Below are positions 1 to 64,000 of a stretch of DNA of 64,000 nt, piece by piece. This stretch comes from Shinisaurus crocodilurus. Lineage: Eukaryota; Chordata; Lepidosauria; Squamata; Shinisauridae. A program made the translations under genes and the position numbers. The stretch's first letter is position 1, and each line of letters starts with the position of its first letter. Below the pieces are notes generated by a model. It made no database searches. It was not told the DNA's origin and saw nothing but the letters and a program-made list of their open reading frames with translations. The stretch lies in contig CM037877.1 in NCBI GenBank assembly GCA_021292165.1, positions 302,142,726 through 302,206,725 of the forward strand, given 5' to 3'.

Positions 1-44
1 GTACCAGCCACTAGGGAACAACAGCAAGTGATGGCTATTGCTTT

Positions 45-155
45 TGAGCCATACTTGTGGGCTTCCCATCTGGTTGGCCATTGTGGGAAACAGGATAGTG
101 GCCGAGATGGACATTTGGCCTGACCCAGGCAAGGATGTGGTTATGTTCTTCGACA
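45..155 (+). mobile_element. CR1-type LINE 3' end at window edge
   Basis: GAGCCATACTTGTGGGCTTCCCATCTGGTTGGCCATTGTGGGAAACAGGATAGTGG to TTATGTTCTT. It has the same consensus as 26230-26331. It is decayed. Confidence 0.5.
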
Positions 156-2295
156 CTGAAAATTCTCTGCTGCTGCCACTTTGCCATGTCTTCCTTACAA
201 CCACCTTCTCCAACACCCTTCTAAATGTGCCAAGGCAATATACCAGAGTGTGAATACCCAGGAATCAAGTTATGCAATTTCAGAAGGAGAACAGCAAACC
301 ACTGTAAGGGATACTGAAGTCAGGAATGCCACTTGGCCTTTGTTACACTTCCCAGTATTGATTTCCTGGATGTCACGATGATTCACACAGCAGCCACCAT
401 ATGCTCAACTGGCTAAGACAACCCCTGTGTTGCCTCCTTTTTTCCTGTTTCATATCTAGCCTTAGCACCGTTCCCCAAGTCACCACTTCACTGCAAAAAT
501 AGAGGCATGTGGGGAGGGGAACTTAAGGGTGCTAGGAAGCCCTGATCACAGATGTGTGTGGAGGGACTGGGAGGTGGGGGCAGCTAGTTGTGGTTATTCT
601 ATACTCCTACATTACAAAACACATAGGAAGCACTGCTCTGTAGGAAACAATGTTGAAAGCACATGGGTGGTCTTCACTTCAAAAATCCAACATATGTTGT
701 TGTTGCACATGATCTTCTAATCTGGGTCACACATTTCCAGCTCATACTGGGAAGTGGTTCTCAATGGTGAGAGAGACAGATGCTCTCCAGGAACTTCTGT
801 GCTCCAGGGCTAATTCTAGGTGAGCTCTACTGTAAATTAAATCCTAACCACTAAAGTCAGGCTGCTCTCCAGGCAATATAACAAATCCATTTTCCTTTGA
901 AGTGGAGAGACATGCTATGGTTTTGTTTTAAGCTATTGTTAAAACAATCCCAACAACTACTCAATGTTCTAGCCGCAGCAAACAGCATATAATACTCAAA
1001 GGCAAGTTTCAACACATTCTGTGTGTCTGCACAACATGTTTGCAACCAACATACATCAGTTGTTGCTTGAGAATGCTCCCCATGAAGCTGGATGTTCCCT
1101 AGCAAATCAGAAAGAAAGCAGGGCATTAGCACAAGGGGAGCCTTCTTGAATCCATTTATCCCATGTTCAGATTCCCTGCCAGTCATTAATTAAAAAATAT
1201 ATATGCTAAGTTTACTAGAAGAAAGCTTCATTAAGGAAGGGAGAGTTTCTTGTTCCCTTCTGTAAAACAATGGCCTGCTCAGCCACAACACTGAAACAAT
1301 TTGTTTTACTCTAACAAACTGTGATTTGAGCCTGAGTGCTTCCTCCCTTCCCTCCTCTTCTCATGCACCCAGACTGAAAGAAGACTTCCTGGTTTCTGCA
1401 GAGTTTCCTGTGACATCCAAACCAAGAAACTATGGTTTAAGCATTGCCTACATTTGTGGGTTGCATGTCTGCCCAAGTATAGAAAGTGGGAGTTATTGTC
1501 AGTGTTCCTGGTGACCTGTTCAAATATGTCTGCCGTTCCCCCATTAAATCCATCACACACATCTTAAAAGTCCCTAGGTGTGTAGATGAACCCCCAAATT
1601 GAAACAACTTTTCAATCACAGCCAAGAAGATGCTAGCTTCATGTAGTAAAGTAGTATAAAAGCTGCATTTAGGATTAGAGAGTCTTAAGTAGTCTGCATT
1701 TTCAAGATCTGTGTGGATTCCCCCCCCCCCCCAGTATCTGGATAAAGGACTGACCACCTAAATCCAGAGCTTTGGACCAAAGGAAGTGGTAAACACCTTG
1801 CAATACTTTTGAGTAAATATGTAAGCTGTAAAAAGTCCCACTGAGTTCAGTTAGGCTTACTCCCAGGTAAGTGTGCATAGGATTGCAGCCATAGTGTGCT
1901 TTCAAATAGAATGAATCAATCAACTTTCATTTGCTGTGACTACTAATTAGGTAGGTGTACCATATCTCTGCTTAGGTTTTAGAGAAGAATAAACAGGATG
2001 TATATGTCTCAACTCTCTGAGTTACAGCTCCTGCCCCACTTTTACACTATGATTGGTTCCATTCCCACCTTGTTTTCAGAGGAATGCAGGACAGATTGTT
2101 TATAAGACTGCTTTCACCATAGCAATTGCCTTAAAAAAAAAAAAAAAAAGCAACAAGTTATCCAAAATCATAACCTTTTTATCTGATGTATAAAACAAGG
2201 TACCACATAGGAGACTTTGGTATTACATGGTACACATACTACAGCCAGACCATACACGCCCACTGAAGTTACATGGGGCAAATGAACCTGTTCTT
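156..2295. other. Gene-free stretch
   Basis: No conserved coding sequence seen. Contains a C-run (1719-1732), part of a short palindromic MITE (about 1826-1905), and an A-run (about 2132-2149). Confidence 0.5.
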
Positions 2296-3651
2296 TTACA
2301 GGGGGTTCTTTTCAAAATAGGAGCAATAAGCAGCCCTGATCTGGCAAGCTCTCTTGGTCAGTCCAGCTTCAGACAGTGGTACTCTTGGCCTAGCTGAAGC
2401 ATTCTGGTTTTCTGTCGCCACCGGACTTTCCAACGGCTCCAGCAACTCATCACCCTTGATCTCACAGATATTGTGCAGGATGCAGCATGTGGCGATGACC
2501 ACAGGAATGAGCTTCTCCCTCACATCCAGCCTCATCTGCAAACATCTCCAGCGAGCTCTCAGGACCCCAAAAGCTCTCTCTACACATGCTCGGCACTTGG
2601 CAAGCCTCTCGTTGAATTTCTCTTGGGCCACCGTTTTCGGCGCAGGGTACGGCTTCATTAGCCAGGGGCGAAGCGGATATGCATGATCCCCAATTATGAC
2701 AGGGGTCATGGAAACCCCCTCCAACATTGTCTGAGTTTGTGGCCCGAAGGTGCCCTCGTCCATGCTGTTGAAAAAAGGAGAGTTGTGCAGGATGCGGGAG
2801 TCGTGGGACCGTTCAGGAAAGCCAACGTAGATATCAGTGAAACGGGATTTGCTGTCCACCAGGGCCTGCAGCACCATCGAATAGAAGCCTTTGCAATTTA
2901 TGTAGGAGTCAGCAGAGAACGGAGGACACAGGATGGAGATGTGTATGGCATCAATTGCTCCGAGACAGTTGGGGAAGCCCATCTCCTTGAAGCCCTCCAT
3001 GATCTCCTGTGGTTCTCCCAGCTCAATTGTTTGGGCCAGCAGCCTGCTGTTTATTTCCTCACAGACCTCTTCAAATATTGAGCATGCTGACGAAATCCCC
3101 ACCCCAAAGAGCTCTGAGACAGTCTTGTAGCTGTCATGGTGAGCTAGTTTCCAGATGGTCATGGCGACCCTTTTTTCGACAGGAATATGCGACCGCATAC
3201 CAGTGTCTCGACGCTGCAGGGCGGGGCGCAGCTCCTCGGCGATATACATCAGTGTTGAGCGTGACATTCGGAACAAAGAAATCCAGCATTTGTCATCCTG
3301 CTCTGAAGAGATCATCCGCTCCCACCACTCGCTGCATCGTGGAAGCATCCAGTGGGATCGCTCAGACAAGGCCATCAGCTCATGCTCATAGTGCAGTGCA
3401 GGAGAAGACGAGTACACCATGGTGACCACCGAGACGATCGCATTTCGGTGAAGTCGCAGCAGGGCTCTCTTGCGCCGTACACTGGCTGAGAGGATCCGTC
3501 TCAGCACAGCGGCTGACCTGCGGAAGCGTCTGCGCTGCAGAATCCTTGCTATTGCAAAAATTACTGTGCGCCTGTTGAGCATCCATTGCTGTACCAGCAA
3601 CTGGGAGGTTTGAACACAGGCAGCGACAAGGGCCAGGCACTCCTGCTCCAT
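2296..3651 (-). CDS. HARBI1-like PIF/Harbinger transposase-derived nuclease, intact 451-aa ORF
   Basis: Single-exon ORF with a DDE-type nuclease fold of the PIF/Harbinger superfamily. The three catalytic acids are readable in GAIDAIHI, IIGDHAYPLRPWLM and ERAFGVLRARWRCL. The N-terminal part has the helical region typical of the family (FRMSRSTLMYIAEELRP and a helix-turn-helix-like VSELFGVGISSACSIFEEV). The N-terminal 100 residues are basic and unfamiliar. Human HARBI1 is 349 aa; this protein is longer and clearly divergent. No Myb/SANT partner ORF and no terminal inverted repeats are visible around it. It is either a stranded transposase or a domesticated single-exon gene. The absence of stops and the many retained CpGs suggest recent arrival or purifying selection. 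Confidence 0.8.
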   Translation of the reverse strand: MEQECLALVAACVQTSQLLVQQWMLNRRTVIFAIARILQRRRFRRSAAVLRRILSASVRRKRALLRLHRNAIVSVVTMVYSSSPALHYEHELMALSERSHWMLPRCSEWWERMISSEQDDKCWISLFRMSRSTLMYIAEELRPALQRRDTGMRSHIPVEKRVAMTIWKLAHHDSYKTVSELFGVGISSACSIFEEVCEEINSRLLAQTIELGEPQEIMEGFKEMGFPNCLGAIDAIHISILCPPFSADSYINCKGFYSMVLQALVDSKSRFTDIYVGFPERSHDSRILHNSPFFNSMDEGTFGPQTQTMLEGVSMTPVIIGDHAYPLRPWLMKPYPAPKTVAQEKFNERLAKCRACVERAFGVLRARWRCLQMRLDVREKLIPVVIATCCILHNICEIKGDELLEPLESPVATENQNASARPRVPLSEAGLTKRACQIRAAYCSYFEKNPL

Positions 3652-3659
3652 CTATTCAG

Positions 3660-3860
3660 CCACTCTCGAAGCTCACAGCAGTCTTGGGAGGAAGTGATGT
3701 CAGTGTGCTGTGAGACAAAACCCTTCCCCCTGCTACACCATTGGACATTGCGGGGATGACATCACCAGGCAGGGACGACTCATAACCAAGTCCTTGCACT
3801 TCAACCGGAAAGGCACTGTTGAACCGAAGGGCAACACATTGTAATTGGGGGTTTGCTCAC
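3660..3860 (-). promoter_or_regulatory. Possible promoter of the HARBI1-like ORF
   Basis: Immediately upstream of the ORF the sequence carries TGATGTCA near 3693 and its reverse complement TGACATCA near 3758, both ATF/CREB-like, with CCATTGG between them. This is suggestive of a promoter but the motifs are short and no start site can be placed. Confidence 0.25.
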
Positions 3861-5895
3861 TGATTGAAACATATGTACATTTCAGTTGTGAAGGCTTTTT
3901 TGGTTTTTTTAAAATATGTTGAGCAGAAGAGAATTGTTCCATTCAGGAATTATCCAGCCATACCCCATTCTCCATTTCAAAATTCTTATGTTTTTAGAGG
4001 GTCATATGTAGCTTTGTCCTGTCATCCCAACCTACCGGTAGCTTCCCTCCTACACCCATAAACATTCTTCCAGCTGATCACCCCTCAATCATACACCTTT
4101 ACTACACCCATATTGTTTCTGCTTACATCAATCCACACTGACCACCCTCTCAAATTAACACTTTTGAAGTTCCCATATCTGCTCTCCAACTTGGCCTGTC
4201 ACCTAATCCTTGATTTCTAACATAAAAAATGCAGAGGTATAGCCTCCCTGCATAGCCTAATTTTAAGTGAGTCCAATCAGGTAGTTACTCAGTGGTGAGG
4301 GAAAAGCACTGTATGTTACTCAGTGGTGAGGGGAAAGCTCAGAGACACTCATGGCTGAGCCAGGTCATTACAAACAGCTTCTGAACTAAAACCTGGCAGA
4401 TCCTGACTCAATCTAAAATCTTACCAGTTTCCAGAAGCCATATTCCTGCATGCGATCAAGAGAGCAATATTTCTAGAAGTTACACTTCTTTCACTAAAAA
4501 GCATTTGATTTGAACCACGACTATAGCTGAATGAAAAGTTTTAAATCCTTTCTTCTGTGAAATGAGCAAAACGCTAATGTATTCTCAGTAGCTAAAGCCC
4601 ATGGAGTCAGAGCAGATCTGTGAGCCTACTAACCCAAATAATTCAGTTCAATTGCTATTTGCCACCCTTAGCAGCACTTCCAGAAGCAATTTAATGCTAG
4701 TCTCACCCGTCCCTGCCTATTAAAAAACCAAAAACAACGAAGAGTATTTAGAACTGATCCTATGTCCCTGGCTAGAACCACACACAATACTTATTTTCCT
4801 CATATACCTAATGCCATTTCCCATATGTTCTTAATTTATTAACTTGGCTTTTTAAATCATTATGTTTTTAAATTTTGTTTTCAATGTTTTACTATATTTT
4901 TATTTGATTAAGGTTTTCATGTTTTGAACTTTTTGTAAACTGCCTTGGTTGATTCCTGAAAGGCAGTGTAGAAATACAATTGATCAATCAAGAAAACATT
5001 ATGGCTGCAACCCTAAGCATCCTGGCTTGGAAGTACCATTGATCTCAGTAATACTTCTTTCTGAGTAACATAGTTAGGGTTGGACGTAAACCACACATAA
5101 AGCAATGGCTGTGGGACCTCATTGCCAATAAAAGGGGTACCAGTTTGAATGGCGGCCAGGATTCCTATATAGTTCTGTAGAATATAGTGACTGGATTTGG
5201 ATGATATGCTGCAGACCATTGTGGCTTATTTAACCCACACGGAGTTGCAGCGCCTGTGAGCACCACATTGCATATGCAACCGTAGCTCGGATGTTGTCAT
5301 GTTGTTTAACCCTCACATAACCCACGTTCGCCAGGTTTGCACAACACAAGAACCCCCGAGTGGAGGTTGCATATTCAAAATGACAGCCGCGTGCACTCCA
5401 CACGTACCACAGCCTCAACATAGGATAAATAACTCATGGTAGGCTGTCGTGTCATGTGAACATTCCCAGTGTATCTTCTGAATGCTTATTAAAGTTAAAA
5501 GAACCCTGTTCTCCATTTAATCTGTTAATCATCCTATACTCAATTGTCCCCACCACCCAGCAAAAAAAGGAGAGAAGTGAGTATGGTGAGGCAGTATGGG
5601 CGATTGGAGGATGGTGGTAGATAGGCAGAGATCGTACAGTTGGGGATAGAAGGATAGAAAGTTTGGACACACAGAATTGCTTAAACCAGGGGTAGGCAAC
5701 TTATGGCCCCAGGTCTAATCTTAAAAGCACACTGAAAGAAATCAGTTCAGACCTCTGGCAAGAGCAATTTGTCCCTTCCCTGGCAGTCTACTGGATGGGG
5801 AGGGAGGGAGGAAGGGAGGGGATGGCCCCACCCACTTTTTACTCTGGACCTAACCACCACTGGCATGCAGCCTCCAACAGAAAAGATGGCCAGTT
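3861..5895. other. Gene-free stretch
   Basis: AT-rich, no recognised exon. Holds the LINE tail at 4830-4985 and short MITE remains at about 4996-5090. Confidence 0.5.
4830..4985 (+). mobile_element. LINE 3'-tail-like sequence
   Basis: T-rich segment ending TTTTTGTAAACTGCCTTGG-TTGATTCCTGAAAGGCAGTGTAGAAATACAAT, the usual layout of L2/CR1-clade LINE ends. No coding part. Confidence 0.4.
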
Positions 5896-5899
5896 TAAC

Positions 5900-5926
5900 T
5901 GTGGAGAAAAAGAGCCTTTGCGGGTT

Positions 5927-5963
<37 letters not shown>

Positions 5964-6056
5964 CCTCATGTGTGAACCGGCTAAAGGCTGGGGGTGGGGT
6001 GTACATAGTTAGCGTGTGGAGAAAGGGGCCCTTGGGGGTTCCTGCATGCATGCGCG

Positions 6057-6099
<43 letters not shown>

Positions 6100-6925
6100 C
6101 TCCTTATGTGTAAACCAAGTGGGGCCAGTTGAGGGGGCTGGGAGGAAACTAGAGAAGTTGGCCTAGGGCTTTCATATATAAATAGTTCAAGTCATGAGTT
6201 CCCTTCCCCCTGCCTGGCCAAGTGAGGTGCATGGTGATTGGTTAAGAGGCAGCAGAGGAGGGGAGGGGGGGAAAGGTATATTTCCCAAAGCGTGGTCTTT
6301 GTCCTGGATCGCGTGGCTACCGGCTACCCTGGCTATTGGGGATGGCGGCAAGCCAAAGAGAGGCCCCAAGCCTTTGGGGGGGGGGCATCAGGATCCGATC
6401 CCAGTTAGCTCCTGGTGAAATGAGCTGGATGAGGGCTCTAGTGAAGGCAAGCCTTGTGGGAGTTTTACCCATCTCAGACCTGCGGGTAGATGGGAGTAGT
6501 TCTCCTCGGGCGGCAAGGCTGTGCTGGATTTAACCCTTGAAGAGAATACCCTCAGGTAACATAGGTGTGTGCCTGAGAGATATTAAGGAATCAGGTTTTA
6601 TTGTTTTGCAGCTTTACTGTGTACTAAAGTGTCTCTCTCTTTATTTTGTGTGCTTCTCTCATTTCCCTAATCTTGTTGTAAAATGCTACCAGAATAAACC
6701 TTGTCCTGGTTTTACCCTACATGGGTTTTGTAGTCACTCTGCTTGGTTCAGTATCTAAATCCAGGTTACAGAAATTGAAGGCGAGTCCCTGAACAGAGAT
6801 CCAAATAGGGTTGCAGACAGCTGAGGCTGGCAATCTGGTACCTTGAGATCTCTGGGGGTCTTGGTTCCTTTGGAGTAGGAAAGGGTGGGGGTGAGGCGGG
6901 CCAGCCAGCCCCCCCTTCCTCCACA
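5900..6925 (+). mobile_element. Solo LTR of an endogenous retrovirus (copy 1), 5-bp TSD TTAAC
   Basis: Begins TGTGGAG and ends CTCCACA (TG...CA with inverted ends). It is flanked by the perfect 5-bp duplication TTAAC at 5895-5899 and 6926-6930. Inside are an inverted CCAAT box (ATTGG, about 6237) and a poly(A) signal AATAAA at 6693. Two CA-type microsatellites lie within it (5931-5960; CG/CA at about 6055-6098). No internal retroviral genes remain, so it arose by LTR-LTR recombination. Confidence 0.9.
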
Positions 6926-6930
6926 TTAAC

Positions 6931-8224
6931 CATTAAAAAAGGAACTGCTGGAGATCATCTCTACACTCCTACTCCAACTATCTCCATTTCCCAGGGACAA
7001 TCCAGTTTCCCAATACCCATCCCTGGTAAGTCACAGCCCCCACTTTTGCCTTTTACAAATGCCTTATTGATATTTTGTTAGTGTGACTCATTAACATCAT
7101 TCTTCAGGGTTCAGCTCTCCCCTCCGCCCCCAGGGTCCCTAGAAGTTAAGTTTGTGGGTGGGTGCATCTCATCTCTAGTGCACATGCACGTAAATGCCTG
7201 CGCATGAACATTAAGGCACCACACAACCTGAACCTCACACACTGCAGTTGCCAAGAGAGATGTTTAACTGTTGATAATAATAGCGCTTAACATGTGTTTA
7301 GTACTTTCAAGTGTTCAAAGCATTTTGTAGGCATTAGCTACCTGTAATCCTTACAACAACCCTGCGAGGTAAATATTATTCCCTGTATTGTAAATGGAGG
7401 TACTGAGGCTAAGAGTGAGTGGCTTGCCTAAGGCCACCTAGTGAGTACATGGCACAGGCAAGAGCTGAACTCCTGACTCATAGCTCAGTCTCTTAGCTAG
7501 TACGCTACACTAACTCTCTTGGTATATAGTACTGTAGGACAATCATGGAGTTTTGTTTTGTTTTTAAAACTATTATTGTTACCAAAACTGTCTTCTTGGC
7601 TATTCAGTGAGTAAAGGGTAGGTTATTGCAGATTAAATAAATATTAGCAGGCAGCCAGGAGATTGCATGCACTATGAGCCCTCTCGCTATCTGAGGTCTC
7701 CAGTCAGCAGGTCTTACTGTCTGTGCCACCGTTGCAGCAGATTTGGAGTGTACAAATCAGACCTTTACAGCAATTGCCTCATTTTTGTGGCGCTTCTTTC
7801 CTGACCTGGTGAGAAAAAGCAACTACCGTACTTCAATGTTTTTTCCCCCAGAAAGGGTGTAAAGTGCATCAGGCTTGTAGCTGACAATAATGCTTTCAAT
7901 ATTGTTTTCTATGACTGTTTCTATATTGTTGTACTTCTGTTACTGTAAACTGCTTTGAACTTCCTGGAAAAGCAGGATATAAATATTCTAATAAACAAGC
8001 AAAAATCACAGCAGAAGGGGTGGGTCTCACAAAGTGATTGTTGTCACAAGCATGCCCCTAAAACGTTGGGGGCTATGTCATCTGCCCAGAAATTTTAGTA
8101 GGTGTGTGGGAGATTGTTAGAAATTTGGGACTGCTCCCCCCCCCCCCCCCAATGATACTTGGGTCCTGTGTGTGTGCAAGGGTTGGCTGTAGCTCCTTAC
8201 TGACTCAGGCACTCAGCACTTGCG

Positions 8225-8225
<1 letters not shown>
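6931..8225. other. Intergenic stretch between solo LTRs
   Basis: Contains the MIR at 7270-7512 and a LINE-tail-like end at about 7860-8000; otherwise nothing recognised. Confidence 0.5.
7270..7512 (-). mobile_element. MIR-type CORE SINE
   Basis: Reverse-strand copy with the MIR core: AGTACTAAACACATGTTAAGCGC end, AGGCTAAG..., GGCCTTAGGCAAGCCACT, CAGGGTTGTTGTAAGGATTA and a decayed tRNA head near 7500. Clearly old. Confidence 0.75.

Positions 8226-8226
<1 letters not shown>

Positions 8227-8258
<32 letters not shown>
8227..8258. repeat. (AT)16 microsatellite
   Basis: Uninterrupted AT dinucleotides. Confidence 0.95.
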
Positions 8259-8260
<2 letters not shown>

Positions 8261-8378
8261 TTTTATTACTATACATATTTGTTTTAGGGCTCAGTATTGT
8301 CCTTCAAAACAGGATCCAAGATGGTTGTGTTCCCACTCCAAAAGAAGCTCTTGGGATGCATAGAGTTATAGGTATGCA

Positions 8379-8521
8379 GATGAAGCTGAGCGTGGAAAGC
8401 TAAGCAGGGTCAGGCCTGGTTATTACTTGGATGGGGGACCCCTCCTCTAGTTTCCTGCATTGAGCAGGGGGTTGGACTCGATGGCCTTCTAGGCCCCTTC
8501 CAACTCTATAATCTATGAATA
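8379..8521 (+). mobile_element. SINE with 5S rRNA-like head and CR1 tail (copy 1)
   Basis: 8379-8440 matches the middle of vertebrate 5S rRNA including its internal promoter (GCTAAGCAGGGTC-GGCCTGGTTATTACTTGGATGGG-GACC). It passes directly into the CR1 3' end (CCTGCATTGAGCAGGGGGTTG...), closing with TCTATGA-type repeats. It is truncated at the 5' side. Confidence 0.8.
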
Positions 8522-8569
8522 GATGGTTAGTATGGTACAAGCAGGTACTTTACTTGTTCTTTTTTCACT

Positions 8570-8790
8570 GATTACTCTATACACCACCTATCCTCCCAGG
8601 AGCTCTGAGTGGCATACATGGTTTCCCCCCCTTCCTGTATTTTATCTTCACAACAACCCTCTGAGGACTGAGAATTAGTGACTGGCCCTAAGTCACCCAG
8701 CAAACTTCATGGCTCATTGGGGATTCAAACCTGGGTCCCCCAGTCCTAATCTGGCACTAACCGCTATACTACAGGGCTTGGAATTAGGAG
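8570..8790 (-). mobile_element. tRNA-derived SINE (older copy)
   Basis: Reverse-strand copy with ACAACAACCCTCTGAGG, AAGTCACCCAGCAAACTTCATGGC, then a degraded tRNA head (AACCTGGGTCCCCCAGTC, ACCGCTATACTAC). Confidence 0.65.
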
Positions 8791-8977
8791 AATTAGGTTC
8801 AAATTCATTCTCAGTTGTAAAAATAAAACAAGCAGACTTGGGCAAGTCATCATTTATCACCCTGGGTTTCCATAGTGACAAGAAAGAGAGGCCTGTATTA
8901 GCTAAGAAGTGCCCTGGGAATAAATGGGGAGAGAGCGAGTGATGGATGCAGTAGATCACTTCTCTTTTAGCTGCTGG

Positions 8978-8979
<2 letters not shown>

Positions 8980-9020
<41 letters not shown>
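8980..9020. repeat. (AG)n microsatellite
   Basis: About 20 uninterrupted AG units, shortly before solo LTR copy 2. Confidence 0.95.
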
Positions 9021-9023
<3 letters not shown>

Positions 9024-9094
9024 CACATATGCTTGTAAATACCTCACTCTGAGCTATAGAGACAAGAGGATGTATTCATCTCTCTAAATAAATG

Positions 9095-9964
9095 TGTGAA
9101 GAAGAGAGCCTTTGCGGGTTCATACACACACACACACACACACACCCTCATGTGTGAACCGGCTAAAGGCTGGGGGTGTGGTGTGCATAGTTCCTCTAGA
9201 AGGGATGGTGCCTGGAAGTCTGGAGGAGCCAGGCTGAGGGCTTTCATATGCAGATGTAGTTCAGGCCCAGTAAGCCATGAGGCATGACTCATGAGCCTCC
9301 CTCATCCTGCCTGGCCAGGTGAAGTGCATTATGATTGGCTAAGAGGCAGCAGAGCTACAGGGAGGAGGGGAAAGGTATATTTCCCAAAGCGTGGGTTTTG
9401 GTCTTTGTTCTACCCGGCTGTGGTAATGGCGGTAAGCCAAGGACCCCAGGCAGCTCCTGGTGAAATTAGCTGGATTGAGGGCTCTAGTAAAGGCAAGCCT
9501 TGTGGGAGTTTTACCCATCTCAGACCTTCGGGTAGGTGTGGTAATCTCCCTCGGGCAGCGAGGCTGTGCTGGATTTAACCCTTGAAGAGAACACCCTCAG
9601 GTAACAGGTGTGTGCCTGAGAGATATTAAGGAATCAGGTTTTATTTTGCAGCTTTACTGTGTACTAAAGTGTCTCTCTCTTTATTTTGTGTGCTTCTCTC
9701 ATTTCCCTAATCTTGTTGTAAAATGCTACCAGAATAAACCTTGTCCTGGTTTTACCCCACATGGTGTTTGTGGATTGCTCTGTGGCTTCAGTAACTAAAT
9801 CCAGGTTACAGAATTAAAGGCGGGTCCCTCAACAGAGATCCAAGTAGGATTGCAGACAGCTGAGGCTGGCAATCTGGTACCTTGAGATCTCTGGGGGTCT
9901 TGGTTCCTTTGGAGTAGGAAAGGGTGGGGGTGTGGCGGGCCAGCCAGCCCCCCCTTCCTCCACA
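9095..9964 (+). mobile_element. Solo LTR (copy 2) of the same family, 5-bp TSD AAATG
   Basis: Aligns over its whole length with the LTR at 5900-6925: GAGCCTTTGCGGGTTCATAC, the microsatellite, TGTGAACCGGCTAAAGGCTG, TTTCCCAAAGCGTGG, poly(A) signal at 9733 and the CTCCACA end. It is flanked by AAATG at 9090-9094 and 9965-9969, so it is an independent insertion. It lacks the second CG/CA block and has other small indels relative to copy 1. Confidence 0.9.
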
Positions 9965-9969
9965 AAATG

Positions 9970-10050
9970 CATATAAGGCTGCAATCCTATGCACACTTAC
10001 TAAGGAGTAAGCCCCACTGAACGCAGTGGGACTTACTTCTGAGTAGACAT
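9970..10050. mobile_element. Short palindromic MITE (AGTAAG...CTTACT)
   Basis: GGCTGCAATCCTATGCACACTTACTAAGGAGTAAGCCCCACTGAA mirrored by CAGTGGGACTTACTTCTGAGTAGACATG. Partial relatives lie at 1826-1905, 11095-11160, 22105-22175 and 63930-64000. Confidence 0.55.
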
Positions 10051-10519
10051 GGCAAAGGACTGCACTGCACATCAGATATTATGATTAAGAGTTCATTAAC
10101 TGGGAGGGACCTCTTCTACCATAATTCAGTGCTAGAGCACATGGTTGACACGCTGAAGATCCACCAGGTTCAGTCTCTGGCCATTTGCAATGAAAGAGAT
10201 CTTAGGTAGCAGGGTTGGGAATGATTCCGTGCCTGGGATCCTGGAGAGACACCAGTGGTACATTTTGATAACTTTAGACTCTGGACCAGGGCCGGATTAA
10301 GATAGGGGCTACTGGAGCTGCAGCTCCAGGCCCCTACCATAAAATAGGCCCACAATGCCTGGACCCGTCACCCGCGGCGTGGAGAACCGCAAAGAGAGCC
10401 ACACGCACACGCGCGGGAGGAGAGTGGTGGCGGTGTGGCAGCCGCCACGGTGTCCCGCGGGCTCTGCACATGCGCGGAGCCAGGAGAGTGGGCGGCGTAG
10501 GGCCCCGGTGGCGGCCAAC

Positions 10520-11100
10520 GAGAACATATTATGCCAGTGCTTTCTCACCTGCACTGGCTGCCAGTCTATTTCCAGGCCCGATTCCAAGTGCTGGTACTAA
10601 CATTCAAAGCCCTAAACGGCTTGGGGCCAGGGTATCTGAAGGACTGTCTCCTCCCATATGTACTTGCCCAGACACTAAGATCTGCATCAGCGGTCCAGCG
10701 CTCCTTCTCCGAGAGCCCCTGCCAAAGGAAATGAGGCAGGTCGCTACCAGGAGGAGGGCCTTTTCTGCTGTGGCACCCCGGTTATGGAATGAGCTCCCCA
10801 AAGAGGTTTGCCTGGCGCCTACTTTGTATTCTTTCCGGCGCCAGGTGAAGACCTTTCTATTCTCCCAGGCATTTAAATCATTTTAATCATCTTAATCATT
10901 TTAATTTTGTAGTTGTTTTTAACTCTGTTATTGTAACTGTTGCTGCTAGCTTTGTTGTTTGTTTTAACCTGTGGTTTTAAATTTTATATTTATTTTATAT
11001 TGTATTTTATGGTTTTAACTGTTGTAAACCGCCCAGAGAGCTTCGGCTATTGGGTGGTATAAAAATGTATTAAATAAATAAATATAAATAAATAAATAAG
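10520..11100 (+). mobile_element. L2-type LINE 3' end fragment nested in hAT element
   Basis: Encodes the C-terminus of an L2/CR1-clade ORF2 across a frameshift: LHWLPVYFQARFQVLVLTFKA, then RRRAFSAVAPRLWNELP and KTFLFSQAF. It is followed by the 3'UTR TTGTAAACCGCCCAGAGAGC and an (AAATA)n tail. It is severely 5'-truncated. Confidence 0.8.
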
Positions 11101-11391
11101 CCCAACTGTATCCATTGGGGCTTATTCCAAAATAAGTGTTCATAGGATTGCAACCTTTATTAGGTTAGACTACAACCCTATTCAGAAGTTCCTCACCCAT
11201 GCATTGCACTGGCCCTGCCCCCAACATCCCATTCCCTACGTGGTTTTGCCTCTCCTGACCTGTGTGTATTTGGTGAAGGTCTGGAGCATTCTGCTGGATG
11301 TGTGTAGGGTCCTGTTTAAACCTTCACAGAATATGTTAAAGTTAAAGGGGCAGAGCTTGCTGGGGGCAGAGACATTAAAGGCAGGTCTGGC

Positions 11392-11510
11392 TCATAGATT
11401 CATAGATCATAGAGTTGGAAGGAGCCTACAAGGCTCTTGAGTCCAACCCCCTGCTCAATGCAGGAAACTAAAGGAGGGGTCTCCCATCCAAGTAATAACC
11501 AGGCCTGACC
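11392..11510 (-). mobile_element. SINE with 5S rRNA-like head and CR1 tail (copy 2)
   Basis: On the minus strand it reads GGTCAGGCCTGGTTATTACTTGGATGGGAGACC, then CCTCCTTTAGTTTCCTGCATTGAGCAGGGGG and the CR1 end. It has the same junction as the copy at 8379-8521 and is more 5'-truncated. It lies inside the hAT element. Confidence 0.78.
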
Positions 11511-12214
11511 TGGTTATTACCTGTTTATATGGTTTATGTTTATTTTAAAATGGTTGTTGTGAATGTTCTATTTATAACGGTTTTATTGAGTTAACAAGCT
11601 TATTGTTTACAAAAAAAAGAAATATTTTCAATATGTTTCCGTTTTGGCACTTTAATGGTAATTAAAATATTTAATTTGTTTTAATATAAAATTGCGTCTT
11701 CATTTTATTTATTTCCATAAAAAGGCCCACCAAAATCCTCAGCACCAGGCCCATAATGCTCTTAATCCGGCCCTGCTCTGGACTTTATGGTCATATGAGG
11801 GGGTGGGGTGGGGTGGGGGTGGGACCCTCAGATGATAATACTGCATGTATTACGTTCACTTATTTGAAACTGCGGTAAGCGAGCACCTCTGCATGTGAGG
11901 GCCCTTTTGTTGAGTGGGACCCTGGAGCTTTGCCCCAAAGCCCTGCCCTGAGAGCACCATTGAACCAATGACAATACTGAGCTGAGTCGGCGTGAGATGA
12001 CTCAGCGTGAGGCAGCTTCGTATGCTCATTTTCAGCGAGTGTTTCATTCCAGTGCTTTAAAACTGGTCTATATTTGAACAAAAGGGCTATTGTGGAACAG
12101 AGGGATTGAGATGGGAGTGCAAAATAGCCTAGAGGAGGATGATAATGAGAGGGGAACAGCTGTGGTGAGGGAGGAGAGAGAAGAACACCAGAAATGGTCC
12201 AAAGGAGGAACAGC

Positions 12215-12625
12215 CTCATCTTACCTCCGTCCTGTTCTCTCCTCCGCTGCCCTCCACGTTGCAGCTGAGGCGCCTTCCCCCTTTACGAAGGTTGCCACTA
12301 TCGAGGGAACTGTGCCTTTAAGAGGTAGTTGCAACCACCCATTTTCTTACTTTTACAAGGCGATCCGACCAGGTAACTACCCTCGCGCACACGCACAAAC
12401 GACACTCCCTCCCCCCCCCCGCTCTCAACACGCAGCAGAAAGGGCGCTTTGGAATGACGCAGTGGCATTCGCCCGGACTAGTTGCATAGTGCGCACGCGC
12501 TCCACGCTGACGGCTTCCTCCCCCGCTCCGTAGAAATACCGCTCTCCTATCATTCAAAGCGGCAGTCATCAGCTTAAGAGGAGCAGGTCGCGCGCCTTCC
12601 GACATAACGGCTCCTCGGGACCATA
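12215..12625. promoter_or_regulatory. CpG-rich patch with splice donors, no gene assigned
   Basis: CpG-rich relative to flanks. On the minus strand there is a donor ACGGAG/GTAAGATG at about 12225; on the plus strand ACCAG/GTAACTAC at about 12371. It fits a promoter with a noncoding first exon. No coding exon was recognised in 1-12 kb for a leftward gene. Confidence 0.4.
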
Positions 12626-13016
12626 GAGAAAGTCTTCCGAGAAGGGCTAGACCTACCCCAACTGCTGAACATTTTGAGAGCCATTTTGATTGAGGGCAAA
12701 AATGCTCATTTAAGGATTCCCGAAGTTTATCATTAAAATGATTTTAGCTACATTTGGATAATTCTCTTCTAAATTACGAAGAGTCTTGTGGTTCCTTAAA
12801 GACTAACCAGTGTATTCTGGCATAAGCTTTAATGCAGTCAACTTCGTTATATTTATGAAGCGTTATCTTCAGCCGATTTATATACACATGGCGGGGGCGG
12901 GGTGGTACAGTAAACCGCGAGGCGAGGGAACTGAAATGTTAAGTTGCCATTTCATTTGTCAGATTTGTATCTAGTTACTCTTTTTCGTAGACTAGTCTGT
13001 GTAGAATAAGCTAGGT

Positions 13017-13151
13017 CAGCCTTCCCCAACCTGGTGCCATCCAGATGTCTTGGATTTCAACTCCATCAACCCCAGCTAGCATGGCTAGTGGTCACAAATG
13101 CTGAGAGTTGTAGTCCAAAGCATCTGGAGGGCACCAGGTTGGGGAAGGCTG
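13017..13151. mobile_element. Palindromic hAT-like MITE
   Basis: A single foldback of about 135 bases. The left arm CAGCCTTCCCCAACCTGGTGC...CCAGATG is matched by CATCTGGAGGGCACCAGGTTGGGGAAGGCTG on the right. This family recurs many times in the window. Confidence 0.8.
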
Positions 13152-14655
13152 CACTAGGAAATTGCTGACAAATGGCGTATCTCACATTGGAAGACGAGGT
13201 GTATGAACCCCTCATGCTGCGGATGGTATTAGGTCCTGTAGTGGTGTTGCCAGAGTCGATATGGAGAGTTGGCTGGGTCTGCCACAAGGGTCTGTGCTTC
13301 TCTCTGCTGAACTTCGTTACCTTCTCCTATGCCACCCCATTTCTTTTTCTTCTTATATAGGCAGCCTTTTAAAAAAAACTATCCTATGATAGCTGCCAGG
13401 CTTGTCTCACAGCCGACTGCCCTTTCCCAGTTTCCATGAGAGGTTGGGAATGATTAGTTATGTGGGACATCCCCATTATTTGACTTTCTAATTTTTAATG
13501 AGACAAAGATCACAATCATAATATATGCAAGAGTAAGTCAAACAAGGCTCAGGTTTGTATTAAGAGGACCCAGTCAGTCCGGCTGCTTGGACTAAGAATT
13601 ATTTAAACAGTGCTTTTTTTCTGGAGAAAAAGGTACCGGAACTCTTGGATTACATTTCCTCGGGAGTAGATGGCGATTAAATTGTAATGCAATTAATAGA
13701 AGAAAAGGTGCTGGAACTCAGTTCCGGTGAGTTCCACCAGAAAAAAAGCCCTGTATTTAAATATTTGGAGATATCCTACTGATTTTTATACAATTTAATT
13801 CCCTGGAAGAATGTTTAGGATTATGGCTTTGCCTTTCTGTGGAAGCGCCCAACAAGAAACCAGTCTACCACTACTAGTACTTGTACCACCCTCTTGCCCA
13901 AGACATTCTGGCAGTCCAGATAAATGGCAGGGATTCCTTTTGCAAATACTCATTAAAAGCACAAACCCAAGTCTGTTTGCTCAGGAGTCCCATTATGCTC
14001 AGCAGGTCCTACCCCTTAGTAAATGTGATTGCATCCCAAGGATAACATGGGTGATTGCCCGCCCCCCACCCCGTATCAGTTAAGTGCCATTATTATAGCA
14101 ATTTAATAGCTGTGGCAATTCATAGGCTTTTAAAAAGGAAATAGATAACATTTTTAAAGGCTAAGGGCTTTAGAACAGTTATAGCCAGTCTAGAAGCTAA
14201 ATAAACAAGAAGAAATAGAGATTAATAATCACCTAAGTAAAAGGATGCTCAAGTGGGCTGCCAGATATCAACCCTTTACCTCTAAAAGCCGCATAGAAGG
14301 AAAAATCATGCCAAGCAACCTCTCCCATCACTGTGCTGTCAGAAGGCACAGTATTTTTTTCACTTCTATTTAATGAAGGTGTTCAGTTGCATTACTTCTT
14401 AGCCAAATGTTTTTGCTCTCATCTGGTAAACCTTCCCAAGGCTTCCTCCACCCTCCCCCTCCCCTGTGCTTTCAAAAGCTCCTGAAATCTTTTCATCTTT
14501 ACCTCTTCAAAACCATTTCCCCCACACACCCCTTTCAGTACCACCAACTTCTACACCATCTCCCCTATATGTTGGGTAAAGAACTGTGTTGTGCTAGGTA
14601 AGAAGCAGACATGGACAAGCAAGAGAATTGAATTTAAATAAATTCTTTTTTTGCC
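13152..14655. other. Gene-free stretch downstream of NUFIP2-like gene
   Basis: No exon recognised. A short inverted pair CTTTTTTTCTGGAGAAAAAGGTACCGGAACTC / GAGTTCCACCAGAAAAAAAG at about 13610-13750 looks like another small foldback element. Confidence 0.45.
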
Positions 14656-14661
14656 TTTATT
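14656..14661 (-). terminator. Candidate poly(A) signal of NUFIP2-like gene
   Basis: AATAAA on the minus strand about 270 bases past the stop codon at 14932, followed by an A-rich run. It is a good fit for the end of a short 3'UTR. Confidence 0.55.
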
Positions 14662-14931
14662 TTCAGGGGAATCCAGAGAAATTAAAAACCATGTGAAGAA
14701 ATTAAAAACCAGAGCATTAAATCAGAGAGAAAGGGGGGAGGAGGTGAGACATCAGTCCCACCCAGGACAATTTGGGCTATAACAGCAAAGGAAGGGAGGG
14801 AGGCAGGTAGCGTAGCTTCCCCTTTCAAGATGCCTGGGCTTCTCCAGTCTTCAAGGGGGTGGGGTGGGCGCCTTGCCTCTCCCCATGTGCCCCCCATATC
14901 TTAGCGGTGCTTCCCCTGGGTGTTCTTGGAG

Positions 14932-17900
14932 TTAACCCTTCCCATCCAAGGTGTCCGTGTAGACCATCACTCTGCTAGGAGCTAGAGAGGAAAAGAAAAA
15001 TGGAAAACAGAAGGTGATGGTGCAGTGAACAATAGTTTAAAGGGAGATGTGCCAGAGGTAGTACACAAACTCCAAGCCTGATGCCTGCCCCAAATCCCAC
15101 TCTCCTACTGTACTACACTGATAGTCAAAGGACAACCCCTTATCAATCTGCTCCCACATATGCAGTTATTCCATGAGTTGGCTTAATTGTCTAAGGCAGC
15201 CCCACATCCAAAACCAGATAGTTGTGAACTCCAGCAGCTCTACTCTGCTCTTGCCCTGCCCTTGGGTACCACAGTCCCATGCAGTACAGTGTCTGCACCT
15301 CCTCATACTGTAGATAATCACTCAGCCAAGTTTCTCACACAATAGGTTGTATCCAGTGTTAGTCCTACTTAGAGCTGACCCATTGAAATGAATGTGACTT
15401 AAATTAAACTAAGATTGGATACAACCCAATGTCTACCTGCTCTTAATTCCCTGTGGCTGCTACTGCACAGACTGAAAGCTTAGGGCTGCCCAGCTTCCGG
15501 ACCTAGCATAACAACGGCCCAAGTGTGTTATTACGTGAGTTCTCCAGATTATGATCTGTGGTTAGAAGTATTTTACAAACACAATTTGATACTTTCATTT
15601 CATTCTCTGTCAGCATCATCTAGCAATTAGGGCTTCAAAATTATGGAGTGCATGTGCTCAAGCACATTTTTAAAAAGGCCAAAGGACAACATATTAAATC
15701 AGTGTCACAACTTTTAAAAGCAATTTTCGTTACAAAAACGGTGGTAAAATTGTGTTTTTTTGGTGCTGGTGGGTGGAGCTGCAACTGGCTATATGGCAAG
15801 GAATTGGCAAATATATTGAGAAATGTACATCTGCTGTGTAATCAGGTAAAGATTAAATCAATAAGCTTTCATTTCCTTTGACCATTAATTAGGCTGCTGT
15901 ATAGCATCTCAGCTGCTTTTGATTAATAATAAAGTCGATCATGCACCCACAACTCTTGGGAGTGTCATAGAATTCTTTAACACTCCTCCAATTCACCACC
16001 TACACCCCTCCAATTCACACAATTGTACTCCTCTCTATATCCTCATTTATGAAGCCACAGATTCAGCCCCCGCATCTCCAGTCAATATCGGGCAAAACTG
16101 GGCTAGATGCGTAAGTTAATTTGACCTAAAATTCTAAAGGGGGTTCCTTCCATTCCTTACCTTGACTGTGTAGCTCCCATATATGACTCCATTCTGCATT
16201 AGAAGGGGAGAGGAAAAAAGGAAATTAGAAGCCAAGTAGTAATGCATCCTGTTCCTAAATAAGCCCCAGTACCCTTCCAATATAGTTTAAGAAGCTCACT
16301 CCTCTACAAATTTCTAAATTTCAACCACACTGAGAAGAGTTGCAGTCCAGACCACACATGCCCATCCATGTACACTAGAGAGAAACCCTCCAAACTTTTA
16401 TTCAATCCACTTAAAACTATATGTAGGGATCTGCACCAAGTTATCTGGGGCAATGCTCAAATTATTAGGGGTAAAGGTGGGGGCTTGATGAAACCTGCAA
16501 GCTCCAGCTCCGACTCCCCCCAACTTGAGCCAAATCATGGCCCCTCTTAGCCTTCTAAAGTAGCCGCTACGGCTATCACAAAAGGCTCCCTTTGACCCCT
16601 CCTACCCATACTAATATGAACACTGGTCGGGGGGGAAATGTAGAATTCCATGATCAATCGTATTTTATCTAGTGAGCAGTGAAAACGTTGAGGAAAATAA
16701 ATCCTATATTCACAATACTTGTCCTTTATATCTTCACAGACTGCCAATACTATCCTAGGCCCCACCGCTTCTATGAACCACAGCAGACATTCTCTGCACC
16801 CTGAGACTTGACTGTACATTCTCTCACCATCTCCACGCACATCCCTAACAAATGAAAGATTTCCTCATCTTCACCATCTCTCTCTCTCAAATATGTTCAG
16901 TTATCTATGCAATAGCTCCTAAATCTCAACATATACACCAGTTAAGCACCCCTCCAATGGCAGCATTGGGCTCCTTCCACTATCTTACCTTCCAAGTGGT
17001 AATTTCTTGCAGCCTGCCAGTCATTGGCTTCCATTTTCTCCCAGCATGCTCCAGTGTCTGCATCTTCTACATCCTTATCTGGTGCCGTCCCACCACCCCC
17101 TCCATGCCCAGCTCCTGGCTCATTGATAAAGGAGAGGCCCCACTCATTTTGAAAGATGGCTCCCAGGTGCTGCCGCCGACTGCTGTCAGTTGGCGGGGGA
17201 CTGCTTGGGGGTGGCGCCAAGACACAGTTGGGGAGGCTATTAGTGGTGCGGACGGCTGAGGCAGGAACGTGGCAGGCTTTCCCTGGTTGATCCAAGTTCT
17301 CTTTCAGCTTGCTAGCATAAGAGATCTTGGGGATGATCCGGGCACTGCTGCTATCAACCGGGAAAGCAGGAAGGGGCCGGAAGAGTGACCATGTTTCCTT
17401 CCCAGAATCCTCAGTGGCTGCGTTGGTGGGATTAGATGTAACGGCGGGCTTCTCATTGGCTTTGACAGTGCTGTCTCGTTCCGATTCAGGAGACGATGAT
17501 GGGGAGGGTGGGTCAGAATAGCCGCGGCGTCGGTGCTGCCATCGCCCATTGGAAATGCCCTCAGGAGCACAGTGATGGCCGTTGGTGCTGGGCCCCCATT
17601 CCTTGCGGTCTGAGGGGCTGCCTCGGTAGGTCTTCCGATAGGCAGTATGGAAGGGTCGGCCATGGTAGAAGTGATGAGGGTAGCGGCGGGGGTGGTGAGG
17701 AGCTGGAGGGTCCCGCTCAGACAGTTGGAGATTGCGGATATTAAGGCTGTTGGAAGGGCTCAAGGGAACACTGGGCTCTTCAGCTATCTCAGAGGGTGTG
17801 GTATACCCATTTGACTCCCACGAACCTGAAGAGGAAGGGCAGCAAGTGTGAGGACAATGCCTGGATCGGTTACAGATCATGGAATATAGAGCAAGTTCCC

Positions 17901-20425
17901 GCCGCCCCCAGGTATTTCATAACAGGAAAGAAGATAATGCCTCCCGCATTTCCCTCAGTCATCCTCCCACTATTGACACTGTAAGCTCCTCAGGACAGGG
18001 ACCCATATTTTATTTTGGCTTAAGTTAACTCCATAAGGCACCATTTTCATTGATGGTACACTAACAACTATCACTATACTGACCCACCCCCAAGCATAAC
18101 CACAACAAAATATGGCAGATTGCTAGCATTCCGAGATTCAGTAATAAGGCTGGGAAAGTACAAGAACACCTAAACATTTGAATATTTGCGTGCTTTGTTT
18201 CTTTGAAATACAGACACATTTTTCTCCAGCTTGGGATTGGCAGGCCATAAATAAGCAGGGAATGGAACCCCATAGCGGTACAACACCCTGGAAGTTATAG
18301 TGACTTCACTAGGGGTGGGGGAAAATGACCAGTGACTAAAGTCTTCCCATCAACAGTCAATTAAAAAAAAAACCTAAGGGCTGCTAACTCCCTAAATCCC
18401 AGACAAGAATGTACAGAATTGCCTTTGCAAAAGAAAAAAAAAGGGGGCGGGGAGAAGAATTCCTCTTCTGTGCTGAGACACAGCTTAAGAAATTATAAGA
18501 TCTGAAATACCACTTCTGAGGCTGTATTAACATGTACACCCTGCTTTTTTTTTGTGGTTATCTAAATCAGCCTTACAAATAAGCCCACAGAAATTACTAG
18601 ACTGCATTTTTTACTAGCATGCCAAGAGGCTAGTAGGCTATGCTGCCTGCAGAGGAGGGGAAGCCCTCAGTTTTGTAGGTTGCATAAAAAACAAAAAACA
18701 ATACAGGCTACTAGTTTCTTGGCAGGCTACTGGTAATTTAAAAAATGCTTTCTACTAAACAGGCTGGCAGAGGAAGGGCAGGTTTCTCTTCCTCCACAGC
18801 CTGCAGACTGACAAAGGAGGAATGGAGAGATCTGTCTTTCCTCTGCCAGCCCACTCACTTGCCTCCTTGGAATTCCTGGTTGCCAGAACTGCTAAATACA
18901 AAACTGATTTAGCTTTTAAAATGTTCTGCCTTCCAGTTTTCAAACATCTCTCTACATAAGAGCCAAGGAAGGAAAAACAGATGGACCCTGTTCAGGATCC
19001 TCAAAACCCTCTCCAAAGATCCCAGAAGTGCTGGGCCCAGGAGTCCTTCCTGTAAGCCACAGAGCCCAACTCCACTGCTCAGAGAATCCAGAAGTCCCAT
19101 TTCCCCAGTTCTGTTGAACCTGTAGACTTCATTCCATTCCTAAATAAATTATAGCCTACCCTGGAGTGTGTTAGGAGGAGGAAAGGAGTACGTACTTAGA
19201 TTTATGCCAAATTTGTATCTAGTAAAGAAACAAAAGCGACAATCACATCTTCTTCCACACCATTTCAACAGACAAGGAAGACTGAGTGAAGGGTGCATAC
19301 AGTGTGGAATTCAAGGCTTTAGGTTCTCAGAATGAATGTATCTCACCCAGCACTGAGGTGCAGCCACCTCTGGGACAGAAACACACACAGACAGCATGAC
19401 AGAAGGGAAAAGGGGGGAAAGCCCCAGTCCCAGTTCAGTGCAACACACCTTCTCTGGAGACCTGGCTTGGCCTGTAGCCCAGCTCTGCTCCACCCCCTGC
19501 ATGACAGAAAGAAGGTTTTTACTTTCAGTGGTTACAGGCAATAAGGATAGCTAGAATCTAGAAGCATGTTACAAAGGCAGTCAGCCAAACAGGAGCCATT
19601 GAACAAATAACTGAGTAAGACCCACCACAGTGTTGAACAGGGAACTGAAACCCAGGAAGGGGAGTGCTGCCTAGTGAGCTGAGAATTACTAGGAAGGGAA
19701 CAGGATTCCTTGCTTCTATGGAGAGATGGGGTGGCAGGCTGTCTACTGTAGGGTTTCCCCAACATGGGTTGCCTGACCTTGTTGTGGGAATGTTTGCAGG
19801 AAACGTCATCTGGGGGCAGGGGGACTGTAGCCCTGCAAACCTAGCAGAAAATAAATGGCCAAGGCAAGTAAAACTGAGGTATGAGTGTACTCTAGTGGTG
19901 GTGAGAACTTGCTTGTCCCAGGAGTCCAGAAACTCTTGGACTAAAGGGGCAAGGGATGCATACAAGGAGTTTGGGGGGCGGGGAAGGTGAGAGACAGCTG
20001 GTTGGGAGTGAAGCAAATCTGAGAAAATGTCAAAAATTTAAGCATTCAGCAGAAAATTTCTAGTGTCCGGATGCACAGACAGCTGAATTTTTACTAGCTC
20101 CGAAGCAGGCTCCCATGACTTAAGAAAGCCTTCCCTAACCTGGTGCCCTCCAGATGTGTTGGACTACAACTTCCAGCATCCTCCAGCTAGCCATGGATGA
20201 GTGGGGGATGCTGGAAGTTGTAGTCCAACACATCTGGTGAGCATGAGGTTAGGGAAAGTTGACTTAGAATATACATTGCTGGATGCCAGGCCTCCTAGGT
20301 CCATCTAAGTTACCTGCTCGGATGCGGTTGCTGAGGTTGTGGCATTTCTCCTTCTTCCCCCCCAAGAGACGCAGCTCCTCCTCTGGGTTGCGATTCTCAT
20401 CCATGCCCAGTTCCTCTTTCTGCAT
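14932..20425 (-). CDS. NUFIP2-like protein (NUFIP2 family paralogue), 4 coding exons
   Basis: Member of the NUFIP2 family. Human NUFIP2 is an RNA-binding FMRP partner found in stress granules. Exons: 20425-20314 (first ATG; acceptor at 20439), 17825-16989, 16193-16161 (33 nt) and 14981-14932. Phases agree, giving 343 aa against about 695 in human NUFIP2. Shared blocks in the same order are: ESNGYTTP (41-48); WSLFRPLPAFPVDSSSA (182-198) followed by IPKISYASKLKENL; IFQNEWGLSFINEP (about 261-274); and a C-terminal stretch (about 299-343) with the NUFIP2-like pattern YHxxE-x3-IWxL and a final TYxxxxDxxx-like tail. The long His/Gln-rich N-terminus of NUFIP2 is missing. Residues 70-160 are Arg/His/Pro/Ser-rich, consistent with disorder. 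It is not NUFIP2 itself, being much shorter and in a KCTD13 neighbourhood. Function is inferred only from the family. The start codon is the least certain point, as an in-frame TGA lies just upstream of the exon. Confidence 0.88.
20126..20261. mobile_element. Palindromic hAT-like MITE with probable 8-bp TSD
   Basis: Same foldback family. The flanks read GACTTAAG and GACTTAGA, an 8-bp duplication with two mismatches. Just downstream of the first coding exon of the NUFIP2-like gene, in its intron. Confidence 0.75.
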
Positions 20426-21219
20426 GGCCAATGGCTGGTCTGGGATGTGGGTCAGCAAACAAGCAGTGGAGCCTCAAGGATGCAAAAGGTGTTCCGTAAC
20501 ACCAGGGACCTGTCCACAGCCCTGTGCTAACCCTCCTTCTAGGAAGACACAGACTTCCCAGGGACAACTTTCTTTCTGGGCTACAAACTAGCGGCCTCTT
20601 TCTGAAAGTGACAGGAATAGAACTTGCCCACAAACACAGAACAAAAAAGCAACCAAAATTGCAGAGATTTCTCTAATGAAAGCTACCAGATCTCCTGTAG
20701 TATTCCCCAAATTCTGCAATGCTACCACAACATAGGAAGATGAAATGGGGATCTCTAGTCCTTGTACGAACACTCCTTATCCCCCTGGTGTGTCTTCAGC
20801 TTAGCCACCCTAAACTAATCCCCAGGTAAAAGACCTTACACAAACTCCTGCATAAAGCTTAAAATAAAAGACAAAGTTTCCCCCCAATCTAATCTCTCCT
20901 CTCTTAGTTGTCTCTATATCCTATAACTCCCTCCCCCACCCCCGTTACTCAGCACTGCTACAACGCTCGGGGATCCAGTCCAAAATTCGACACCTTCCCA
21001 CAACTATAACGTTAGCTTCCTTCCTTCTCAGCAACGCAAACCCCCCGATGCCTCAAAAAGAAAAAAGCTGTTTCTTCTTACCAAAGCCCTTTCTTGCGCA
21101 CAACCCACCCCCAATGTGACTTCCCACCCACCCCCACAACCTTTGCTAATAGCTTGGCTGCCGTCTAGGAAGTTAACCAAAAAAACATAAACCGCCAACT
21201 CAAACCTATTCCTCCTCCC

Positions 21220-21690
21220 CACGTTTTTAGGGGGCGCAAACTTCCCCTACCGTCTTTCCAGCCCCTTGCCCCCGTTCCGTCAATCTGGGCGCTCCTCCTC
21301 AGAGCACAGCTAACCCACCCCCCCGTAGGCCCGGCCTCACGCTCCGAAAAATACAGCCAGGAAGCCCCGCTTAAAAAAAAACACCCCTCCGAAAGAAGGC
21401 CCTGAACAGCGGCACTGCGTAGCCTTCGCCCCAAGGCCCAACTGCCCCCTTCGCCCCCAGCCGGCTACCCGCCTCGAACCTACACCGCGCCCGCCTGCGC
21501 TCTAATCCCGGTCCCCCAAGCCCGCCCGGCACATTCACCTAGCCAGCCCCCGCCACGTGACCGGTTTTCCCCTTCGGCCTCCTCTGGTCATGTGACCGCC
21601 ACAGCCCCGCGACTTCCGGGGAGGTAACCCTAGCACGTGACCCAGCCCGGGCATGTAACTTCCTCCTTCATCACGTGAGGGCGGGAGGGC
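21220..21690 (-). promoter_or_regulatory. CpG-island promoter and likely noncoding exon 1 of NUFIP2-like gene
   Basis: CpG-dense block upstream of the first coding exon. On the minus strand a donor GGCTAG/GTGAATG has its last exon base at 21539. Four E-box motifs lie just upstream of it: CACGTGAC at 21554 and 21634, GTCATGTGAC at 21587 and the palindrome TCACGTGA at 21671. An ETS motif ACTTCCGG is at 21612. No TATA box is seen. The arrangement fits a housekeeping promoter. The start site itself is inferred. Confidence 0.65.
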
Positions 21691-21825
21691 TTTTTCCTCT
21701 CTCCACCCTCCGCACTCTGGGATTGGCTGGCTGGGTTGCCTTTTTTCCTTTTTCTTTCATTTCCACGCAGCATAATTTCGAAAAAGAAATCCATACGTTT
21801 CCCATAAAAGGGGATGGATCCCTGG

Positions 21826-21920
21826 CGTAACCATACTTAGAGTAGACCCATTGAAATCAATGGGATTTGGAGGAGTCATGACTAACTTTGTCTCGTTGGT
21901 TTCAGTGGGTGTACTCTAAG
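21826..21920. mobile_element. Short MITE with about 25-bp inverted ends
   Basis: CCATACTTAGAGTAGACCCATTGAAA is mirrored by TTTCAGTGGGTGTACTCTAAGTATGG. It belongs to the squamate family that reads AGTAAGCCCCACTGAA-CAGTGGGACTTACT. Confidence 0.65.
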
Positions 21921-21964
21921 TATGGCTAAGCCTGGATTCAAGGCGTTTCATTCTTTCCTGTACC

Positions 21965-22104
21965 CAGCCTTTCCGAACCTGGTGCCCTCCAGCTGTAATG
22001 TGCTGCAGCTGGCAATATTTCCAACCAGCGTGGTGGCCTTGCTGGCTAGGAATCATGGAAGTTGCAGTCCCACACATCAGGAGGCACCAGATTGGGGAAG
22101 GCTG
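21965..22104. mobile_element. Palindromic hAT-like MITE
   Basis: CAGCCTTTCCGAACCTGGTGCCCTCC at the left and CACCAGATTGGGGAAGGCTG at the right. Confidence 0.72.
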
Positions 22105-22930
22105 GTTAATCCTATGTCTGTTTACGTGAGTGAACCCCATTGAGCTCAGTGGAGACTTACTTCTGAGTAAACATGCCCACAGCCCATTTACAGATCAACT
22201 AACAGATGCTGATTATATGTCATCTCAATTAAGGACTTGCTTTTATTAGATGCTTGCATAGATCTATTGTCACTTAATGGTTCCACTAGCTACTGGGCAA
22301 GTATATATAATCAAGTGCAGATCCTATGCCACAATACTAGGCACAGGGTCATGCAAAGTTTTCCTTTTTTTGAACAGGCAGTATGATTCATCTCAGTAAC
22401 AATCCTATAAACACACACCTAGATGCTGCTGAGGTAGCGGTAATAGCAACCTTACTAATTTCCTTGATGCTTTGTTCATTTCACTCCCTTGGGGCCAATT
22501 TGGTTATGCTATCATCACCCTTGACAACTTGGAAGGATTACAGTTAAAGACAGAATGGAACTTGTAATCACAGCTGCTTATATTTAGAAGGAAGGTACAT
22601 CAGCAAGAACACTCTGCTTCATCTTCCTTGCGCAAGAGCAGAGACTGGTGCAATCAGGGAAGTGTGTAAAATCAGCTGTACCTTAAAAGCAAAGTTTCCT
22701 GTTACTGATTGAGATACATTGCAAATGACAGTGAGTATGGCAGAGACAGGGTAAGGCTGCCACACTTGTCTAGGACCAACACGTGCATGTTCAGGATCAT
22801 TCACCTCTCACCTCATTGCTGGAGGAAAACCATTTGGAGCCTGCCTTGTAGAGATGCTTGTGCACAGGTGTGGCTGGATTGGGCCCTGGCTGTGCAGAAT
22901 GCTGTGTCCAACCCTGGTATGAGAGTCTAG

Positions 22931-23069
22931 CAGCCTTCTTCAGCCTGGCACCTTCCAGAAGCGCCGAACTACAACTCCAATCATCCCCAGCCAGGGTTGG
23001 GTACACTGGCTGGGTCTGATGGAAGTTGTAGTCCAGCACAACTGGAGGGCCCCAGGTTGGGGAAAGGCT
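22931..23069. mobile_element. Palindromic hAT-like MITE
   Basis: CAGCCTTCTTCAGCCTGGCACC left arm, GGGCCCCAGGTTGGGGAAAGGCT right arm, with ACTACAACTCC / GGAAGTTGTAGTCC pairing inside. Confidence 0.72.
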
Positions 23070-24785
23070 CATAATGTACACATGGAAGGAAAATTTGGAC
23101 AGAGGCACAAGACCAGGTAGGAAACCATCAAGACACAGGAGCAGAAGATATCAAGCCACCAAAACATGGTTTCTTAAAATTACCAGTAAGAACCACACAC
23201 TCATCCAACCACAGCACAGCAACCCTTCAATCCACACATACTCTCTTCTCAGTATTATCAGATTCCCCTTGTTTCTTTACAAAGTCCTCATTAGAAGAGG
23301 TGCCTTGTGAACTCCTTTCTACCTCGGGCAAGAATGGATCATGAAGACGTTTTGAAAGGCATACGATTTCCTTGTAATGTTCTACAATTCAATGCCAGTG
23401 GTTAGCAATTGGACAAGGCCAGATTTGGTCCCCTGCCCAAACCCTGGGAGAGTAGATCCTCCATTTCCTCTTCCCAACTCAAAGCACTTCCCACATATCC
23501 GTCTTCTCAGAAAATCCAAAGTATACATCAGGGTGTTGTATTGCTCTCTCCATTTGCTGCAGCCCTGGAGGAGAGAACTGGAGAAAACATACTAACAGCC
23601 ACCCACCCTTCAAATATTGGTTCTGAAAAACCCAGAACTAAGAGGGAAGCATGTCTACAGGTTCACCCTGTTTCCCTCCTCTCCTGGGAGAGGTGACAGG
23701 CAGTAGAACAGGGCAGCTGCCAAATGGTTGGGCCCAGGCACTGCAAACTATAGGTACACACTTCCTCTCTAACACCCACAATTACCTAGCAGACAACCTA
23801 GAATGGAAGGATGATCTAGCTGAGGAAAGCTGTTCTGAATATCCTAGTAGATGCCTGTCTAGGCATGGGAAATTGCTGGAGAATAGCTTCCCATCTTTCT
23901 CCCTCTCTCTTGTGCAAGAAATATCAAACTTGCTCAATTTTTTTTTTAAAGCAGGAACCTTTATCACAATAATTTAATAGAAAAAACACAATTTAAAATA
24001 AATTATGCAAATACAAAAAAAATTACAATAATTAATGCAAGATTACCTCCTCCAGGGAGGGGAGGATATACAGAAAAAAGAAAGAAAAAGAGGGCAGGGG
24101 AAAAATAACACCTTCTCCCCAGTAAAATTACCTTCACCAGTCTGCATTTTTACAAATGCAATGGTTCATTACAATCTCGCCTTCCTCTCCCCACACCATC
24201 GTTAGAAATATCCAAGCCTGTTCCATCAAAGAACTGGCTCAAGGGGCTGTTAGAATGTCCCATATTACAGTTTGCTGAAGGTGGTGTGATGTAGCGTACC
24301 ATTCCCTATGGAAAACAAAGGGGAGTGAAAAGCATTCCGAGGTGGAGGACAGGAAAGATTCAGTGTTCCAACTCTGTCTGTTGGAAGATGGGGATAAATA
24401 TGGGAGTCAAGACTCTATACTTAAATTTTGCACTGGATTGTGCCAAGGGGGTAGGGGACCATTTGAGCACACATTCTGTTGTTTGAGGACAGTGGGTTTG
24501 ACACATCATGTGTATTTTGAAGCACAGACTGTAGTATCTTGTATTGTGAGTGGGTGGGAGGGGAGAGTTCAGATGAAACCAGGATCCAGGTCACATGACA
24601 TGTACTTAAAGGAGACCATGTCAAACTGTGTTTTTGACCCAGCGGGGGGGGGGGGGGATAGCAGCTGTTAACAGGTCCAGAGTTTCTCTAGCAGGACAAG
24701 AACAAACAAAGGAACTGGTCTCATGGATGCTTTGGGTTACTGCCTATTCTAGTGGGAAGGCCGACACAAAAATGTCTTTTTCTGG
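23070..24785. other. Intergenic stretch between KCTD13 and NUFIP2-like gene
   Basis: No exon recognised. T-run at about 23939-23947 and G-run near 24644-24656. Could include a longer KCTD13 3'UTR. Confidence 0.45.
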
Positions 24786-24791
24786 TTTATT
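24786..24791 (-). terminator. Candidate poly(A) signal of KCTD13
   Basis: AATAAA on the minus strand about 960 bases beyond the KCTD13 stop codon. The intervening stretch (24792-25754) has no recognised repeat and reads as a plausible 3'UTR. Other weaker signals lie further on, so the true end is uncertain. Confidence 0.35.
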
Positions 24792-25754
24792 TTGAACTGG
24801 ATTTAGCCACCACTGCTAACAGGAGTACTAAGAATACTAAGTTTACAGTATTCCAGAAAAACCAACTGCTCAAATGGAATATGCTTTACAATCCCAGCTA
24901 CTCCATTCTAAAACAACCGTTTCAGTCTTATCTTAAATCCAGATGGTTTCTTCCACCCAGGCAGATAAGTTAAAACTGGGTGAACAGAGACAAAGGGGTG
25001 GGGGAAGGGGTTTTTAAATAAAATCTATTGTGCGGTGAAGGACGGAGGTCAAAGAATCCAGAGATTCTAGACTGGAGAATTGGAGTTGGTATATTTTTAA
25101 AAAAAATTGACAACACCCGTCTAAGTAGCACCTTGCCCTTGAACTCTGAAAGAGGAAGTGGACAAGAGGTCAATAATGGTGTTCCAAAATGTAGTCACCA
25201 AAAGTAGAGGTCCAACATCAAGTTGAAATGTAACATAGGAACCTTTGACTGGTACAATTTGCTATTTTGGTATGTATGTTGTTCCCTGGATACTAATGTT
25301 TAGGGAGCGGTGAAGAGTCAGGTGGTCTCAGGTCTGGAAGGAAGCTATTCAGGGTCAAAGAGGTTGTGAATAAAGGACCACAATCCAGGTTCGGGTGGTA
25401 TCTTGAGGATTATGAGGCAGGGAGAGGATCAGAGGGGGGTGGGAAGTGGAAGGTCGGGCATTTAGGATTAAGACTCAAACATTAAGGAAAGTCAACAATT
25501 CAAAAGAACGTGCCAGTAAAATGGAGGGTGGACCAAGGTGGCAACTGTCACTTTAAAGGGAGGTTACAGGGCTCAGGGAGGTGAAGTCAAGGAATAGCAA
25601 AACAGGCAGGGAAAAAAGTCTTAAAGGAGAGATGAGTGAGAGAGGATGGGAACACCATTGAGAAGACCTTGGGGTGAAAGATCAAAAGGAGGAAACAGGT
25701 TCTCCTTTGGCACTGAATGGATGGAGTAATGAGGACGCTGGGAGTGAGGAGGGA

Positions 25755-28700
25755 TCAGTCTTTGAAAACCGCCTGGTGGCCATGGGGGCGTTCGTCATGC
25801 ATGATATGTCGACGGACATGAATACGTCGGACACGATGCTCCCGCCCATCTTCGTCATCACCAGCGCGGAGGGGGCCTCCGCCCCCACCCGCAACCCCAC
25901 CGGTTGCTTCTAGGAGGGCCTTGTCGGGCACTCGTGGCGTCTCATAGATCAGGATGTTCAGGGTTTCCTCAAAGATCCGCGCCTCCGGGAACTCCACCTG
26001 CGCACACGAGGGAAGGAAGGTAACATTGGGCAATACCAATTCCGTCCGCCACTGGTGCAAGCATTGCGCTTCAGCACATGGTTCCCTGTTCACATCCTTG
26101 CTTGGGCATAAAACTCATGGGGTGGGCTTGGGTATGTTACTATTTCTTAGTTTAACCTAGCTCACATGATCATTGCAAGGGTAAGGCTCAACTGCTGCTC
26201 TAAACTTCTTGGAGGATAAAAATGTAAGTGGGCTTGCCATTAGGGCATCTGGCTGGCCACTGTGGGAAATAGGATGCTGGAGTAGATGGGCCTTTGGTCT
26301 AATCCAGCACGCCTCTTCTTATGCTCTTCATTGGATCTAGGAAAGTTGAGCTTAAACAGCATCTTAGCAAGCGATTCATTTGGTTCCCCAGTGTATGAAG
26401 TGGGAATAATAGTGGCCTTGTTATGAGAATGAAAAAGCACTTGTATATTCTGAGCCTTATTATAAGTAATTCTAGTTGTGCTGGAAAGTTGAAAAGCCAC
26501 ATCAACCACAGCCATATTGTGTAACGAGCCACAATTTAAAAAAGGGGGGGGGGATTGTAGCGATGGGAAGTGGGCAGTTCAACAGGTCTCACAAAATACC
26601 AGATGGCTGTGAAGAGGATCTGTGGGCTGGAATCTTTACTGTCAGGCAGCCTTGGTCTATGTTCACTTGCAGTTTCTTTCTGCCCCCTCTATCTGAAGGG
26701 AAGAAGCTGGGAACCTGGACAATGTCATCTACTGCCATTTATGACCCCATTAGAACTGTAAGCCCCTTTGGGAATTTATCTTGGCTGAAGAGCAGAGTGT
26801 AAATATAATAAAAATAAAAGCAGCTAATTACAGCTGATTTTAAAATAATGGGACAGCAGAGGTGGATGTTTTCTTTCACAAAGTGTGTGTCTTTGCAATG
26901 AACTAAGTGGTGTAAAAGGAAGGGTGGTGGGATACAGTCTCATAAGATGTTGCAGTTACCAACTTGAAGGCTAGTGTGCTGCCTCCGCAGAAGTTAGTTA
27001 GTAGATGAGGAAGAGAAGAGTACTCGTAGTGGGAGACTCCCTCCTGCGGGGGATCGAAGCCAAAGTATGTCGCGAAGACCCATGGACTCGCCAGGTGTGC
27101 TGTCTCCCTGGGGCACGGATTAAGGATGTGACAGAACAGCTGCCGAGGCTCATGCAGCCCACCGACACATACCCCTTTCTTCTCTTCCACGTGGGTACAA
27201 ATGATACTGCCAAGCGGAGTTACAAAGAAATCACGGCAGACTTTTGAAGAGCTGGGAAGGGAACTCAAGAACTTCGGGGCCCAGATAGTTTTCTCATCCA
27301 TCCTTCCAGTACTTGGAAGAGGCATAGAAAGGGAAAGAAAAATACTCCGAGTGAATGACTGGCTACGAAGGTGGAGCCGACGTGAGGGATTTGGATTCTG
27401 GGACCACGGGCTACACTTCCTGGAAGATGGACTGCTGGCAAAGGATGGGTTGCACCTGGAAGATGGACTGCTGGCAAAGGATGGGTTGCACCTCACAAGG
27501 ACTGGGAAGAATGTGTTTGGACACAGCATGAGGAACTTAATCAGGAGGGCTTTAAACTGAATCCAACAGGGGAGGGAGACATAAACTCGGGGGTACCAAT
27601 GGAAGAAGGCCTCTATGCCACAATGGAGAGAACAGCTCCAGCGGTGCCCATTGATAGTCTACCACAAAATGTAGGGGGAAAGTCGGACTATAAAGCACAT
27701 AGTCTTCAATGTCTCTATACTAATGCCCAGAGTATGGGCAATAAACAAGACGAACTTGAACTCTTGATACATGAGGGCAAGTACGACTTGATAGGGATAA
27801 CTGAAACCTGGTGGGATGACTCCCATGACTGGAATACAGCAATTGAAGGGTATAACTTGTTCAAAAGGAACAGAAGCAACAGAAAGGGAGGTGGAGTTGC
27901 ACTGTATGTTAAAAATACGTATCTCTGCACAGAGATACAGGAAGAGGAGCTTGGCAGCCCCATTGAGAGCATCTGGGTTAAAATAAAGGGGGCAAAGAAT
28001 AAAACGAACATGGCGGTTGGAGTCTACTACCGACCACCCAATCAAGGAGAAGACGAGGATGGAACTTTTGAAAAGCAAATTGCCATTGTTTCAAGGAGGC
28101 ACGATGTGGTAGTAATGGGAGACTTCAATTTCCCTGATATCTGTTGGGAGACTTATTCAGCCAAACATGGCCCCTCCAAGAAATTCCTGACCTGTGTTGC
28201 TGATAACTTCCTCCTACAGAAAGTGAAGGAAGGAACTAGAGGATCGGCTATCCTTGACCTGATTCTAACCAACAGAGACGAGTTAGTGGATAAAGTGGCA
28301 GTTTCGGGAACTCTGGGGGAAAGTGACCATGTTATACTAGAGTTCTTGATTCTAACAGAAGCAAAAGCTGAGTGTAGCCAAACACGTACCCTGGATTTTA
28401 GGAAAGCCAATTTTAACAAACTCAGAACAATGATTAGTAAGATCCCATGGCAAGTGACTCTCACGAGAAAGGGAGCCCAGGAGGGGTGGGAGTTTTTAAA
28501 GAAGGAAATTTTAAAGGCACAATTGCAAACAATTCCCACAAGGAAAAAAGGCAGAGGGCAACAGAAAAAGCCAATGTGGCTTCACAATAAACTCAAAGAT
28601 GACCTGAAAACAAAAAAGGACACGTATAGGAAGTGGAAGGAAGGACAGGCTACAGGGGAAGAGTACAGGCAGGTAGCACAGAACTGCAGGAATAGTGTCA

Positions 28701-31700
28701 GGAAGGCTAAAGCTGAGAATGAGCTAAGGTTAGCGAGGAATGCTAAAAGCAACAAAAAAGCTTTCTTCAGATACATGCACAGTAAAAGACAGAAGAAAGA
28801 ACTGGTGGTTCAACTACGCAATGAGGATGGCAAATTGATAACAGAAGACAAAGAAAAGGCAGAAGTGTTCAATTCCTACTTCGGCTCGGTCTTCTCCCAA
28901 AAGAGGGTCTATGACCCCCCTGGCAAACCTGAAGTGCAGACTGAAGGGGCAGAATTGCAGCTTGAGATTGATAGGCAAATGGTCAAGGAGCACCTGATTA
29001 CTCTGAACGAGTTTAAATCTCCAGGGCCTGATGAGCTGCATCCTAGAGTAATAAAGGAACTGGCAGAAGAACTCTCAGAACCACTGTCTATTATCTTTGA
29101 GAAATCATGGAGGACAGGTGAAGTGCCAGACGACTGGAGGAGGGCAAATGTTGTTCCCATCTTCAAAAAGGGCAAGAAGGAGGAACCTGGGAACTATAGG
29201 CCAGTCAGTCTGACATCAATCCCCGGGAAGATTTTGGAGCAGATTATAAAGAAGACAGTCTGCAAGCACCTTGAAAACAATGCAGTGATTACTAGAAGCC
29301 AGCATGGATTTGTCAAGAACAAATCCTGTCAGACTAATCTGATCTCATTTTTTGATCGGGTAACCTCCCTTGTGGACTGTGGGAATGCTGTGGACATTAT
29401 ATATCTGGACTTCAGCAAAGCTTTCGACAAAGTGCCTCATGATATCCTGATTAGTAAGCTAGCTAAGAGTGGGCTAGATGGAACAACTATCAGGTGGATC
29501 CACAATTGGCTACAGAATCGGACTCAAAGAGTGCTTATCAATGGTTCCTTCTCAAACTGGGGAGAGGTAACGAGCGGGGTACCACAGGGCTCGGTCCTGG
29601 GCCCGGTGCTCTTCAACATTTTTATTAATGACTTGGATCAGGAGGTACAGGGAATGCTTATCAAATTTGCAGATGACACAAAGTTGGGTGGAACAGCTAA
29701 TACTCTGGAAGACAGAAACAAAATTCAAAGTGACCTCGATAGGCTGGAGCGCTGGGCCGAAAACAACAGAATGAAATTTAATAGGGATAAATGCCAAGTG
29801 CTGCACCTAGGGAGAGGAAACCAAATGCAGAGTTACAGAATGGGGGACACTTGGCTCAACAATACTACAAGTGAGAAGGATCTTGGAATTGTGGTAGATC
29901 ACAAACTGAATATGAGCCAGCAATGCGATGTGGCTGCAAAGAAGGCAAATGCAATTTTGGGCTGTATTAATAGAAGTATAGCTTCCAAATCGCGGGAAGT
30001 GATAATTCCCCTTTACTCGGCACTGGTTAGGCCTCATCTTGAGTACTGCGTCCAGTTCTGGGCACCTCACTTTAAGAAGGACATAGACAAACTGGAGAGG
30101 GTTCAGAGGAGGGCAACAAGGATGATAAAGGGACTGGAAACAAGGCCCTATGAGGAGAGACTGAAAGAACTGGGCATGTTTAGCCTTCAGAAGAGGAGAC
30201 TGAGGGGAGATATGATCGCACTCTTCCAGTATTTGAAGGGATGTCACACAGAGGAGGGCAAAGATCTCTTCTCGTTCATCCCAGTTTGCAGGACACGGAA
30301 TAATGGGCTCAAGTTACAGGAACCTAGATTCCACCTAAACATCAGGAAAAAATTCCTGACTGTCAGAGCAATAAGACAATGGAATCAACTACCTAGGGAG
30401 GTGGTGGGCTCTCCCAGTCTGGAGGCATTCAAGGTGCAGCTGGACAGACATCTGTCAGAGATGCTTTGACCTGGATTCCTGCATTGAGCAGGGGGTTGGA
30501 CTCGATGGCCTTGTAGGCCCCTTCCAACTCTACTTTTCTATGATTCTATGATTCTATGATGTATGTGTAAGATTCACAATCTGCCTTTTAGAATAGAGTA
30601 TGTTGCTCTAGCCAGGCTAGCTATACTAGCTCTAGCTGCATGTTATATGGCACAGCCCCGTGTGATTGGTTAGTTTCCCTTCCCCCTTTGTATTTAGCTG
30701 CTTGGCAGTTTAGTTTTTTTTCTCGTCTTTAATATGAAGTAAGCTGTGTAACTCTGGGAAGACAATAGTTTTTTTACTGGCCTCTATCTGTGGATTTTAA
30801 TCATGCAACTGCATTCAGCTGAACCTTTACTTCCAAGAATGTAAGCACCTTTCTACAATCCGTTTATTATATGTTCAAATTTACTGAATAAAATCCTTAC
30901 CTAAGGAAGAGGTTGTGTTGAACTGACTTGCAAAGAGACATTTTACACTCTCTGGCCAAGTATAGGTAGGATTGTTCTTGATAAATCCCAATAGGGCAAC
31001 ACACACACACCGAATTTGCATGGAACAGTAAGCCAGTGACTCCTCCCGCTAGCATGAGAACAAACCAGAAATGGCTTGTTTAGCATGTCATCCAAACCTG
31101 AGATCCTGGCTTGTTGCTCCCAAACAAGCCAGGACTGGTAGGCCAAGAACAAACTGGTTTACAATCCTGGCTTATAGAAGGAGCAATGAGCCAGGTTCCC
31201 AGGTTCAGATGACATGCTAAACAAAGCATTTCTGGCTTGTTTAGCTGGTTGCGCTAGCGGAAGGAGCCAAGTGAGAATCAACTGGGCTGTGTGCACCAGC
31301 ATGCAACTCATTCACAGTAAGCCAGGATGCTTTAGAATCCTAGCTTACAATTCCATACAAACAAGGTCAAGGTGTGTGAGGAAACGGCAGACTCACGTCT
31401 GGAGTGCAGCAGAGTGCCCACGAGTTACCTTGGTCTGCTTCTTCTCAGTGGCATATACAATGGAGGTGCAACAGACTTCAGCGATCTTGCGGCCCTGCCC
31501 ATAAAACGACCAGCAGCAGATCTCATCCCCAAGGACATCTTTGATGAAGAGCACCCGTCCATTGAACCGCAAAGCTAGTTTGTCAAATAGTTCAATATTC
31601 TTCAGTAAGTTGTCATCAGAATTACTGGAGGGGGAGGGGAAGAAGAGAGAAAAATGGTGGTGTGGGATGTCCAAGATCCTAGCAAGGAGGTGAAAGTATT

Positions 31701-34700
31701 TGCTCTGGGCAAGCCTGGATGATGTGGGTGAGGAAATAATGCAAAGCTACACCCAATTCCACCAGTTGGCCGATGTATCTTACCTTGTATACGAATACTT
31801 GTTATTACTTCTGTTATGCAGTAATTTCACCACAGGCTAAAAAAGGATGGAAAGACATGGATGAATGACAATACTATGGAAATGTTAGAAAAAGTGAAGA
31901 TGACTAGGTTCTCTCCCCTTACTACTGTCATTTTTTAAAGCCTGCTTAAGACAAACTGGCTGTCACCTGTAACCAGTTGCCTTTGTCACTGGCTGAGCTG
32001 GATTTCATTTCTATTTACTGCATTTCTACACCGCCCAATACCAAAACTGCCTGGGCGATTTACAAAGATCTCGTGGAACATTCGCAAACATTCCAACTTC
32101 TGAGGGGCCAGGTCAGGCCCATTTTGCACTATGTGCCCACCATGTGGAAGGTGCTCAAAGTAATGTCCACGTGGCAGCCATGCCACATGGGAAGCGATTC
32201 ATGCGCACAGTGACTCACTATGTCCGTCAGCCACCACTGTGCACTTTGCCTCCACGTGTCTATGAAACATGCCTGTCAGCAACTGAGAAAGCCAGGCTGA
32301 GGCGGCCAATTCGTGCAACATGGTCCCTGGTCACAAAATGTAGAAAATCAGAAAAGCTGTTCTGAGAAGCATTGACTGGGTTCAGACAACACGTTAACCC
32401 ACCCTCAAGGGTTGAGTGTGGGTTGCTGTTGAGTCGTGGGTTGCTGTTGAACCGTGGGTTATCGTGTCGTCTAAACCCAGCTGCGCTAACAAGCCATGGC
32501 TTGTTAACCACGAACAACCCATGAAGAGAACCCATGGTTTGTTGTTGGGTTGTGAACTGTGGGTTGTTCACCGTGGCTTGTTTGAACCGCTGGGTTCAGA
32601 CAACACAATAACCCACAGTTCAACAACCCACAGTTCAACAACCCATGAGTGCTGGTTATCATGTTCTCTGAACCCAGTCGTTGAGTGGGCTGGGGGGAAA
32701 ACCTCACACACAGGTTTAGACATAAGAGTCTGTGTGCTGTTAGTTAGAAGGGGGTCTCTGTGTTAATGAAATATAATTATCCCTCATATTTGGTGCAGGT
32801 TCAGGCATGTCAGGTTCAGGCACCAGGTTGGGGAAGGTGAGATATATTATAGCAGTCTTCCCCAACCTGGCACCCTCCAGATGTTTTGGACTAAAATTCC
32901 CATCAGCCCCAGACAGCATGGCCAATGGTCAGGAATGCTGGGAGCTGTAGTCCAAAACATCTGGAGGACACCAGATTGGAGAAGGTTGTATTGGAGCCTA
33001 GTAGACTAGGACTTTCTTAATGGTGGGAAATAAGTGTCTGCTTTGCATGCTCTCTGCACTCACGCATATAGCCTCACTGGCCCTAGTCATGCAACTGGAC
33101 ATCAAGCCAAGCCACCTGAAATGGCCTGATCTGTACGAGTTCCTTGGGGCAGAGCCTCATGGGACCTCACAACCTCTTTACCTTGGAGCAGCTCGAGATG
33201 ATCTGCTGCTCCTCCTTGGGAGATGTCACCATGGGGATGTGGCAGAGGGGGTCAAAGGCTTCACTCTTTTGCTGAGCAGGAAAAAAGAGATACACATATT
33301 ATAGCCCTATTAGATGCCTCAGAACTGTCATACTTTACTTACTGACCTGGTTCTTCTGTAACAGCAATTCCTGGGTTGTTTAACCCAGGAATTGCTGTGA
33401 CCAAGTGGCAGTGAGCGAATGCCTGACTGCCGTCTCCCAAAGCAGTTACTTTATTCCCAACTCAAGAATGGAAAGCGGAATATTGGTGGTCAATATAAGA
33501 GGTTTAAAGATGTTCTTAAGGCTAATCTAAAAAAATGCAATATAAACATCGAAAACTGGGAAGCTCTGGCCCATGAACGATCTAAATGGAGGTTGGCCTT
33601 TCACAAAGGCTCCATGGACTTTGAAGAAGCCTGAGTGCAAGGTGAAAGGGAGAAACGTGCTAAGCGAAAAGCACGTCAAATGAATCCTTTACAGGACCAT
33701 CTTCCATCTGGTAACCTGTGTCCTCACTGTGGGAAGCTGTGTGGATCTAGAATTGGCCTCCACAGTCACTTACGGACCCATCGCTAGAGTCTACACAATC
33801 TTCTTTAGCATTTCCTCCTTTTATCCTGGAAGACAATCTTACTCGGTTACGAGTGATCGCCTGATGATGATGATGATGAGATGCCTCAGAACTGTCATAC
33901 TTTACTTACTGACCTGGTTCTCCTGTAACGGCAATTCCTGGGTTGTTTAACCCAGGAATTGCTGTGACCAAGTGGCAGTGAGCGAGTGTGCTGCCTCCCA
34001 CGCACTCATCATTTCCGCTTTCAATCAACAACCCAGAAACTCTGGGTTGTTTAGGGGTTAAATACTCCAGAATAAACCCAACAACAAACCATGGGTTAAC
34101 TCTGGGTTGTTTAACCCCTGAACAACCCAGAGTTTCTGGATTTGGATGTCACAATAACAACCCTGGAACATGACATTCCTGGGTTGTTCATTGAATGTGG
34201 AAGCAACGAGTGTGCAGGAGGCAGTGCATTAATTTGCTGCTGCACAGCTACAACTAACTATGGGTTAAACAACCTATAATTAGCCATTACGTGCAAACTG
34301 GGCACTGATTATATTTATATGGTGTCTTTCTGCCAGTGTGCATAAGGCAGTTTACGCTTTGAAATAAATAGCATGCAATCTGACAGACACAATATAAAAT
34401 GGGGTGGGGGGAGGAAAGAGGTATATAAGCAAATTCAAGAACCAATTATTACATGTTATATCATTCTTAAAACGACCAGGTAAAACAGTCAGTTCTGGGA
34501 GGGGAGGAGACAAATGGCGGTGGGTCCCAGCCAGGGTGATGGAGTGGGCCTTACGGTCTCACCTCTCCCTCAGGTACTTCAGTTGCTTCAAACAGCAAGA
34601 GGCTCAGAGGAGTCTGCATGCCTCCCAGTTCCTCAGCAGGGATTGGCTCACCTGTAGGGCAAGCTGACAGTCCTCCACCAAGCCTTGGATCAGGTAGTAC

Positions 34701-37700
34701 CGGGCCTCAGTCAACACTTCCTCCAGCTCCCGCTGGGATTCAGGGAGGGAAACAGAGCCATCTCGCAAGTAGTTCAGGATGGTTCCAAAATGGCGCCCAC
34801 TCCGGTCAATCAAGATCCAACCTGGACGTAAAGCAACATATCCAAATATTCAGTTTTGCTTTTCAATAACTTGATTTAATTATTTATAAAATTTATAGCT
34901 ATATAAAAAGAGAGAAAATTGTTTATCGGTAACTTTGGATTTTACATAAGAAACTTATAATCTATATATATATATAAAAGAAGGTGTCCTGACTGACTGA
35001 CTCATCAACGCCCAGCTCAAACCGTTTAATCTAGGAACGTGAAATTTTGAAGGGACATTGCTTTTATGACGTAGACCCCCTCACTAAGGAAGGATTTTGG
35101 GAAATTCCGTCCCTAAGGGGGTGAAAAAAGGGGGCAAAATCGCCCCACTCTCATATCTGCAGTTCTGCAAATAGGCCTCACCTCATAATTGCTGCAGGAG
35201 CAACTTGCTGCAGGAGCCAATAGCAGCAGTTATGCAAATAGCCCATAGGACACTTAGAATGTTCGTATGAATTCCTGCAAGGGCAAATAGGGCTGGGTAT
35301 GCAAATCTCTCCTAGGCCATTTAGAATGTTCTCTGAGGGGGTGAAAAGGGAGGGAAACTTTTTAAATGACTGACTGTTGTGTGGGGGGCATCGTCACATA
35401 GGCTCCATCACGTTTAGATGGATCTACCCCAAACTTGGCATGCTCACTCTTCATCCCCTGTAGACTCTCAGGATTAACCTGATTTTTCTTTAAGAACAGA
35501 TATTTCTGTCACAAAAGATTTCTGCGGCCAGCACCCAGCCTAAACGTTACACTGTCAGTCAGAGACACTGCATCTTTTCCATACATGTTTCTTTTAAAAA
35601 CAATTATACCAAATCCTAAAATCCACGTGAGCGCAGCTGCGGGCAACATCTACTGTATATATAAGCAAATGTGAAGATGTACATCCCTTATTTAAGTGAT
35701 TCAGAGAAGGAATGTCTTACTGACTGATATATATAATATGTATTGTAACATATACTGTATTACTCTTTCTGTATGGTGGGCAAAAAGTTCGGGATGATTG
35801 TACTAGCAGAACAATACACACACACACACACACACACACAAATAAAGATCCAACCTAGAAAGGCAGAAATGATTTGTAGTCTCTGAACAAATGTTCTTGT
35901 AGTGGGTGAAAGCAGTGGCCAAGAAGGAAGGAAGCAAGTTAAAAACTGCTCTGCTTTGGAGAAGACAAACATGTTTAGAGGGGAAAGATCGAAATGTTAC
36001 TATTTGTATAGAAAATGAAGTTGCAAAAAATAAGATCTTATGTAAATTAGTTTGGGATATAGTTTATCCCAAAAATAAAATTTAAGAATCTTAGCCATAA
36101 TAGATCCTTTTTACTGATCTTGTTAGGGATGTTACAGCACAAGCTCAAAGTTGTGGCAAAGAATGACTAATGGAGGATGGAAGAAACTGGATTACGTAAC
36201 AGAAACTGTATAATTTTTTTTTTAAAGATTTCAAAATTCAGAGACAGCATTTTATTTAGAGAATGAAATGCAAAATGCTGACAGACTTCATGTGATTTTG
36301 AACGGGAGGGGGGAGTCTCTCTCCTCACTGGACAGCTCTTGCCACTAAGTTAAAGGAATGTTTCCGTTTGAGAGGTAGGTTCACAAGAGACTGCTACTTG
36401 ACTGCATGTACCTTATCAACTATAATATCACAAAATGCTATACAGCAAAATAAAATAAATTCTCAATGAATTAAAATGAGAGAACTATTTAGGGAACAAG
36501 ACTCCATCTCTGAGTAAAATTACTTCCTGATCTCATGCTTTACTTATTAATTTATTTAAAAGTTTATATTCCCCGCCCCCATTCCATATCCGCTTGCAAG
36601 TGCAAAAGATAAATGAGTTTTAAAACAATCAGATGCAGACAGGTGCAGCAGATAAGAACTTATAAGTTCAGCTAGTAGCCAAGCTGAAGGCTTGCCAGAA
36701 CAGAAAAGTCTTGAACTGGCACTGGATCTAGTGCTATCAAGGAGGAGCCAGCTGGATCGCCTAGGGCAGGGAGTTCCACAGCCTGAGTAGAGCAACAGCA
36801 GAAGAGGTCCTTTCACATGTTCTCACTAATCGTACCTCAGATGCAGCTGATCTATGTATACAGGCAGGATCATATGGGAAGAGATGGTGCTTTAAATCAC
36901 AAGCTGTTCAGGGCTCTAAAAAAAAGTAACAACCAACACTAACCAGATTTATATTGCAAGCTCTGTGGGGCAGGGACCAATGTCATTTTTGTAAGTATTA
37001 GTTTTGCTTATGTTGTTCTCAACAGCACCGTATGTATGGATAGTAAACTATAAACAAGAAGAAACCCTCAGGCTAGGAAGTGGGAACTTCTTGGCAAATA
37101 CTTCCAGCAGCAAAGGCAAGATCACCCTCACCCCAGTTACTGGCCAGAGGATAGAGGGTACCCTGCCTTCTCCCTTCTAGGAAGAACTGCACTGAAACAG
37201 CCAGTTGCTTTTGGGACACTACTGAAAAGATACTATTTCTTTTAAGGCCATTTCGGGGGGGGGGGGTTCTTGGCATTTTAAACCTGCTCTCTTTTCAAAG
37301 CAGGCTTCTCCAAAACAACTTAGAAAACCACAGAAGAATATCAAACAAGTTCATGAAAACAGTACCGTCCATTCAGATATTTCAGCAGAGATTAAGGGAA
37401 GCCCTGCTCCTAAAACTTTTAGAGCCAGCTGTAACAAGAAAGCCTTCATCCTTGTCTGCAGAGTCTAGTTTAGGCAAAATTCCAAAATCCATGTAGTATA
37501 ATATCTTTATTAGGCCAATTCAAAGATCACAAAAAATATGCAAGCTTTCGAGATCTCCAGGTCTCTTCATCAGGCAAGATGTTACAAAAAGCGGGTTGCA
37601 GGGGGTGGGGAGGATGGCTGGCTAGATGTTGTAGTTAGGATGTCTACATGGTAAGAGTCTTAAATCTTAATTCTGTGTAGCTTAGGCAAGTTTCCCTTGC

Positions 37701-38676
37701 GGAAGGGTTCCACAATTGGGCCCCCACAACTGAGAAGGCCCTCTCGATATCTTCACAGCCTGTCTTGGCTAGATGGAAACAAGAGCGGGGCATCCCCTGC
37801 AAATCTTAATTTTGAAAAAATCAAATATAAAATTGTAAATATTCACAGAAGTTGTCCAGAGCCACGGAGATACAGCAAGATATCAACTTGTAATATATAA
37901 ACAAAACAAAAAGAGAGCCAGTGCGGCGTGAGTGTTGGACTGGGACTCGGGAGATCTGAGTTCTAGTCCCTGCTCCGCCATGAAACTCACTGGGTGACTT
38001 TGGGCCAGTCACTGCCTCTCAGCCTAACCTACCTCACAGGGCTGTTGTGAGGATAAAATGGGGAGGAGGATTATGTAAGCCGCCTTGGTTTCCTTGCAGG
38101 AAAAAAAGGCGGGGTATAAATGTAATAAATAAATAAATAAATAAAAATAATAAAGCTGAGAGGGATAGAGTTGTTCCTTCCTTTACCTAGTTATCAAGCT
38201 TTGCCTTCAGCCTGTCAAAGTTCTCTTCTGCATCTACAGGGACTAGGAAATTGTTTTCCCTCTTCTAAAGACATGAAAGTGATATTCCTCAGGGGTTCAC
38301 TGTTCAGTATATTCGGAAGCAGACATGATTCACAAATGCAAGCTGCATCATGCAGAAAACCCGAGGTCTTGGTTATGGGGATTGTGGAGAGACTGAGAAG
38401 CTCCAGCATTGTACCTTCACTATCCGTGAGCACCTCCATCCTGCCACTGAACATAGCCTTGAGCATTGTGTCTTGCTTGGTAAGGGTTTGCACTGTGGTG
38501 TAATGCAGGGACCCTCCCACATTCAGCTTGACATACTTGCTGCTGGGGTTCAGGGGTTTGAGATCAAAGGTCACACCAGCTACTGCTCCTCCGCCATCCC
38601 GTCGCTGCTGGGTGAGGACCAGTGGAGCACAATTCTCCAGGGGTGGGGCCTGATCTGCTGTTGCCTCAGCTGACAT
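25755..38676 (-). CDS. KCTD13: KCTD13 (BACURD1/PDIP1), BTB adaptor of CUL3 ubiquitin ligase, 6 coding exons
   Basis: Substrate adaptor of the cullin-3 E3 ligase. The family targets RhoA and the protein was also described as a PCNA/polymerase-delta p50 partner. Coding exons: 38676-38415 (acceptor at 38682), 34821-34652, 33271-33182, 31836-31784, 31624-31429, 25997-25755. Phases agree, giving 337 aa (human 329). The BTB/T1 domain starts near residue 47 ([15 protein letters not shown]) and runs through exon 2 ([19 protein letters not shown]). The central region [15 protein letters not shown] and the C-terminal [17 protein letters not shown] are almost as in human. The PCNA-box-like QTKVEFPE spans the last exon junction. 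The N-terminal 40 residues are the divergent part. The introns hold a CR1 LINE (antisense), a LINE fragment between long direct repeats and a Helitron-like element. Confidence 0.97.
26230..26331 (+). mobile_element. CR1-type LINE 3' end
   Basis: CATCTGGCTGGCCACTGTGGGAAATAGGATGCTGG through TCTTCTTATGCTCTT, the same tail type as at 47495 but on the other strand. Lies just beside the last KCTD13 exon. Confidence 0.6.
27005..27560 (+). pseudogene. CR1 ORF1 esterase domain, frameshifted
   Basis: SGNH-hydrolase/esterase-like ORF1 of CR1: VVGDSLLRG and FHVGTNDT are the diagnostic blocks, followed by FSSILPV and [13 protein letters not shown]. The reading frame breaks at about 27240 in a run of T (gacttttgaa), so the N-terminal part (27005-27247) ends early and the rest continues in another frame to 27560. 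A tandem 36-bp duplication at 27421-27492 repeats [12 protein letters not shown]. Both defects suggest this ORF1 is inactive in this copy while ORF2 is intact. Confidence 0.8.
27421..27492 (+). repeat. Perfect tandem duplication, 2 x 36 bp, inside CR1 ORF1
   Basis: Two identical 36-base units, starting TGGAAGATGGACTGCTGGCA, are head to tail. The length is a multiple of three, so it adds 12 residues without a frameshift. The identity of the two units means a recent event. Confidence 0.95.
27599..30469 (+). CDS. CR1 ORF2: endonuclease-reverse transcriptase, 956 aa, intact
   Basis: Polyprotein that nicks target DNA and reverse-transcribes the element RNA. The N-terminal APE-type endonuclease (about residues 38-250) shows [21 protein letters not shown] (about 173) and SDHVILEF (about 241). 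The reverse transcriptase (about 450-730) shows [30 protein letters not shown] (about 602), [20 protein letters not shown] and the catalytic FADD (about 689). The C-terminal region ends in the usual CR1 pattern WNQLPREVV. No stop or frameshift over 2.87 kb implies a young copy. The real start may be a few codons off. Confidence 0.92.
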   Translation: MEEGLYATMERTAPAVPIDSLPQNVGGKSDYKAHSLQCLYTNAQSMGNKQDELELLIHEGKYDLIGITETWWDDSHDWNTAIEGYNLFKRNRSNRKGGGVALYVKNTYLCTEIQEEELGSPIESIWVKIKGAKNKTNMAVGVYYRPPNQGEDEDGTFEKQIAIVSRRHDVVVMGDFNFPDICWETYSAKHGPSKKFLTCVADNFLLQKVKEGTRGSAILDLILTNRDELVDKVAVSGTLGESDHVILEFLILTEAKAECSQTRTLDFRKANFNKLRTMISKIPWQVTLTRKGAQEGWEFLKKEILKAQLQTIPTRKKGRGQQKKPMWLHNKLKDDLKTKKDTYRKWKEGQATGEEYRQVAQNCRNSVRKAKAENELRLARNAKSNKKAFFRYMHSKRQKKELVVQLRNEDGKLITEDKEKAEVFNSYFGSVFSQKRVYDPPGKPEVQTEGAELQLEIDRQMVKEHLITLNEFKSPGPDELHPRVIKELAEELSEPLSIIFEKSWRTGEVPDDWRRANVVPIFKKGKKEEPGNYRPVSLTSIPGKILEQIIKKTVCKHLENNAVITRSQHGFVKNKSCQTNLISFFDRVTSLVDCGNAVDIIYLDFSKAFDKVPHDILISKLAKSGLDGTTIRWIHNWLQNRTQRVLINGSFSNWGEVTSGVPQGSVLGPVLFNIFINDLDQEVQGMLIKFADDTKLGGTANTLEDRNKIQSDLDRLERWAENNRMKFNRDKCQVLHLGRGNQMQSYRMGDTWLNNTTSEKDLGIVVDHKLNMSQQCDVAAKKANAILGCINRSIASKSREVIIPLYSALVRPHLEYCVQFWAPHFKKDIDKLERVQRRATRMIKGLETRPYEERLKELGMFSLQKRRLRGDMIALFQYLKGCHTEEGKDLFSFIPVCRTRNNGLKLQEPRFHLNIRKKFLTVRAIRQWNQLPREVVGSPSLEAFKVQLDRHLSEML
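31010..31370. mobile_element. Foldback MITE in KCTD13 intron 5
   Basis: GAAATGGCTTGTTTAGCATGTCATC is mirrored by GATGACATGCTAAACAAAGCATTTC, with GATCCTGGCTTGTT...AACAAGCCAGGACT between. A related sequence lies at about 50690-50930. Confidence 0.5.
32375..32680. mobile_element. MITE with CTGGGTTCAGACAACAC inverted ends
   Basis: Starts CTGGGTTCAGACAACACGTTAACCCAC and ends GGTTATCATGTTCTCTGAACCCAG. The interior repeats GTGGGTTG and its complement many times. A second copy of the end motif at about 32590 shows two overlapping units. Confidence 0.6.
32853..32988. mobile_element. Palindromic hAT-like MITE
   Basis: CAGTCTTCCCCAACCTGGCACCCTCCAGATG and CATCTGGAGGACACCAGATTGGAGAAGG arms. A partial right arm of another copy lies just before it at about 32818-32839. 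Confidence 0.72.
33312..33418 (+). repeat. Left 107-bp direct repeat around LINE fragment
   Basis: Identical to 33879-33985 apart from two substitutions. It contains the perfect hairpin GCAATTCCTGGGTT-GTTT-AACCCAGGAATTGC that belongs to the surrounding palindromic MITE. Confidence 0.9.
33419..33878 (+). mobile_element. 3' fragment of a non-LTR retrotransposon with C-terminal zinc finger, flanked by 107-bp direct repeats
   Basis: Encodes the end of a LINE ORF2: [20 protein letters not shown] and [12 protein letters not shown], a stop or shift, then [11 protein letters not shown] and a CxxC...HxxxxH finger ([21 protein letters not shown]). It ends with a (GAT)n tail. It is flanked by direct repeats of 107 bases. 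It lies in KCTD13 intron 2. Confidence 0.75.
33879..33985 (+). repeat. Right 107-bp direct repeat around LINE fragment
   Basis: Copy of 33312-33418, beginning at AGATGCCTCAG right after the GAT tail and ending at GAGCGA. Beyond it the host MITE sequence continues. Confidence 0.9.
34961..35653 (+). mobile_element. Helitron-like non-autonomous element in KCTD13 intron 1
   Basis: Starts TCTATATATATATATAAAAG after an A and ends in a GC-rich hairpin region (GTGAGCGCAGCTGCGGGCAAC) with ATCTAC before a T. This is the 5'-TC, 3'-hairpin plus CTRR-like layout and A/T insertion of Helitrons, with no inverted repeats. The terminal CTAC differs from CTRR. No helicase gene is present. Confidence 0.62.
35815..35840. 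repeat. (AC)13 microsatellite
   Basis: Uninterrupted AC units in KCTD13 intron 1. Confidence 0.95.
36545..36830 (-). mobile_element. LINE-tail-like repeat (unclassified)
   Basis: Contains GAAAAGTCTTGAACTGGCACTGGATC and GGGCAGGGAGTTCCACAGCCTGAGTAGAG, text shared loosely with 37690-37760, 42340-42600 and the insert at 45476-45796. Class unknown to me. Confidence 0.4.
37914..38150 (+). mobile_element. Squamate tRNA-derived SINE, full length
   Basis: Head like a tRNA with pol III boxes (GTGCGGCGTGAGTGTTGGACT; A and B boxes partly mutated), then the conserved body CACTGGGTGACTTTGGGCCAGTCACTGCCTCTCAGCCTAACC, TAAGCCGCCTTGG and an (AAAT)n tail. Located in KCTD13 intron 1. Confidence 0.85.
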
Positions 38677-38823
38677 GGCCACCTGCAGAAAAGAGAAATT
38701 GAACAGAGAGATCCTCCAGTACCAGGCTTCCTGCACAGGGCGTGTGTTGCATTAGGTTATTTATTTATTATTATGTCTTAAAGAAACAATTCATTTTTTC
38801 CCTGCAGAGAAAAGGCACTATGT

Positions 38824-39213
38824 CAGCCTTCACCTGGTGCCCTCCAGATGTTTGTTTGTTTATTTATTTATTTATTATATTTATATCCCGCCTTTTTCCT
38901 GCAAGGAACCCAAGGCGGCTTACATAATCCTCTTCCTCCTCTCCATTTTATCCTCACAACAACCCTGTGAGGTAGGTTAGGCTGAGAGTCCGTGACTGCC
39001 CCCAAAGTCACCCAGTGAGCTCCGTGGCCGACTGGGGACGAGAACCCGGATCTCCCGAGCCCCAGTCGAACACTCTTAACCACTACGCAATTCCCATCAC
39101 ACCATCAGCATTGCCATTAGCCACGCTGGCTGGGGATAATGGGGGTTGTCATCCAACACATCTGGAGGGCACCGGTTTGGAGAAGGCACCAGTTTGGGGA
39201 AGGCTGCAGTATG
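38824..39213. mobile_element. Palindromic MITE interrupted by a SINE
   Basis: Left arm CAGCCTTCACCTGGTGCCCTCCAGATG at 38824-38851; the rest, ending CATCTGGAGGGCACCGGTTTGG...GGGGAAGGCT, at 39099-39213. The SINE at 38852-39098 sits between. Confidence 0.75.
38852..39098 (-). mobile_element. Squamate tRNA-derived SINE inserted into a palindromic MITE
   Basis: Reverse-strand copy: (TTTA)n, CCGCCTTTTTCCTGCAAGG, GGTTAGGCTGAGAGTC, then the tRNA-like head to about 39098. It splits a palindromic MITE whose left arm is 38824-38851 and remainder 39099-39213. Confidence 0.85.
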
Positions 39214-40496
39214 CAATCCTGTAAAACAGTGTTCTCCAACCTTGGGTCCCCAGATGTTTTTGGCCTACAACTCCCAGCATGCCCCAGCCAGCATATGCTG
39301 TAAAACCTTCATGGTTTCATTTTCACCTGTCTCACCACTGCTGTTTGACTCAAGCACTACTCAGTGCCATCCTATCCCATCTCGGGCTTGCTCTCTAGAT
39401 TAGTTCCATGCCCTCTACTACAGTAGTGGTGGGCAGATTTCAGGCTTATTTATTTATTTACAACATTTATATACTACTCCCCATCTAGAGAGATTCTGGA
39501 GTGGTGAACAATAAAAAGATAAAAGAATAAAACACAGTATTAAAACAGAGTATCAATACAAACAATTTTAAAAAGTTGGGTTTTTTTGTCAACCAAAGGT
39601 GACTTCCAGGATATACTTTCTTGTTTTTACTAGAACCCCGAGATTCACCAAATGGAACCAGATGTAAAATAGTGGCTCTGGCGGAGGACATGTGCTAAGA
39701 ATTAAGGAACAGGATGCCGCCGCTAAACACATGATCAGCCCAGGAATTTGTGATCGGTACCAGAACCAAGCTCACAAGCCCTTTTACACTCCTGGTAGCC
39801 CCCCCCCCCCGTGTTCTTTTCCAGCAGCCTATTTTTGTTTCATGGGGGTGGGGGAGTGAGAAAGCATTTTAGTTCCTGCTATTGTTAGATAATTTGGAGC
39901 CAGAAACCTGTAAAATCCCCCAAGAGTTTTACCAGTAGATTCAGACCTACTTTCTGTGCAGCCCTGCTGTCCAGCATTCAGCACACACATGGCACTGTTA
40001 GTAGGAAGTAGATTTGCACTCATCTTTGCGCCTACTGGCCTTTGCCCCCAACAAACCTACCTCAGGCTTTCGTTTCCTCCTGCTGCCCGCCCCACCCTGG
40101 CCACCCCACAGCCCATCCCGGGTGCCTCCACCACACTGGATTGCCAACGATGTTTCCTCATTTTCCTCCCTGCCCACCACTTTCAACCTGTACTGATTTA
40201 TCGGCGCATTCATCTTTTTTATTTGCTAGCTGGTCGGATTTCCAATCCCTTTGGGGACTGGAAAACAGAGTATGAATATACAAAGTAAATAAACAAAGCG
40301 ATGAATAAGCCTCCCTTCCCTCTGAACGCCTCTCCTCCCCTTTAAACCCTGAACCCTCTTGCTCCTCCGGATCTGACCAGGCTTCTACGCTCCTTCCCTT
40401 TGCACCTGATGGCTCCCATCCCAGCCTCATCTTCCCCGAGATCCCTGCCAGCTATTCTTTGGCCTCTACAACATGGGCTCCCCCTCCCCCTATTCT

Positions 40497-40622
40497 AGCC
40501 TTCCCCATCCTGGGGCCCTTCGGATGTGTTGGACTGCAACTCCCCATCATTCCCAGCCAGAATGGGGATGGTGGGAGTTGCAGTCCAACACTGCCGGAGG
40601 GTACCAGGATGGGGAAGGCTGC
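40497..40622. mobile_element. Palindromic hAT-like MITE near KCTD13 promoter
   Basis: AGCCTTCCCCATCCTGGGGCCC left arm and GGTACCAGGATGGGGAAGGCTGCT right arm. It ends about 65 bases from the putative KCTD13 5'UTR donor. Confidence 0.72.
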
Positions 40623-40686
40623 TCTATTCATTCAGGGCGTCCTCCTCACTGCCCTTTGACCCTCGCCCACCCACAGATTCACTCAC

Positions 40687-41160
40687 CTCCCCAAAGGGAA
40701 TAGGTTGGGCTCAGCCCAGGCCCCTCCCCTTCAGCGCTGCCCGGACTCAAGAGCCCAGAGACCGGCCAAGATGTCTAAACACAGGAGGAAGAGAGAGCAC
40801 AACTGCGCATGCACCTTGGCAGTAGCACCTCTATCCGTCTCTTTCGCCAGGCAGTAACATAGTGAGTATCTGCATCCGGGTACTCGTCAGCGCTAATTAA
40901 CGCAGGCCAGACGGCGCTTCCCCCAAGGGCGGGTTTAGAGCTGCGCCTGCGTAGAAAGTGGGCGCCGATTCTGCGGTGAAGGATGCGAGACGGAGGGCGG
41001 TTCCGGAGGAGCGCATGCGCACAAAGCAGCTAGTAGAGCTGCGGCTGCGCTTGAGGGCTGGGCTAACAACGGGGGCGAAGAGTCGCCGGCCCTCGGCCCG
41101 GATGCGACTTATCCCCCATCGAGCCCGCGGCCTCTCCTCTTCGGCCCTGCGCTGAGATAG
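40687..41160 (-). promoter_or_regulatory. CpG island and 5'UTR exon of KCTD13
   Basis: The first coding exon of KCTD13 begins with a clear acceptor (TTTCTCTTTTCTGCAG before 38682, six bases ahead of the ATG), so transcription starts upstream. A GC- and CpG-rich block lies here, and on the minus strand it contains a strong donor, GGGGAG/GTGAGTG, with its last exon base at 40687. This makes a plausible noncoding first exon and TATA-less promoter. The exact start site is not visible. The island could also serve a divergent plus-strand transcript. Confidence 0.65.
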
Positions 41161-41373
41161 CAAACACAAGCCTTGGCCTCCCCCCCCCCACCTTTCGTAG
41201 GATTGCAAAATTCACTCTGTAATTTGCAGCCGTGTTGCCTATTCAGAGGACAGAAGAATTCTGCAGCCTGGATTGTTCAGGCACTTTCTGAGGTAGACCC
41301 GGGTAGGCGGGTCTTCTCTTGGAAGGTAGCAGCGTGGACCAGAAAAACCATTGTTTTTTGTGTGTGTCTGTTT

Positions 41374-41489
41374 CAGCCTTCTCCAACTGGGTGCCCTCCA
41401 GATGTGTTGGATTGCAATTCCCATCATTGCCAGCAAGCATTGCCCATGTTGCCCAACACATCCGAAGGACATCCGGTTGGGGAAGGCTG
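41374..41489. mobile_element. Palindromic hAT-like MITE
   Basis: CAGCCTTCTCCAACTGGGTGCCCTCCAGATGTGTTGG and CCAACACATCCGAAGGACATCCGGTTGGGGAAGGCTG arms. Confidence 0.72.
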
Positions 41490-43424
41490 TTGTGGCTGGT
41501 GGCTTCTAGCACGCCGGCTTAGCTGGGAGACTTTCATAGACAGTTCAGCCCGGAGGTGGTTTGTGTTGGGCAACAGGAAAGCAGTGGCTTTACTCAGGTA
41601 AAACAACTTTGGGGGGAAGAGGAAGAACTGCCTTTAGTTTAGGGTGGCCAGAAAAAAAACGCATCACCAAAAAAAGCACACAGATGTGCATGAAAATGTG
41701 AATATGTTAATTTATATGTATAGATGCAAATTTAGAAATAATTACTCCAATTTAAATAGAAATACAACACATCTCACTTTAATGGGGAAAACTGCGACCA
41801 AGTGACCTGCGTGCCTACTGCTCAGTCTGTTGTCCAGGTGGTAACTGGATGGGCACTTCAAGAACCCGCTACTCTCCCTTCCTGTGGTTCTTTATCTTTA
41901 AATCAGAATAGAGGATTGTCCTTGACAGCCCTTGAGATAGAGGACTGTCTTCTGTAAAGTAGGGCACATGGCCACCTTACTTTGGTTGGAGATTTGCACT
42001 GTGAGGTTTGTACAGGAGTCCCATAGAGTGGGTTGTGGAATGAAGTCTAGTAGGGACTTTGGGGTTGGGGATTGGGTCACCTCTCTGGGAAGCAGGAAAG
42101 GGGTGAGGAATGCCAGAAAGAAAAGGGGGTGGCCCTGTCCACTGCCAGCTCTGAGAACTCCATGTATGCCGCCTTGAGTTCCAAGCTGGAAGAAAGGTGG
42201 GATATATATGTACTAAATAAATAAAAACAATTAAAATGCCCGTTAGAGCTGGGATGTTGTTACACACATGCACAATTAGGGCAAATGCTTGCTCTTCCAG
42301 GGTAGACAGAGCATCTTATCCTGAATTCTTTATTACGGTATTTATTTACTGATTAACAATATATGTTGCTTCTCATTTGAAACATCCTGAAGCGGTTTAC
42401 AAAAGAATAAAAACAAACAAGACTACACACACATAATAGTATCATGAGGCTGGTACAAAGACACCTCATGGCTGGGGGATAGCCAAAGCAAGCAGATGTG
42501 TTTTCAGCACTGAGGCCTGACATACTTCAGACTGGAGAGCATTACATAGGGCAGGTGCCACTGCAGAGAAGGTCCATCTCCATGTCTTCGCCAAATGGAA
42601 ATCCATAGGCCATGGCATGGATAACAGTCCTCCCCTCCCTTGAAGATCGTAATAGCATGGGAGGTTGGTATAGGGGAGATGTTCCTTGAGGTAACAAATA
42701 TCTCAGACATAAAAAACCTCTTTGGCCTGTCCATATCTATATCTACATTATTGTATGTTTAGTTCTTGTTCCACCACTTTTCCCATTTGCTAGTTTCCCG
42801 TTTCTCCATGAAGCCTTACTGTTTCCAGATAGCTGCCATTTTATTTTAACTGAGTGAGGCAGTTAGTGGCAACTCATAAAATGAGGTTTGCAGAGGACTG
42901 TTGAGCATTAAAAACTTTAAAGGCAGACAAATTAAACATAATTTTAAAACAATATTGTGTTGTGTGTGGAGAGGGGTGAGTGAAGGGTCAATGTGTTTCT
43001 TACTGGCACTCCCCAGTTCCAAATTGAACTGGTTGCCACTCTTGCATCCCACAGAAACAAAGGGCTTTCACCAGAGATGCTGGGATAGAGCAATGCCTGC
43101 CTGTGAAACTTCATTTTTTAAGTTTTGTAGAAAGTTATAGTGGAAGACCGCCAACCTGGTCTTCTGCGCGGGTTCAATACTAAGGGGGTAGCGAGTCCTG
43201 GGGGCGGGCCTTCTCCGAGGTCCCCCAGCGACTATCACCCTTAGCCTAGAACAAGGGATAACTTATAGCCACAAAGTATCTTTTATAAAACAAGTTTATT
43301 TACAAAATGACCTTCACAAACCCAGACACACGCCAGCAATACAGCTTATCAGTACAGCACAAAGTAGCAAGCAAGAAGTCTCAAGGACACCGTGATTTCA
43401 GGGCTCTCAGCTAGTTAGTTCAGC

Positions 43425-43615
43425 TCGGGCTCCAGCAGAGGCCCGGTCAACCTCATGCTGCTAGCTGGGTTCCCGGCGGAGGTCCGGTCTACCCAAGCGG
43501 CTAGTGAGTGATTTCAGCTTGGTTGCCCGGGGGTCCGGTCAACCCAAGCGGCCAGTGATTTCAGCTTGGTTTCCCGGGGGTCCGGTCGACCCAAGCGGCC
43601 AGTGATTTCAGCTAG
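43425..43615. repeat. About 47-bp tandem repeat, 3-4 units, in the LTR transcribed part
   Basis: The units share GGGGTCCGGTC-ACCCAAGCGGCCAGTGATTTCAGC; the last two are nearly identical and the first two are degraded. The array lies between the TATA box and poly(A) signal of the LTR, so it would be in its R region. Confidence 0.8.
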
Positions 43616-43777
43616 CTGGAGCACGCCGGGTGCTGCTACCCGGGGTTGCCGATCCCTTCGTTCCCTTACCCCAAGCATGGGGCAAGGCTGCTGATCAGGT
43701 CCAACAACTCAGTTCCCTTGCGCAGGGTGTTTTATACCTTGGGTTTCAGGTAGCCCCTCCCTCTGCAATCAGGTGGG

Positions 43778-43953
43778 TGGCCAATCAGGTGGGTTGCCAC
43801 CCTCTTCAGGTGGACGGCCAATCAGGTGGGTTGCCACCCTCCTCAGGTGGACGGCCAATCAGGTGTGTTGCCACCCTCCTCAGGTGGATGGCCAATCAGG
43901 TGGGTTGCCACCCTCCTCAGGTGGGTGGCCAATCAGGTGGGTTGCCACCTTCC
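43778..43953. repeat. 37-bp tandem array (5 units) carrying CCAAT motifs, in LTR U3
   Basis: CCAATCAGGTG recurs at 43781, 43818, 43855, 43892 and 43929, exactly 37 bases apart, with the unit text CCACCCTCCTCAGGTGGACGG between. On the LTR's own strand the array lies just upstream of the TATA box, where retroviral enhancer repeats normally lie. Confidence 0.92.
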
Positions 43954-44272
43954 CCCTGTGGGGTCCCTTTGAAGCCACTTGCTTAATGGTCCCATCCTGT
44001 GGTGTTGAATGGCCCTTTCTTATGGTGCCGAAGTGTCTGCTCTGGCAAGGAATTCAAGTCTTATGTAGATGGGGCTGATATACGAGAGCATTGAGGAACC
44101 TGGGGATGCTTCCTGCCTTCCCCCCCTGGGGTGATTCTATGCAGATGTTGTTTGTCCCCTTTTGCATCTGTGGAGACTGGCTGTCTCCCCTCCCTGGGCC
44201 TCCTTCCCCCCTCCTTGGTGAGTGTGTGTGTGTCAGACAGGGGTTTTAGGTTGGCTTTCTCCACAGTTATAG

Positions 44273-46785
44273 TTCCCACTTCCTGTTTACCTTCTATGTA
44301 TTGGATGGGGCTCTACCGGAAGAATGGTGAAGTTACTAAGGTTCAACGGGTAGTGGGAATGAACTTTCACAGCTTCCAAAAGCCAGGATGATTTCCTGGA
44401 GCCATTCCAGGGCCTTGCACAGAGCCTCAGCTTGTTAGGAAGAACACCAGGGATGATTGCCTTGAAGCCGTTTCCCCCAATTTTATTCCTTAGATATGGG
44501 CTGCATTTGCTGTGAGAAACAGAACTGTTTGCTTTACTGAAGCAGCTTTGCCTCACCCTCCTTGTCTCCCAGGAAGCAGGGTTAGCTTACTGCCTCTGAA
44601 ATGGGGGGAGAGGAACTTTATAAAATCCATGTCAGGGGGCATTGTCCTTTGGCTTTCCACTTGGGAGGAGCATGCAAGTGTCCCAAGCATCTTGGTGCCC
44701 AGGGGCAACTTCCATCAGTAGCAGGCAGCCCTGCAACTACTGGAGGGGCATGTGAGCTTTCTTTTTGCTTGTTTATTGATAATCTGCATCCATATTTCAT
44801 CAGTATATATTCAGTAAACGGTATGTTATCTTTCAACAAGTGGTTTGTTTTCTTCCCGATTATCGAATCTAAAGTGAGGTGCCCTGGCTGGACCAGGCCC
44901 CATGGCTAATACACTCTAGTAGTTGCTACCATATGTTGGGACAGAGCACTACTCATAATAAAGAACCACTCTACCCTTAAATCTCTATGGTACCACACCC
45001 TATTTCTTTACATTGGTTGACACCCATGGTCAATTTGAAACTGTAAGTGGCCCTACAGGAAATGTCATAAAATGAGGATGACCCTGTCCCATTAGGACAC
45101 CTTAGGATTTCCCCTAGTTTAGCAGTAGGTAAGCTTTTATAAATGCTTTGTTGCTTTTTTCAAAGGTCTCTGTGCTTCCTTTCCCTGTTCCAATAACCAA
45201 ATACATTGATATAACATCTGCCTCTGTTCACTGCTCATCCCTTCTCTGGTATTCTTTTTACATCCGCTTTTTAAAATTCCACACTCACCAAGACTTTCTT
45301 TCAAAGTTTCTTTTCTGTAGACCTCACATCTATTAGCTATGCAAAGAATTAAAAAAGAACTGCGTTTGGAATTGAAACACTCATTGGATGTTTAGAGCAG
45401 GGGCAGGCAGCCTGGTGGCCTCCAGATGTTTTAGACAACAACTCTCATAATCCTTGACCATTGGTCTTACTGACCGAGGCTGATATTTATCAAATTTATT
45501 AAACACCTTATCCATTTCTCTACATTTTACAATAACGAAAATACAAATCAAATCACAATAAAATCCTCCATGTAAACGTGCCAACACAGCATAAAATACA
45601 ATATCACATTACAGGGACTAACATAATAAAACACAAAGATACTAAAATATTTTAAACTTTAAAAAAAAATTAAAGTCTGGGAGAACAGGAAAGTCTTAGC
45701 CTAGCACTGAAAAGATAGCAGTTTGGATGCCTGGCAAGCTTTCTTTGGGAAAGCATTCCCAGGCTGGGGGGCCACTCCCAAAAAAGCCCTCCAATGGGTT
45801 ATAGTCTAAAACATCTGGAGGGTACCAGGTTGAGGAAGGCTGGTTTAGAGCATTCATCATGGAAGTCAGCCATCACTAAAACAGGAAATTATTCAAGGCA
45901 CCTGTGCACCAAAGCAGCAGCCCGCAGCCATTGTCACTCTAGAACAGAGTTCTCCAACCTTGGGTCCCCAGATGTTTTTGGCCTACAACTCCCAGCATGC
46001 CCTAGCCAACACTGCTCTAAAACAAAGATGAGTTACCTGTGGCCCTCCAGATTGTTTTTGGACAACTTCCATCACTCCCAACCATTGTCCATGCTTACTG
46101 TGGCTGCTAAGAGTTGAGGCCCTCCAGATGTTTTGGGCTCCAGGTCACCCGCATCTGCTCTAGCAGGCGACAAGGCCAGAGGGTTATCATGTAATTGGCC
46201 TCTATAGGAGGAAAGCAATTTTGCCATCTCTGCATGTGGTACAACTGGGTGATTCAAGTCACTGCTAGTGCAAAAAAACAGAATGACATGCCCTTGCATA
46301 GGGTTTGCTTGCTGCACCTCTGCCTTAGTCACGGTTTTGGGGTCCGCTCCTTCCAGTGACAAGGCATGCTCCAAAACTGTGCCTCACACAAAAACATGCT
46401 GGGCTAATCCACACTTACTTTTTCTGTGCTGTAAATGTGTGATCCCACTTTAATTCAGGAAATACAGTGTACGTCAATCAGCTGATGTTTGGGAAACACT
46501 GGCTTAAAAGTAAACCTTTACCCCTTGCTTGTATAAAGACAAGGATTTCTGACAGCTTATAGAAAAAATGGAAACCTAAAAGGGAGAGGAGATGAGATTT
46601 GGGAGGTAGCATTTCAAACTCTAACCCCGTCTCTTTCTCTCACTTTTCTGTCTAATATGCTTTCCTCTTTCTTCTTCTTCCTTATGTTGGGTTTGGCATG
46701 GTTTTGTGGTTGTGAATGCCGCATTACAAGGTAAATAAGCAGTGAGTAATATAAACACTTAAGTTATTGTACCGGAATACAATTT
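44273..46785. other. Intergenic stretch between KIF22 and the solo LTR
   Basis: No exon recognised. Holds the split MITE (45401-45845) and two half copies of a related foldback at about 45950-46015 and 46030-46135. Confidence 0.45.
45401..45845. mobile_element. Palindromic MITE split by a 320-bp insertion
   Basis: Left half GCAGCCTGGTGGCCTCCAGATG to about 45475; right half TAGTCTAAAACATCTGGAGGGTACCAGG to 45843. The insert (about 45476-45796) is a LINE-tail-like segment with GGGAACATTCCCAGGCTGGGGGGCC-type text of unknown class. Confidence 0.6.
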
Positions 46786-46791
46786 TTTATT
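46786..46791 (-). terminator. Candidate poly(A) signal of KIF22
   Basis: AATAAA on the minus strand, 130 bases past the KIF22 stop codon at 46921. It lies in an A-rich stretch as read on the minus strand. It would give a short 3'UTR. No transcript data support it. Confidence 0.5.
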
Positions 46792-46920
46792 TTTTTTTTA
46801 ATTATATCTGTATAGATATACAGAATATATATCTAAATGCACTAAAAGTTAAATGAAATAAAAATCCAATCTTCGTTAATTAAAAAAAAAAAAGGTCCAA
46901 GGTGCAGGGGAAGTGGTTTT

Positions 46921-49900
46921 TCAGAGCTGATCCAGTTGCTGAAGGTTTCCAAGATATTCAAAGATATTTGCCTGGAAAGGGCAGGGAGAGCAAAAGAGAA
47001 CAAGACTATTAACTCCTATAATCCTATTCACACCAGAGAAACACACTTAAATTATTTTGTGTATATACACACACTGCTGTCAACATAACAAAATGGTCCA
47101 CAGCTCTCATTTCTGGACCCCTTCTCACCTCTGCTGCTATAAAATGAGCCATCAAGCACTTTAGCAGCAGGCTTATAAACAGCCATTCGCTGTGGTGAGG
47201 GAACTGCCTCCATCATCGGCCATTGTACCTGGCTGCCTCTTGACGGAGACAGCGAGGTCCCCTCTGTCAGACTGACTAGGACCAACTGCCATTCAGCTCT
47301 TCTCCTCCCAGAACGGCCTGCCAACAGCCATTCCAACTGGCTGCATCCCCTCCATTGGCCTAGCTGGAACCAATTGCAATTTGGCACCTCCCTCCTAGAA
47401 TAATCTCCTGCAGTGATCATTCCACCTGGTCATTGGGTTGGATCCAGAGTCAAGTCATGCTTAGAGAAGATCCACTGAAACCAATATGACAAGTCAGTCA
47501 TAGGAACAGAAGAGCTGTGCTGGATCAGACCACGGGCTATCTAGTCCAGCATTCTGTTCCTGCAGTAGCCAATCAGATGCCAACGGGGAGTTCACAAGCA
47601 GGACATGAAGGCAACAACCCTCTCCTGTTACTCCCCAGCATACTGCCTCCAATACTGGAGGTAATATATAGCCATTATGACTAGTAGCCATTAATAGCCA
47701 TCCCCCATTAATTTGTCTAATGCCCTTTTAAAGCCATCCAAATTGGTGCCATCACTACATTTTGTGGTATCATGACTGATTTAAGTCCCATTGATTTCAA
47801 TGGGTGTATTTTAAGGACTAAATCTGGATCCAACCCATTATGTAAGAGCGTGATAACAGAATTTGCTTCTCTCTCTCTCCCCTTTCTGCTCCTTTTTCCT
47901 TCTGTATCACATTGTGGATTGTAAGCCATTATTATAAAAACATAAGCCACCTTGCGTGTTTTGGCAAAAAGAGGCAGCATATAAAATGTAGTAAATAAAT
48001 ATATATTGGCTCTATTCAGCTGGAAGAGTTGATTCTGTCAGGCACTAGATGTACCACCTAATGACTGATGTAAGTATGTGTGGACAGGCAAGCTAGGAAC
48101 TTATTTATAAGACTGCTTTAATAGGCTAGGAACTCAACATTTTTGACCCACAAATACTTGTTCTGAGATTCCACCTGCCAGCAGTTATTGCTCATGAGGT
48201 TCTTAAAGTGAAAAAGGTGTAATAGGGAAGCATGAATTGTCCCTAAGAAGAGGCTATCTTGAAGTCTATTTTTTTTAAAAAAGGTAATCCACTTCGATAC
48301 AATTCCAAGTGGTGGTGTTGACCTACAGGACTAAACTATTCTGGTTCTGGGTATCTGAATATTGGCCTTCTGCTGTATGAACCTGCCTATTTGCTGAGGT
48401 AGTCAGAGGACCTGCTCTGGGTATGCCTGCCTTTAGGGGTTCAGTGGTTACCAGAGTCAAGGATTATGGTTTATGGAGCCAGTTTATGGAACATTCTCTG
48501 GGTGCCCACTCTTTTCTTTATATGAACTCCTGATTGGAGGTAATTTGGACCTGCCTCTCCTGCTGTCCCTTCACTTAATAGGATCTGCCATTCCACCAAG
48601 ATCTAGGGAAGCTCTGCTCCACACCCCATCACTACTGGAGGTGAGGTTAGCTGGATATGTGGGACAGGAGGATCTTCTCAGTTGTGGCACCTAGACTCAG
48701 AATCTGGTAGTTCTCGGGGGGGGGGGGGGGGGATCTTAAAGACTGTTTTATTCAGACACATTTTTTTACATTGGTTGCCTCTTGCCCTATTTTATACTTC
48801 TTGTGGTTTGAATTCAATTTAAAACCCATTAATGTAAGCCACTTTGGGGGGCATTTTTTAAAGCCAAAACCAGATATTTGTTTAATGGTATTGCATTATC
48901 TGGTTTTTTGGTTGCTTAATTATATATTGTTTGAAGTTGTTTTATATAAGGCTACAATGTTTAAACTGATCAAACTGTTAAAAACTAAAAAGAAAGGCTT
49001 CCAGTCAGCCAGCAAATTAAAAACTTACATAAAAAACTGTAGATGGCCTAACCATCTTAAAAGGCATTCCCTCCACAGCAGAACTAAAACCCAGGAAATT
49101 AATCATCTAAGATTTCTTTAATTGGGCAACAGCTCCACTTTCAATATTACATTGTTCTGTTTTTAAAGCCTGATGTTAGCCGAGACTTAAAGACTGTAGT
49201 ATTGAAAGATGGGGTAAAATATTGAAAATAAAAAGACTATGACAGCAATCTTAAGTGACAGGGGACCTGACAGATGACCCACCATTTCCTAAGCTCTGCC
49301 AGTTCATGCTTTACTCTTTATACCCTTTACTCCTCTTGTGGCAATTCAGTTTTTTAAAAAAGGTTTCCCCTCCCATTGGGTTCAGTGGGAAGAAAAATAC
49401 TTACCGTAAGCTCCAGTCTGCCATGGGCGATGGGCCTGATCAGAAGCACGAGGGTGCTTTGGATCCAGCAGATCCAAGGCTGGCCCCAGAATGTTGTGCT
49501 TCAGAGCCTACTATCCACAGAAACAGTGTAGCTGTGATCTTACATCTGCAGGGCTTTCCACAGGTATACAGGGTGGACAGGCTGCCCCACTGGTGGAAAG
49601 GCTCATCCGCCCCATTTAAACCCCCCTCAGCTGGCTTTTGGCAGGGGTTAGGATTGTTCTGCTCAATAACCCAAACAAGATTTCTCAAACCAGCGAACCA
49701 GAAACTCCTCTCTGCCTAGGGAGAAGCACGTAAGATTAAAATCCTTCTGGTGAGGCTGGAGGAGAAAAGGCTGCTGTCTGGGTTTTCCAGAGCAACTATG
49801 GCATTAGATGAAAACAGAGGAGTGGCAAGTGTACACAGTATATGTATAGCACAACACAGTAAATATTATTGCTCTGTATTAGGATATTACATTGCACTTT

Positions 49901-52900
49901 GCCCATCTTTTTTTCAAAGCTAGAGTCCTAACCTTTTTAGCCACTACTACTCAGGATCATTTTGGTTCCGCCCCTTTCTCTAACATATTGTTTTTGACAT
50001 TCAGAGCAGTGAATGGCCTAGCCCAAAGGTGGGAACATTTCACCTGTCAGAACTACCCAGAGTCCCCTAAGGAAAGCGGAGTCAAGCAGAGACTATGGGC
50101 GTGCCCACATCCTGTTGAAAGCCATTGGAATCAGGTGTTCACTTCAAGAGTTCAGGACTGCACCCTGAGAATGCAGCCCATAAAAAGCTAGTACTCATAA
50201 ACCACGAGTCTTGTGGCACCTTAAAGTTAGTCATTCTGTCATCAATAAGCATGACTAATTTCCTCTGGATCCAACCCAATGTATAAAAGAAGTGTGAGCG
50301 CATACTGGAGCAGGCAGCCTGTTTCCCCACATCCTCTTTCGCAGAAGAGGGTAGACAAACCAGGAAGCTGCAATTAAATATCACTTTCTTAATTACCTGG
50401 TTTGCACATCATGGGGGCAAACCATGGGTTATTTGACCCACAATTTGTGGGGACAAGAGACAACCTACATTTGTTGTTAGGTTAATTCTGGGTTGTTTAA
50501 TTCATAAACAACCCAGAGTGTCCAGGTTTGGATATTACACTAACAACCTACAAATGGGGCATTCATAGATTGCTTCCAGTATGAATAAACAGCTTGCTCA
50601 CAGTGCACATCCCCGCAAATCGTGGGCTAATTAACCCACATTTGCCACCATGATGAGTGAACCAGCTCAGTATGTTCAAATTCAGGACTATGGTTAATTG
50701 AACCCAAACAAGCCAGGATTTGTAAGGCGACTTCAACCCGCTTTAAAGGTAGCTTCCAGTCCTGGCTTGTTTGGGAGCAACTGACCCTAGTTCAGATTTA
50801 ATAAAAAGCTATGCTTAATTTGCAGGTCCTGGTTTACCTGCTCAAGCGAAGTGGGAGCGAGCTGCCTGCATGCATTAGCACACTGGCTCATCCACATCAA
50901 GGTTTAATAAACCAGGATTCACGGCTTCCATAACATGGGCATTGTTTACTTTGTTTTACATAGCATTATCACAGAATACACCTCAACCATGCATTTCCTC
51001 GCCTGGTTACGTGATGAGGAATTCCATCCAGGTGAAATGAGTGGGCTTGCAGAGGAGGTGTGGATTGCTCTGTCCCTCTTCTGTCAGGCTGCTTGATTTC
51101 TGTGCTGGCTACGAGACAAGGCAAGCTCTTTCCTTCACAGCCAGCTGGGAAATGCAATGGACTGGCAGACAAGGGGCAGAGAGATCCATCTGTTCTGCCA
51201 GCCCCCTTGGTAGAAGCCAGCATTGCTGTTTTTATTAGTCTGCTAAGAGGCTAGGAAAAGTTTGTTTTGAGCTAGTAACTTTTCTAGCCCTGTATACAAG
51301 GCTGGTGTACCTGCATTACATGAGCAATTATTTTTCTTACCCTCAACAGGTACAGAGAAAAATCATTGTAACACTTTACCCGTCTAACGCAGGAATGAGC
51401 AACTTCTAGGCCAAAACAGTCAGAGGGCCACAACTTCCATCAGCCCTAGGCAGCATAGCCAATGGTGAAGGATGATGGGAGTTGCAGGTTCAAACATCTG
51501 GAGGGCCACAAGTTGCCCACCCTGATCTAATGAAGCAGGCTCTCCTTCACAAAAAGCTTATGCCATAATAAATTCATTAGCCTTTAAGCCATCTGGCTGG
51601 TTCTGCCACAGATGAACACGGCTATCCTTCTGGAAATTATAAGATAAATCTTTAAGTTGTATGTACAAGATGGAATATGAAGACCTGTTTTTTAAAAAAG
51701 AAAAAAGTACCTTCTCACCCCCTCTAATGCAGGAGTGGATGACCTGTGGCCACCCAGTTCTTGTTCAACTCCAACTCCCATCATCCTGACCATTGGCCAT
51801 ACTGGCTGAGGATGATGGGAGTTGAAGTCCATCATCATCTGGAAGGCCACAGGCTACCCACCCCTCCTGTAATGCAAACTGAACTGAATACACACCTTCA
51901 GAAAAGAAGAGACTTGCTTGGGTGAGATGCCATGAACTTTTCCGAGGTCCTCTACCTGGGGAAAGGAAGGAGAGATATCATGCTATTATGCAGCTGCCTA
52001 TATCATATAGGAGGCTGACATATCTATCTAGGGACCAGCCAAAGGATAAGAACCTCGAAGAGGGATGCAGAACCAGATGGAGGTAGCCCATTGGGATGAA
52101 CAGGGTTTGGGTCAATACCACCACCATAGACCAGGTGTGTCCTGGAGTTCGAGGATGGTGGCCGCAAAAGTGATATGCTGTGGGCATAAGGACAGGCAAC
52201 GGTGGCTGTTCATATGTGTAGCAGAAATTGAAGGTTTTCCAGTTTAAGCAAAAACAACAACCACCCCTCTCACTCACTGAAGGGGGAACGACATCATTCC
52301 TGCTGTGGAGAAAGTGGAAACGCTTTCCTTGCCCCATTACAACGATAATACACTGACCCTATGGTCACCCAGTGAAATTGTCTGTCTTGAACCCAGAGCA
52401 CATCAACAACAAAAAAGGAACTTCACACATAGTTCATTCATTTATGGGCTTCAGTGTCACAAGATGCAACGATAGCCTCGAGCTCAAATGCAGGCACCTG
52501 GGTCCATCAACAGCTATTGGCCACGATGGCTAAGTAGAGCCTCCATGGTCAAAGTATGCCCCTGAAGTCTAGTTGCTGGGGGACAGCAATAGAGGACGGT
52601 TCATGCTTTCACACCATGCCAGTGGGCTTCCCAGAAGCATCTGGACAGCCACAAAACAGAATGGAAGACTAGGAGGAGCTCTGGCCTGATCCAGCAGGGC
52701 TGTTGTCTTCTTACAAGAATAGGTAGCTCCTTCCTTCTGCTCCCAGTGCAGAGGATGAGCCAGTGTTCCATACTCAAGGCTGTCCAATGAACTAGCTGTC
52801 AACGTGGGATTAGTCCAAGACCATCCCTCTGTCCAGCAGACCCTGCTGCTTTGACCCGAGCCAGGCCTGGACCACACGTTAAAGCAGTCCACGCAGGGCT

Positions 52901-55900
52901 TCCTGCCTGAAGGGTTATTCCCTGCATCTCCCAAATACCTTTTCGAATGACCCGTAGAGGTCTCTCCAGCCTACAATGAGCTGAGCCTTCTTCTTGCCAA
53001 TCCGGTGCAGGGCCATGAGATCCTTCACTGAGCCCATGTTCAGGAGGGCCAGGATGTTGTCCTTGCTGTGATTCAGCAGATCGGGACGGACCTCCACCTC
53101 CCACTCTGGGGGAGCCTCATTTTCAGAGTCAAGGGCTAAAGCCTGAAGGACAAACATGGAAAGGAAGAGAGGGGCTAGATGCTGCGGCACGGTGGCCTCT
53201 TCCGGCCATTTCTTGATCAGCCCCCTTTGTCCTTTTGCCCAAATCCCTTTATTGGCCTCACCACTCACTAACATAGAGTGCAGGAGCCACAGCCAAGAGC
53301 AGTCCAACTGCGTTCCATGGTAGCTTAGTTGGGGGTTCCGCAATGAGATCAGGCATGGTGGATAAGATTAATTGCCCAGTGCCACTACCGAATTCCTGAC
53401 TTGTGTTGGGATGCAGGGCCAGCACTGTTGGCCATCTGCCGAGGCCCACCCCATTCTGGGGCCCCACTGCCAACTCCTGGAGCATCCGCTTGCCATGCTG
53501 TCTCTGCCTGTTCACCTGCCCTCTCCAAGCACACAAGCAGTGATGGAGGGGACAAAGCGACATCCCCCAGTCGCCCTGCATGTGCCCAATGGGCGGTTGT
53601 GTAGATCAGAGATGGAGGGAGGGGCAGGCAAACAGGCAGTGGTGACAAGGTGTGCCCCACTGAGGGCGTCTTGTCCCAGGGCCCCTCCAAACCTGGAGCA
53701 TTACTCACCTGTATTCTAGAGTGCAATTCCCAGTTTGCTCAAGGAGAGGAGACAAGCCCATGGGCCTGGCTAGTGCCCTGAACGAATTAAGAGTAGGCTC
53801 TAGCCCAGTGTGGCATAGTGGTGAGAGTGCTGGACTGGGACTCGGGAGATCCGGGTTCAAGTCCTCACTCGGCCATGAAACTCACTGGGTGACTTTGGGC
53901 CAGTCACTGATTCTCAGCCTAACCTACCTCACAGGGTTGTTGTGAGGATAACATGGAGAGGAGGATTATATAAGCCACCTTGGGTTCCTTGCCGGAAAAA
54001 AGGTGGGGCATAAATAGAATAAAATAAATAAATAAATAGACCATTCCCAAGGATTCTCTGCAACATGCGGCACAGATGCAGCAATGTGGGAACTGTTGAA
54101 ACTCACTGGGTGACTTTGGGCCAGTTGCTGACTCTCAGCCTAACCTACTCACAGGGTTGTTGTGAGGATAAAATGGAGAGGAGGATTATGTAAGCCGCCT
54201 TGGGTTCCTTGCAGGAAAAAAGGCGGGGGTATAAATAGAATAAATAAATAAATAAATCCAGCGACAGACGATGCTTTGCATGCATGTGTGGAGGCACCAA
54301 GTTCGATGGGAGGCCGCTGGCCTGAGGCCACTCATCCAGAACTTTGGTCTGGCTCAGACAGTCGGACATCTCCAAAGCCACCCTCTTTCTGACCCCTTAA
54401 GAAACCATTCCCAACGTTTTCCCACCGGATTTCACCCATAAACATTTAAACTTGTTTATAATGGGTGTGTGTAGGGCAGGAGCAGCCCTGATACCCCACC
54501 TAGGTATTGCCTCTGCTCCTGACATGAACTTGGGGGACGGGGGATTGCTTCTGGGGAGGGTTCGCTCTTTGCCCCACTGCCGAGGCCGAGACAGCCTGAA
54601 CACGAGTAGGCATCAGTCACTGGGTGAAGGAGTTTGTTCTAGGGTAGAAGTTAAACAGCAGGGCTAGGAAACCTGTGGCTCTCCAGATGTTGGATTACAA
54701 CTCCCATTAGCCCCAGCCAGCATGGCCAATGGTCAGGGATGATAGGGACTGGAGTTAAACATGAGGCGGGGAGCAAAGGTTCCACAGCTCTGATCTACAG
54801 GCAGAAGCCTCTTCCTACCTCTGCTGTTTGTAAACCGCCTCAACAACCATCCCAAGTGGTAGGAAAGTGTTATGTAAAATCTCTTAAATTACTTTGCTTG
54901 CCGCCACCGCCTCCATCACCACCACCCCATTCAGCAAGATGGCCCCCCAAATCCCCTTACACACCTTTCTCTTTCGGCTTCCCTTCTTCTGCTTTACGAC
55001 AACAATGCCTTCCTCTTCCTCCTGAGTCTCTCCAGCAGTCTGCACTGGATAGGAAGAGAAGGGAAGCTGAGACCTTGCAAGATAGAAGGAAATCCTGGCT
55101 TCCGGATCCTCCTCCCCAGTCGCTCCAGTCCTCCTACCTTGCTGGAAGGGCAATACCGCTGCCTGTTTTCGGGGTTTGGCTGACAAACGAGGGGCAAGCG
55201 CACGATCTTTCTCTTGCCGAGCGTTGGCTTCCATCTCCAGCTGCTTTTCTTTAAGACTCTGCAGGAAGACGGGGAGGCAAAGAGAAGAATGAGGGAAGAT
55301 TTAAATTGAGCACTCCACTTGATGACTGGCCACCACTGTATGAACGAGTCTTTGGCATAAGACATGGGAGGGACACAGTTTTATTTCTATCAGAAACCTC
55401 CCCCCCCCCCCCCAAGTACCCACTTGGAGCTACTTCTCCCAGCTCCCTTTAAATCCCTCCTCTTCGGTGCAGCTTTCAGCCTACCCCCTTAGTTCTCCAC
55501 CCCAGTTGAAACAGAATATGGGTAACTCCCAACTGTGCATATTCTTCCTGTTACAAGGGCCTCTGTTCTCTGTTTCCCCACCCACCCTCATCTCCTTAAA
55601 ATACCTATGAAAAGCTACCCAGGCTCTGGGAAGCCTCCAAGGAAGAGGAAGTCCCACAATTATGGGGCAACCAATGAAACCCAGAACAGGTCAAGAGGGC
55701 TTGTTTCATTGGCCTGCTGCAACCAACAGCCACTCAGGCTCCTCCCCATCCCTGCCCCATCCAGCAGTCAATTGGTGGCCTCGCAGGTGGCAGGAGAGAG
55801 AGAGGACTGCTACTGCATTAAAGCAGGGATGAGGAACGAGTGGGTCCTCCAGATGATGTTGGACTGCAACTCCAATCAGCCCTTGCCGTTGACTACGTTG

Positions 55901-58900
55901 GCTAGGGCTGGCGGGAGTTGCAGTCCACAGATATCTGGAGGGACCACACATTCCCCACCCCTGAAATAAAGGGATCTTTGTTGATTAGTTTTCAGTCAAA
56001 TAAATTTGCATGTGAAGCAAACAATGCCTTGTGGGGGGGGGGGGTCGGGGGACAACACTTAGTGGGGCAGGCACCACCTCAGAAGCATTCCCGCCTTCGT
56101 GAAAGAGAAAGGACTGCCCTCTTCTAAAATGGCGCTTGTCACTTGGTTTTTTGTCAATATTTGTATTTTGAAAAACAAAAAAAATTCCTAACATTAAAAG
56201 TCTGCAGCCTGCTTAATTTGGGACAGCTTTTAAAATGGATTAATCTGATCAGCCAAGTAAGTACACACAGACCCTGCCTTACTCTTTGTGAGATCATGAT
56301 GGAACGTAGAGAATGACCACAGGCTCCACTGCTACATGTTCCTGGAGGAGGAGGAGGAGGAGGAGGAGGAGCAAAGCAAACCCCAAACCCTTCACCTTCA
56401 GCTCACGTCGAGTCTCGTCCAGCAGCTTCAAAACGCTCAGCCGCTCACTGCGTGGCGTGTTGAGCAGCGGCAAGACGCGACTCCCGGCCCCTGCCTGCTC
56501 CTTTTCCAAGGCCTCTAACCGCAGCAGCCGCTGAACCACGGCTGGCTCAAGATTCTCCAGAGGCAGTAAGGAACTGGTGGGGAGAGAGATCAGAGGTAAA
56601 GTACCAGGTCCCACCTCGCTCTTTCAACAAACCAGCCAGAGCTGGAGCTCCCTCCTCGGTTCGCCATTTCAAGCGTGGGGCGGCCATCCTCCCAAAACGG
56701 CATGAAAGAATTTGACTGGACTGCAAAGCACAGCTTAGGCCCTTCGTCAAGACCTATACAATACATTATGATGCCTCACCTGAGTGGCTTCGCCTCAGCC
56801 ACACTTGGCTGTTCCTCCTCTGGGCAAGGTCTCTTGGCCTCTGGGCCTACATCGCTGGAAGGTCTTTTGGACACTGCCAAAGGCAAGGACACTTTAGTTT
56901 ATCGGATGCATTAATAAGACCTTACAGCTTGCTCTAGCCAGGCTGCCCTCCCCCCAGCCCCCAGGCCATCTAACACCGAGGGAAAGATTCCCAGGGCTCC
57001 TTGTTCTTTTGATATTGTTCATTGCGATTTAATTATGCACGTAAGCCTCCTTGGAAGAATTTGTATTGTGAAAAGCATGGGGTTATAGACAACCAGAAAT
57101 ATCTCACCTTTCCAAAATCATTTCAAGTCAGCTAACAAATTGCACATCACAAAGAAAAATACAGTAGCCATTGAACTATTAGAATACGAAAATATAAATA
57201 CGGTTACAAAACTCAAGTATTGCATAGAAACATTCACCCTCTCAAAGCGGTAGCAGATAAAAACAAATACAAGCGTCTTTTTTTTAACTTGGCGCTTAAA
57301 ACCCATTAAGAGTTGGTGCCATCTGCATGGACCCAAGGGAGGTGTTCCAAAATATGGGTACTACCTCTGAAGAGGCCCAGCTCCTGGCCAGCTTCCGCCC
57401 AACCTCAATTGGCAGGGGAATCTAACCACAGGACACAGACTGGTCTGTAGAAAAGGGGCTGGGAATCTAAGGGCCTGGTGCCAAATCCAGCCCCCGGGGA
57501 TTCCCCAGAAGGCCATGCCCCCTTTCCCCTGGCCCCACCCCTTTCCCCCAACCACCAATCATTGGGTGGTTTCCTGGCTTTTGTGCAGTATCCCCATTCT
57601 AAAAGGTTGAAATGCCTCTCCTAAGGCTTAGTTACTGGCACCAAGAGCTTTAGGCTAACATATGTTAGTATTTCTGAGTTCGGGCCTGCCCACCGCTGGA
57701 CTGTGGCCCCCAAGAGCTTCTCCGAAATGGAATTTGGCCCTCGGGCTGAAAGAGATTCCCCACCTCTGCTGTAGAGGGTGGGCGGTAGTCCACGAGGAGA
57801 GAGCAGATCATGGACGGCTGTAGTATATATTTAGAGCTGGGCCATGATAAAGAAACTTGCAGGGGTCGGGGAGGGAGGAATCTGTACATAGCACCACACT
57901 CCATTCCTGGGTGGCCCAAGAATTCTGGGCTCCCTGCCACTTCTTTCCCGGCAAACTTGTCCTGTCCCGGTCAACTCCAATCCACCTCCCTTCCTTACCA
58001 ATATCTGGTAGGGTTTCCTGGGTGAAGGGTTTGTTCACCACCTGCTTGGACTTGGCAGCAAAGTTAAGGCTTGTGAGGGTGTCGAAGTAGTACCTCTCCT
58101 CAGGGGCTATGTTTGCAATGATCACGCTGTGAGCACTACCGCCCAGAGAATCCTGAAGGGGAAACCACAACAAAAAAAGATATTCTGGGGGAGGGAAAAC
58201 GCCCCAGCTCCTAAGCCCCAAACCTCCCGCCCCTCCAGGGAACCCACACCCCGTAACTACCTGCAGAAGGCGGGTCAGTTTGCTGTCTCTGTAGGGTACC
58301 CGAGGCAAGCCCTGGTTGAGGGCATCAACCACCTTGCTGAGCACAAAGAGCGAGGTGTTGATGGCGCCGCTCTCCTTCAGGCGCAGGCCTTGATTCCCTG
58401 TCCGACGGTTGTCCTCTGAGCCGGCCAAGTCGATGAGGCAGAGCTTGGCGGCCCGGCGGGCGTATGGTGGCCAGCCCTGGGTCTGGCTCACCCGGACCAG
58501 CAGGACAGCGTGGCTGCGGCTGGAGCGTTGATTTAGCTGCGTGGACGCCACAGTCCGATTGGAGCAGGCGGGCAAGAACTGGCTTTCAAAGTCCGCAAAG
58601 TTTGTGATCTCGCACTGTGTCAAGCCCGGCACCAGGATGCGATGGTTACGATCCTCCCGGATAGGTAAGTCACGGAGGGAGGGCTTTAGGAGGTCCAGAA
58701 CCTGGGAAGCAACAAACCGTCAGCAGCTCGGGTGGAAGCGTCACCTCGAACCCCATCCCTTCTATCCCCTTGCCTCTCAACACCGCACGGAGACCACAGC
58801 TAGCCTGTGTGAACGAGGGGTTTCTTTTGATCAGGCACAATGGAAGCCCAGTCTCTCACCCCAGGAGAAGGCAGCAGTGCCCTTTTATGACATGTGGCAG

Positions 58901-61900
58901 AACAGTTTTCCAGAAAGATTCCAGGGGCTTTATTTTTCCATTGAAATTTTTCCATTTCGTAAGTACAAGAGTAGCAATAAATAGGTGCTAATTGCAAATG
59001 AAATATTAGGCAAACTTGGCACTTTCATACTTGTCGATCAGTGGTTGTCAGCAAAGCATACACGGTCCTTTGGGTTGCTAAAATGTATTAGGATGTACTC
59101 CTAGCGATCGCGCCCTCGATGCTCGTAAGCCTCTGAACTCGGAGGCTTACGGACATCCAGTGCAGAGCAAGAGGAGCAGCAGAGGCAATCTCCGCCTCCC
59201 TGCACCTCCCACTCTGCAATTCAGCTAGAGGGCCGATTTCGGCCCTCTGGCTAAGGCGTTTTGGAGGGGGAGGGAAGGAGGCTGGAGCATCACCAGGATA
59301 CCTCATATCCTGGCAGCCCCAGTCTCCTCCCCTCCCCCCTCCCGGAACCACCCCCTCTACCCCCCTCTCCAAGGTCGATTTTTCCAACCTCAGAGAAGCA
59401 GCCAGCGTGGTTCTTTCTGCACCGGTTATGGGAGGGGGAGATTGGAGCATGGGTCCACAGCTCCAAGATCAGCGCTCTGTTTCCAACCTTGGATCTGGGT
59501 ATCTGCAGTATCCTATGGTCCCCTGTATGCTGCGTAGGGGTCCATAGGATAGGTCTCAGTGTGTCAACAGCTTTCAGTAATTAAAAAAAAGCTTTGTTGC
59601 TTACTAAATACAAGTAAAATTAACATACTAAATCAGCTCTGGGCAGGAGCACACAGCCTCAGGCCTGGGGGTCCAAATCTGGCCCACTGGGGGTCCCCAA
59701 AAGGCCCCGCCCCGCCCCCTTCCCTGGGCACCACGCCTCCCCCCCCCCAACTATGGGTTGTTCGGTGGTGGCCTGACTTTTGTGAAGCTTTTTCCACTCT
59801 AAAAGGTGGAAATGCTTCTCCTAAGGCTTAACTACCGGCAGCAAGAGCTCGAAGTTTAAATAGGCTGGTGTTTTTGGCCCTGCCCACCACTGCAATTTGA
59901 CCCCCGAGAGCATCTCCAAAACGGAATTCAGCCCTCAGGCTGAAAAAGGTTCAGCATCCCAGCTCTAGGACATCAGGAAATTTTCCAACACAAATTACCT
60001 TATGCCAATTTACCCAATTTGCATTGGAAAAAATTCCAGTGTTCTCTGCAAAAACCCCACATCACTACGGACCCCAGTAAGGGCCTTTCCAAAAGGGAAT
60101 GTAGAAAGGGGATACACCCTGGCAGATCGCCTTAGTACCAGCTTACAGATCTTTTGCAAATTCCTCTGGGTCTTGCATCTCACACTGCATGCCCCAAGTC
60201 TATTTGAGGATGGTTTCCTGCCTTCCTCCACATCACTGGCGTTCAGCCCCTGCATGAGGTTTTTTTTTGGGGGGGGGCTCCCTTCGTGAGGTTCTCTTTC
60301 TCTGGTCTCCACTCCCCTTCCTCCACCTTCCTCTGCTTCCCTGCTCCCCAGGCAAGAGAGGCCTCCTTTCTCCTGAGCACTGTGGCTCACCCTCTTTCGT
60401 CTCCTTCTCCAGCCTTTACTTCTTCCTCTGCCCACCCCTTACAATCCCAACTCTCCTCTTCGCTGTCCTCTCTTTCTTCATCTCCTCCTTGCCAGTCTCC
60501 TTTGTGTCTGTGAACTCTGCCCATCTTGCCCTGCCCTCTGCTTTTTCTTCTCTCCCTTTGCAGTTGTTACGGTTCACTTCTGAGCCCCCGGTCCCCTCCC
60601 CACCAGCCATGCTTCAGCTCTTCACCAAAGGCCTCCCAGGTCCACAAGTGACATCATCAATGGGCACTGGGACCACTCCTGATCAGCCCAGCAACAGCAA
60701 GTGGTGCAGGAGTGGCAGCCATGCCAATCTCTGATACCAACCAACTCACAGATCTCCGAGACCAGGGGTGGGCAGAAAGGAGATCTCCAGATGTTTCTGG
60801 ACTTCAGCTCCCAGCATTCCTCACTACTGGTCATGCTAGCAGGGGCTTCTAGGAGTTGAAGTCCAAAACATCTGAAGATCTACCTTCTGTCCACTCTGTC
60901 CTAGACCAATGGATAGCAGGATGGAGCTCTGGTTACATTAACAAACTTTCCAGGACTAAAAGCATTGCCCAGTCTTAACCACAAACTGAAAAGCAGGTGC
61001 AAGAGGCAAATCCACCACCAGTATTCCTTGCTGCAATCTGCTAGGCCGTGTTAGTGATGTAACCGATCGCCTCACGCGAGCCGAAATCAGGCCCGCTAAC
61101 ACTCGCACGGACCCACCTTTTTCTGGCGGCAGCTCACCGTGGAGAGGCGAGCCGCCCACACCGGCCCATCATGTCACTTCCGGCGCGCTGGAAGTGACGC
61201 GACGGGACCAGCGCGCCCGTCGCTGGCAGCTGGAGCAGCGCAGAGAACACTCTGCGCCGCTCGGAAGAACGAGGCAGGGGGGCCGCCGCTGCGGAGAATC
61301 GAGGCGGCGGAGAGGCGAGCCCCCCCACAGGTACGTGAACACCGCTGGCCGTGCTCTCCCCAACCTGTCTGGTTTTTCAGTCCCATTATGTTCCAGGTCA
61401 CCTTTCTCCCCCAAAGATTCCAGTTCTTTGCCAATGAACCTGCTCCATTTCCCCCTCTCACGCAGTTCTGCCAGTCATTCATTACCTTCTCTTGGTAGAT
61501 TTCCAGATAAGACATGGAGACTGAGTATTTCCACTCCTCCCCGGAAGCATCCCTGGTCATTTGCAAGACATCCCGGATGGCTCGTGGTATCACCCCCGGC
61601 TGATCTGGACTCCCCAACATGGTGTGAGTCTTGCCTACCAATTTGGCGAGAGGAAGGAAAGATGGGAAGATCATCCAAAAGTCCGATTCCAGACCCCAGC
61701 TGATCCCAAATCCTCTGGGTTGATTTGGTCCATTTGTACTGTTCAACATTCACCTGCTCCAGTAGGCCCATAAGCCAAGATGCTGGCATTCTGCCCCTCC
61801 AGCAGATGGCGCAAGACAGGCTGAATGGACCCCGTGTAGACATCATGCTGAGTGGCCGCCTCACTGTAAAAAGCGTCAAACCTAGTGGGGAGAGAGGAGT

Positions 61901-62651
61901 GAGGCTGGTTCTCTGACAGTGGAGCAGTTTCTAAGGCTGGGGAATAAGCAACTGGAGACTGGGGGGAAGGGGTACAAATCCAACCCTGGACTGCTTTGCC
62001 TAGGCATGTCCCTGGACCTCCAGAAAACCATTCTCCCATATGTACACATTGTTATACATCTCAGCCACTTTCTCCTAAGCTGAGACAGAATCAAAGGGCT
62101 CTTTTACTGCCTCTCCTGCAGCCTGAGCAATAACAGAGGCTCTATGAGCATCCTGCCCCCACCCCCATTATATACCTCAGCTACTCATTCTCATTGTGCA
62201 AAGGAAGAGGCAAAAAATAGTGAGCCACATGGTGCCTAAAGTAAGGCCTCTGTGGTTACTCACACTGGAAAGGGTGTGCGGAGATAAGAGCCCTTTGCCT
62301 TGTGTGGGAGTCAGTAGGCAGCAGAGCCAATGTTGCTGTCCCCCCAGACCAGGCTCAATTCAAAGGAGGGCCCCATTGACTTAATTGTTGACCGGAGCAC
62401 TACGGGGCCACACATTTAAGAGGAGTCTTCTGAATTCTCTGCCCAACTCACTGGTACTTCATCGTCTCCATCTTGTTCCTCCAGTTGAGGATCTCCAGGG
62501 AATGGGAGTCCACACCTCGTACACATGGAGCATCCTGACCTTGTCCGGTTCCCACAGCAGGCCGCAACCGCACACACACCCGTACTCGTGCTGGCACATT
62601 AACGGGGGCTCGCCGGAACTCAATCCGGCTTAAGCGTTGATGAGTTGTCAT
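46921..62651 (-). CDS. KIF22: Kinesin family member 22 (Kid, kinesin-10), 12 coding exons
   Basis: Plus-end chromokinesin that binds chromosome arms and microtubules and helps chromosomes congress in mitosis. Exons (minus strand): 62651-62452, 61881-61754, 61634-61486, 58701-58261, 58152-57999, 56873-56780, 56573-56396, 55258-55138, 55044-54965, 53142-52939, 51955-51896, 46971-46921. All introns are GT/AG and phases agree, giving 619 aa (human about 665). The motor domain has P-loop GPTGAGKT (105-112, split by an intron), switch I NQRSSRSH (216-223) and switch II DLAGSE (250-255). A variable linker is followed by the C-terminal helix-hairpin-helix DNA-binding domain (about 546-605, [17 protein letters not shown]). 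The first exon has an acceptor at 62657/62658, so a 5' exon may lie outside the window; ATG 62651 is the first in-frame Met. Family identity is very secure. Only the N-terminus is uncertain. Confidence 0.95.
47495..47760 (-). mobile_element. CR1 LINE 3' fragment
   Basis: Contains GGAACAGAAGAGCTGTGCTGGATCAGACC, ATCTAGTCCAGCATTCTGTTC and GCCAATCAGATGCC, which is the standard CR1 3' region as read opposite to the element. No ORF is kept. Confidence 0.65.
48560..48860 (+). mobile_element. Decayed L2-type LINE 3' end with a 17-G run
   Basis: ATCTTAAAGACTGTTTTATTCAGACACATTTTTTTACA and the ending ATGTAAGCCACTTTGG fit an L2 3' region. A homopolymer of 17 G at 48716-48732 interrupts it. Confidence 0.4.
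50397..50677. mobile_element. Palindrome-rich MITE
   Basis: Inverted ends of about 35 bases: CCTGGTTTGCACATCATGGGGGCAAACCATGGGTT and AACCCACATTTGCCACCATGATGAGTGAACCAG. Interior AACAACCCAGAGTGTCC is shared with 33345-34300. Confidence 0.6.
51395..51530. mobile_element. Palindromic hAT-like MITE
   Basis: GCAGGAATGAGCAACTTCTAGGCC to GGAGGGCCACAAGTTGCCCACCCTGATC; the variant whose arms read GGGCAACTTGTGG. In the last KIF22 intron. Confidence 0.65.
51730..51872. mobile_element. Palindromic hAT-like MITE
   Basis: GCAGGAGTGGATGACCTGTGGCCACCC and GGAAGGCCACAGGCTACCCACCCCTCCTG arms. Ends 24 bases from the penultimate KIF22 exon. Confidence 0.68.
53803..54039 (+). mobile_element. Squamate tRNA-derived SINE, full length
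   Basis: GCCCAGTGTGGCATAGTGGTGAGAGTG head with B box GGTTCAAGTCC, the common body, and an (AAAT)n tail. Located in the KIF22 intron between exons 54965 and 53142. Confidence 0.87.
54097..54257 (+). mobile_element. Squamate SINE, 5'-truncated copy
   Basis: The same body and tail as the neighbour at 53803 but starting at GAAACTCACTGGG, without the tRNA head. The two copies are 58 bases apart in the same orientation. Confidence 0.82.
54665..54765. mobile_element. Palindromic MITE, left half
   Basis: AGGAAACCTGTGGCTCTCCAGATGTTGG then CCAATGGTCAGGGATGATAGGGACTGGAGTT; the right arm is degenerate. Confidence 0.5.
55825..55965. mobile_element. Palindromic hAT-like MITE
   Basis: GCAGGGATGAGGAACGAGTGGGTCCTCCAGATG and ATATCTGGAGGGACCACACATTCCCCACCCCTG arms, in a KIF22 intron. 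Confidence 0.68.
56345..56371. repeat. (GGA)9 microsatellite beside a KIF22 donor
   Basis: On the KIF22 strand this reads (TCC)n followed by AG, about 25 bases past the donor of exon 56573-56396. Confidence 0.9.
57450..57778. mobile_element. About 330-bp MITE, copy 1 (KIF22 intron)
   Basis: Aligns with 59640-59970: CCAAATC-GGCCC, CTTTTGTG-AG, TCTAAAAGGT-GAAATGC-TCTCCTAAGGCTTA and CCTGCCCACC-CTG. The end GGCTGAAAGAGATTCCCCACC resembles hAT-type MITE ends. No ORF. Confidence 0.6.
59640..59970. mobile_element. About 330-bp MITE, copy 2 (KIF22 intron)
   Basis: Partner of 57450-57778 in the same orientation, with clear substitutions and small indels, so it is an independent old insertion rather than a recent segmental duplication. 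Confidence 0.6.
60762..60905. mobile_element. Palindromic hAT-like MITE
   Basis: AGGGGTGGGCAGAAAGGAGATCTCCAGATGTTTCTGG and CCAAAACATCTGAAGATCTACCTTCTGTCCACTCTGT arms; AGACCA flanks both sides. Confidence 0.65.
61040..61350. promoter_or_regulatory. Intragenic CpG island in KIF22 intron, unassigned
   Basis: CpG-dense block within the 2.8-kb intron between exons 61634-61486 and 58701-58261. It contains a perfect inverted repeat of ETS sites, GTCACTTCC (61173-61181) and GGAAGTGAC (61190-61198). On the plus strand there is a good donor CCCACAG/GTACGTG with last exon base 61329. On the minus strand there are donors CACG/GTGAGC and AAAAAG/GTGGGT. It looks like a bidirectional promoter; no downstream exon can be assigned. 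Confidence 0.55.
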
Positions 62652-62689
62652 GAATACCTAAGAGAAAAAGTAGTGTAGGGTGAGATGTA

Positions 62690-63005
62690 ACTTCACATTG
62701 GCTTGCCCACGCACTGGAATCATTGGGTGCCCTTCTCCAGGTGCTCCCCAACATCAGAGGCAAAGCAGATGGCCTCTCAGGTATCGTGCACTACCATCAG
62801 AACTCTTTCCCAGGAAAGCTCACCTGCTGCCTACTTTGTATTTTTGGTGCCAGATGAATGCCTTTTTATTCTCCCATATGTTTAACTCTAGCTGTGAGAC
62901 CTTGCTGCTCACTTTAATTTTGTGGTGTATTGTATTTTTTTAACTGAAGTAAGCTACCTTAAAGATATTTACATTGAGGGGTGGCATACAAATTCAAATA
63001 AAATA
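62690..63005 (+). mobile_element. L2-type LINE 3' end
   Basis: AACTCTTTCCCAGGAAAGCTCACCTGC, CTACTTTGTATTTTTGGTGCC, TTTTTATTCTCCCA, GTAAGCTACCTTAAAGATATTTA and TTCAAATAAAATAAA resemble the decayed end of the LINE seen at 10520-11100. Confidence 0.55.
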
Positions 63006-64000
63006 AAGGTGATTGACAGCATATCCTCATACACTGAGAAACAGTTAACAAGGAAGGCTCCAGCTGTGATCCTACCATTCCTACCAAATTGGAAGCTCTT
63101 TGGGACTGACTCTCCTATCCATGTCAGTCTTTTGATCCTTTTGGAGAATATTCCCTTTCTCTCGTTCTTACTCACTCTGTAATCCAGAAACTACTTTGAG
63201 CTTTGTAGCCCTGCTATTCAGGAGTAGTCAGCTAGCTAACAGGATGATGGATAAAACTGCTCCAGTCTCACACTGACAGTCATACATGTAAATATGCATT
63301 GCTAAACATGTTTTCAGGTCACTTTTTTTTTAATCAGGAGACTTCAATCTCCCAAAGTGAGGACATGATATTCTTTTCATCAGTGAAGACTGTCACTTAA
63401 ATTTAAAGAAAACTTCCCCTTTCAGTATTCAAATAACGTATGCATTCTGCTTCTTTCCTTTACTTGGTTTTCATTTTGTCAGCAAAGGAGCCCCCAAATC
63501 AGTTAATTTTATTTATATAAAAATATAAAATCAGTATTGAGCCAAATCAACAAGTACTGTACAATAGACAAAACCAGTCCAACGGATCATCATATTTAAA
63601 ATAGATTTTAAAAACTCATAAGGCCACATATCTACAGGATACTAAGCTATTGCAAGTGCAATGTCAAGGCACAATATTAATGGCTCAATCCAGAATGACT
63701 ACTGTTTCCTAGTGCCACAATAACTAATATGGACTATTTAAAAAAAGAAAGAAAAAAAGGACTAGAATCAATTCACCATTTACAGGCATACTTTGAAACA
63801 GAAGTGTGTGTTGGGGATTCCACCTCATCTTCTTTGGCCACCAAGATTTTGTATACAGAAGGTAGGTAAGTTAAATTTAAAAACGACGAATGGCGCGTGT
63901 CAGTCTGCTTGAAAGATTTAGTGCCCCCATTTTGGACCCATTTAAACGTACTTACTCAGAAGTAAGTCTCTCGGCTTCCAGTGGCTCTTACTTCCAAGTA
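63006..64000. other. Sequence upstream of the first visible KIF22 exon
   Basis: AT-rich and without a CpG island, so the KIF22 promoter is not here. Ends in a short palindromic MITE (ACTTACTCAGAAGTAAGTC, about 63950-63970). Confidence 0.45.

What the first reader, a model, noticed from the sequence alone, without database searches (positions are those of the whole stretch)
14932..21690. A NUFIP2 ohnologue beside KCTD13
The four-exon gene encodes the NUFIP2 family blocks in order (SNGYTTP, WSLFRPLPAFPVD, IPKISYASKLKENL, IFQNEWGLSFINEP, IWEL tail) but is half the length of NUFIP2. From memory, human NUFIP2 and TAOK1 lie on 17q11.2 with TNFAIP1, and KCTD13, TAOK2 and ALDOA lie on 16p11.2, opposite ALDOC. 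A NUFIP2 paralogue next to KCTD13 fills the empty 16p slot. This suggests a 2R ohnologue kept in reptiles and lost or decayed in human.
Basis: partly seen in the sequence, partly recalled or inferred. Interest (0 to 1): 0.87.

Follow-up and report, generated by a model that had tools for sequence, protein, structure and literature searches.

The report
Ancient short NUFIP2 gene duplicate
A lizard-type genome carries, beside KCTD13 and near KIF22, an intact shorter sister of the gene NUFIP2 that fishes, amphibians, turtles and lizards share but that is not listed in the matching stretch of human chromosome 16, so it looks like a copy left from the early vertebrate genome doublings.

Summary
It sits downstream of KCTD13 with KIF22 beyond, so the locus matches human 16p11.2, whose published 27-gene order has no NUFIP2-like gene (PMC11848116). 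The copy is not reptile-only: turtles, amphibians, coelacanth, paddlefish, teleosts and sharks have it, mostly as unnamed models. Trees part it from NUFIP2 (99/94, 100/100, 92/83); a tetrapod-level duplicate is rejected (p-AU 0.0003, with a human sequence recalled from memory). An exon-3 Trp replaces the Met of NUFIP2 (112 W, 0 M against 81 M, 0 W). Best reading: a 2R ohnologue, probably a short Roquin/FMRP-docking adaptor. Open: the root within the copies (four alternatives not rejected), TAOK2 (not in the window), gene order in other species, squamate NUFIP2 (genome search did not complete).

The parts
20314..20425 (-). Coding exon 1 (112 nt), MQKEELGMDENRNPEEELRLLGGKKEKCHNLSNRIRA; start codon at 20425
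   Evidence: donor GTAACT; the same start MQKEELG(M/I)DENR(N/D)P in most squamate and turtle proteins printed.
19449..19496 (-).
   Evidence: AG acceptor, GT donor; ELGYRPSQ occurs in P0002 Sceloporus, P0003 Rhineura, P0008 Lerista (3 of 266 fetched proteins).
16989..17825 (-). Coding exon 2 (837 nt): WESNG block, H/Y/R-rich stretch, block B WSLFRPLPAFPVDSSSARIIPKISYASKLKENL, VPASAVRT, block C LGAIFQNEWGLSFINEP
16161..16193 (-). Coding exon 3 (33 nt): inside the C-terminal helix, with the Trp that is diagnostic for this copy
   Evidence: helix 305-328 in the Podarcis model.
14932..14981 (-). Coding exon 4 (50 nt) with the stop codon; tail APSRVMVYTDTLDGKG
21000..21749 (.). CpG island, likely promoter / first non-coding exon (not proven)
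   Evidence: obs/exp CpG 0.88 and 0.79 in its two 500-base windows against 0.31 for the whole window.
25755..26114 (-). Last exon of KCTD13 (open stretch with stop), the upstream neighbour on the same strand
   Evidence: the tail letters fit KCTD13 as recalled; the PDB search of this piece gave no hit.
38218..38751 (-). KCTD13 first coding exon (BTB part; ATG at about 38676), open stretch
   Evidence: best PDB match 4uij BACURD1 (KCTD13) 83.5 bits, BACURD3 78.8.
52918..61749 (-). KIF22 (exon-bearing stretches, not fully modelled; ends approximate)
   Evidence: 57811-58719 matches 6nje KIF22 with 282 bits, next kinesin 122 bits; further kinesin-like stretches, read by eye.

Best explanation
This is the KCTD13-side ohnologue of NUFIP2, born in the early vertebrate genome doublings (2R). 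It is kept from sharks to squamates and is absent from the human 16p11.2 gene list. SHOWN: an intact, intron-bearing gene; family membership; a tree place outside NUFIP2; 16p11.2-type neighbours KCTD13 and KIF22; residue signatures shared with copies in fishes and amphibians. INFERRED: origin by whole-genome rather than small-scale duplication. MECHANISM (inferred, about 0.45): a mostly disordered cytoplasmic adaptor. Its block B lies inside the part of NUFIP2 (aa 255-411) that binds Roquin and the FMRP N-terminus, so it should dock the same partners. Its own Y/R/H/G-rich stretch would enter RNA granules, and the C-terminal helix would add a further contact that differs from NUFIP2 (Trp for Met). 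It would tune Roquin/FMRP-dependent mRNA repression beside, or in competition with, full-length NUFIP2.
For: Pfam. Gene model. Orthologue lists. Trees: 34 rows against 12 at 99/94 (30); 25 against 8 at 100/100 (46); 92/83 with hagfish and recalled human NUFIP2. Late duplicate rejected. Exon-3 Trp: of 121 proteins with the A-type block C, 112 W, 0 M, 9 unreadable; of 115 with the D-type (GDIFQN and the like), 81 M, 0 W, 9 other, 25 unreadable; 30 of 266 unclassed, of which 6 W, 5 M, 1 I, 18 unreadable. Same patterns for all rows: GxW[ED] in the first 80 residues in 108 of 121 A-type against 0 of 115 D-type (110 and 2 if the first 200 are taken), GY[AT][TA]PKK in 0 of 121 against 108 of 115. Same intron-2 position in both kinds (3 copies and 6 NUFIP2 that read into it; 51, 68). 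In 11 fish species that I picked by eye, NUFIP2 and this copy are listed with contigs of different length (11 of 11; nine pairs chromosome-sized). Locus: 12, 37, and gene order in PMC11848116. Block B 25 of 33 identical to zebrafish NUFIP2; binding fragment 255-411 in PMC5775257. Model: helix 305-328 at pLDDT about 90 or more, the rest largely disordered.
Against: No squamate or other tool-fetched tetrapod NUFIP2 was at hand; the human row is recalled. Where the NUFIP2 branch enters the set of copies is not fixed: holding NUFIP2 together with the tetrapod copies (p-AU 0.10), tetrapod + coelacanth copies (0.23), teleost copies (0.245) or shark copies (0.36) is not rejected, so orthology of the shark and teleost copies rests on the best trees and the residue signatures, not on the AU tests. 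Shark, teleost, paddlefish and hagfish rows are on long branches, and the program warned of long branches in all three sets (30, 46, 47). In one search the coelacanth falls outside ray-finned fishes + tetrapods, at weak support. TAOK2 is not in the window, and gene order around the copy in other species was not examined. KIF22 and KCTD13 have seven genes between them in the human order (44). No binding or expression data exist here.
Confidence: 0.8

Rival explanations
1. An ancient but small-scale (segmental) duplicate of NUFIP2 that arose before jawed vertebrates and happened to land beside KCTD13, not a product of whole-genome duplication.
For: The trees place the split before the tetrapod-fish split but cannot tell the kind of duplication; hagfish shows only two near-identical models (P0079, P0080).
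Against: It lies in the very block whose neighbours KCTD13, TAOK2, SEZ6L2, ALDOA, CORO1A have relatives on 17q11.2 with NUFIP2 (17q pairs recalled; NUFIP2, TAOK1 and SEZ6 in one 17q11.2 deletion: PMC4886423, passages; 16p order).
Confidence: 0.12
2. A late (tetrapod or squamate) duplicate of NUFIP2.
For: Block B is as like to zebrafish NUFIP2 (25 of 33) as to the coelacanth copy (25 of 33).
Against: Rejected with p-AU 0.0003 (tetrapod) and 2e-43 (squamate), with the recalled human row; copies in paddlefish, teleosts and sharks share the Trp, and the coelacanth copy the N-block.
Confidence: 0.03
3. A decaying gene or retrocopy without function.
For: It is about half the length of NUFIP2 and lacks most of its N-terminal half.
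Against: Introns with intact splice sites, no internal stop, 88-91% identity over the full length to the Podarcis, Tiliqua, Candoia, Sceloporus, Rhineura and Salvator proteins; an unnamed, turtle-like protein covering the coding exons sits on a contig of only 1180 bases (P0013), as a spliced transcript would.
Confidence: 0.03

Closest known systems
NUFIP2 (82-FIP), Pfam PF15293
   Same: Order of blocks B (WSLF..FPVD..PKISYASK.KENL), VPxSA, C (FQN.WGLSFINEP), C-terminal tail; intron-2 position.
   Different: About half the length (343/359 aa against 637 in zebrafish and 695 in human); no SESGYTTPKK block; own N-terminus (MQKEELGMDENRNP, WESNG); LGAIF for LGDIF; Trp for Met in exon 3; other locus.
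si:ch211-214j24.10 (teleosts)
   Same: Groups with it in the trees, same Trp and GTWE block.
   Different: Shorter (about 260-300 aa) and far more diverged; clone-based name only.
Reptile and amphibian models such as LOC114581571 (Podarcis), LOC100145486 (Xenopus), LOC120404729 (Mauremys)
   Same: Orthologues by sequence and tree.
   Different: Annotated automatically as 'uncharacterized' or 'NUFIP2-like'; no paper found on them in the searches listed under Tried and rejected.

Membership tests
NUFIP2 family (PF15293) | Match to the curated profile above its cut-off | tested here: met
   96.5 bits against 27.
NUFIP2 family (PF15293) | Blocks B and C and C-terminal tail in order | tested here: met
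NUFIP2 family (PF15293) | Direct binding of Roquin and FMRP | not testable with these tools
   Binding fragment 255-411 known for NUFIP2 (PMC5775257, passages read).
NUFIP2 proper (orthologue) | SESGYTTPKK block, GDIFQN, Met in exon 3 | tested here: not met
   window has WESNGYTTPSEI, GAIFQN, Trp.
2R ohnologue | Split older than the tetrapod-fish split | tested here: met
   the tetrapod NUFIP2 row (human) is recalled, and four other attachments of the NUFIP2 branch are not rejected (46).
2R ohnologue | Place in a paralogon shared with the sister gene | tested here: inconclusive
   KCTD13 and KIF22 in the window (12, 37) match 16p11.2 (44); 17q side only from PMC4886423 and recall; TAOK2 not in window.
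   Not in the published 27-gene order of 16p11.2 (44); no mammal, bird or crocodilian among the 72 of 89 hits that show an organism. Human DNA itself was not searched.

The most novel reading that the evidence does not exclude
Jawed vertebrates had two FMRP/Roquin-docking NUFIP2 proteins, one of them encoded within what is now the 16p11.2 neurodevelopmental locus. Mammals (and perhaps birds and crocodilians) lost the short one, so that mammalian Roquin/FMRP control runs with a single NUFIP2 and the mammalian 16p11.2 block lacks one ancestral RNA-regulatory gene.
Probability: 0.4. Interest if true: 0.68.

Novelty: new member of a known kind. Interest (0 to 1): 0.55.

Why it matters
No passage seen here mentions a second NUFIP2, yet squamates, turtles, amphibians, coelacanth, paddlefish, teleosts and sharks seem to have one that is shorter. 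Its home is the block that in people is the 16p11.2 autism-associated region, and its sister binds FMRP and Roquin. Frog, fish, turtle and lizard models could show what the pair does that mammals with one NUFIP2 cannot. A zebrafish or Xenopus model of 16p11.2 or NUFIP2 function should count this gene. The automatic names ('uncharacterized', 'formin-like protein 7', 'translation initiation factor IF-2', 'splicing factor', 'GPI-anchored protein 58') need correcting.

Tried and rejected
Late duplicate: rejected. Pseudogene: no stop, sites intact. 'SNGYTTP' as a family block: not upheld. TAOK2 or another gene left of the copy: six frames of 1-14700 gave only transposase families. Further genes between KCTD13 and KIF22: four of six frames of 39000-53500 gave no Pfam family. 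Solved structure of the family: none by profile at E up to 1. KCTD13 tail in the PDB: none. Own-genome search for squamate NUFIP2: not completed. The two alignment searches list only the best 120 of 479 and of 441 hits; one search shows fish and unnamed rows only, so tetrapod NUFIP2 was not reached. Papers: NUFIP2 + ohnolog 0; 'NUFIP2-like' 0 (55); ch211-214j24.10 0 (26); TNFAIP1 + KCTD13 + KCTD10 + whole genome duplication 0 (42); NUFIP2 + vertebrate + phylogen 9, none on the gene's family by title (14, listing). (at least 2, 4, 2 and 2 of their terms) listed 20 of 587, 2 of 2, 15 of 111 and 12 of 41 papers; none of the listed titles is on a second NUFIP2.

Full report
What is there. The minus strand of 14932-20425 holds a NUFIP2-family gene: Pfam PF15293 with 96.5 bits, E 2.4e-27. 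Four coding exons with GT/AG sites give 343 aa. A 48-nt exon at 19449-19496, in frame and flanked by AG and GT, encodes a peptide that occurs in the Sceloporus and Rhineura models and partly in Lerista. So there are two likely forms, 343 and 359 aa. A CpG island at about 21.0-21.75 kb is the probable promoter. Exon 3 is only 33 nt. Two squamate models, P0007 (Naja) and P0008 (Lerista), lack its residues, which fits skipping or a missed small exon.

Where it is. The same strand carries KCTD13 upstream. Its BTB part (38218-38751) matches the solved KCTD13 (BACURD1) best, but only a little better than KCTD10 (BACURD3; 83.5 against 78.8 bits); the last exon (25755-26114) fits KCTD13 as recalled. 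KIF22 follows at about 53-62 kb: the piece tested matches solved KIF22 with 282 bits, the next kinesin with 122. In human, KIF22, KCTD13, TMEM219 and TAOK2 stand in this order in 16p11.2, seven genes lie between KIF22 and KCTD13, and none of the 27 is NUFIP2-like (PMC11848116, passages read). In the window KIF22 and KCTD13 lie about 14 kb apart with no Pfam family in four of six frames between them, so the order differs from human. TAOK2 is not seen in the window.

Who else has it. One search returned 89 proteins. Identity to the window protein: squamates (P0001-P0010) 77-91%; turtles (P0011-P0015, P0045, P0047) 40-55%, P0047 over part of the length only; named frogs, caecilians and salamander 35-39%. 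Then come coelacanth (P0052), paddlefish (P0055), sharks (P0054, P0069, P0070, P0071, P0074, P0081), teleosts named si:ch211-214j24.10 (P0084, P0085, P0089), fish NUFIP2 and two hagfish rows. 72 of 89 rows show an organism, by my reading of the table, and none of these is a mammal, bird or crocodilian. That search only sees proteins of 0.55 to 1.75 times the query length that share short words with it. Birds need care: KCTD13 itself is counted as missing in songbirds in PMC3711925 (passage read), so the whole block may be badly assembled or lost there. One search added many teleost copies, many teleost NUFIP2 (best 120 listed of 479 and of 441).

Tree. With 46 rows the window gene and all copies (34 rows) stand apart from ten fish NUFIP2, the recalled human NUFIP2 and hagfish (12 rows), support 99/94. 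Inside the set, squamates join turtles, then amphibians; but the coelacanth (with the unnamed P0048) falls outside ray-finned fishes + tetrapods at weak support (80/55 and 82/76), which is not the species tree. Without hagfish and human (33 rows) the split between NUFIP2 and the copies has 100/100. With 35 rows including both it has 92/83. Holding the tetrapod copies with human NUFIP2 costs 147 log units (p-AU 0.0003), and the squamate copies with human NUFIP2 255 (p-AU 2e-43). Results against: four other ways of attaching the NUFIP2 branch to the set of copies (with tetrapods, tetrapods + coelacanth, teleosts, sharks) were not rejected (p-AU 0.10, 0.23, 0.245, 0.36). The root within the copies is therefore open, and shark and teleost orthology leans on the best trees and the signatures. 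The program warned of long branches in all three sets.

Signatures. I classed the 266 fetched proteins by block C: 121 A-type, 115 D-type, 30 unclassed. At the exon-3 position A-type rows show Trp in 112 and Met in 0 (9 unreadable); D-type rows Met in 81, Trp in 0, other in 9, unreadable in 25; unclassed rows 6 Trp, 5 Met, 1 Ile, 18 unreadable. With one pattern for all rows, GxW[ED] in the first 80 residues is in 108 of 121 A-type, 0 of 115 D-type and 7 of 30 unclassed (110, 2 and 7 in the first 200 residues), and GY[AT][TA]PKK in 0 of 121, 108 of 115 and 12 of 30 (a first count used slightly different patterns for the two kinds). Nine proteins, three copies and six NUFIP2, read into an intron at the same codon, YHxx-GK, so intron 2 is shared. 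From the tables I picked by eye 11 fish species with both genes on one listed contig each (Melanotaenia, Toxotes, Anabas, Echeneis, Solea, Cyclopterus, Aulostomus, Antennarius, Clinocottus, Brachyistius, Lucifuga; Lates japonicus and Scophthalmus were left out for several contigs or unlike assemblies). In 11 of 11 the contig lengths differ; in all but Brachyistius and Lucifuga the contigs are over 15 Mb. By this the genes are not tandem copies there; the rows stand for clusters, so the contig may belong to another member.

How it probably works. NUFIP2 aa 255-411 binds Roquin-1 directly, and the same fragment binds FMRP 1-132; the fragment is described as largely unfolded and as modulating RNA binding (PMC5775257, passages read). 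Block B of the window protein falls within this fragment (position by the recalled human sequence) and is 25 of 33 identical to zebrafish NUFIP2. The AlphaFold model of the Podarcis orthologue is largely disordered except for a C-terminal helix 305-328 and a short hairpin in block C (mean pLDDT 52). The copy has its own Y/R/H/G-rich stretch (up to 50% in 40 residues in the window protein, 65% in a shark, 30% in two fish NUFIP2); this is no clean difference, since human NUFIP2 as recalled has a His-rich N-terminus. I infer a short granule adaptor that docks Roquin and FMRP and competes or cooperates with NUFIP2. No binding, expression or localisation was tested here.

Transcription. The unnamed, turtle-like P0013 has the coding exons (306 aa) on a 1180-base contig, and frog-like P0038 421 aa on 1481 bases. 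In the window the coding exons span 5.5 kb, so such contigs look like spliced transcripts. This is indirect.

Novelty. The models exist in databases without a proper name. No paper of the held library has NUFIP2 with 'ohnolog', or 'NUFIP2-like', or ch211-214j24.10. The library lacks most subscription papers.

Noticed in passing
window 19449-19496 (-): 48-nt cassette exon in intron 1 of the gene, peptide shared with three other squamate models.
   Followed up: yes
window 2299-3651 (-): Open 451-aa frame of a DDE_Tnp_4 (recalled as Harbinger/HARBI1-type) transposase, E 1.7e-29.
   Followed up: partly
window 27386-30466 (+): Open 1027-aa LINE-like frame (endonuclease + reverse transcriptase), opposite strand, inside the KCTD13 span; its start has a 36-bp tandem repeat (27419-27493).
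   Followed up: partly
window 43477-43613 and 43769-43953: Two minisatellites, periods 47 and 37, 2.8 and 5 copies.
   Followed up: no
   Followed up: partly
proteins P0055, P0070, P0045, P0047: Orthologues named by annotation as formin-like protein 7, translation initiation factor IF-2, splicing factor proline- and glutamine-rich-like, predicted GPI-anchored protein 58.
   Followed up: no
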